NCBI GenBank assembly: GCA_903881215.1
Contig: CAIRSO010000247.1
Coordinates: 1-37,460, forward strand
Direction: 5' to 3'
Length of the DNA: 37,460 nucleotides
Source: an uncultured Bacteroidia bacterium
Lineage (GTDB): Bacteria > Bacteroidota > Bacteroidia > Bacteroidales > Prolixibacteraceae
In this document: positions 1 to 37,460 of the stretch, piece by piece
How the letters are laid out: each line of letters opens with the position of its first letter
Numbering within the stretch: position 1 is the first letter of the stretch
The notes under the pieces: model-generated
Told to the model about the DNA's origin: nothing
The model's input: only the letters and a program-made list of their open reading frames with translations
Database searches by the model: none
Made by a program: the position numbers and the translations under genes

Positions 1-118
1 CTAAAAATCAAAAATTAAACGATTACGGATAGCGAATTGATGAGTGCACCATCCGTTGCAACAACAAACAAAAGGATTATGACCGAATGTATAATGAAAA
101 TCAATTAAATGGATAAGT

Positions 119-3100
119 ATGAAAAATGATGCTCCGCAAAAATTTTTCTTAAAGAATCATTTTCGATTCTTAGTAACCTTTTTTATAGTTGGGATACTTG
201 TACTCTCCCAGCTAAGTGCTTTTGCACAAAAAAGGACTATTTCAGGTACTATTACCGGCGAAGATAAACTTTCAATCCCCGGTGCCTCGATTGTTGTGAA
301 GGGAACAACAATAGGAACTGTAACAAATTTTGACGGGAAATTCACTTTAGAGATTCCAACCACTGCCAAAACCCTGGTAATCACCTTTGTCGGACTTGAC
401 CCTCAAGAAATCTCTATTGGCAACGGCAATGTCTACAACGTAATGCTGGCAGAGAGCAGAATTAAGATCGATGAAGTGGTGATAGTTGGTTATGGATCAC
501 AAAAGAAAGAGACAGTCGTAGGATCTGTTGCCAAAGTAACCAACGAAGAACTAAAACGGGCCGGGAATACCTCCGACCTTAGACAGGCATTGACCGGTCA
601 GGTTCCCGGTGTAGTGGTACTAACTACTTCAGGGGAACCCGGTGGCGTTTTAACCGGTGAAAGTGCCTCCAATATTTTCATCCGCGGACAGAACACCTGG
701 AATGGAGGTCAGCCGTTGGTTCTGGTGGACGGCGTTGAAAGAAGCATGAACAACATCGACGTCAACGAGGTTGCCAGCATCTCTGTCCTCAAAGATGCAT
801 CTGCCACTGCCGTATTCGGGGTAAAAGGTGCCAATGGGGTCATTCTTATCACCACCAAACGCGGATCGGTCGGTAAAACAACGCTCAATTTCAGCTACAC
901 GGCAACCGGCTCCATGTTGTCCAAACAGCCTGAAAAACTGGATTCCTACGCAGCCATGATGGCAAAAAACGAGATCATTGAACGGGAAGGGGTCTTAAAC
1001 CAGCAATCCTGGAATGCCTATGTGCCTAATGAGATTATAAACCGGTACAAGATGCCTCAGACTGCCGAATATGCAAGGATCTACCCGAATGTGAACTGGG
1101 AGGATGAGATGTTCAAATCGATGGCCATGGCACACAGGATGACCATGAGTGCACAGGGTGGAGGCAATGCCGTACAATATTTTGGTTCGCTGGCCTACCT
1201 GCACGAAGGTGACATGTTTGCAGATTACAGCAATGGCAAGAATTATGATCCGAACTACAATTACGATCGTTTCAACTTCCGGAGCAACATCGACATCAAG
1301 CTAACCAATACGACCAAGTTTAAAATTAGTTTGGCCGGATATTACAGCCAGAAAAATACCAACTACAACAACGAAGGCAGTACCAGCAGGGCTGATGCCT
1401 GGATGTGGAACGCCACATACGGTCTGGCTCCCAACCTCTTCCTCCCGATGTACGAGGATGGTCGCTGGGGCGCTTACCAGGAAGGTGGTAACAATACCGT
1501 TAACCCATTGGCCATCGTTTACAACGTTGGTATCCGGCAAACACGAACCACTCAATTGAACTCCGACTTCAATTTGGAACAGGATCTCTCCTTTATTACC
1601 AAAGGATTGAATGCAAAGGGTTCCCTCTTCTATGACAACAGCATCCGTTCGGAAGGTGGTATTTACGATGTGAACAATCACGGTCGTGCCAATGAGGCTG
1701 CGACCAATATCAGGTATACACAAATTTATCCGATGAAGTATACCGGTCCTACACAGAATCCAAATGAATACACCGTTTTTCTTCCCATCAGTGATGAAGA
1801 ATATAGCTGGGTAATCAGACCATGGACCATCAATGAAGAAACGGTGGGTAGCGGCCAGAATTTTGGCAGTGGTATTCCTGTCGACCGGAGATTGATGTAC
1901 CAGTTCCAAATGAATTACGATCGTACTTTTGGTTCACATAAAGTAACCGGAATGGGCTTGTTCAAACGTGAAGAGTATGCTTCAGGCAGTATGTTTAAAA
2001 ACTTCCGTGAGGACTGGGTATTCCGTACCACCTACGATTACAAATCAAAGTATATGCTGGAGGTTAACGGGGCCTACAACGGATCTGAACAATTTGGTCC
2101 GGGCTACCGTTTCGACTTCTTTCCCTCCGTCGCCCTGGGTTGGGTTCTCTCCAGTGAGAAATTCTACAAGATCGACTTTATGAATAAATTTAAGGTAAGG
2201 TATAGTATGGGTAAAGTCGGAGACGACAAGGTGAGCGGCAGCCGCTGGTTGTACGACTCCCAATTTGCCTACAGTGGAAAGGCCGGCTTAAATGAAATCA
2301 CGAATGTAGTAAGCCCTTATACGATGTACAGACAGTCGGTAATCGGAAATCCTGATATCCAATGGGAGACAGCTTTAAAGGCGAATCTGGGATTCGAGAT
2401 GGGATTCTGGAAGAACTTGTTCACGTTGGATATAGATATGTATACCGAAGACAGAACAGATATTCTGTTGTCTGGTTCCCAAAGAAATATACCCTCCTTC
2501 TTCGGACAGACTCCTCCAAGTGCCAATTTGGGCCAGGTAAAATCCAAAGGTATCGAAATTGAGTTGGGCTTCAACAAGAAAATCAACAACAACGTAAGTA
2601 CCTGGGCCAATCTGTCCATTTCCCACAATCAAAATGAGATCATCGAACGGGACGACCCGCCATTGCAGTTTGAGTATTTGAAAGCAAAAGGCTTTCCGAT
2701 CGGGCAGCAGCGGAGTCTGATGTCAACCGGATTCTACAACAACTGGGACGAAATCTATGCCAGTATCCCAACCGAAAACAACGATTTGCAGAAATTGCCG
2801 GGATATTACGATCTGCTTGACTTCAACGCAGACGGAATTATCAAGAGCAGTGAAGATACACCGCCGATAGGATATTCAGAGGTTCCACAAAACACTGCCA
2901 GTCTTTCTCTGGGAGCCAGTTACAAGGGTCTTAATGTTATGATCCAGTTCTATGGTGTAAACAATGCCAACCGCTTTGTCACTTTCGATAATTATAAGTA
3001 TGACACTGATATTTTGTATGGTCACGTAGCCGATTATTGGTCGAAAGACAATCAGAATGCCAGTTCATTCCTCCCAAGATGGAAAACACAGGCCGAAAAT

Positions 3101-3355
3101 GTTGGAGACTATTTCCAATACGATGCTTCCTACCTTCGTTTGAAAACGCTGGAGGTTTCGTACTCTTTCAATGAGCAACGTTGGGCAAAAGCCGCAGGTC
3201 TTTCAAACCTGAGATTATTTCTGAACGGAAACAATCTCTTCTTCTGGTCTAACTTACCCGATGACCGGGAACAGACCTATTCAGGGGGTAATGCCACGGA
3301 AGGGGCCTATCCTACGGTTAAGAAGATCAACTTAGGAATTGAAATAACTTTTTAA
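119..3355 (+). CDS. SusC-like TonB-dependent outer-membrane receptor (first pair)
   Basis: This 1078-residue protein is a SusC/RagA-type transporter that would import oligosaccharides across the outer membrane using TonB energy. An unusually long n-region precedes the hydrophobic segment, with likely signal cleavage after Ala36 (SAFA|QK). A carboxypeptidase-regulatory-like beta domain spans about 40-112. The family hallmark EVVIVGYG is at 119-126. The plug domain ends with GVILITTKRG near 240-250. The remainder is a 22-strand-type barrel ending in Phe, as expected for an outer-membrane beta signal. The following susD begins 12 bases after the stop, the usual obligate pairing. The 118 bases upstream show no convincing Bacteroidota promoter (TAnnTTTG). 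The ATG at 119 is chosen because the signal peptide follows it. The substrate cannot be inferred from the receptor alone. Confidence 0.95.
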   Translation: MKNDAPQKFFLKNHFRFLVTFFIVGILVLSQLSAFAQKRTISGTITGEDKLSIPGASIVVKGTTIGTVTNFDGKFTLEIPTTAKTLVITFVGLDPQEISIGNGNVYNVMLAESRIKIDEVVIVGYGSQKKETVVGSVAKVTNEELKRAGNTSDLRQALTGQVPGVVVLTTSGEPGGVLTGESASNIFIRGQNTWNGGQPLVLVDGVERSMNNIDVNEVASISVLKDASATAVFGVKGANGVILITTKRGSVGKTTLNFSYTATGSMLSKQPEKLDSYAAMMAKNEIIEREGVLNQQSWNAYVPNEIINRYKMPQTAEYARIYPNVNWEDEMFKSMAMAHRMTMSAQGGGNAVQYFGSLAYLHEGDMFADYSNGKNYDPNYNYDRFNFRSNIDIKLTNTTKFKISLAGYYSQKNTNYNNEGSTSRADAWMWNATYGLAPNLFLPMYEDGRWGAYQEGGNNTVNPLAIVYNVGIRQTRTTQLNSDFNLEQDLSFITKGLNAKGSLFYDNSIRSEGGIYDVNNHGRANEAATNIRYTQIYPMKYTGPTQNPNEYTVFLPISDEEYSWVIRPWTINEETVGSGQNFGSGIPVDRRLMYQFQMNYDRTFGSHKVTGMGLFKREEYASGSMFKNFREDWVFRTTYDYKSKYMLEVNGAYNGSEQFGPGYRFDFFPSVALGWVLSSEKFYKIDFMNKFKVRYSMGKVGDDKVSGSRWLYDSQFAYSGKAGLNEITNVVSPYTMYRQSVIGNPDIQWETALKANLGFEMGFWKNLFTLDIDMYTEDRTDILLSGSQRNIPSFFGQTPPSANLGQVKSKGIEIELGFNKKINNNVSTWANLSISHNQNEIIERDDPPLQFEYLKAKGFPIGQQRSLMSTGFYNNWDEIYASIPTENNDLQKLPGYYDLLDFNADGIIKSSEDTPPIGYSEVPQNTASLSLGASYKGLNVMIQFYGVNNANRFVTFDNYKYDTDILYGHVADYWSKDNQNASSFLPRWKTQAENVGDYFQYDASYLRLKTLEVSYSFNEQRWAKAAGLSNLRLFLNGNNLFFWSNLPDDREQTYSGGNATEGAYPTVKKINLGIEITF

Positions 3356-3367
3356 CACTTAAAGAAA

Positions 3368-5179
3368 ATGAAAAAGATAAATCATTACATATACTCCGGC
3401 CTCATTTTCCTGATGCTTATGTTAGGTTCAACAGCCTGTGAAGATTACCTTAACAAGGCTCCTGAGGCCAGTATCACTGAAAAGGATGTCTATGGAAACT
3501 TCACCAGTTTCCAGGGTTTTGTGGAAGAGATGTACAACTGTATCATGGATCCCGACAAAGGCGGAGCCTGGAACAAGTACCTCTTTGCCGATGAGACACT
3601 GAACAACTACCCCTACAATTTCGACAATGGAAACTATTGGGGCAATGAGGCCTATTTCTTTGGGGCAACTCCTACACCCGGCAACCTGGCAAGTAACACT
3701 GCCAGGGACAGAAGGGTCTGGGAATATGCCTGGTACGCAATTGCCAAAGCCAATCTTGCCATCCAGAAGATTGACGAAGAGGGTTTATTCGGGGGTACAG
3801 AAGAAGAGAAAAAATTCATCAAAGGGCAGGCACTATTTTTCAGAGGTTGGTTTTACTTTGAGATTTGCCGCTACTGGGGAGGAATGCCTTATGTAACACG
3901 CGTACTTGACCCTAACGAAAGTCTGGTAACCAAAGAATTCAACAGGCTTAATTTCCAGGAATCTGCCAAAAAGATGGCATTGGATTTTAGAGCAGCCGCA
4001 GATTTGTTACCCAACCATTGGGATCAATCAGTGATTGGCCAGAGAACACTAGGCCACAACCGCGACAGGATCAACAAATTCCACGCACTGGGATATCTTG
4101 GCAAGGCGCTACTCTACGCTGCCAGCCCGATGATCAACGAAGAGGCAAAAGGCACCAGCACTTACAATGCAGAGCTGGCTGGTCAGGCTGCAAAGGCTTT
4201 TGGTGAATTGCTCACCCTTGCTGACCAGACGGGAACCTACAAAATGCAGACTTGGGCTACCTGGACTGACAATTTTGTAAAGTTGAATAACCTGAGGCCT
4301 GGCGGCACTGAAAGCATCATGATGCCGACCATCTACGACAGAACCAGGGTTAGAAATTCAACCCTTGGCGCAATTAGTCCATCCTCTTTCGGATTGAACA
4401 GCGGTTCCAACGCAGATGTTCCGGCCCACAATTTCACCAAAAATTATGCAATGGCCAATGGATTGCCTATCTCAGATCCAGCTTCAGGGTACAAGGCCAC
4501 TGATCCTTGGACCGGCCGTGAACCACGTTTTTACAAGGATATCGCCATTGACAACGAAAAGTGGTGGTCGACAGCAGGTCTGGATCAGATCTCTCAACTT
4601 TACAACGGCGGACGTCACCGGTCACAGATTAATCCACCGAGTGTAACAGGTTATTACCAGAAAAAATTCAGCGGAATTGGTCCCAATTATTCCCTTTCTG
4701 TAGCAGGTTCACTGATGGCTTATGTTCCCTACCTTCGACTGGCTGATATTTACCTGATGTATGCTGAGGCTGTTGTTTTCAGCGCCAACGGTACACCAAA
4801 AAGCACCTCAGGAAATTACAGCCTGACTGCAGAGCAAGCCATGAATGTAGTTAGAACCAGGGCTCAATTACCAAATATTACTGCCACCTACACTGCCAAC
4901 AACAACGTTTTCTTTGAGGAGATTGTAAGGGAAAGGGCTGTAGAATTGGCCTTCGAAGGTTCACGCTTCTGCGATTTGCGTCGCTGGAACAGGAACAATG
5001 ATGCCCGCTACCTGGATAAGACTGCCATCGATTTCGACAGGGGTTCCAATGGCAAACCTATCAACCTTGTAGAAAGACTGGTTGTCAAAAGGGTGGCTGA
5101 AAAGAAGCACAACTGGTTGCCCATACAGGTTAAATTCACGAAATTATACGAGGGTTTTCCACAAAATCCCGGATGGTAA
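3368..5179 (+). CDS. SusD/RagB-like glycan-binding lipoprotein (first pair)
   Basis: This 603-residue protein is the SusD-type lid of the preceding SusC-like porin and binds glycan at the cell surface. The lipoprotein signal has the lipobox STAC with Cys24, followed by acidic residues (CEDYLNKAPE), typical of SusD N-termini. The RagB/SusD C-terminal region includes LRLADIYLMYAEAV and, at about 525-542, VELAFEGSRFCDLRRWN, both strong family signatures. The length is within the normal SusD range (500-650). It lies 12 bases after susC1 and 31 bases before susC2, so the four transport genes are almost certainly cotranscribed. Confidence 0.95.
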   Translation: MKKINHYIYSGLIFLMLMLGSTACEDYLNKAPEASITEKDVYGNFTSFQGFVEEMYNCIMDPDKGGAWNKYLFADETLNNYPYNFDNGNYWGNEAYFFGATPTPGNLASNTARDRRVWEYAWYAIAKANLAIQKIDEEGLFGGTEEEKKFIKGQALFFRGWFYFEICRYWGGMPYVTRVLDPNESLVTKEFNRLNFQESAKKMALDFRAAADLLPNHWDQSVIGQRTLGHNRDRINKFHALGYLGKALLYAASPMINEEAKGTSTYNAELAGQAAKAFGELLTLADQTGTYKMQTWATWTDNFVKLNNLRPGGTESIMMPTIYDRTRVRNSTLGAISPSSFGLNSGSNADVPAHNFTKNYAMANGLPISDPASGYKATDPWTGREPRFYKDIAIDNEKWWSTAGLDQISQLYNGGRHRSQINPPSVTGYYQKKFSGIGPNYSLSVAGSLMAYVPYLRLADIYLMYAEAVVFSANGTPKSTSGNYSLTAEQAMNVVRTRAQLPNITATYTANNNVFFEEIVRERAVELAFEGSRFCDLRRWNRNNDARYLDKTAIDFDRGSNGKPINLVERLVVKRVAEKKHNWLPIQVKFTKLYEGFPQNPGW

Positions 5180-5210
5180 ACTTCAAATAGAAATTTTAAA
5201 ACTTTAACAA

Positions 5211-8200
5211 ATGAAGAAAAAATATTATATACTGTTGGCTTTCCTAAGTGTAGTAATGTTTGCCGTTCCGGGTAATGTTCTTGCACAAAAGGAAAAGTTG
5301 ATAACCGTTACATCCGTTGTAACTGACGATGCGGGTAAACCAATTGCAAACGCGGAAATATTTGGTGGAGATAGTTATGCCAAGACCGATGTACAGGGCA
5401 AGTTCACCATTTCGATGGAAACAGATGCAAAATTGGTGGTGGAAGCAAAAGGATTTGAACGTGTTACACTGACCCCCACGGAGGGAAAATTGAAAACAAA
5501 GATTGAATTGAAGTCCAGCACATTTTTGTACGATGAAGAGAGTACTGTCAATGTAGCTTTTCGCAAAATACACAAGGGCGATATGGTGGGTGCCGTCAGT
5601 ACTATTAAGACGGATGATGTGAATACCTATGACAATTCCATTTATTCGGATGATGTATTAACCGCCCGTACCCTTGGTTTGTTGGGAAGCAACAACATAA
5701 GAGGCCTTGGCATCGGGATCAACGTAGCGGATTTAACCGGTAGCGGATTAAGCTCGGGAAATACCCTTTTTATCGTAGATGGTTTGCCCCGCGATATTTC
5801 AGGCCTTCGCCTGGCAGAAATTGAAAGCATCACTGTACTGAAAGATGCCAATGCTGCTGTTTTATATGGAAGTGCAGCTGTCAATGGAGTGATACTGATA
5901 ACCACCCGGCGTGGTGAAGCTTTTAAGAAGAGATCCGATTTCTCTGTCAACTACGGGGTATCGACACCCAGGGCAATGCCAAATTTTTTAAATTCGGCAG
6001 ATTACATGACCAATTACAACCAGGCACGGCTGAATGACGGACAGACAGCACAATTTGCTGACACCACCATCGAGAAATACAGAACAGGCAACAAGTACCG
6101 CTATCCTGATGTTGATTATTATTCTGATGAATACCTGAAATCCTCCAAGAGTTATTTTGATTTAATGGGAGAATTCTCAGGAGGCAATGATGTGGCCAAA
6201 TTCTATGCCAATGTTGGTTGGTATTCTGCCGGTAGTATTCTTGGTTTTGGAGAGGCTGCCAATGCCAGAAACAACATTTTCAGTGTCCGCGGAAATGTGG
6301 ATTTGAAGATCAACAGTTGGATCAAGACCTCTATCGACGGATCCTCCATTTTTGGAAACAACAAGAGTCAGCGAGGTAGTTTTTGGACAGGAGCTTTAAA
6401 CAACCGCCCATACGAGTTTACTCCGCTGCTACCCATAGAGTTGATAGATCCCAAGGATCCAATGTTGGTAGGCAGGAAAAATGATGTAGATGGCAAATAC
6501 CTTTTGGGAGGCAATACAACGTTTCAAACCAATCCGATTGCGGACAGTTATGCCGGAGGAGTCAATGAAAACATCTACCGTAAATTCTCCTTCAACAACC
6601 GGGTAGATTTCGATCTGGCCTCCATCACGCAGGGATTGTCCTTTCATACCAATGTAAGTTTTGACTATTATACCTATTACTCTCAAACGGTGGCCAACCA
6701 ATATTCTGTTTACGAACCGGTTTGGGCTGCGACTCAAGACAATATCGCAAGTATGAAACAGTATGGAACTGATGCACGTCCCGGAACACAGACAGTGGGT
6801 GGTACCAGTTTCAACCGCAGATTTGGTTTTTACGGATTGCTCAGCTATGACAGGGTATTCGAAGATGTACACCACTTCACAGGATCACTTGTGGGCTATG
6901 GAAGTACGTTGAAAGAGCAGGGTGATTTCCAGGGTATGCGTCATGCACATCTTGGCCTTCAGGGTACTTATACCTACAATAAAAAATACATGGTCGATTT
7001 CAGTGCAGCCTACATCAATTCAGTTAAACTGCCCGTTGGCAACAAGGGAGGCTTCTCTCCCACTTTGGGTTTGGCATGGATGATGAGTGAGGAAGACTTT
7101 ATGTCATCTGCAAGCAACATTGATTTTCTGAAATTGAAAGTATCAGGGGGTATTTTAAATTCGGATCTGCCTATCGGAGGATTCTATTATTACGACAACC
7201 GTTACGGAGGTTCAGGATCCTATGCCTGGAATGAGGGATTGAGGAGTCGTGGTGGTGTCGCCTCCAGTTGGAGTGATAATTCCAATTTAGGTTTTGCCAA
7301 ACGCAAAAGCGTCAACCTGGGGTTGGAAGGTCTCTTTTTCAATAAAGTATTGGGTGCAGAGGTCAATGTATTCTACGATGCTTACAGCGACCTGGTTACA
7401 CGCCCAACCAGTACCTATCCAAGTTTCTATACCGATTTCACTCCCTACCAGAATTTTGGAGCCGAAAAGTACAATGGAGTTGAATTTGGCTTAAATTTCA
7501 ACAAAACAGTGAACAACTGGAATTTCTTCGTTGGTGCCAATGTCCTTTATGTCACCTCCAAAAGAACCAAGGTGGATGAGATCTACAACAATTCTTACCA
7601 ATATCGCGAGGGACAACCTGTGGATGCAACTTTTGGTCTGGAGTCCCTTGGACTTTTCCAGAATCAGGGAGAAATAGATGGCAGCCCATTGCAGACATTT
7701 GGTACCGTAAAACCTGGTGACATTAAGTACAAGGATCAAAATGGCGACGATGTCATTGATGCCAATGATCAAATCTACCTGAGACGCTACCAGGCACCAT
7801 TTTCCGGAGGTTTGCAACTGAAAATTACCTTCAAGGCAGTTACATTGTTTGTTTTGGGCGAGGGTCGTACCGGTGTCGACAATTTTTATGAAGGAAATTA
7901 CTATTGGGTAGACGGAAACAATAAATACTCAGATGTTGTTCTGGATGCCTGGACTCCGGCAACTGCCACTACGGCAACCTTTCCTAGACTATCTACTTCG
8001 ACCAACAACAACAACTTCCAAAGATCTAGTTTCTGGTTGTACAACAACGATTATTTCCAAATTCGCAAAATTCAGCTTACCTGGAAAATGCCTGAAAAAT
8101 TCACTAAATCGTTGTTGATGAAGAACCTCAATCTCTATGTTGATGCATCAGATGTATTCCAGTTTGCAAAAAACCTGAAGGTCAGGGAACTTAATACAGG

Positions 8201-8252
8201 TGGTGAACCATACTACCGCACTTTCTCTGCAGGTATCAAAGCTAACTTTTAA
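5211..8252 (+). CDS. SusC-like TonB-dependent outer-membrane receptor (second pair)
   Basis: This 1013-residue protein is a second TonB-dependent importer. The signal peptide likely cleaves after Ala25 (NVLA|QK). A divergent carboxypeptidase-regulatory-like domain follows at about 31-105, and the plug ends in GVILITTRRG near 225-235. The canonical VVVVGYG element of the first receptor is absent. The corresponding stretch reads TVNVAFRKIHKGDMVGAV, a variant seen in another SusC subgroup, so this is not a recent duplicate of susC1. The protein ends in Phe (GIKANF). It is 31 bases after susD1 and 21 bases before susD2. Two different pairs suggest uptake of two distinct oligosaccharide products or lengths (inference). 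Confidence 0.95.
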   Translation: MKKKYYILLAFLSVVMFAVPGNVLAQKEKLITVTSVVTDDAGKPIANAEIFGGDSYAKTDVQGKFTISMETDAKLVVEAKGFERVTLTPTEGKLKTKIELKSSTFLYDEESTVNVAFRKIHKGDMVGAVSTIKTDDVNTYDNSIYSDDVLTARTLGLLGSNNIRGLGIGINVADLTGSGLSSGNTLFIVDGLPRDISGLRLAEIESITVLKDANAAVLYGSAAVNGVILITTRRGEAFKKRSDFSVNYGVSTPRAMPNFLNSADYMTNYNQARLNDGQTAQFADTTIEKYRTGNKYRYPDVDYYSDEYLKSSKSYFDLMGEFSGGNDVAKFYANVGWYSAGSILGFGEAANARNNIFSVRGNVDLKINSWIKTSIDGSSIFGNNKSQRGSFWTGALNNRPYEFTPLLPIELIDPKDPMLVGRKNDVDGKYLLGGNTTFQTNPIADSYAGGVNENIYRKFSFNNRVDFDLASITQGLSFHTNVSFDYYTYYSQTVANQYSVYEPVWAATQDNIASMKQYGTDARPGTQTVGGTSFNRRFGFYGLLSYDRVFEDVHHFTGSLVGYGSTLKEQGDFQGMRHAHLGLQGTYTYNKKYMVDFSAAYINSVKLPVGNKGGFSPTLGLAWMMSEEDFMSSASNIDFLKLKVSGGILNSDLPIGGFYYYDNRYGGSGSYAWNEGLRSRGGVASSWSDNSNLGFAKRKSVNLGLEGLFFNKVLGAEVNVFYDAYSDLVTRPTSTYPSFYTDFTPYQNFGAEKYNGVEFGLNFNKTVNNWNFFVGANVLYVTSKRTKVDEIYNNSYQYREGQPVDATFGLESLGLFQNQGEIDGSPLQTFGTVKPGDIKYKDQNGDDVIDANDQIYLRRYQAPFSGGLQLKITFKAVTLFVLGEGRTGVDNFYEGNYYWVDGNNKYSDVVLDAWTPATATTATFPRLSTSTNNNNFQRSSFWLYNNDYFQIRKIQLTWKMPEKFTKSLLMKNLNLYVDASDVFQFAKNLKVRELNTGGEPYYRTFSAGIKANF

Positions 8253-8273
8253 TTAATTTTAAACAGTTAAAAT

Positions 8274-10037
8274 ATGAAAATCCATAAAATAGCTTCCTTG
8301 CTGCTGGTTTCGACCATCATCTTCGCTTCCTGCGATCTCCTGGATCCGAAAGATGACAACCACAGCACCTTCGACAGGGTATTCGTTGAACCAACCTATG
8401 CTGAAGGATTATTGATCAGGGCCTTTACCTATATTCCTACCAACGATTACAGGTGGGATGAAGTAGCAACTGATGATGCCGTTTCGAACGACAAACTGAA
8501 TTCATTTTCCAGGATGGCCAAAGGAGAATGGTCGGCCTTGTACGATCCTCAAAACCTATGGGACAATGGAAACAGGGCCATACTCTACATCAACGAGTTT
8601 CTGGGAATAGTTGACAGTATTCCATGGAAGCCAACCAATCTCCAGCAAAATGCCCTCTTCATCAAGCGATTGAAAGGCGAGGCGTATGCATTGAGAGGCA
8701 TGTTTAAATATTACCTGCTTAGAAACCATGCTGGTCCGGGAACCAGTGCCATGTTGGGTACCCCTATCTACAATGAATTCCTCAAAAATGTGGCGGATTT
8801 CTCCAAGCCAAGGGCAAATTTTACCGAATGTGTCAACAGTGCCTATGCCGACTTTACTGAAGCGCTAAAGTACCTCCCTATGGACTATGGAAGTATTGCC
8901 TCTCTTTCTGCACTCCCTGCCGGCTATAGTGAGGTGACAGACATCAACAATTACAATACAGTGAACGGAGATTTCTCGCAACAACGAGTGAGCGCACGTA
9001 TTACCTTGGCCCTGCGGTCACGGCTTGCATTGCTGGCAGCCAGTCCCTCCTTCAATACAACCAACGACCAGACTTTGTGGCAAAACGCCGCCAATTATTC
9101 GGCTGAAGTGATAAATGGTTTAGGAGGTGTTGCCGGATTAGATCCCAAAGGCCATATTTTTTATCTCTCCGCACAAGTGACAGAGGCCAACCTGACCAGT
9201 GGAGACAAAAAGGACCTGAAGGAAATCCTTTGGAGACGTCCTGTATATTCTGACAATGTTCGTGAAAGAGCTAATTTTCCTCCTTCACTTTTCGGTACTG
9301 GCCGGACAAATCCAACACAAAACCTTGTTGACGCTTTCCCAATGGCCAACGGTTACCCAATCACTGATTTGACCAATGCGAAATACGATCCAACCAAACC
9401 TTACACCGGCAGGGATCCCCGTCTGGCATTGTACATTGTAACCAGTGGCAGCTCCATGAAAAGTACCGTCATCAATACTGGCGTAGGCGGTGGCGACAAT
9501 TCAGTTGATGCAATTCAGACCTCCACAAGAACAGGGTATTACCTGAGAAAATTGTTGCGCGAAGAGGTAAATGCCAATCCGGCATCCCTCTCTAGTCAGC
9601 AGCATTTCCAGACCCACATCCGCAATACAGAGCTCTATCTGAATTATGCCGAAGCAGCCAATGAAGCCTGGGGACCACTGGGTATGGGACCGAATGCCTA
9701 CTCAGCCAAAGATGTGATTGCAGCCATTCGCAAACGCGCTGGTATTACACAACCTGACAACTATCTCCTCTCGGTTACCAGCAAGGAACAAATGCGTACA
9801 TTGATCCGCAACGAAAGAAGAATTGAACTTTGCTTCGAAGGATCCCGTTTTTGGGACCTGCGCAGGTGGAAAGAAGATCTTGCCGTACCTGCAATGGGTG
9901 TCAAGATTGACGGGGCCACTTTTACCTACTTTACTGTTGAAAACCGTGCATACAACAACAATTACATGCACTACGGACCTATTCCGGACAAAGAGGTACT
10001 GAAGTTCAATCTTGAACAAAACAAAGGTTGGAAATAA
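8274..10037 (+). CDS. SusD/RagB-like glycan-binding lipoprotein (second pair)
   Basis: This 587-residue surface lipoprotein partners susC2. The lipobox FASC gives Cys20, followed by DLLDPKDD. N-terminal TPR-like helices and the RagB/SusD C-terminal signature are visible: TELYLNYAEAANEAWGP near 455 and RRIELCFEGSRFWDLRRWK near 516-534. Sequence similarity to the first SusD appears limited to family motifs, which fits a different ligand-binding surface. It follows susC2 by 21 bases, and the next lipoprotein gene starts 29 bases after its stop. Confidence 0.95.
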   Translation: MKIHKIASLLLVSTIIFASCDLLDPKDDNHSTFDRVFVEPTYAEGLLIRAFTYIPTNDYRWDEVATDDAVSNDKLNSFSRMAKGEWSALYDPQNLWDNGNRAILYINEFLGIVDSIPWKPTNLQQNALFIKRLKGEAYALRGMFKYYLLRNHAGPGTSAMLGTPIYNEFLKNVADFSKPRANFTECVNSAYADFTEALKYLPMDYGSIASLSALPAGYSEVTDINNYNTVNGDFSQQRVSARITLALRSRLALLAASPSFNTTNDQTLWQNAANYSAEVINGLGGVAGLDPKGHIFYLSAQVTEANLTSGDKKDLKEILWRRPVYSDNVRERANFPPSLFGTGRTNPTQNLVDAFPMANGYPITDLTNAKYDPTKPYTGRDPRLALYIVTSGSSMKSTVINTGVGGGDNSVDAIQTSTRTGYYLRKLLREEVNANPASLSSQQHFQTHIRNTELYLNYAEAANEAWGPLGMGPNAYSAKDVIAAIRKRAGITQPDNYLLSVTSKEQMRTLIRNERRIELCFEGSRFWDLRRWKEDLAVPAMGVKIDGATFTYFTVENRAYNNNYMHYGPIPDKEVLKFNLEQNKGWK

Positions 10038-10066
10038 TTAATATCCAAGTAAAAAAAGGAATATAT

Positions 10067-11080
10067 ATGAAAAAGATATTTTTAATTCTTACAATGTTTG
10101 CCGGGTTGATCTCGTGTCAGAACTTCGACATCAAACACCCGGACTTCAACTACACAACCGGGTACTTTCCATACCAATTTCCGGTTAGAACCCTGGTGCT
10201 GGGTGATTACATCTATGACAATGCCAACGACAATGCCCACAAATTCGTTGTTTCGGTTGCCATGGGCGGCGTTTACGATAACACAATGGATCGAACATTT
10301 ACGATTGCTGTTGACAACAATCTGTGCAACAATATCTTGTTTAAAGCAGGAGGTGATCAGATCAAGGCTTTACCCAGCAATTATTACACTTTAAGTTCAT
10401 CCAGTCAGATCGTTATTCCTGCCGGGAAGATGAATGGTGGCATAGAGGTGCAACTGACTGATGCTTTTTTCGCAGATCCACTGGCCATCAAGAACACCTA
10501 CGTGGTACCTATCAGGATCAATAGCTCCGCGAATGTCGATTCTATCCTTTCAGGCAGTTCCACGAATAGTAACCCTGATCCTCGGATAGCTTCACAATGG
10601 AATATCGCACCAAAGAATTTCACCATGTTCGCGGTAAAATACATCAACGAATATCATGGTAATTATTTTCACTATGGATCGAACAAAGTGAAAGATGCGA
10701 CAGGTGCAGAAGTGGAAACCACCACTTACAGTACCACCTATGTTGAGCAAAACAGTGTTGCTAAACTAAATACCACCGGTCGCTATCAGGTTTCGCTGAG
10801 TAGCTTTTTCCGCTCAACTAAAATGACTGGTGTGATCGATCTTTTACTCACCTTCAACGGAACCAAATGTACGGTTTCTGCTCCTGCAGGATCTCCCTAT
10901 ACCATTTCAGGTACAGGAGATTTCCTGCCAAAGAAGTATATCTGGGGTGAAAAACAAAGAGACGGAATAACCTTGAATTACAAAGTTTCAAGCACTACTT
11001 TTTCTTATGAAGCAACAGAAACCCTGGTAGCAAGAGACAGGGCGGTTGTGATGGAAACATACACACCTGCTATTTTCTAA
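10067..11080 (+). CDS. DUF1735/DUF4361-like surface glycan-binding lipoprotein
   Basis: This 337-residue protein is probably a surface glycan-binding protein, the class of variable lipoprotein often found directly after susCD. I place the start at the ATG at 10067. It follows a purine-rich AAAGGA (10055-10060) and begins a clean lipoprotein signal, MKKIFLILTMFAGLISC, with Cys17. The TTG at 10028 would overlap susD2 and put 13 odd residues in front. The N-terminal half (about 45-160) resembles DUF1735: a beta-sandwich with YTLSSSSQIVIPAGKMNGGIEVQLTD-type strands split by helices, then TYVVPIRINS. The C-terminal half (about 190-330) resembles DUF4361. Family assignment is from sequence pattern only. 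It is the last gene before the terminator at 11091. Confidence 0.8.
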   Translation: MKKIFLILTMFAGLISCQNFDIKHPDFNYTTGYFPYQFPVRTLVLGDYIYDNANDNAHKFVVSVAMGGVYDNTMDRTFTIAVDNNLCNNILFKAGGDQIKALPSNYYTLSSSSQIVIPAGKMNGGIEVQLTDAFFADPLAIKNTYVVPIRINSSANVDSILSGSSTNSNPDPRIASQWNIAPKNFTMFAVKYINEYHGNYFHYGSNKVKDATGAEVETTTYSTTYVEQNSVAKLNTTGRYQVSLSSFFRSTKMTGVIDLLLTFNGTKCTVSAPAGSPYTISGTGDFLPKKYIWGEKQRDGITLNYKVSSTTFSYEATETLVARDRAVVMETYTPAIF

Positions 11081-11090
11081 ATTCAATAAT

Positions 11091-11137
11091 AGAGACTACA
11101 ATTAAGCACAAAAGCTTATTTGTAGTCTCTTTCTTTA
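11091..11137 (+). terminator. Hairpin terminator closing the susCD operon
   Basis: An 11-base arm AGAGACTACAA (11091-11101) pairs perfectly with TTGTAGTCTCT (11120-11130). A T-T mismatch follows, then an inner stem TAAGC/GCTTA (11103-11107 with 11114-11118) around a six-base loop. T-rich TTTCTTT follows at 11131-11137. It starts 11 bases after the stop codon of the lipoprotein gene and separates the transport operon from the enzyme genes. Confidence 0.8.
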
Positions 11138-11238
11138 TACGCCAACACTATTTCAATTTCTCGGGTCATCCAGGGAAAATTTTCTGTTTGTAATACACTG
11201 TTTCATGCGGAATGAAGAACAATCATACCTGCTAAAAA

Positions 11239-13203
11239 ATGAGAGCATTCAGTGAATCTGTATTTTTTATCTTCCTGTTGATTTGTTTGCTTTGCCTTCA
11301 ACCGCAAGGAGTGCGGGCCATTGAAACAACTTCTCAGGACAAGGAAGAAAAACTGCTATCCAACATTGATCTAACTTCAGAAGCCCTTAAGCAGGTAAAA
11401 AAGCAGCTCAACAACCAAGGGGAGGCCATCCGTGAGTTGTTGAAATATTACAGATCTCGTGCTCTCGTAAAACATCCGGTCGATAAAAATAAGAAGGCTG
11501 AAGGAATTGGGAATGCGGCTTCAGCAAATGAATTACATACCGCCAACAACGCACTGAAGCACATATTCATCGGACAATCTGCCTATCCACCCTACTTTTG
11601 CGGTGACGACATCGACTGGGGGACGAGGCCTGTTCCCGACAATGAATGGGTTTGGCAACTCAACCGCATGTATTTCTGGGATACCTTGGCGATGGCATAC
11701 TGGCACACCGGTGATGAAAAATATGCCAAAGAATGGTGCAATCAGCTCGTCGACTGGACCCTGAAAAACCCAAATAACAAAGAGCACAACTATGCCTGGC
11801 GTTCCATTGAAGCCGGGATAAGGGGATACCGGTGGACGGGACTATTTCAGTATTTCATTGATTCTCCAAATTTTTCACCTGCGGTTTTGGTGGCATTTCT
11901 AAACAGTTGCCACGATCATGCCGAACATTTAATGAGCAAGTACAGCTCCAAAAGCAACTGGGGCTTGATGGAGGCTGAAGGCCTGGCTTTTATCGCTATA
12001 ACCTTCCCTGAATTTAAAGAATCAGGAAAATGGCAGGCGGAGGCGATACGGCGACTAAACAACGAAATTGATCTTCAGGTATATCCGGACGGGCACCAAA
12101 GAGAGCTGGCCATGGGTTATCACCTTGGATGCATCGACTGGTTTTTACGCACCTACGACCTGGCAAAAATGAACGGAAAAACCGACCTTTTTCCGCCATC
12201 TTATGTAAAACAAGTGGAGAAGATGTGTGAGGTCCCGTTGAAACTATGTCATCCGGACGGTACCAATGCGCAGTTTGGCGACGCGTGGGCCGGAAAACCA
12301 GGTCAGCACGAAAGGAAATACAAAGAATGGGCCGGTCGTTTTGGCCGCAAAGACTTTTTGTTCCTGGCCACCAGCGGTCAGCAAGGTACTCAACCCGATT
12401 CCACGGCATGGGCTCTGCCGCAAAGCGGACTCTATTCGATGCGCAGCTCATGGGCAAAGGATGCTGTTTGCCTGGTTTTGAAATGTGGACCGGATGGAGG
12501 TGGCCACTGTCAGCCCGATAACGGGACTTTTGAACTTTCCGCCGGAGGCAGAAATCTGATGCCGGATGCAGGTAGTTTTATATACAGCGGTGACCCCGAA
12601 AACCGGAGATGGTTCAGGCAGACAAAAGTACATCAGACCCTCACACTCAATGGTGAAAATTCAAAATATGCTCCAAAGCTATTGGTGTGGAATCCGGGTA
12701 CAAAGAACGATGTGATGGTCGTTGAAAATAAAAGCTACGAAAGTCTGACACACCGGCGCGCAGTTTTCTTCATCGATAAAAGATATTTCATACTCGTCGA
12801 TGAAGCATATGGAAATGGGGACGGGCAAATAGACCTTCATTTTCAGCTTGCCCCCTGTGACGCTGCATTTAACCGCGAAAAATTAAGTGCCTCATCCGGC
12901 TTCCTGGAAGGATGGAATGTTCTGGTGCAGGCACAGCCACAACGTGGTATAGAAATGGAACAAGAAGAAGGACAAGTCTCCTTCCGATATACCATAAAAG
13001 AACCTCGTCCTGCCTTTTACTACAGAATCAATAAAACAGCTCCGCAATCAGGAGTTAGGTTCGTGACCCTTGTTGCACCTTTCGAAAAAATGCAACCTGA
13101 TATTAAGATCAGGATAATTGGTCAACCGGAAATTGCCTCAAATGATCTGCAAATAGAGATCGAAGAAAAAGGACAGATTAAAACAATTGGTTATAAACTT
13201 TAA
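11239..13203 (+). CDS. Heparinase III-like polysaccharide lyase (PL12-like)
   Basis: This 654-residue secreted protein has a signal peptide likely cleaved after GVRA near residue 28. The N-terminal (alpha/alpha) toroid (about 100-360) carries AWRSIEAGIRGYRW, and the C-terminal beta-sandwich carries GGGHCQPDNGTFEL. Candidate catalytic residues are Asn240 (SNW), Tyr294 (MGYH) and His423 (GGGHCQ). From memory, these fall almost exactly at the positions of Asn240, Tyr294 and His424 of the B. thetaiotaomicron PL12 enzyme BT4657. Asp443 and His465 (KVHQTL) complete the conserved set. The fold beta-eliminates uronic-acid polysaccharides, but substrate cannot be transferred from heparan sulfate without tests. 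It is preceded by a terminator, so it probably has its own promoter. The next gene is 185 bases away. Confidence 0.85.
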   Translation: MRAFSESVFFIFLLICLLCLQPQGVRAIETTSQDKEEKLLSNIDLTSEALKQVKKQLNNQGEAIRELLKYYRSRALVKHPVDKNKKAEGIGNAASANELHTANNALKHIFIGQSAYPPYFCGDDIDWGTRPVPDNEWVWQLNRMYFWDTLAMAYWHTGDEKYAKEWCNQLVDWTLKNPNNKEHNYAWRSIEAGIRGYRWTGLFQYFIDSPNFSPAVLVAFLNSCHDHAEHLMSKYSSKSNWGLMEAEGLAFIAITFPEFKESGKWQAEAIRRLNNEIDLQVYPDGHQRELAMGYHLGCIDWFLRTYDLAKMNGKTDLFPPSYVKQVEKMCEVPLKLCHPDGTNAQFGDAWAGKPGQHERKYKEWAGRFGRKDFLFLATSGQQGTQPDSTAWALPQSGLYSMRSSWAKDAVCLVLKCGPDGGGHCQPDNGTFELSAGGRNLMPDAGSFIYSGDPENRRWFRQTKVHQTLTLNGENSKYAPKLLVWNPGTKNDVMVVENKSYESLTHRRAVFFIDKRYFILVDEAYGNGDGQIDLHFQLAPCDAAFNREKLSASSGFLEGWNVLVQAQPQRGIEMEQEEGQVSFRYTIKEPRPAFYYRINKTAPQSGVRFVTLVAPFEKMQPDIKIRIIGQPEIASNDLQIEIEEKGQIKTIGYKL

Positions 13204-13256
13204 AATAGAATTATGTAATCCCATGAGGCTATATCCCCAATAAATTCAAAATACAG

Positions 13257-13397
13257 GTGGGTATTCCATGTGGCAAATAAAAACTAAACTATAAAAACAT
13301 GAAATCGCCATGATTTGCAAATCACCAATTGAGATGATTATAACCTCGTGGCTATTCCATCTGACAATTAAAAAACAATTATAAACAGATGAAAATC
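13257..13397 (+). repeat. Imperfect direct repeat of the gene leader and start
   Basis: The stretch GTGGGTATTCCATGTGGCAA starting at 13257 and running through ATAAAAACATGAAATC to about 13306 recurs imperfectly at 13347-13397 as GTGGCTATTCCATCTGACAA through ATAAACAGATGAAAATC. The second copy contains the true start codon of the next gene (13389). The first ends in a dead start that reads only four codons, MKSP, then a stop (13299-13313). A shorter third relative, GAGGCTATATCCC, lies near 13224. This suggests a degenerate duplication of the leader. Confidence 0.5.
13311..13324. promoter_or_regulatory. Perfect 14-bp palindrome, possible operator
   Basis: TGATTTGCAAATCA is a perfect palindrome 65 bases upstream of the ATG at 13389, between the two leader copies. 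A dyad of this size could be a regulator site. AT-rich chance dyads are common, so support is weak and no regulator is known. Confidence 0.2.
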
Positions 13398-15281
13398 AGA
13401 TTCAATTCTTTTACCATTATTTTGTCTATGGTGGTCTTCACGTTTGCCAGTGCAAAAGCCAACCCGAACCACCCCTTCTCACAGGAGCAGGAGATGACGA
13501 AACTTGAAAATCCAATGTCAGTTCAGTATCTGAAGAAAAATTTGCACAAATCACTCCCCCGCTTGGTTCTGAACAGTAACATTGAAAAAGTGTTGCTTGA
13601 AAAATTAAAAAGCGATTCGGTTGTGAAGAACTTATACAAAGCCATACAGCTTAATGCGCAAAAAATTCAGACAAAACCTTTGCTCGAGCGGAAGCTTCAA
13701 GGCAGACGATTGCTTGGCGTTTCCCGCGAAATGCTCTACCGCATCAATATGCTTGGAATGGTTTACAGAATCGAAAAAAGCAGTAAAATTCTGAAGCGAA
13801 TCAATGAAGAGATGGTGGCCGTTTGCAATTTCTCCGACTGGAATCCTTCCCATTACCTGGATGTTGCCGAGATGTCAATGGCGGTAGCCCTGGCGCTCGA
13901 CTGGACGGCAGGTAAACTTCCGAAATCGACCATCAATCTGGCTTTGACTTCCTTGATTGAGAAAGGTATTAAACCCAGCTACAATGCCAAGGGAAATACA
14001 GGATGGATCAAAGGAACCAACAACTGGAACCAGGTTTGCAACGGCGGAATGATTGCTGCCTCCATTGCAATCGCCGAAAAGGACCCTGAGCTGGCTGCAA
14101 AAACCATCAAGCGTTCACTTGATGGAATGCCATATGCTTTACAGGAATATGCTCCGGATGGCGTTTATCCAGAAGGATCAACCTATTGGGGATACGGAAC
14201 CAGTTTTTCTGTGGTCACATCAGCCATGCTGGAAAGTGCATTCGGAACTGATTTCGGCCTAGCCAACTATCCGGCATTCAAAAAAAGTGCAATGTTCAGG
14301 GTGTTGATGAATGCACCTTCCGGCTGGTACTATAACTATGCCGATTGTGGTGACAAAAGAAGTGACGGAGGAGATGTTACTTTAGCCTGGTTCGCTATGA
14401 AAACCGGTAACAAGGCATTCTTTGAAAGAGAACGCTTTCTGGCACCGACGTCTGATCTTGGCGAATTGTCCAGAATTTCGGGTGCTGCCCTGGTCTGGAT
14501 TGCCCAATACAAACAAAAGGAAGATGCGAAGATACCCACTGCCTGGAAGGGCGACGGACCAAACCCAATCGTCATTTTTACCGGAGGAGAGAATGACCCG
14601 GGAGGCTATTATTTCGGAGGAAAAGGTGGAAAAGGAACCACGAGTCATGGGAACATGGACGCAGGATCATTCGTATTCGAGCTTGATGGAGTGCGCTGGG
14701 TCATTGATCCGGGAAATCAATCCTACAATGAAGTGGAACAGGCCGGTTTCGACCTTTGGGGTAATTGTCAGGATTGCCAGCGCTGGATCCTGCTCACAAA
14801 GAATAATTTCAACCATAGCACAATCACGGTCAACAATGCCCTTTTTGTGAACAACGGATTTGCATCCTTGAAAGAGTTCAAGGATGGTGCTAAGCCGGAA
14901 GCAACTTTTGACATGAAAGCCGTTTTCGGCGACAATATGAAATCTGCTTCAAGACGATTCCTCAAAGAAAACAACCGTTCCATCCTGATTGAAGATAATT
15001 TTAGCCTTAGCAAGTCCACTCAAAGTATCGTTTGGCAATTGATAACCACAGCCGATGTTGAAGTTGTTAAAGGCGGGGCAATCCTTCGCCAGAATGGCAA
15101 AGAGCTGAAGCTGGACAATCTTGATCATCCTGAATTGAACGTTTCAGTCATATCCCTTGATCCGCCACCTTTCTATCTGGACAGAAAGATTGATGGGTTA
15201 AAACGAATTGAAATTCGTTTGCCGGCTTGGACGGTAAAAAACGGCACTGAAACAATGAAGGTTAGACTGTCAGGCAAATAA
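13389..15281 (+). CDS. Heparinase II (PL21)-like toroid lyase with altered metal site
   Basis: This 630-residue secreted protein has likely signal cleavage after ASAKA. It belongs to the group in this window marked by FSDWNPSHYLDVAEM, NNWNQVCN and APDGVYPEG, and is therefore a relative of the genes at 23547 and 28457. Candidate active-site residues are Asn212 (NNW), Tyr266 (TYWGYG) and His420. In heparinase II, as I recall it, zinc is held by His408, Asp426 and His464, with catalytic His406 two residues before the first. Here the aligned motif is SHGNMD: His420 is kept, the second His is Asn422, and Asp440 and His476 remain. Its two relatives keep HxH. It may bind metal differently or have shifted function. 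The RAYT gene starts 24 bases downstream. Confidence 0.8.
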   Translation: MKIRFNSFTIILSMVVFTFASAKANPNHPFSQEQEMTKLENPMSVQYLKKNLHKSLPRLVLNSNIEKVLLEKLKSDSVVKNLYKAIQLNAQKIQTKPLLERKLQGRRLLGVSREMLYRINMLGMVYRIEKSSKILKRINEEMVAVCNFSDWNPSHYLDVAEMSMAVALALDWTAGKLPKSTINLALTSLIEKGIKPSYNAKGNTGWIKGTNNWNQVCNGGMIAASIAIAEKDPELAAKTIKRSLDGMPYALQEYAPDGVYPEGSTYWGYGTSFSVVTSAMLESAFGTDFGLANYPAFKKSAMFRVLMNAPSGWYYNYADCGDKRSDGGDVTLAWFAMKTGNKAFFERERFLAPTSDLGELSRISGAALVWIAQYKQKEDAKIPTAWKGDGPNPIVIFTGGENDPGGYYFGGKGGKGTTSHGNMDAGSFVFELDGVRWVIDPGNQSYNEVEQAGFDLWGNCQDCQRWILLTKNNFNHSTITVNNALFVNNGFASLKEFKDGAKPEATFDMKAVFGDNMKSASRRFLKENNRSILIEDNFSLSKSTQSIVWQLITTADVEVVKGGAILRQNGKELKLDNLDHPELNVSVISLDPPPFYLDRKIDGLKRIEIRLPAWTVKNGTETMKVRLSGK

Positions 15282-15305
15282 AAATAACAACCACGAAGGA
15301 CTCAA

Positions 15306-15995
15306 TTGATTTATCACAACAAATACCGCATCGAACCCAACCGTTGGCAAAATTGGGATTATTCTGCTCAGGGAGGATATTTCATCACCATGTGCATTAG
15401 TGATCGTGAGGCAATTTTAGGCAAAATAATCGATGGAAAAATGTATTTATCTGAATATGGTGAAATTGTCAGAAATGAATTTATCCAAATGGGCACCTAT
15501 AACAAACGCGCCACGGTTGACGAATGGGTCATCATGCCAAACCACGTGCATTGCATTATTATTTTGGGCGCAATTGACGATGGCGACGTAGAGAAAATTC
15601 ATGATGGCGACGTAGAGAAAATTCATGATGGCGACGTAGAGAAAATTCATGAATTTTCTCTACAACCCCCTGCACCATTTTTGCCAATTTCGTCGTCACA
15701 ACATCCAACAGATATCGACATCAAACAATACCGACGCATACGCCGTAAAATGTTAATCCCCCTGTTAGAAGGCAAATTCAAAACGCTGACATCCAAACAA
15801 ATCAATCTGTTGCGGAAAACACCTGGCCGGGAAACATGGCAACACGATTATTACGACCATGTTATTCGTAACGACCACGAACATGATCGAATTCAACAAT
15901 ATATCATCTACAATCCAGCCAAATGGCAAGATGACACATTCAATAGCGAAAATGGTAGCAAGTGCAATGACGACGGGGAAGGATTGTGGTATTGA
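15306..15995 (+). CDS. REP-associated tyrosine transposase (RAYT, Y1_Tnp family)
   Basis: This 229-residue protein resembles IS200-like TnpA_REP enzymes, which nick and process short palindromic REP elements. The HUH metal motif is in WVIMPNHVHCIIIL (His80 and His82). The C-terminal signature YDHVIRNDHEHDRIQQYIIYNPAKW holds the candidate catalytic Tyr. The start is TTG at 15306: an in-frame stop (15285-15287) leaves no upstream ATG, AAGGA lies at 15296-15300, and the conserved N-terminus begins immediately. The next ATG, at Met29, would delete it. Residues 92-115 are three tandem DGDVEKIH units, an insertion between the core motifs that coincides with an embedded REP. It interrupts the lyase genes but leaves their frames intact. 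Confidence 0.85.
   Translation: MIYHNKYRIEPNRWQNWDYSAQGGYFITMCISDREAILGKIIDGKMYLSEYGEIVRNEFIQMGTYNKRATVDEWVIMPNHVHCIIILGAIDDGDVEKIHDGDVEKIHDGDVEKIHEFSLQPPAPFLPISSSQHPTDIDIKQYRRIRRKMLIPLLEGKFKTLTSKQINLLRKTPGRETWQHDYYDHVIRNDHEHDRIQQYIIYNPAKWQDDTFNSENGSKCNDDGEGLWY
15579..15650 (+). repeat. Three perfect tandem 24-bp units inside the RAYT gene
   Basis: Three identical 24-base copies (15579-15602, 15603-15626, 15627-15650) begin GATGGCGACGTAGAG and end AAAATTCAT. Each encodes DGDVEKIH, so the expansion is in frame. Each unit contains the left half of the REP palindrome, and the third copy runs directly into the right half. Perfect identity implies recent expansion or exchange. Confidence 0.95.
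15636..15673 (-). repeat. REP element embedded in the RAYT coding sequence
   Basis: Bases 15636-15663 form a perfect 28-bp palindrome. The left arm starts GTAGAGAAAATTCA and the right arm is its exact complement, ending CTCTAC. The adjoining AACCCCCTGC (15664-15673) is the reverse complement of the GCAGGGGGTT that precedes the two downstream REPs, so this copy is in the opposite orientation. GTAG at the foot is the tetranucleotide known beside many RAYT-recognised REPs. Confidence 0.85.
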
Positions 15996-16005
15996 TGACG
16001 GTAAT

Positions 16006-16047
16006 TGTGGCAGGGGATTGTAGATAAAATTCATGAATTTTATCTAC
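16006..16047 (+). repeat. REP palindrome, downstream copy 1
   Basis: A TGTGGCAGGGGATT leader is followed by a perfect 28-bp palindrome at 16020-16047 (left arm GTAGATAAAATTCA). It differs from the copy inside the RAYT gene by one base per arm (GATA for GAGA), a compensated change that keeps the hairpin. It lies 10 bases after the RAYT stop. Confidence 0.9.
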
Positions 16048-16053
16048 CAAAAA

Positions 16054-16095
16054 TGTGGCAGGGGGTTGTAGATAAAATTCATGAATTTTATCTAC
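16054..16095 (+). repeat. REP palindrome, downstream copy 2
   Basis: This is a second direct copy, 48 bases after the first. It differs only in the leader (GGGGGTT for GGGGATT), and the palindrome at 16068-16095 is identical. The two copies form a direct-repeat REP doublet between the RAYT and the next gene, whose ATG is 38 bases away. They could also act as hairpins in the transcript. Confidence 0.9.
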
Positions 16096-16132
16096 TCTTT
16101 GTATTCAAATTTAGAGAACAAACCATAACATT

Positions 16133-17881
16133 ATGAAATCATTTTTTTTGTTTTTTATTATTATCCTCTTTTTAACTTTCGCTGTGCAATCAAAAGCACA
16201 ACCCATTCAGCCATGGAACAACAAAACATTGCTCAACATTTACCGTCCCCTGCAACCTATGCCGGGAAATAAACCGGAATTTATTGATCTTGACAACGAC
16301 GGTGACCCGGATGTTATGAAGTATACCTCTTCTAACGGTTTCCCTGTTCAGTGGATCGATGATGACGATGACATGAAAACATCCGATACGGAGGGTGATA
16401 CGGACAATGATTGTCTGATGGTGGATGTCAACAAAGACGGAAAGTATGGCAGCCATTCAGATACCATAATCGACTGGGTAGACACGAACAACGATGGAAA
16501 GGCAGACATTCAAATTTTCTCTGAATTTGCCTCCGAAAAAGACAAGGATAAACCCTGGGGACCGGGTCATTTCATGATTAGCATGGATCTGGACAAAGAC
16601 AACATCCTCAACTACATCGACTGGAACACTTTTCAGGTTCGTTGCTGGATCCACGATGGTAAATCTGATTTTTTTGAAGACTATTCCGGTCAGACACTCT
16701 TTTTAAAAATTCATGCTTCTCCTCAAAATATCAACGACTTGCGACTAAACTGGGAGAATCCATTTTTGTTCTACGACATCGACAAGGATGGTTTGACTGA
16801 ATCCGCCATCCGTTTCCTTGACCGACCAACCTATGGCAAGCCGGGTGACAAATATTTGACCAACCTCACAGGTAAAATCGATTATGTCACTATGGCTTAC
16901 GACCTCGACAACGACAATTCGCAGGGCAATCCATTTGATTTCGACATGACCATCACGCAGCGCGGTGGCGGTTTTGATTACATGGATCAGGTTCATCCAT
17001 TCAATAATCTTCGCGGATTACCGGCTGCAGATCAGTATTTTATGGATCCTCGTATCCGCCAACTAAATGAATTCATCTATCCCGAACACGAGAAAGCCCT
17101 CGACCTGGTGTTTAATCGCGGAAAATGGAATGAAGCATGGCTGGTTTACGATGAGGATGATGACTGCGAACGCTGGGAAAGAGTTGAGTTGCTCGATCCC
17201 AAAGAACCCTATACCATTGGTGCAAGAAAAGGCGGACTGGACGACAATCCCCAGTCGGATCCTGTTGGCGACCGTGGAGAATGGGATTTGGATAACTCAG
17301 GAAATGGGAACTTGTATGTTAGTCCGCTGGATGGCAAAATTCACCTGTTTGGAGCAGAAACCGGCTACTGGCGGGTCGATCAAAATGCATTCTACTACCA
17401 GGGAATGGGCGGATTGTATGATGGATACGGACCAGTCAGAACTCCTGTCGATCCCAAAATATTTCCATTGATAAGTTACAAGGACACCGACAAGAATGGT
17501 TTTTTCGATACCATCAGCTTTGATCTGGACGGTGATAAAAAGGATGATTTCACTTTTTCACTGAAAGAATTGGGCATCAGCGATGCGTCGGAAGTGATCA
17601 AAATAAACACCATGAAGTATGCCGATTTCAACAAACTGGATAAATCAGTCTCTGAAAAAACCTGGAAAAATGCCCTTTCATTTTTGCTGCTGGCAGAAAA
17701 ACAAGGAATCAATACCCAATGGTACGCCTTGCTGAAGAGCCCAAAATCCACCCGGCAACAGTACAGTTTTGGCTATTGGCTCAAATTCTATCTTTTCATG
17801 GATATGCTGGAAAAAGCCAACAAGGAGCAAAACAAAGAGCTGGTAACAACAATTGTAAAATCCTACTTCGGACAAAAGTGA
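16133..17881 (+). CDS. Secreted protein of unknown function rich in Asp-type calcium-binding loops
   Basis: This 582-residue protein starts with a Phe-rich signal peptide, likely cleaved after QSKA near residue 22. At least eight DxDxDG-like loops are scattered along it: DLDNDGDPD, DVNKDGKY, DTNNDGKAD, DLDKDN, DIDKDGLTE, DLDNDN, DTDKNGFFD and DLDGDKKDD. These resemble dockerin/EF-hand or thrombospondin type-3 calcium loops, but the spacing is irregular. I do not recognise a catalytic domain. The rest has aromatic and Trp-rich stretches (VQWIDDDDD, FDYMDQVHPF, GETGYW-like segments) and a helical C-terminus from about 490. Position inside the PUL suggests a carbohydrate-binding or structural role, or an uncharacterised enzyme. 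The possible small gene at 17878 overlaps its stop by four bases. Confidence 0.75.
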   Translation: MKSFFLFFIIILFLTFAVQSKAQPIQPWNNKTLLNIYRPLQPMPGNKPEFIDLDNDGDPDVMKYTSSNGFPVQWIDDDDDMKTSDTEGDTDNDCLMVDVNKDGKYGSHSDTIIDWVDTNNDGKADIQIFSEFASEKDKDKPWGPGHFMISMDLDKDNILNYIDWNTFQVRCWIHDGKSDFFEDYSGQTLFLKIHASPQNINDLRLNWENPFLFYDIDKDGLTESAIRFLDRPTYGKPGDKYLTNLTGKIDYVTMAYDLDNDNSQGNPFDFDMTITQRGGGFDYMDQVHPFNNLRGLPAADQYFMDPRIRQLNEFIYPEHEKALDLVFNRGKWNEAWLVYDEDDDCERWERVELLDPKEPYTIGARKGGLDDNPQSDPVGDRGEWDLDNSGNGNLYVSPLDGKIHLFGAETGYWRVDQNAFYYQGMGGLYDGYGPVRTPVDPKIFPLISYKDTDKNGFFDTISFDLDGDKKDDFTFSLKELGISDASEVIKINTMKYADFNKLDKSVSEKTWKNALSFLLLAEKQGINTQWYALLKSPKSTRQQYSFGYWLKFYLFMDMLEKANKEQNKELVTTIVKSYFGQK

Positions 17882-18039
17882 AACAATCGGCTACTAAATG
17901 TGCAGCAACACTGCTTTTTCTGCTGCTTGCGGTGATCTCTGGATCAGGTGCCGGTAAAAATGCCGGCAAAGCCAATAAAATGATGGTTGTCAAGCCTGCC
18001 ATTACGACCAAAGCGATTATCAATCCGGGTACGAATTAG
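17878..18039 (+). CDS. Possible 53-aa secreted small protein
   Basis: A GTG at 17878 overlaps the upstream TGA as GTGA, a usual translational-coupling arrangement. The 53-residue product begins KQSATKC and then has a hydrophobic run, AATLLFLLLAVISG, like a signal peptide or membrane anchor. A short Ala/Gly/Lys-rich tail follows, ending NPGTN. No Shine-Dalgarno is clear, and the frame extends upstream inside the previous gene, so it could be an out-of-frame remnant. No homologue is recognised. The next lyase gene starts 48 bases later. Confidence 0.35.
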   Translation: MKQSATKCAATLLFLLLAVISGSGAGKNAGKANKMMVVKPAITTKAIINPGTN

Positions 18040-18087
18040 GTCCTGTCACGTTAAAAAACAAAAAGAAGACCAAACACAAATAACGAT

Positions 18088-19983
18088 ATGAGATTACTAC
18101 TGACTTCATTACTGCTTGCTGGCATACTGACACTGAACGGCCAGACCCAACGGAATGTCATGTCTTCCAAATATTCTGAAGAGTATCTGAAAAAGGTATT
18201 GACGGATCCATCGAAATGGTTTTCAGAACCAGGTTATCCAACGCAGGATCGCTGGAATGAAATTCCCGCAGAGCGAAGAAATGACATCATTAAAAGAGCC
18301 GAAAAACAATTGGCGTATGATTGGCGAGCCATTTCGGCCTCTTCCTTCCTTGCCTTTGATGCCATTGGGAATAGGGATTCGATGCAAAACATTGACAATG
18401 AACGCAAAGATGCACTTGCCAATCTGGTAGAGGCTGAATTACTGGAAGCAAAGGGGCGGTTCCTGAATAAAATAGTCGATGGGGTGTGGTCGATGTGTGA
18501 AGAATCCTTCTGGGGAATTTCGGCCCACGTGAACCGGCAAAAACAGCCCGGATCACTGCCAGATGTAACAGAACCAGTCATTGACCTTTTCGCCTCCGAA
18601 AAAGGTGCAAAACTGGCTCGCATCCATTACCTGATGAAAACGAAATTCGATTCAATCAATCCTCTTATTTCGCAACGGATTACCTATGAAATTAATCGCA
18701 GAATACTTGTGCCCTATTACACCCGAAATGATTTTAGCTGGTTTGGGTTCAATGATCAATTTGTCAACAATTGGAATCCATGGATTAACAGCAATGTGTT
18801 GTCAACCATTTTGTTAATAGAAAAGGATCCGAATGTTCGGGCCAAAGGTGCTTACAAGGCCATGCGCTCGATGGACAAATATGTCAATTTTGTGAAAGCC
18901 GACGGATGGTGTGACGAGGGACCAAGTTATTGGGGTGTGGCAGGAGCCAGACTTTTCTGGTCGCTCGAAATGTTTTACCAGGCAAGTGGGGGGCAGATCA
19001 ATATATTCGACCAGCCGATCATCCATAATCTTGGAAAATATATCTACAATGCCTATATCGGCGATGATTATTATGTAAATTTTGCCGATGCAGCAGCCAA
19101 AAATACACACAGTCCTGAATTGATCTTCAAATGGGGCGAGTACAGCAACGACCCGAAAATGATGGGGTTTGCTTCGTTTTTGGCCAAACGAAAAGGCTAC
19201 ACTTCGAATAAAAAGTTGAATGATTATCCAGCATGGGAGCCTTTGCAGAAGAGTTTTTGGTTTCCGGATAACCAGATCGCAGGTGGCCGCGACAGCGAAA
19301 CTTCCAGCAACGGATTCTACATGGTTGCCAAAGGCGGACACAACGAGGAGAGTCACAACCACAACGATGTAGGAAACTGCATTGTCCATTTTAACAACAA
19401 ACCTATCCTGATCGATGCAGGAAAATTGTATTACACTAAATACTCTTTCGGAGACAAGCGCTATACTTACTGGCCAACCCGATCCAATTACCACAATGTG
19501 CCGACCATCAACGGGGTAGAGCAACATGTCGGAAAGGAATATGCTGCGAAATCTGTAGTATTCGGTTCAAGTGACAAGCAGCTTCAGTTTTCACTGGATA
19601 TCGCCAAAGCCTATCCTGCGGAAGCCAAAGTCGATTTTTGGAACAGGACCTACACCCTGAACAGAGGCAAGTCCCTGGTAATTCAGGACAAATACAAACT
19701 TTCGGAAGTTAAGGGGGAAAACTGCCTCAATTTTCTGACCTGCTGTAAAGCTTCGATAATCAAACCTGGAGTTGTGCAACTTAAAACAGATTCGGTATCC
19801 ATTGAAATCTCATTCGATCCGAAAGCCTTGTCGCCTGTAATCGAAGAGTTCGACACCGACGATAAAACTGTGGAAGTTTCGTGGGGGAAACGATTAACAC
19901 GGCTAAGATTTAAAATTTTGTCAAAAAAGCCGGAAAACAAATTAGAACTGACATTTAAAGAATCCATTGCCAAGATAAAATGA
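18088..19983 (+). CDS. Heparinase II/III-family toroid lyase (CDEGPSYWG group)
   Basis: This 631-residue secreted protein has a short signal peptide (hydrophobic to about residue 17). The toroid domain holds NNWNPWIN with candidate Asn228, and CDEGPSYWG with candidate Tyr281. The C-terminal beta-sandwich has ESHNHNDVGN with His423, His425 and Asp427, then Asp443 (ILIDAG) and His469 (NYHNVPTING). That is the complete heparinase II/III residue set with an HNH core. Its closest relative here is the gene at 26423. The group is distinct from both the PL12-like and FSDWNPSH groups, and I cannot name its CAZy family. A role in breaking uronic-acid linkages in the periplasm is inferred. Its stop overlaps the ATG of the GH95 gene (ATGA, 19980). 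Confidence 0.8.
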   Translation: MRLLLTSLLLAGILTLNGQTQRNVMSSKYSEEYLKKVLTDPSKWFSEPGYPTQDRWNEIPAERRNDIIKRAEKQLAYDWRAISASSFLAFDAIGNRDSMQNIDNERKDALANLVEAELLEAKGRFLNKIVDGVWSMCEESFWGISAHVNRQKQPGSLPDVTEPVIDLFASEKGAKLARIHYLMKTKFDSINPLISQRITYEINRRILVPYYTRNDFSWFGFNDQFVNNWNPWINSNVLSTILLIEKDPNVRAKGAYKAMRSMDKYVNFVKADGWCDEGPSYWGVAGARLFWSLEMFYQASGGQINIFDQPIIHNLGKYIYNAYIGDDYYVNFADAAAKNTHSPELIFKWGEYSNDPKMMGFASFLAKRKGYTSNKKLNDYPAWEPLQKSFWFPDNQIAGGRDSETSSNGFYMVAKGGHNEESHNHNDVGNCIVHFNNKPILIDAGKLYYTKYSFGDKRYTYWPTRSNYHNVPTINGVEQHVGKEYAAKSVVFGSSDKQLQFSLDIAKAYPAEAKVDFWNRTYTLNRGKSLVIQDKYKLSEVKGENCLNFLTCCKASIIKPGVVQLKTDSVSIEISFDPKALSPVIEEFDTDDKTVEVSWGKRLTRLRFKILSKKPENKLELTFKESIAKIK

Positions 19984-22532
19984 CAAATGACCTAAAATTC
20001 ATACTATCAATCTCCTGGCTATTCTTTCAACTATTTTCCCAGCAGGCATTTGCACAACATACAAAACCCATCTCCTTCCCCGAACGCGGATTTGTTAGTT
20101 CAAAACCTGCCACCCAGTGGGAACATGCACTTGTAAGTGGCAATGGTAAATATGGGGCTCTGGTTTTCGGGCAACCCCTCGATGAAACCATTGTCCTTAA
20201 CCATGCCAGGTTGTTTATGCCGGTGCATGAACCACTTACACCGGTAAATACGGGGGCTCACCTTACTGAAATCCGCCAGATGATTGCCAATGGGCAGTAC
20301 AAGCGAGCTACAGAATATGTGGTGGAGATATCCAAAACGGAAGGATATGGTGAAAAACGGTGGACTGACCCTTATATACCGGCTTTTAATATCCGGGCAA
20401 TCATGAAGCCTCTTGGAGAAGTGAAGGATTATTCCCGTTCGGTGGATTTCTCAACGGGTGTTGCATCTGTCAACTGGAGTGATACAAGGGGCACTTTTCA
20501 TCGACGGCTTTTTGTTTCAAGAGCCGACGATGCTATTGTCCTATCGATCACAGGAAATAAGAAAGGAATTGTGGACTGTACCCTGAAACTTGCCCGGCAA
20601 CCGGCCAAGGGAGCAGGTGGCTGGAATCCGGAGAAGATGTTGAAGGATGGAATAAAGGAATATAAAACTGGTGCAGAATCGGAATGGTTAACCTATCGCA
20701 GCAGTTTCAAAAAACAATGGAAGGGGAGTTTACAGGGATACGAAGGAGTTTCGCGAATTTTGGTTCGCGGCGGAAAGACCGTCACTGAGGGTGATTCAAT
20801 TTCCGTATCCGGTGCCGATGAAGTACTGGTATTTACTAAAATTGAGCTACTTAACGACTACAATAATTCTCAAATCGGGAATCTCAAAAAATCTCTTTCG
20901 CGAATTAACTCTGATTACAAAACTTTAATGGAGCGGCATGCGAAAATTCACAGCGCCATATTCAACCGTTCCCGTCTCGATTTGGGTGGTGGTTCTGACC
21001 GCAATCTGACTTCAGAAGAATTGATCGCAAAATCAAGAATCGGAAACCTGAATCCGGCACTGTTGGAAAAGGAATACGATGCTGCACGGTACAATATACT
21101 TTCGAGCAGTGGCGAACTATTTCCGAATTTGCAGGGAATCTGGAGTGGAACTTACGGCCCTTACTGGTCGGGTGATTTTACGTTGAATGGCAATGTTCAA
21201 AGTGCCATATCTGCCAACTTATCAGCCAATATGGCCGAGTGTTTGCTGCCATTTTTCAGCTACATGGAAGACCATTTGGAAGAATTCAGGGAAAATGCAA
21301 AGATGCTCTACAATTGCCGGGGCATCAATGTACCTTCCCGTGCCAGCAATCATTGCCTGAAAAACTGTTTCGAGGCCGAAAGACCTATGACTTTCTGGAC
21401 TGCTGGTGCCGGATGGGTGTCCCAATTCTTTTTTGACTATTACCTTTATACCGGCGACAAGGAGTTTCTCAGTTCACGTGCCCTGCCATTTATGAAGGAG
21501 GCAGCCCTATTTTACGAAGACTTCCTGATCGAAGGCCCTGACGGAAAATTGCTTTTTAGTCCCAGTTATTCTCCTGAAAACCAGCCTGCCAATAGTAATT
21601 CATCCGCTGCAATCAATAGTGCCATGGACATTGGCGTAGCCCGTGAATTGCTGAATAATTGCATTGCTGCCAGTCAAATACTTGGAAATGTTGCAGATGA
21701 TGTGATCCGCTGGAAATCAATGCTGAAAAAGATGCCGGAATACCTCATCAACGACCAGGGGGCAGTAAAAGAGTGGTCAACTCCATTGCTTAAAGACAAC
21801 GATGCCCACCGGCATGCTTCCCATTTATATGCCTTGTTCAATGGCCTTCCTGCTGAAATTGCAGGTAACCCACAATTGTTAAAGGCTTTCGGCATAACAT
21901 TGGAAAACCGCATGGAAATCCGTCGCAGGGAGTTCATGTCGCCGACTTTAAGAAAACTCACTGCATTGGAAAAGGCAGCCATCCCAAATTATACTCCTTC
22001 CGGTGACAATGGAGAGATCATTGAAGGACGACCACCGGGAGAAATGGCCTTCGGAATTGTCCAACAGGGATTTGCTGCAGCAAGCCTGCACAAAGCTGAC
22101 GTTTGTGGCCAGATTCTCGACTGGCTGGCCAACTGTTATTGGTATCCAAATTTTATATCGACACACAACCCCAAGGCTATCTTCAACACCGATATTTCCG
22201 GCGGACTTCCCGCACTGATTTTAAGAATGCTGGTCGACTCCCAACCGGGATGGATCGAGTTTTTACCTGCATGGCCCAATTCCATGCCTGCAGGCAAAAT
22301 CGAGGGAGCAGCTCTCAGGGGACAGATTATCCTTAAAAAGCTTTCCTGGAATGGGAAAAAGATAGAGGCAGTTTTATTCTCAGGGATTCAGCAGAATGTG
22401 CAGCTTCGAACAACCGGAAGGATAGATACAATTTCCGGCAACAGAAAAGTAAAAATCAACCTTGAAAACGGAAAATATTTTCTTATATTGCCTGAAAAAC
22501 AAGAGGTTTCGATAAAAATAGAATTAAAATAA
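19980..22532 (+). CDS. GH95-family alpha-L-fucosidase-like glycoside hydrolase
   Basis: This 850-residue secreted protein has a signal peptide ending QQAFA. The GH95 N-terminal beta domain (about 35-290) opens WEHALVSGNGKYGALVFG and DETIVLNHARLF. The central (alpha/alpha)6 barrel holds Asn403 and Asn405 (LNGNVQ), Glu533 in SPSYSPEN and Asp738 (NTDISGG). These correspond to the Asn421/Asn423, Glu566 and Asp766 catalytic set of B. bifidum AfcA as I remember it. A C-terminal beta domain follows WIEFLPAWPNSMPAG. GH95 members hydrolyse alpha-1,2-L-fucose or alpha-L-galactose by inversion, so the PUL substrate probably carries such branches. Several motifs deviate from well-known members, so specificity is open. 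It overlaps the previous gene by four bases. Confidence 0.85.
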   Translation: MTNDLKFILSISWLFFQLFSQQAFAQHTKPISFPERGFVSSKPATQWEHALVSGNGKYGALVFGQPLDETIVLNHARLFMPVHEPLTPVNTGAHLTEIRQMIANGQYKRATEYVVEISKTEGYGEKRWTDPYIPAFNIRAIMKPLGEVKDYSRSVDFSTGVASVNWSDTRGTFHRRLFVSRADDAIVLSITGNKKGIVDCTLKLARQPAKGAGGWNPEKMLKDGIKEYKTGAESEWLTYRSSFKKQWKGSLQGYEGVSRILVRGGKTVTEGDSISVSGADEVLVFTKIELLNDYNNSQIGNLKKSLSRINSDYKTLMERHAKIHSAIFNRSRLDLGGGSDRNLTSEELIAKSRIGNLNPALLEKEYDAARYNILSSSGELFPNLQGIWSGTYGPYWSGDFTLNGNVQSAISANLSANMAECLLPFFSYMEDHLEEFRENAKMLYNCRGINVPSRASNHCLKNCFEAERPMTFWTAGAGWVSQFFFDYYLYTGDKEFLSSRALPFMKEAALFYEDFLIEGPDGKLLFSPSYSPENQPANSNSSAAINSAMDIGVARELLNNCIAASQILGNVADDVIRWKSMLKKMPEYLINDQGAVKEWSTPLLKDNDAHRHASHLYALFNGLPAEIAGNPQLLKAFGITLENRMEIRRREFMSPTLRKLTALEKAAIPNYTPSGDNGEIIEGRPPGEMAFGIVQQGFAAASLHKADVCGQILDWLANCYWYPNFISTHNPKAIFNTDISGGLPALILRMLVDSQPGWIEFLPAWPNSMPAGKIEGAALRGQIILKKLSWNGKKIEAVLFSGIQQNVQLRTTGRIDTISGNRKVKINLENGKYFLILPEKQEVSIKIELK

Positions 22533-22551
22533 TCCTTTCAGAAAATTAGAT

Positions 22552-23550
22552 ATGGTGAGGAAAAGTTTACTATCCGTTTCTCTGTTAATAGTTGCCCTTT
22601 TAACCGTTAATGGACAAAATATAACCAAAATAGCTCATCAGAAAATGATGTATGCTGATTCTACCCGGCGAGGCAAACCGTTTTCTAAAAATCCATTTGT
22701 GATCCATCTTGGAGACAGGTACCTGATGTATTCTTCTATTTTGCCGGTGAAAGGAAGTGATGCACGGGAAATAGAAATCACAGAAAGCAAAGACCTGATT
22801 AACTGGAAGAATGTTGGTTATTTGAATGCAAAAGAGGATTATGAAAAGAACGGAATAAGTGCTCCTTGTGTATTGGTAATCAAAGGCAAAGTTCATATTT
22901 TTTACCAAACTTACGGAAATGGAAAAAATGATGCCATTTGCCATGCAGTTTCCGATGATGGTATCACCAATTTCAAACGTAACCCTACCAATCCGATCTT
23001 TCGTCCTAACGGGACCTGGAACTGCGGACGAGCCATCGATGCAGAAGTGTTTCTCTACCAAGGGAAATATTTCATGTATTTCGCCACGCGCGATCCCGGA
23101 TTTAAAATTCAACTACAGGGAGTTGCTGTTGCCCCGGAAAATACCAATTTCAATCGTGAGGAGTGGACGCATCTCTCGAAAGACGGTCCGATTCTCAAAC
23201 CCGAATTGCCCTGGGAAGGAGAATGTATTGAAGCAGCATCCATTATTGAGCGAAACGGAAAGTTATATATGTTCTACGCAGGAGCTTACGACAACGCACC
23301 TCAGCAAATTGGTGTTGCAACAAGTAAAGATGGCGTTAAATGGGAACGACTTTTTAAGGAGCCTTTTTTGTGCAATGGCAAACCCGGCGAATGGAATTTC
23401 AGCGAATCTGGTCACCCGAATATTTTCGATGATGGGGAAAAAACCTATCTTTTTTATCAGGGGAACAAAGACAATGGCCATACCTGGTGGATTTCGAATG
23501 TAGAAGTTTTCTGGAATGAAATGGGACCATATCTAAAAATACAGGCATGA
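22552..23550 (+). CDS. Five-bladed beta-propeller glycosidase-like protein (GH43/GH117/GH130-like)
   Basis: This 332-residue secreted protein has a signal peptide to about residue 22 (LLTVNG|QN). Repeated blade motifs are visible: GDRYLMYSS, GKVHIFYQTYG, QGKYFMYFATRD, NGKLYMFYAG and EKTYLFYQGN. They are typical of five-bladed propeller glycosidases of clan GH-F and related families. Asp163 (RAIDAEVF) and Glu227 (CIEAASI) sit where a GH43 transition-state Asp and catalytic acid Glu would. The first blade reads KNPFVIHLGDRY with Asn47 where GH43 enzymes have the base Asp, so the mechanism is uncertain. It starts 19 bases after GH95 and overlaps the next ATG by four bases. It may trim side-chain sugars; the exact family is unassigned. 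Confidence 0.65.
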   Translation: MVRKSLLSVSLLIVALLTVNGQNITKIAHQKMMYADSTRRGKPFSKNPFVIHLGDRYLMYSSILPVKGSDAREIEITESKDLINWKNVGYLNAKEDYEKNGISAPCVLVIKGKVHIFYQTYGNGKNDAICHAVSDDGITNFKRNPTNPIFRPNGTWNCGRAIDAEVFLYQGKYFMYFATRDPGFKIQLQGVAVAPENTNFNREEWTHLSKDGPILKPELPWEGECIEAASIIERNGKLYMFYAGAYDNAPQQIGVATSKDGVKWERLFKEPFLCNGKPGEWNFSESGHPNIFDDGEKTYLFYQGNKDNGHTWWISNVEVFWNEMGPYLKIQA

Positions 23551-26279
23551 AATTAGTAACAATCAAACTATCGCTGGTCTTCCTCTGTTTTTTTTGCGCA
23601 TCACCTGCGCAAAGTCAAACTCATCCCTTATCCGGTCACCCGAGATTGTTTTTTCTTCAGGCCGACGAGGCAATTCTGAAAGCCAAAATTACAGCTACCC
23701 CTCTGTTGACCAAATCGCACAATGTTATCATTACTGAATGCAATCTCCTGCTTACGTTGCCTGTTCAGCAAAGGGTTTTAATTGGGAGACGATTGCTCAG
23801 TGTTTCAAGGGAAGCCATCAGGAGAATATCCTACCTGAGTTACGCCTATCGGATGACTGGTGAAGTTCGTTATGCCACCAGGGCAGAAACTGAGATGTTG
23901 GCCATGGCGGCCTTTTCTGACTGGAACCCTTCCCACTTTCTCGATGTAGGAGAAATGACTTTGGCAATGGCCATTGGCTACGATTGGCTGTACAGCTATT
24001 TAGGCTCAACTTCACGTACCACCATTGCAACAGCCATCAAGGTTAAAGGAATCGAAGAAACCACCGGCACAAAAGCGAACCAGTCGTGGTTAACCAGCAA
24101 CAACAACTGGAACCAGGTCTGCAATGCAGGAATATCTGCCGGTGCAGCAGCTGTTTTTGATGAAAATCCAACTTATTACCAACCACTGATTGACAGGGCA
24201 GTAAATTCCATTAAAATTCCGATGGGGGTTTATGTCAACAATGGTGCCTACCCCGAAGGCATGGGATACTGGGAATATGGCACCTCTTTCAATATCCTGT
24301 TTATCGATATGCTGCAACGCATGTGGGGTACCGACCGCGACCTCACAGCCATCGATGGTTTTCTGAAAACAGGCAATTTTGTGACACACATGCAAGGTAC
24401 CGGGACCAAGCAAATGGGTGGAGGAACCCTGAAAGCCATCAATCCGCTTCCGTTTAATTTTGCAGATTGCGGGAATGGAATTGGTGTCCAGATCGGCATG
24501 TTCTGGCTTGCCTCGCGTGCTGCCGACAAGAGCATACTCTACAACGAGTTACAGAAGCTTGATTTTACCTTGACAACGAATGAGGCCAGTCTGGGTGACA
24601 ACCGGCTTTTACCCTTCCTGCTCATCTGGAGCATGAACCTGAACATGAACAACCTGCCGGCACCTGTCGAAACAACTTACCTGGCGCAGGGACAAAGTGC
24701 TGTAGGTGCCCTTCGGACGGGCTGGGGAGCCAACGATATCTACCTGGCAGTGAAGGGAGGCACCCCATCCGGTAACCATGCACACATGGACATTGGTTCT
24801 TTTGTGATGGATGCCATGGATGTAAGATGGGCGATGGATTTCGGGATGAGCGACTACACCGTTCTTGAAGCCAACGGCGTAGATTTGTGGAACATGAGTC
24901 AGAGTTCGGAAAGATGGGACGTATTCCGCTACAACAACATGGCTCACAATACATTGACCATCAACGGAAACAAGCAATTGGTAACCGCAAATGTGCCGGT
25001 CGAAAATTTGGTGAACACCCCAAGCTTGAAATCGGTTGAAATGAACCTCACACCGGCTTACAAGAACGATTTAACCAATTGCCGACGAACGGCATCTATC
25101 GTTTCCAACCGGTATGTCGAGATCAAGGATGTCGTGCAGGCAAGTTCCAAACCACTTACGATTCGTTGGAATCTGCTCACACAGGCCATTCCGCAGAAGG
25201 TAAGTGACAAGGTTATCCGGCTTTCGCAGTCCAACAAAAACCTCTACCTTGTCTTCGAAGGCACCGATGCCGTAACTGCCAAAGCCTGGTCAACCAAGCC
25301 GACTACAAGCTATGAAGAATCCAACTCCGATACTTATTTTACAGGTTTTGAATATGCCGTGACTGCAGGTACGACCCAGACTGTCACCGTCAAATTAGTA
25401 CCTGAAGGTGATGCGGTATTGAGTGGGATCAACCTCACAACCTCCGGAGTTGTATTGAACGAGAATTTTGAGTCGTTCAATCTGAATTCTCTCAACAATG
25501 AATTTGTCAGCTGGAAAACAAACCCAGCCAGCAACGGAGCGTTAAAGGCTATGTTGGGGGAGGTAGTTGTCAATCCTTTTAAGAACGGAATCAATACCAG
25601 CAACAAAGTACTCCGGATCAGAAGGCAGGATGACATCGAGTATGTCACTTCCGCGAATGCCGGAAACTTTACTTATCGCGGCGTTCAGGCTTACGGCTAC
25701 GACTTGAAAGTAAACACAAATTCAGTGATCGAATTCAAATATTACAAAGATGCACCAGGCAAGATTGGCGTGCGTATTTACGATGGCCTCGGGAACGTGC
25801 TGATTGTTGATTTTACTGATCCCTATGAAATTACAGCAGGATACACTACTGCACAATGGCGTACCGCGCAGTTTGCTGTGGGTAGCCTCGATCTGTCAAA
25901 ATTCAGTTTCACACCCTCAGGGTACTTGCTCATTTCGCCTGAAAGAAATGGAACTGAATTTTACCAGGAAAAAGCGTTAACCATGTATGTGGACGAGGTA
26001 AAAATGCTGCCACTTTCGATCACGGCAGTTGAAACACTTCAGAAAAAACCCGGCTTCTCCGCTTATTTTGACCCATTCAATGAACGTATCTGTGTTTTAA
26101 ACCTTCCGGCGAACAGCCGCGAAATAAGATTGTATGATTTACTTGGAAGGACATTGCAAACTGTTCTGGTTTCGGGTGATTACGCGTTGCTGGATGCAGG
26201 AACCACACCAAACAAAGTCTTCATCGTTCAGGTGTTATCTTCCGATGGAAAAAGTCATTCAATGAAGGTGAAAAGGTAA
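23547..26279 (+). CDS. Heparinase II (PL21)-like lyase with C-terminal T9SS sorting domain
   Basis: This 910-residue protein has a signal peptide ending near SPAQSQ. The toroid domain (to about 300) has FSDWNPSHFLDVGEM, Asn187 (NNW) and Tyr241 (GYWEYG). The beta-sandwich carries NHAHMD with His411 and His413, Asp431 (MDFG) and His467 (MAHNTL). The HxH-to-Asp distance matches the heparinase II zinc site. From about 640 an extra beta-sandwich-like module (ENFESFN to YVDEVKML) is present, followed by a type-A T9SS domain with IRLYDLLGRTLQ and a C-terminal SMKVKR. It is the only gene here with such a domain, so it is probably released or anchored at the surface while its relatives stay periplasmic. 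It overlaps the GH43-like gene by four bases. Confidence 0.85.
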   Translation: MKLVTIKLSLVFLCFFCASPAQSQTHPLSGHPRLFFLQADEAILKAKITATPLLTKSHNVIITECNLLLTLPVQQRVLIGRRLLSVSREAIRRISYLSYAYRMTGEVRYATRAETEMLAMAAFSDWNPSHFLDVGEMTLAMAIGYDWLYSYLGSTSRTTIATAIKVKGIEETTGTKANQSWLTSNNNWNQVCNAGISAGAAAVFDENPTYYQPLIDRAVNSIKIPMGVYVNNGAYPEGMGYWEYGTSFNILFIDMLQRMWGTDRDLTAIDGFLKTGNFVTHMQGTGTKQMGGGTLKAINPLPFNFADCGNGIGVQIGMFWLASRAADKSILYNELQKLDFTLTTNEASLGDNRLLPFLLIWSMNLNMNNLPAPVETTYLAQGQSAVGALRTGWGANDIYLAVKGGTPSGNHAHMDIGSFVMDAMDVRWAMDFGMSDYTVLEANGVDLWNMSQSSERWDVFRYNNMAHNTLTINGNKQLVTANVPVENLVNTPSLKSVEMNLTPAYKNDLTNCRRTASIVSNRYVEIKDVVQASSKPLTIRWNLLTQAIPQKVSDKVIRLSQSNKNLYLVFEGTDAVTAKAWSTKPTTSYEESNSDTYFTGFEYAVTAGTTQTVTVKLVPEGDAVLSGINLTTSGVVLNENFESFNLNSLNNEFVSWKTNPASNGALKAMLGEVVVNPFKNGINTSNKVLRIRRQDDIEYVTSANAGNFTYRGVQAYGYDLKVNTNSVIEFKYYKDAPGKIGVRIYDGLGNVLIVDFTDPYEITAGYTTAQWRTAQFAVGSLDLSKFSFTPSGYLLISPERNGTEFYQEKALTMYVDEVKMLPLSITAVETLQKKPGFSAYFDPFNERICVLNLPANSREIRLYDLLGRTLQTVLVSGDYALLDAGTTPNKVFIVQVLSSDGKSHSMKVKR

Positions 26280-26398
26280 TACGGATGAAAAACAAACTAA
26301 TAATACCTGAAAAATGAGACAATTTTGTTGATTTTATTTGTCTGGAGATTAAAAAACTTCCTTCAAATAACAATTTATAAATAATCATTGCATTACTG

Positions 26399-26412
26399 AT
26401 TAATCGATTAAT
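26399..26412. promoter_or_regulatory. Perfect 14-bp palindrome just upstream of a lyase start
   Basis: ATTAATCGATTAAT is a perfect palindrome ending 10 bases before the ATG at 26423, within a 143-base AT-rich gap. The position would suit a repressor site or a leader hairpin. AT-rich chance symmetry is possible and no clear promoter is seen nearby. Confidence 0.2.
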
Positions 26413-26422
26413 TTTCCAAACT

Positions 26423-28393
26423 ATGAGAACAATTCATCCTGTTTTGAAACCTCTGCTTCTTATCTGCCTGGCACTTTTTCTTTTTTCAGCAGTCAATCCG
26501 GCAAAGGCCGTATTAACTAACAAAGAGAGAAACATCCTGGCCAACAAAGCCAAAGCCATTGACCTGGCTAAGTCCATGATTGCGGACGACTCCTGGAACA
26601 AATACCCAAAGTACAAAGACAGAACCTTTTGGGACAAACTACCGGATAACATCAGGCAAGAATATATCTCCAAGGCAGAAGGATACTTAACCTACAACTG
26701 GCCTGTTGTAAGAGCCACTGATTACCTGGAAATTATTCGCTCAGGAGATCGCCGGCAAAGCGTCTACTCCGCTTGCAGCAGTGCCTTAACAACCCTTGTC
26801 ATGGGAGAGCTGGTGGAAGGCAAAGGCCGATTTACGGATCAAATCATCAATGCGGTCTGGTATTTCAGCGAACAGACCTGGTGGGGATGGTCGGCACACC
26901 TCACTGCTCAAAAAGCCGGTACGGGACTGCCCGATGTCAACGACCCGGTTGTTGACCTTGGAGTCGGCGAAATCACCAGCAATCTTTCGTGGACGCTTTA
27001 CTTGTTCAAAGCAGAATTTGACAAAGTTCATCCATTGATTGCAAAACGTGTAAAACAGGAGATCACCAATAAATCGTTAAAACCCTATTTTGAGCGTGAC
27101 GACTTTGGCTACATGGGATTCAAAGGCGGACGTCCCAACAACTGGAATCCATGGATCAACTACAACATGCTGAACAGTTACCTTTTGCTCGAAAGTGACC
27201 CTGCCAAAAAAGTAGCCGAAGTTCAGAAAATCATCAATTCTTTGGACAAATTTCTGAACGGCTATTCCGATGACGGAGGTTGCGATGAGGGTCCATCCTA
27301 TTGGGGTGCTGCGGGAGCCCTGTTGTACGAGAGCCTGGAGGTGCTCAAAATGGTGACCAACGATAAATTCGATGTTTATGACGATCCGCTGATTCAAAAC
27401 ATTGGCAAATACTTCTACCAGGCAAACATCCATGCCCCCTATTTCATCAATTTTGCTGATGCCGACGCCACCACAGGAGGCAGTCCATCAACAGTTTACA
27501 GATATGGCAAGGCCATAAAAGATCCAATGATGCATGAGTTTGGTGCCTATCTGGCAAAACTGGCAGGATGGGGTGAGCACAGTCTGGGCGGTAAAATCGG
27601 CGATCAGATCAAAAATCTTGGCCTGCTGGATGAACTCAAGAACGCCAAATCATCCGAAGCATTGGTGGCCGATTTCTGGCTTCCTGATACCGAAGTTGCA
27701 GGGGCACGTGACAAGGAAGGCAGTTTCAAGGGGTTTTTCTTTGGTGCCAAAGGCGGCTTTAACAACGAGAGCCATAACCACAACGATGTCGGATCCTGCG
27801 TGATGTACTTTGACGGTAAACCATGCCTGATCGATTTAGGTCGCGAAGAGTACAACGCCAAAACTTTCAGCTCCAAACGGTATGAAATATGGACCATGCA
27901 GTCAAAATATCATAACCTTCCGGTCATCAACGGCATTGACGAGAAAGACGGTGAAAGATTCAAAGCCAAAGACTCCAAATTTTCGGCCAATGCCAAATCG
28001 GCAACCTTCTCAACCGATATCGCCGGAGCCTATACGCCTGAAGCGCAGGTTAAAAGCTGGGTTCGCAGCTATACTTTGATCAGAGGAAAAAGCTTCAAAA
28101 TAAGCGACAATTTCCAACTTGCCGGACTAAGCAATGCTCCAACAACTTCCAACCTGATCACCTATTGCAAGGTGTCTGAGGTAAAACCAGGATTGCTGAA
28201 ATTTGAAGGAGATGGTTTTGTTCTAAACATGGCTTATAACGCCAAAGTCGTAAAACCTACTATCGAATTCAAAGAGATCAAGGATAAATCGTTGGTGAGA
28301 TACTGGCCCAAAGGAGTAACCAGAGTCGTTCTCGAATACCTCAAACCCGCCGTTAAAGGAGGCCAGGAGGTCGTTTTCACACCTGTTAAATAA
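26423..28393 (+). CDS. Heparinase II/III-family toroid lyase (CDEGPSYWG group, second copy)
   Basis: This 656-residue secreted protein has a signal peptide ending NPAKA near residue 29. It is a relative of the gene at 18088: both share NNWNPWIN, CDEGPSYWG, ESHNHNDVG and the spacing between them. Candidate residues are Asn240, Tyr293, His451, His453, Asp455, Asp471 (LIDLG) and His497 (KYHNLPVING), so the active-site set is complete. An insertion near 390-420 (GGKIGDQIKNLGLLDELKNA) is absent from the other copy. It is preceded by a 143-base gap and followed after 10 bases by a strong hairpin at 28404. Divergence between the two copies suggests different cleavage sites on the same polymer (inference). 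Confidence 0.8.
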   Translation: MRTIHPVLKPLLLICLALFLFSAVNPAKAVLTNKERNILANKAKAIDLAKSMIADDSWNKYPKYKDRTFWDKLPDNIRQEYISKAEGYLTYNWPVVRATDYLEIIRSGDRRQSVYSACSSALTTLVMGELVEGKGRFTDQIINAVWYFSEQTWWGWSAHLTAQKAGTGLPDVNDPVVDLGVGEITSNLSWTLYLFKAEFDKVHPLIAKRVKQEITNKSLKPYFERDDFGYMGFKGGRPNNWNPWINYNMLNSYLLLESDPAKKVAEVQKIINSLDKFLNGYSDDGGCDEGPSYWGAAGALLYESLEVLKMVTNDKFDVYDDPLIQNIGKYFYQANIHAPYFINFADADATTGGSPSTVYRYGKAIKDPMMHEFGAYLAKLAGWGEHSLGGKIGDQIKNLGLLDELKNAKSSEALVADFWLPDTEVAGARDKEGSFKGFFFGAKGGFNNESHNHNDVGSCVMYFDGKPCLIDLGREEYNAKTFSSKRYEIWTMQSKYHNLPVINGIDEKDGERFKAKDSKFSANAKSATFSTDIAGAYTPEAQVKSWVRSYTLIRGKSFKISDNFQLAGLSNAPTTSNLITYCKVSEVKPGLLKFEGDGFVLNMAYNAKVVKPTIEFKEIKDKSLVRYWPKGVTRVVLEYLKPAVKGGQEVVFTPVK

Positions 28394-28403
28394 ATCTTTC
28401 ACA

Positions 28404-28438
28404 TATACCTGACAGGTTTTTAAAACCTGTCAGGTATA
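28404..28438. repeat. Perfect 17-bp inverted repeat hairpin between lyase genes
   Basis: The arms TATACCTGACAGGTTTT (28404-28420) and AAAACCTGTCAGGTATA (28422-28438) are exact complements around a single T. The hairpin starts 11 bases after one stop and ends 18 bases before the next ATG. It could act as a bidirectional terminator or attenuator, or it could be one copy of a dispersed palindromic repeat. The motif looks like one I have seen scattered in Bacteroidota intergenic DNA. Confidence 0.85.
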
Positions 28439-28456
28439 AAAACAACCAATATACAG

Positions 28457-30331
28457 ATGAACTACAGAAAAATATTGCTGGTCTTATTCTTCGGCCTTTT
28501 CCTATCCGAAATGGCATCCGCTCAAAAGGAGCTGATCCCCAAATCTTTCAAGGCTGGGGCGCACCCCAGGATCCTACTTTTGGGAGGAGAGGAAGCGCTC
28601 ATTAAACAGTCAGTTGCCACCAACGCCACCTGGAAGAAAATGCACGAAGCCATTCTTCTTTCCTGCGATAAATTAATGGATCAGCCTCCCGTTGAAAGGA
28701 TTCAGATCGGAAGGCGTTTACTCGATAAGTCGCGCGAAGCCCTCAGGCGCATTTTTCAACTTTCCTATGCCTGGCGCATGACTGGCGAAGAAAAATATTT
28801 CAACCGCTGCGAAAAAGAGATGCTGGCCATCGCCAAATTCAGCGACTGGAACCCTTCCCATTTTCTCGATGTGGCAGAAATGACTATGGCAGTGGCCATC
28901 GGCTACGACTGGCTTTACCAAAAACTATCTGATGAATCAAAAAAAATGATCCGTGAGTCCATTGTCAGCAAAGGGTTGTATCCGTCGCTAGACCCAAAAT
29001 TCAACAGCTGGCTGAGATCATCGAACAACTGGAATCAGGTTTGCAATGCAGGAGTCACATACGGTGCACTGGCAGTATGGGAGGATCATCCACAATTGGC
29101 CAAAAGCCTCACAGAACGTGCCATTCAATCAATTCCCATTTCCATGGAAGAATACAAACCCGATGGTGCCTATCCCGAAGGGTATGGCTATTGGGGATAT
29201 GGAACCTCATTTAACGTGATGTTTCTGTCGGCCGTGGATAAAGCTTTCGGAAGCGATTTCGGATTGAACAGCGCCCCCGGCTTCCTGCAAACATCCTGGT
29301 TCATGGAAAACATGAAAGGTGTGACCAGTTTGAGTTTCAACTGGGGTGACAGCGGTCAGGGCAGTGGATTAAGTCCGGCGATGTTTTGGCTGGCTCAAAA
29401 GAACAACGACCTTTCCCAGCTATGGGTAGAAAAATCATACCTTAACCAGGATGATTTCACCAGATTTACCGGCGACCGTCTTTTACCTGCCGTAATGATC
29501 TGGGGGAAAGAAACACCATTGGACAAGGTAACTGAACCCAAAGCACTGTTTTACAAGGGACAAGGCGCCAATCCTGTCGCCATGATGCGTACCTCATGGT
29601 CAGACCCAAACGCAATATTCCTTGGGTTTAAAGCAGGTTCAGCCTCTGTCAACCACGGGCACATGGATATTGGCTCCTTCGTAATGGAAGCCGACGGCTC
29701 GCGCTGGGCCACCGATTTTGGCATGCAGGATTACGAATCACTTGAGTCGAAAGGGATTGCCTTGTTCGGCCGGACCCAGGATGCCCAGCGATGGACGGTA
29801 TTCAGACTCAACAATATGGCTCACAACACGCTGACCATTAATAACCAGTTACAACTGGTTAAGGGATATGCCAAAATTGATAAATCTTCAGATAAACCAG
29901 AATTTATGTATGCCGTTTCTGATTTATCCACGGTTTACGAAACTCAATTGGCCTCCGCCAATCGTGGCGTTGCCATCGTTGACAAGAAATATGTTGTGGT
30001 AAGGGACGAAATTGTGGCAGATAACAAACCAGCAACTGTACGCTGGACCATGCTCACCTCTGCAATAGTCAAACTTAAAGGCAATCGTATCATTTTGAGC
30101 AAAGAAGGTCATAGCCTTGATGTGATGGTTAATGCCCCTTCCAGCATAAAAATGAAAACCTGGTCGACCGAGCCTACCAACAATTACGACGCACCTAATA
30201 AAGGCAAGACTTTGGTCGGATTCGAATTTCAGTTGAAACCCAATCAGAAGGAGACCATCCAGGTCTTGCTGGTACCAGGTTCCGTCAAAAACAAAAAATT
30301 AAAGTTCAGCAAGGATTTGAACAGTTGGTAA
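28457..30331 (+). CDS. Heparinase II (PL21)-like toroid lyase
   Basis: This 624-residue secreted protein has a signal peptide ending MASA|QK near residue 22. It shares FSDWNPSHFLDVAEMTMA, NNWNQVCNAG and DGAYPEGYGYWGYGTSFN with the gene at 23547, but stops after the heparinase beta-sandwich and lacks the T9SS tail. Candidate residues are Asn191, Tyr245, His400 and His402 (NHGHMD), Asp420 (TDFG) and His456 (MAHNTL). The HxH-to-Asp gap equals that of heparinase II. It is probably a periplasmic counterpart of the exported enzyme. The substrate is undetermined: family relatives act on heparin/heparan-type or other uronic-acid chains. The start is supported by the signal peptide directly after the ATG. 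Confidence 0.83.
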   Translation: MNYRKILLVLFFGLFLSEMASAQKELIPKSFKAGAHPRILLLGGEEALIKQSVATNATWKKMHEAILLSCDKLMDQPPVERIQIGRRLLDKSREALRRIFQLSYAWRMTGEEKYFNRCEKEMLAIAKFSDWNPSHFLDVAEMTMAVAIGYDWLYQKLSDESKKMIRESIVSKGLYPSLDPKFNSWLRSSNNWNQVCNAGVTYGALAVWEDHPQLAKSLTERAIQSIPISMEEYKPDGAYPEGYGYWGYGTSFNVMFLSAVDKAFGSDFGLNSAPGFLQTSWFMENMKGVTSLSFNWGDSGQGSGLSPAMFWLAQKNNDLSQLWVEKSYLNQDDFTRFTGDRLLPAVMIWGKETPLDKVTEPKALFYKGQGANPVAMMRTSWSDPNAIFLGFKAGSASVNHGHMDIGSFVMEADGSRWATDFGMQDYESLESKGIALFGRTQDAQRWTVFRLNNMAHNTLTINNQLQLVKGYAKIDKSSDKPEFMYAVSDLSTVYETQLASANRGVAIVDKKYVVVRDEIVADNKPATVRWTMLTSAIVKLKGNRIILSKEGHSLDVMVNAPSSIKMKTWSTEPTNNYDAPNKGKTLVGFEFQLKPNQKETIQVLLVPGSVKNKKLKFSKDLNSW

Positions 30332-30350
30332 TGTTGTGTCCTTTTCATTG

Positions 30351-30402
30351 CCGTCGGCTTCAGCCGACGGATAAAAAAGCGTGATAAATGACGGCTTTAG
30401 CC
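30351..30402. repeat. Paired GC-rich short hairpins after a lyase gene
   Basis: CCGTCGGC (30351-30358) and GCCGACGG (30363-30370) pair perfectly around TTCA. A related smaller element, GGCTTTAGCC (30393-30402), follows within a TGACGGCTTTAGCC context. This looks like a small REP-type element, or a weak terminator, since A-rich rather than T-rich sequence follows on the + strand. It starts 20 bases after the preceding stop. Confidence 0.55.
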
Positions 30403-30476
30403 AAAATCTTTTGAACAGGCACACAGAAAAAAATTCTTAACCATCCAATGAATCAAGATAGTTATTATTCATCCAA

Positions 30477-31883
30477 ATGAAAAATCCAATTCTTCTATTT
30501 GTTGCTGTATTAATATCTTTTACAGCTTGCGCCCAAAAAGACCTCAACGATAAAAGCAGGATTGTCGACGAGACCATAAACACCGAATCGGTTGGGCAGG
30601 TAATCTCCATCGATAAAGTTTGGGCAGGTCAACCCGTTGGATTTTCGCTGTTAACCCACCAGAACAAGCAGTACATTGCTTATTACAATGCCAACAGAAA
30701 CATGGTGGTTGGACAACGGAATCTCAGTGATTCGAAATTTTCATTAACAATCCTTCCTGCCACTTCTCGCGAAACGGCTGGCGGAACCAGCACAATTCTG
30801 GGATGGGACAGTCACAACAGTGTCACTTTAGGGATTGATCCAGACGGATACATTCATTTGGCCGGTAACATGCATGTCCATCCGATCACCTATTTCCGAA
30901 GCACCCAACCCAACGATATTTCAACTCTGCAACAGGTAATGACACTGGTTGGCACAAACGAGAAACGATGTACATACCCCAATTTCATGAACACCCGAGA
31001 AGGCGAACTCATTTTTCACTACCGCGATGGTTCCAGTGGAAGTGGAAACGAGATATACAATCTGTTTAACTCAAAAACCCTGAAATGGGAACGATTGCTT
31101 GATACTCCGCTTACTGACGGACAGGATTTGATGAATGCCTACCAAACCCAGCCTACCCTGTTGGCTGATAACTGGTATCACGTCTACTGGGTATGGCGCG
31201 ATACACCCGACTGTTCAACCAATCACGATCTTTCATACATCAAAAGTCCGGACCTTAAAAACTGGTTCAACGCTTTTGGCGAACCGGTAAAACTACCGGT
31301 TACCCTTGAGAATAAATCGGTGATAGTTGACCCGATTCCTGTCAAGGGAGGTATCATCAACCTGGCAGCCAGCCTTTGCTTTGACAACGACGGGAAGCCG
31401 CTTTTTGCCTATCACAAATACGATGCTGCTGGGAACCTGCAATTTTATACTGCCCGGTTATCAGGCAAGAAATGGGAGATCAAACAATTGACAGACTGGA
31501 ATTATCGCTGGGATTTTTCGGGAGGAGGAAGCATTATTTTTGAGGTTCGGGTAGGTACTTTCAAAAACCGTGGTGATGGATTTTATGAATTGGGATATGG
31601 CCATATCAAATATGGAAATGGGACCTTTCTGCTAAACGAGTCCATGGAAATATGCGGAATTGTTCGCAAGCCTGCTTCACCTGCAGAACTTTCAAAGCTT
31701 GAGGGGAAATTCGCCGGACTGCAGGTTCGCACTTCCGGTGATTTGGGTTCCTCCGGAGAAACTGACATCCGTTATATGCTCAAGTGGGAAACATTGCCTG
31801 CCAACCGGGATCAGGCAAGACCTGAACCCTGGCCTGAAGCCAGCCAATTGTATTTGTTTAAGTTAAAAAAGAATAATCCATAA
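30477..31883 (+). CDS. BNR_4-type beta-propeller lipoprotein, candidate PL24/PL25-like lyase
   Basis: This 468-residue protein has a lipoprotein-type signal with a possible lipobox FTAC (Cys18), suggesting membrane or surface anchoring. It reads as a BNR_4 seven-bladed propeller: GWDSHNSVTLGIDPDGYIHLAG, SYIKSPDLKNWF, ASLCFDNDGKPLFAYHKYD and LTDWNYRWDFSGGGS. His113 and His133 (GNMHVH) are exactly 20 residues apart, like the catalytic His123/His143 pair I recall for PL25 ulvan lyase. Tyr182-Arg183 (FHYRDGSSG) resembles the downstream active-site strand. Many BNR_4 proteins are uncharacterised, so lyase activity is inference. The next lyase starts 3 bases after its stop, so the pair is cotranscribed. 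Confidence 0.7.
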   Translation: MKNPILLFVAVLISFTACAQKDLNDKSRIVDETINTESVGQVISIDKVWAGQPVGFSLLTHQNKQYIAYYNANRNMVVGQRNLSDSKFSLTILPATSRETAGGTSTILGWDSHNSVTLGIDPDGYIHLAGNMHVHPITYFRSTQPNDISTLQQVMTLVGTNEKRCTYPNFMNTREGELIFHYRDGSSGSGNEIYNLFNSKTLKWERLLDTPLTDGQDLMNAYQTQPTLLADNWYHVYWVWRDTPDCSTNHDLSYIKSPDLKNWFNAFGEPVKLPVTLENKSVIVDPIPVKGGIINLAASLCFDNDGKPLFAYHKYDAAGNLQFYTARLSGKKWEIKQLTDWNYRWDFSGGGSIIFEVRVGTFKNRGDGFYELGYGHIKYGNGTFLLNESMEICGIVRKPASPAELSKLEGKFAGLQVRTSGDLGSSGETDIRYMLKWETLPANRDQARPEPWPEASQLYLFKLKKNNP

Positions 31884-31886
31884 TTG

Positions 31887-33920
31887 ATGAAAACAAAAAG
31901 CCTCCTAATTGTCCTGTTTTGCCTGGCTACCCAATTCGTTATGGCGCAAACCAATTGGCAAAATATCCAAACGGTTGATGAAGTTTGTAATGCTTATCCT
32001 CAGCAGATCAAATCCATCTTTCCGAACCTCAACCTCAACTTTCCGGGACTGGAAGCTGTAAAAAAGGCTTATGAAAGCAACAACCTCCCTTTGGCCTGCC
32101 AAAATTTGCTCGATTACTACAGCAAATCGGCTCAGATTGTCAAGGATCTGCCTTCCGTGTCGGAACAATCTAAATCTGAGGCTGACTCAACTCTTCTGGA
32201 TATTTTCAATTTTCAAAATGTAAAGGGAAAGGTACCTCGTTTGCCGGATGGTCATCTGAAATGGGATTGCATGGGTCCAGAGAATGACATCGAATGGGCC
32301 TGGGCACTGAACAGACACTACCCCACCAACGGACTGGTGAAAACTTATTTTGATACGGGAAACCCAAAATATGTCAAGTACATCGATCAGTTTACCAAAG
32401 ACTGGATCATGAACAGCTGGCCATATCCTGCAGTGAAAAGTAGCACAGCCATGTGGCGTGGACTTGAGGTTAGCTTCCGGGTAAAGGTCTGGTCCAAAAT
32501 TTTCTTCGAGCTCTGGAACACTAAACTGATCACTCCGGCGACAAAACTCCTGATCTTAAGCAGTATTCCCCAGCACGCTCACTATGCCAGAAACTTTCAC
32601 GCACAAGGCAACTGGCTTACCATGGAGATTTCGGGATTGGCAACCGCAGCTTCTTCATGGCCGGAGTATCGTGAATCTGCAGCCTGGATGGAGTACTCTA
32701 TGAAAACAATGGTGGCCAGTATGAAAGAACAGATCTATCCCGATGGTGTCCAGACGGAGCTGACTTCAAGTTATCATCTTGTGGCTCTTTCCAACTTCAA
32801 CCTCTTTGCCGAAATCTGCAAAAAGAACAAAGTTTCACTACCGGAATACTATACCAAAACTTTGGAGGACATGTGGAACTATCTGGCATACATCATGCGT
32901 CCGGATGGATTTGGACTTCTTAACAATGATGCCGACCTCCTTAACAACCGCGAAAACATTTTGCGGGAAGCGTTGAACTATGAACATCCCGACTGGACCT
33001 ATATTGCCACAAACGGGAAAAGCGGAACCAAACCCTCATCTGGACCTTCCGTGATTTTCCCTTATGCAGGCCATCTGATATCCAGAAACGATTATGATAC
33101 AGAAGCTCAATGGTCATTTTTTGACATCGGCCCATGGGGAAGCGGTCACCAGCACAACGACAAACTTCATCTGTCCATAGCTGCCTACGGTCGTGATTTT
33201 CTCGTCGACGGAGGCAGATTTGCCTACCGGGGAGAAGTCGCCAACAAATTCAGGAAATATGCTACCGGAAGTTTCAGCCACAATGTTATTCTAGTGGATG
33301 GAAAAGGACAGGCTGATGGTCCACGGCAGACAGATAAACCATTGTCAGAAGACCTCTATGCCATAAACAAAGACTACGATTATGGATCAGGAAAATTCGA
33401 TAAATTCAACGGAGTAGAAGGAACTTTCTCGCACACACGTTCCATGATCTATGTGCGAGGTGAATTTTGGATAGTAGTCGACCGTCTTCAAACCGATCGT
33501 CCACGCAGCATCGAAACATTATGGCATTGGAACCCTGATTGCCAGGTTAAAGCCGGCAAAGATGGTAGAGTTGGCACACAGAATGAACATGGCAATCTTC
33601 AAATTATTCCGGTAGATGCTCCGGATTTTGAAGTTGCCCTGGTAAAGGGACAGGAAACTCCCGGCATTCAGGGATGGTACAGCAAAGAATACAATAAATT
33701 TGAACCAAACACAACAACTATTTTTTCGCAGAAACTGAAGTCTGATGATACCTTTGTCTGGATCTTATGGCCCTCGGAAGGGAAGTCTTCCATCATTCAG
33801 GCTAAAATTCTGAACAAGGATATCAATGCCGTCAAAGTTAAAGTAACGGCACCGGGAAAAGGATCCTGGACCATAACGGTTCCATACCTGAACAGCAAAG
33901 ATGTTGTCCTAACACATTAG
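31887..33920 (+). CDS. Heparinase III-like polysaccharide lyase (PL12-like, second copy)
   Basis: This 677-residue secreted protein starts at the ATG at 31887; the TTG directly before it is unlikely. The signal peptide is cleaved near VMA|QT. The N-terminal toroid has NDIEWAWALNRH, TAMWRGLEVSFRVKVW, Asn242 (GNW) and Tyr296 (SSYH). The C-terminal beta-sandwich has SGHQHNDKLHLSI with His421 and His423, Asp441 (LVDGG) and His465 (FSHNVILVDG). Asn/Tyr/His positions match the PL12 enzymes closely. Unlike the PL12-like gene at 11239, which has HCQPDN, this one has HQHND, so the two belong to different subgroups. It follows the BNR_4 gene by 3 bases. The substrate is unknown. Confidence 0.83.
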   Translation: MKTKSLLIVLFCLATQFVMAQTNWQNIQTVDEVCNAYPQQIKSIFPNLNLNFPGLEAVKKAYESNNLPLACQNLLDYYSKSAQIVKDLPSVSEQSKSEADSTLLDIFNFQNVKGKVPRLPDGHLKWDCMGPENDIEWAWALNRHYPTNGLVKTYFDTGNPKYVKYIDQFTKDWIMNSWPYPAVKSSTAMWRGLEVSFRVKVWSKIFFELWNTKLITPATKLLILSSIPQHAHYARNFHAQGNWLTMEISGLATAASSWPEYRESAAWMEYSMKTMVASMKEQIYPDGVQTELTSSYHLVALSNFNLFAEICKKNKVSLPEYYTKTLEDMWNYLAYIMRPDGFGLLNNDADLLNNRENILREALNYEHPDWTYIATNGKSGTKPSSGPSVIFPYAGHLISRNDYDTEAQWSFFDIGPWGSGHQHNDKLHLSIAAYGRDFLVDGGRFAYRGEVANKFRKYATGSFSHNVILVDGKGQADGPRQTDKPLSEDLYAINKDYDYGSGKFDKFNGVEGTFSHTRSMIYVRGEFWIVVDRLQTDRPRSIETLWHWNPDCQVKAGKDGRVGTQNEHGNLQIIPVDAPDFEVALVKGQETPGIQGWYSKEYNKFEPNTTTIFSQKLKSDDTFVWILWPSEGKSSIIQAKILNKDINAVKVKVTAPGKGSWTITVPYLNSKDVVLTH

Positions 33921-34013
33921 AATTTCTGCCGCCTTATGCCACTAAGCTAAGCATTGATGAGTGACAAATTTTTCAAACAGTCACTTTATGTTAATTTACA
34001 AAAAGAAAAACGC

Positions 34014-34172
34014 ATGAAGAATTCCTTAAAAATCGCTGCAATCGGTTTTATCCTTGGCCTGGCTGTCATGTTTTTGTTGGACATGGTTTTCCATTTCAAC
34101 AACTCCATCGAAACACAATTAAAGCGTGAGATGAATAAGACACAAAACAAGATTGAAAATATTTTCAAATGA
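34014..34172 (+). CDS. 52-aa single-pass membrane protein of unknown function
   Basis: The ATG at 34014 begins MKNSLKIAAIGFILGLAVMF, a hydrophobic segment that continues to about residue 27. A charged amphipathic tail follows (ETQLKREMNKTQNKIENIFK) that could form a short coiled coil. Earlier in-frame starts (TTG 33954, ATG 33957) would add a polar leader with no signal logic. The stop overlaps the ATG of the PL8-like gene as ATGA, so translation is probably coupled. No family is recognised. It may help localise or export the large enzyme, or it may be a simple leader gene; both are inference. Confidence 0.55.
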   Translation: MKNSLKIAAIGFILGLAVMFLLDMVFHFNNSIETQLKREMNKTQNKIENIFK

Positions 34173-37100
34173 AAATTCCAGCCAGACTTATTCTGCTAAC
34201 TTCTCTGATATTTGTGCTTTCTCTGGTAGGTAAAGCACAAAAAACGGCTGACTATCCGGCTGATTTAATGCAATTGCACACCAATGTCTGGTCTGATATA
34301 TTAAAAAATGCTCCTGAAGAGGACAATGTCAGGAAAATGACCGAAAAACTTTCCGACCAGGGTGCGTGGGCGGACGTTGATTATGCCAGCAAACAAAGAG
34401 GAGACTGGCACCCAGCCTCTCATTTAAGCAGGCTGCAGAGTTTGGCCAAAGCCTGGCAAAAGGAAGGATCATCTTATTACCATGAACCTGTACTTCTTAA
34501 AAAAATACATTCTGCGCTGAATTACTGGCTAAATAATGACTTTCAATGTCCGAACTGGTGGTACCCTGAGATTGGTGTCCCCATGTCTCTCGCCCCGACG
34601 CTCATCCTGATGGAAAAAGAACTTTCCAAAGAACAGATGGCACTTGGCATAAAAATTCTGGACCGTGCGAAAATCCGTATGACAGGACAAAACAAGGTTT
34701 GGTTATCCGGAAATGTCCTGCTGAAATCAATGCTTTTACGCGATACCGAAACCATCCGAAAAGCCTCCGCTTCTATTCAGGAAGAGCTGAAAGTCAGCCT
34801 GGAGGAGGGCATTCAGCCGGATGGCTCCTTCCACCAGCATGGTCCTCAGATCCAGTTTGGCAACTACGGACTGGCATATGTTGGAGACATGATCAAATGG
34901 ATCAGGATATTACGCAATACTCCATTCAATTTCGATGAAAAAAAGATGGCCATTCTGCGCAATTATCTGATTGACGGTCAGCAGTGGATCGTCTGGAAAA
35001 ACCAGATGGACATCAGTGCCTGTGGGCGTCAGCTTTTTATCGATGCGCAAATAGGCAAAGCAAGGAGCCTGGCCGGGTTCCTGCGACAGATGGAAACGCT
35101 TGACCCTACTTTTACGGATGTATATAAAAAGGCCAATCAATTCGAAAGTCTCATAGGAAACAAACATTTCTACAACTCAGATTTTCAGATTCAACGCTCT
35201 CCGGAGTACTATTTCTCTGTCAAGATGTGCTCTGAAAGAGTCATTGGAGCTGAATCCTGCAATTCAGAAAACATCCGTGGATACTACCTCGGCGATGGTG
35301 CCACCTATCTCTATCAGACGGGCAAGGAGTATGAAAATATCTTCCCCTACTGGGACTGGAAAAAAATTCCGGGAACTACAACTTTACAGGATGACAAGGA
35401 GTTGCCAGTCTTAACCGCAAGCGGATACCGGATCAAAAGTGATTTTGTCGGAGGAGTATCCGATGGAAAAGAGGGCATCGCTGTCATGGATTACAACAGG
35501 AACGGAATTACCGCTAAAAAGTCGTGGTTCAACTTCAGCAACCGTATTATTTGCCTGGGGTCAGGCATCAATTCATTGGAAGCGAATGACGTGACAACGA
35601 CGGTCAACCAGGCTTTTCTGAAGGGTGAAGTAACTCTTCAGGAGCTTTCCGGCAAGATAATTGCTCCGGAATCCTCCATCAAAGTCAACCCCAAATGGAT
35701 CTTGCATGACAATACCGGATATTTTTTTCCTGACGGAGGAAATCTGAAACTGGAGACAAGAACGATAACTGGATCCTGGAACCAGGTCGCGCTGATGTAC
35801 AAAAATGAGCCAATTATGACTCAGATATTTAAGCTGTGGTTCGACCATGGTACAAAACCTGAAAATCAGAAATATGCCTATTTTTTGGTTCCCGGTGCGA
35901 CAAAAGCCATTCTGGGAAAGATGGAAAAGAATTCCGGTTTTAATATCCTGAAAAATGACACTGAACTACAGGCAGTAGTTGCTTCAGATGGCAATTTGGG
36001 AGGTGCAATCTTCTACAAGCCTGGTAAAATAAACCTTTCTGGCGGAGTTGAAGTAGATAAACCCTGTGTTATCATGGTAAAAAGAGAAAAAAAGTCCCTA
36101 CATATTTCCATATCCGATCCAACCCAAAAACTAATTCAGATCAGGCTCACACTGGATGGCAAATATGAAACAGCTAACCCGGCAGCTATATTGAAAACAG
36201 AACTGGGAAAATCGATTTTGGATATCACACTTCCCAGAGGCGGAGAGGCAGGAAAGACTGTTTCGTTAAAATTAATACCCTTTTCTCAATCAAAAACAGT
36301 CGTAAGCATCAAGAATGATGACTTTTACATCAACAATGAAATAACGCTTAAGGGTAAAAAAATTGACACTATTTCAATCGAAGGATTGCTTCCTAATTCC
36401 AGAATGGTGCAGGGAATCTTCGATGATCTGAATCCTGAAACCCGAAACTTGTGGAAATACCCTGATACCGGCAAGTGGGATCCCAATAGAAACACAAATG
36501 AATTTGTTTCTGCTATGCTCGAATGGAGAGCACACGGCCTGCTTGCCTTTACCCTCAACTTGCAGGGGGGTAGTCCAACCGGTTATGGAAACAAAGGATG
36601 GATCAATCCGGGTTTTTTCAAAGATGGTAAAATCATGCCTGACTATTTTAACCGTTTGGAAAGAATCCTGAACAAGGCTGACCAACTAGGCATGGTTGTG
36701 ATTCTGGGAATATTCTATTTTGGTCAGGATGAAAATCTTGAAAATGAAGCTGCAATCAAAAACGCTGTGAGCAATACCATTGACTGGCTTTTCGCGAAAG
36801 GTTACAGGAATGTACTGATCGAAATTAACAACGAATGCAATGTAAATGGTTATGATCACGATATTCTGAAACCGGATAGGGTAAGTGAATTGATTGTATT
36901 GGCGAAGAACAAAAAGCATCCCAAGGCCGGTTATCGATTTTTAGTATCAACAAGTTACGGAGGTAAGCATATTCCTCATCCAAATGTGGTCAAAACAGCC
37001 GATTTCCTCCTATTGCATGGGAATGGTGCGGACAAGCCGGAAATCGTTACGCAAATGGTAGCCGACACAAAAAAAGTGGAAGGATATCACAAGATGCCTA

Positions 37101-37336
37101 TCCTTTTCAACGAAGATGACCATTACAATTTCAATGAACCGGTCAACAACATGCTCAATGCTTTTAGGGCGGGCGCTTCCTGGGGATTGTTTGATTTCAG
37201 AAAAAGAGGTGAAACGCTTAAAGAGGGAGACCAGACTTTTAAGGAAGGGTACCAAAGTGTACCTGTTGACTGGGGCATCAATTCGCAGCGAAAAAAGGAT
37301 TTTTTCGAGCTTTTGGCCAGAATTTCTGGTCTTTGA
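34169..37336 (+). CDS. PL8-like polysaccharide lyase fused to a putative clan GH-A hydrolase domain
   Basis: This 1055-residue secreted protein has a signal peptide ending VGKA|QK near residue 24. The first 700 residues read as PL8: toroid motif CPNWWYPEIGVP (Asn129), QPDGSFHQHGPQ with His224, GNYG with Tyr233 and GR with Arg287, then beta-sandwich modules. From memory, the His, Tyr and Arg fall almost exactly on His225, Tyr234 and Arg288 of chondroitinase AC. The second active-site Arg is replaced (Ile291; motif GRQLFID instead of GRxISR). From about 710 a TIM-barrel-like domain follows, with EINNEC (Asn888-Glu889) and LFNEDDHYN (Glu982), the spacing expected of a GH-A acid/base and nucleophile. 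PL8 enzymes normally end near 650-1000 residues without this domain. Substrate and GH family are unassigned. Confidence 0.8.
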   Translation: MKIPARLILLTSLIFVLSLVGKAQKTADYPADLMQLHTNVWSDILKNAPEEDNVRKMTEKLSDQGAWADVDYASKQRGDWHPASHLSRLQSLAKAWQKEGSSYYHEPVLLKKIHSALNYWLNNDFQCPNWWYPEIGVPMSLAPTLILMEKELSKEQMALGIKILDRAKIRMTGQNKVWLSGNVLLKSMLLRDTETIRKASASIQEELKVSLEEGIQPDGSFHQHGPQIQFGNYGLAYVGDMIKWIRILRNTPFNFDEKKMAILRNYLIDGQQWIVWKNQMDISACGRQLFIDAQIGKARSLAGFLRQMETLDPTFTDVYKKANQFESLIGNKHFYNSDFQIQRSPEYYFSVKMCSERVIGAESCNSENIRGYYLGDGATYLYQTGKEYENIFPYWDWKKIPGTTTLQDDKELPVLTASGYRIKSDFVGGVSDGKEGIAVMDYNRNGITAKKSWFNFSNRIICLGSGINSLEANDVTTTVNQAFLKGEVTLQELSGKIIAPESSIKVNPKWILHDNTGYFFPDGGNLKLETRTITGSWNQVALMYKNEPIMTQIFKLWFDHGTKPENQKYAYFLVPGATKAILGKMEKNSGFNILKNDTELQAVVASDGNLGGAIFYKPGKINLSGGVEVDKPCVIMVKREKKSLHISISDPTQKLIQIRLTLDGKYETANPAAILKTELGKSILDITLPRGGEAGKTVSLKLIPFSQSKTVVSIKNDDFYINNEITLKGKKIDTISIEGLLPNSRMVQGIFDDLNPETRNLWKYPDTGKWDPNRNTNEFVSAMLEWRAHGLLAFTLNLQGGSPTGYGNKGWINPGFFKDGKIMPDYFNRLERILNKADQLGMVVILGIFYFGQDENLENEAAIKNAVSNTIDWLFAKGYRNVLIEINNECNVNGYDHDILKPDRVSELIVLAKNKKHPKAGYRFLVSTSYGGKHIPHPNVVKTADFLLLHGNGADKPEIVTQMVADTKKVEGYHKMPILFNEDDHYNFNEPVNNMLNAFRAGASWGLFDFRKRGETLKEGDQTFKEGYQSVPVDWGINSQRKKDFFELLARISGL

Positions 37337-37460
37337 CATGTAACAAAATCTAATAAAGAAAAATGAAACGAACATGTTGCTTCACAACACCCAAGAAAAT
37401 GATAATAATTTATGCAACATGGAGTTCCATACTACCTTTAAAAAACAAATTATTATAGTA

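Follow-up and report, generated by a model that had tools for sequence, protein, structure and literature searches.

A predicted PL8 lyase fused to a clan GH-A glycosidase-like barrel in a polysaccharide utilisation locus of an uncultured Bacteroidia bacterium

Enzymes uniting complementary catalytic domains in one secreted chain are described, in the portions of the papers drawn upon here, both from Teredinibacter turnerae and from Bacteroidetes loci (PMC2699552, PMC8040265). For chondroitinase AC, a polysaccharide lyase of family PL8, the excerpted account names His225, Arg288, and Arg292 as residues that may bind the substrate and aid catalysis, and places Asn175 and Tyr234 among the docked contacts (PMC8733870). 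Here we describe a gene from an uncultured member of the Bacteroidia, in which a PL8 lyase is joined to a predicted clan GH-A hydrolase. It lies in a stretch of 37,460 nucleotides (contig CAIRSO010000247.1), the whole of which is hereafter termed the window; the features discussed below are collected in Table 1.

Table 1. Features of the window, with the evidence on which each was placed (residue numbers refer to the fused protein; model strands are in the numbering of the GH-A domain).
Feature	Position	Strand	Basis
Polysaccharide utilisation locus, with the fused gene last	119..37336	+	Two SusC/SusD pairs, seven Hepar_II_III_C, GH95, GH43, BNR_4
Whole fused gene	34169..37336	+	1055 codons plus stop
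Probable signal peptide, residues 1 to about 23	34169..34237	+	By eye: hydrophobic stretch, then AQ
PL8 lyase half, residues 1 to about 703	34169..36277	+	Pfam Lyase_8_N, Lyase_8, Lyase_8_C; chondroitinase AC
Asn175, counterpart of Asn175 of chondroitinase AC	34691..34693	+	Alignment; 15/15 clade rows
His224, counterpart of His225 of chondroitinase AC	34838..34840	+	Alignment; 15/15 clade rows
Tyr233, counterpart of Tyr234 of chondroitinase AC	34865..34867	+	Alignment; 15/15 clade rows
Arg287, counterpart of Arg288 of chondroitinase AC	35027..35029	+	Alignment; 15/15 clade rows
Junction, residues 700-707, PL8 end to mature GH-A start	36266..36289	+	Alignment with the separate genes of L019
Clan GH-A barrel half, residues about 704-1055	36278..37333	+	Model pLDDT 90.5; structure matches
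Asn888-Glu889, proposed acid/base, end of strand 4	36830..36835	+	46/46 rows; model strand 183-188
Glu982, proposed nucleophile, end of strand 7	37112..37114	+	46/46 rows; model strand 279-283

The fused gene is a single open reading frame with an ATG start and no internal stops, encoding 1055 amino acids. The original prediction, made from the letters of the sequence, had delimited it identically and had read it as a lyase and a hydrolase in one chain, a reading upheld by the PL8 domains recovered with Pfam and by the GH-A barrel. Its allocation of the N-terminal 700 residues to PL8 stands, with the boundary shifted to 703-704, and the PL8 motifs that it had listed are indeed present, viz., NWW (from residue 129), QHG (from 223), NYG (from 232), and GR (286-287). 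The Pfam search that it had called for splits the two halves: the PL8 half scores above cut-off with Lyase_8_N (residues 51-292, E = 4.4e-40, 138.2 bits vs a cut-off of 24), Lyase_8 (331-577, E = 3.9e-81, 272.8 bits vs 27), and Lyase_8_C (593-657, E = 2e-15, 57.4 bits vs 22), whereas the GH-A half remains below it. In the family search, the 14 best PL8 matches mostly stop at query residue 702-705 (ten of them, with the remaining four at 681, 690, 701, and 720) and the GH-A matches start at 699-708; hence, neither domain appears to be cut. A structure model of the full chain is poor (pLDDT 45) and uninformative on the mutual placement of the two sites.

The nearest solved structure to the PL8 half is chondroitinase AC, aligned over residues 18-655 (phmmer, E = 1.6e-107), which shares with it the three PL8 domains and the site Asn, His, Tyr, and first Arg (PDB 1hm2, 1cb8) but, unlike the window protein, is devoid of a hydrolase domain. 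We compared 15 rows of the PL8 clade, defined by an identity of 45% or more, leaving out L119_3 (the same gene as L099) and five distant paralogues (30-32%). Beyond the site residues of Table 1, Glu362 is kept in 14 of these rows and replaced by Gln in L104. Arg292 of chondroitinase AC falls opposite a four-residue gap in the window PL8, and an Arg four residues after Arg287 occurs in none of the 15 rows, L106 having an Arg five residues after it. Further, the half scores 441.2 bits against the NCBIfam chondroitinase AC equivalog NF043001, below its cut-off of 1000. Given the missing Arg292 counterpart and the sub-cut-off equivalog score, this half belongs to a separate PL8 clade and is unlikely to be a chondroitinase; lacking that Arg, it should not be assumed to have a glycosaminoglycan substrate. 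A divergent PL8 of a second type, 30-32% identical and differing in its site pattern, is encoded at L119:2024-4186, where it sits two genes from a close PL8, and also in L127 and L128.

Clan GH-A enzymes are retaining glycosidases with an Asn-Glu after strand 4 and a Glu after strand 7 of the barrel. The AlphaFold2 model of the C-terminal half, built on a 46-row alignment (the window, 43 loci, and two second copies, picked from the best 80 loci), is a predicted eightfold β/α barrel (pLDDT 90.5, pTM 0.92), and GH-A enzymes head both the Foldseek and the VIA-align lists. Enzymes of GH140 and GH5 provide the top solved matches in VIA-align (Z 22-23), the GH140 structure 8t9w at 23.0 being practically level with the GH5 enzymes at 22.5 and below. 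The fold, the acid/base Asn-Glu, and the candidate nucleophile in Table 1 are those that the original prediction had proposed for a TIM-barrel domain, and its suggested Foldseek search has thus come out as it expected, both Glu residues being kept throughout the alignment at the ends of strands 4 and 7. Invariant in all 46 rows are Glu885, Asn888, Glu889, His950, Asn952, Glu982, Asp983, and Trp1005; a second NE motif lies at 981-982, with Asn981 in 45 of 46 rows. To judge from alignment and model, these conserved residues are the marks of a predicted retaining glycosidase of clan GH-A.

The family to which this module belongs is less readily named. Searches of Pfam, NCBIfam, and PDB gave no matches above cut-off for the GH-A half. 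GH5 (PF00150, Cellulase) reaches 17.5 bits at 819-894 of the full chain and 19.2 bits against the half alone, below its cut-off of 23.5, and the GH140 apiosidase-like PF13204 reaches 13.1 bits, below 26.5. Among solved chains, the best sequence matches have E = 0.12 with the 46-row profile and 0.23 with the single sequence, none of them convincing. Membership in GH5 or GH140 was accordingly not accepted on the sub-cut-off Pfam scores, though both families lead the structure list. GH5 mannanases and the GH140 apiosidase (PDB 3wfl, 1qnp, 8t9w) share with the GH-A half the barrel fold (Z 22-23) and the positions of the Asn-Glu and the Glu behind strands 4 and 7, respectively, at 7-15% identity in the structure-match rows. 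A PL8 accessory domain, which the original prediction had named as a reading of the C-terminal half that would speak against it, is ruled out for residues 704-1055 by the mostly free-standing relatives and by the barrel model; PL8 homology in the GH-A frame was found in none of the 94 other loci with a GH-A relative. The module represents an unstudied GH-A family that may already carry a CAZy number, and we know of no activity in it.

A scan of one public genome collection recovered 437 relatives of the GH-A half, with record titles naming Bacteroidetes, Ignavibacteriae, Planctomycetota, Verrucomicrobia, Acidobacteria, Chloroflexi, and other phyla; the best 80 relatives were kept. This number, and the E value of the PL8 half against chondroitinase AC, put both halves well outside what chance would give. 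A relative on a Marinovum algicola plasmid is annotated as a hypothetical protein. In 67 of the best 80 loci the chain bears no long addition, and in 13 it is longer, i.e., with more than 120 residues before or more than 80 after the module. The fused domains identified with Pfam include BD-FAE esterase (L018:2570-4534, L020:9800-11890), GDSL esterase (L029:8336-11026), BNR_2 (L042:2582-7120), and ThuA (L092:223-2142); several additions among the fused relatives scanned gave no Pfam match. As other relatives carry such varied domains, PL8 appears to be one further partner of a fusion-prone GH-A module. We offer only tentatively, as an idea with the odds somewhat against it, that the module defines an undescribed glycoside hydrolase family repeatedly joined to catalytic domains, which together with PL8 would cut two bonds of one acidic polysaccharide. 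Separately, an N-terminal domain of ~260 residues, weakly amidohydrolase-like (best E = 0.019), precedes the GH-A module in L004:1498-3309, L064:9176-11029, and L083:9185-11029. L045 and L057 each have two nearby GH-A copies, the second of which is ~37-38% identical to the window's GH-A half, constitutes a separate subfamily, and retains both catalytic Glu residues.

The likely precursor arrangement is seen in L019 (CAIUUO010000050.1), which we take to be G300, a genome of the window's genus. Here, a PL8 gene 70% identical and a GH-A gene 75% identical to the respective window halves are adjacent and separate: the PL8 gene ends in a stop codon, the next ATG follows after 41 bases, and an apparent signal peptide (by eye) then precedes the mature GH-A protein. 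In the alignment with these genes, the window is devoid of the stop codon, the spacer, and the second signal peptide, so that the last PL8 residues run directly into the first mature GH-A residues without a linker. Between the window and L019, dN amounts to 0.20 in the PL8 half and 0.18 in the GH-A half, whose dS is saturated (3.6), that of PL8 being not computable; these low dN values beside the saturated GH-A dS indicate that the protein sequences are under constraint. We consider it fairly probable that an in-frame deletion joined adjacent lyase and GH-A genes into a gene for a single secreted protein that carries both active sites.

Under this proposal, the deletion would have merged neighbouring PL8 and secreted GH-A genes of one acidic-polysaccharide locus, such that both activities would be made in equal numbers and exported together. 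The PL8 half would cut a bond beside a uronic acid by β-elimination, with Asn175 and Arg287 holding the substrate and His224 and Tyr233 moving the proton. The GH-A half would act on a different bond, hydrolysing it in the two steps of a retaining enzyme, with Glu889 as the acid/base and Glu982 as the nucleophile. That both sites act on the same chain is a plausible hypothesis.

The fusion itself is rare in the genomes sampled. In the genus it was found in one of 8 genomes and in the family in one of 100 sampled genomes, in both cases the genome of the window itself; two overlapping samples of 395 genomes each, drawn from the class and the phylum, list no further instance among matches at E <= 1e-100, with at most two candidates per genome scored. 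The 100-, 8-, 395-, and 395-genome sets overlap with one another, and a 295-genome search used the GH-A half alone as query. An apparent span of residues 628-1054 in G722, interrupted by three stops, was rejected, as the locus has no PL8 match better than E = 4.3. A PL8 at least 45% identical occurs in 14 other genomes of the family; seven of these have a GH-A relative (E <= 1e-20), and the PL8 lies next to one in G300 only. Because PL8 and GH-A are thus not regular partners, the distribution points to a local, recent union and counsels caution on strong cooperation between them.

The gene content of the locus, a cluster on one strand that begins at 119 and is closed by the fused gene, gives some indication of the substrate. 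Pfam annotation of the 18 window ORFs recovers two SusC-like and two SusD-like proteins, seven with Hepar_II_III_C, and one each with GH95, GH43, BNR_4, and PL8. Judged by its seven genes for heparinase-fold lyases, its GH95 and GH43 enzymes, and its two SusC/SusD pairs, the locus probably targets an acidic polysaccharide, which the fused protein would probably attack. PL8 relatives occur among the same heparinase-fold lyases in G352 and G385, and also near genes for alginate-lyase-type (PF05426), chondroitinase-B-type, GH28, and α-L-fucosidase proteins; a polysaccharide that is acidic and contains fucose would fit. No sulfatase was found by Pfam among the 18 window ORFs, nor among the 10 ORFs of L116 and L121, and the absence from the window suggests a substrate with little sulfate; however, sulfatases occur near close GH-A relatives in L017, L020, and L021, and an unsulfated substrate was for that reason not accepted.

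Of the 151 ORFs neighbouring the GH-A module in 44 loci, 95 were scanned, belonging to 25 of these loci; some of the ORFs are possibly shadow frames. At L048:5541-17968 (Cyclobacterium), a GH-A gene lies near genes for a DUF5060 protein, an isopropylmalate-type dehydrogenase, a cyclase, an acid-sugar-kinase-type SBD_N/NBD_C kinase, a GFO/IDH/MocA oxidoreductase, and an MFS transporter. The set looks like an acid-sugar pathway, and this neighbourhood gives a faint hint of an acid-sugar product of the GH-A enzyme. A lyase-lyase fusion, with chondroitinase-B-type (residues 40-404) and alginate-lyase-type (506-778) domains in one chain, is encoded at L121:16561-19080 (G385 contig 6), where it neighbours a PL8 of the same clade. 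Within the window locus are also an ORF at 15306-15995, weakly matching an IS200-type transposase (PF01797, 22.1 bits vs 23), and one of 582 residues at 16133-17881 with no meaningful Pfam match.

An assembly or sequencing error might have created the fusion from genes that are separate neighbours in the organism, as they are in L019 of the same genus. The window genome is a single fragmented bin (881 contigs, 85% complete), in which the fused protein has a single match, the gene itself, and no second fused case occurs among the genomes listed. Yet such an error must have deleted ~165 bases in frame, starting exactly where PL8 ends and stopping exactly where the second signal peptide does, and would have left both domains whole, which makes this account rather unlikely. 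We regard as quite improbable that the fusion is real and one half is no longer enzymatic, the GH-A half having become a sugar-binding domain alone or the PL8 half inactive. The missing counterpart of Arg292 of chondroitinase would be in keeping with such a loss, as would a GH-A family with no known activity and no solved relative by sequence; on the other side stand the four PL8 site residues kept in every clade row and both GH-A Glu residues kept in every row of their alignment, and the Arg292 difference is common to the clade, as expected of a change of substrate rather than of decay.

The interpretation of a deletion fusion with two active sites is itself compatible with a narrower version in which both halves are active without cooperating, i.e., they address different polymers or steps and were united as neighbours by a near-neutral chance event. 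The pair is non-adjacent in 13 of 14 further genomes of the family that carry a PL8 of this clade, close GH-A relatives adjoin other partners (sulfatases, GH127, and GH43), and the absence of a linker at the joint points the same way. Usually a locus encodes enzymes for a single substrate, and the two genes share a locus in both the window and L019, which speaks for cooperation; on this evidence the non-cooperating version is a serious but not the favoured possibility.

If both halves of the proposed deletion fusion are active, it would be a natural enzyme pairing elimination with hydrolysis, and the separate genes in the same genus allow a clean comparison of the fused protein with its halves and with its unfused counterparts, to see what the joining contributes. 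The larger gain, and the better lead, is the uncharacterised GH-A family, with its 437 relatives and conserved catalytic residues, for which this locus provides a first hint of substrate.

The original prediction knew of no characterised enzyme with this order of domains, and likewise no characterised PL8/GH-A enzyme was found in the literature searched, which includes few subscription journals, most of them lying outside its coverage. The multicatalytic pairs from Teredinibacter turnerae and Bacteroidetes, as far as the excerpted texts describe them, combine a hydrolase with an esterase or two esterases, as against a lyase and a hydrolase here (PMC2699552, PMC8040265); a figure key in the Teredinibacter turnerae paper includes PL domains, and a lyase-hydrolase combination there is possible (PMC2699552). 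The excerpted account of a glucuronan lyase-chitinase chimera describes a lyase joined to a hydrolase, as in the window; however, that chimera is man-made from Trichoderma enzymes (PMC7601620). The fusion looks real and, with one occurrence so far, represents a new pairing of known enzyme kinds rather than a new kind of enzyme.
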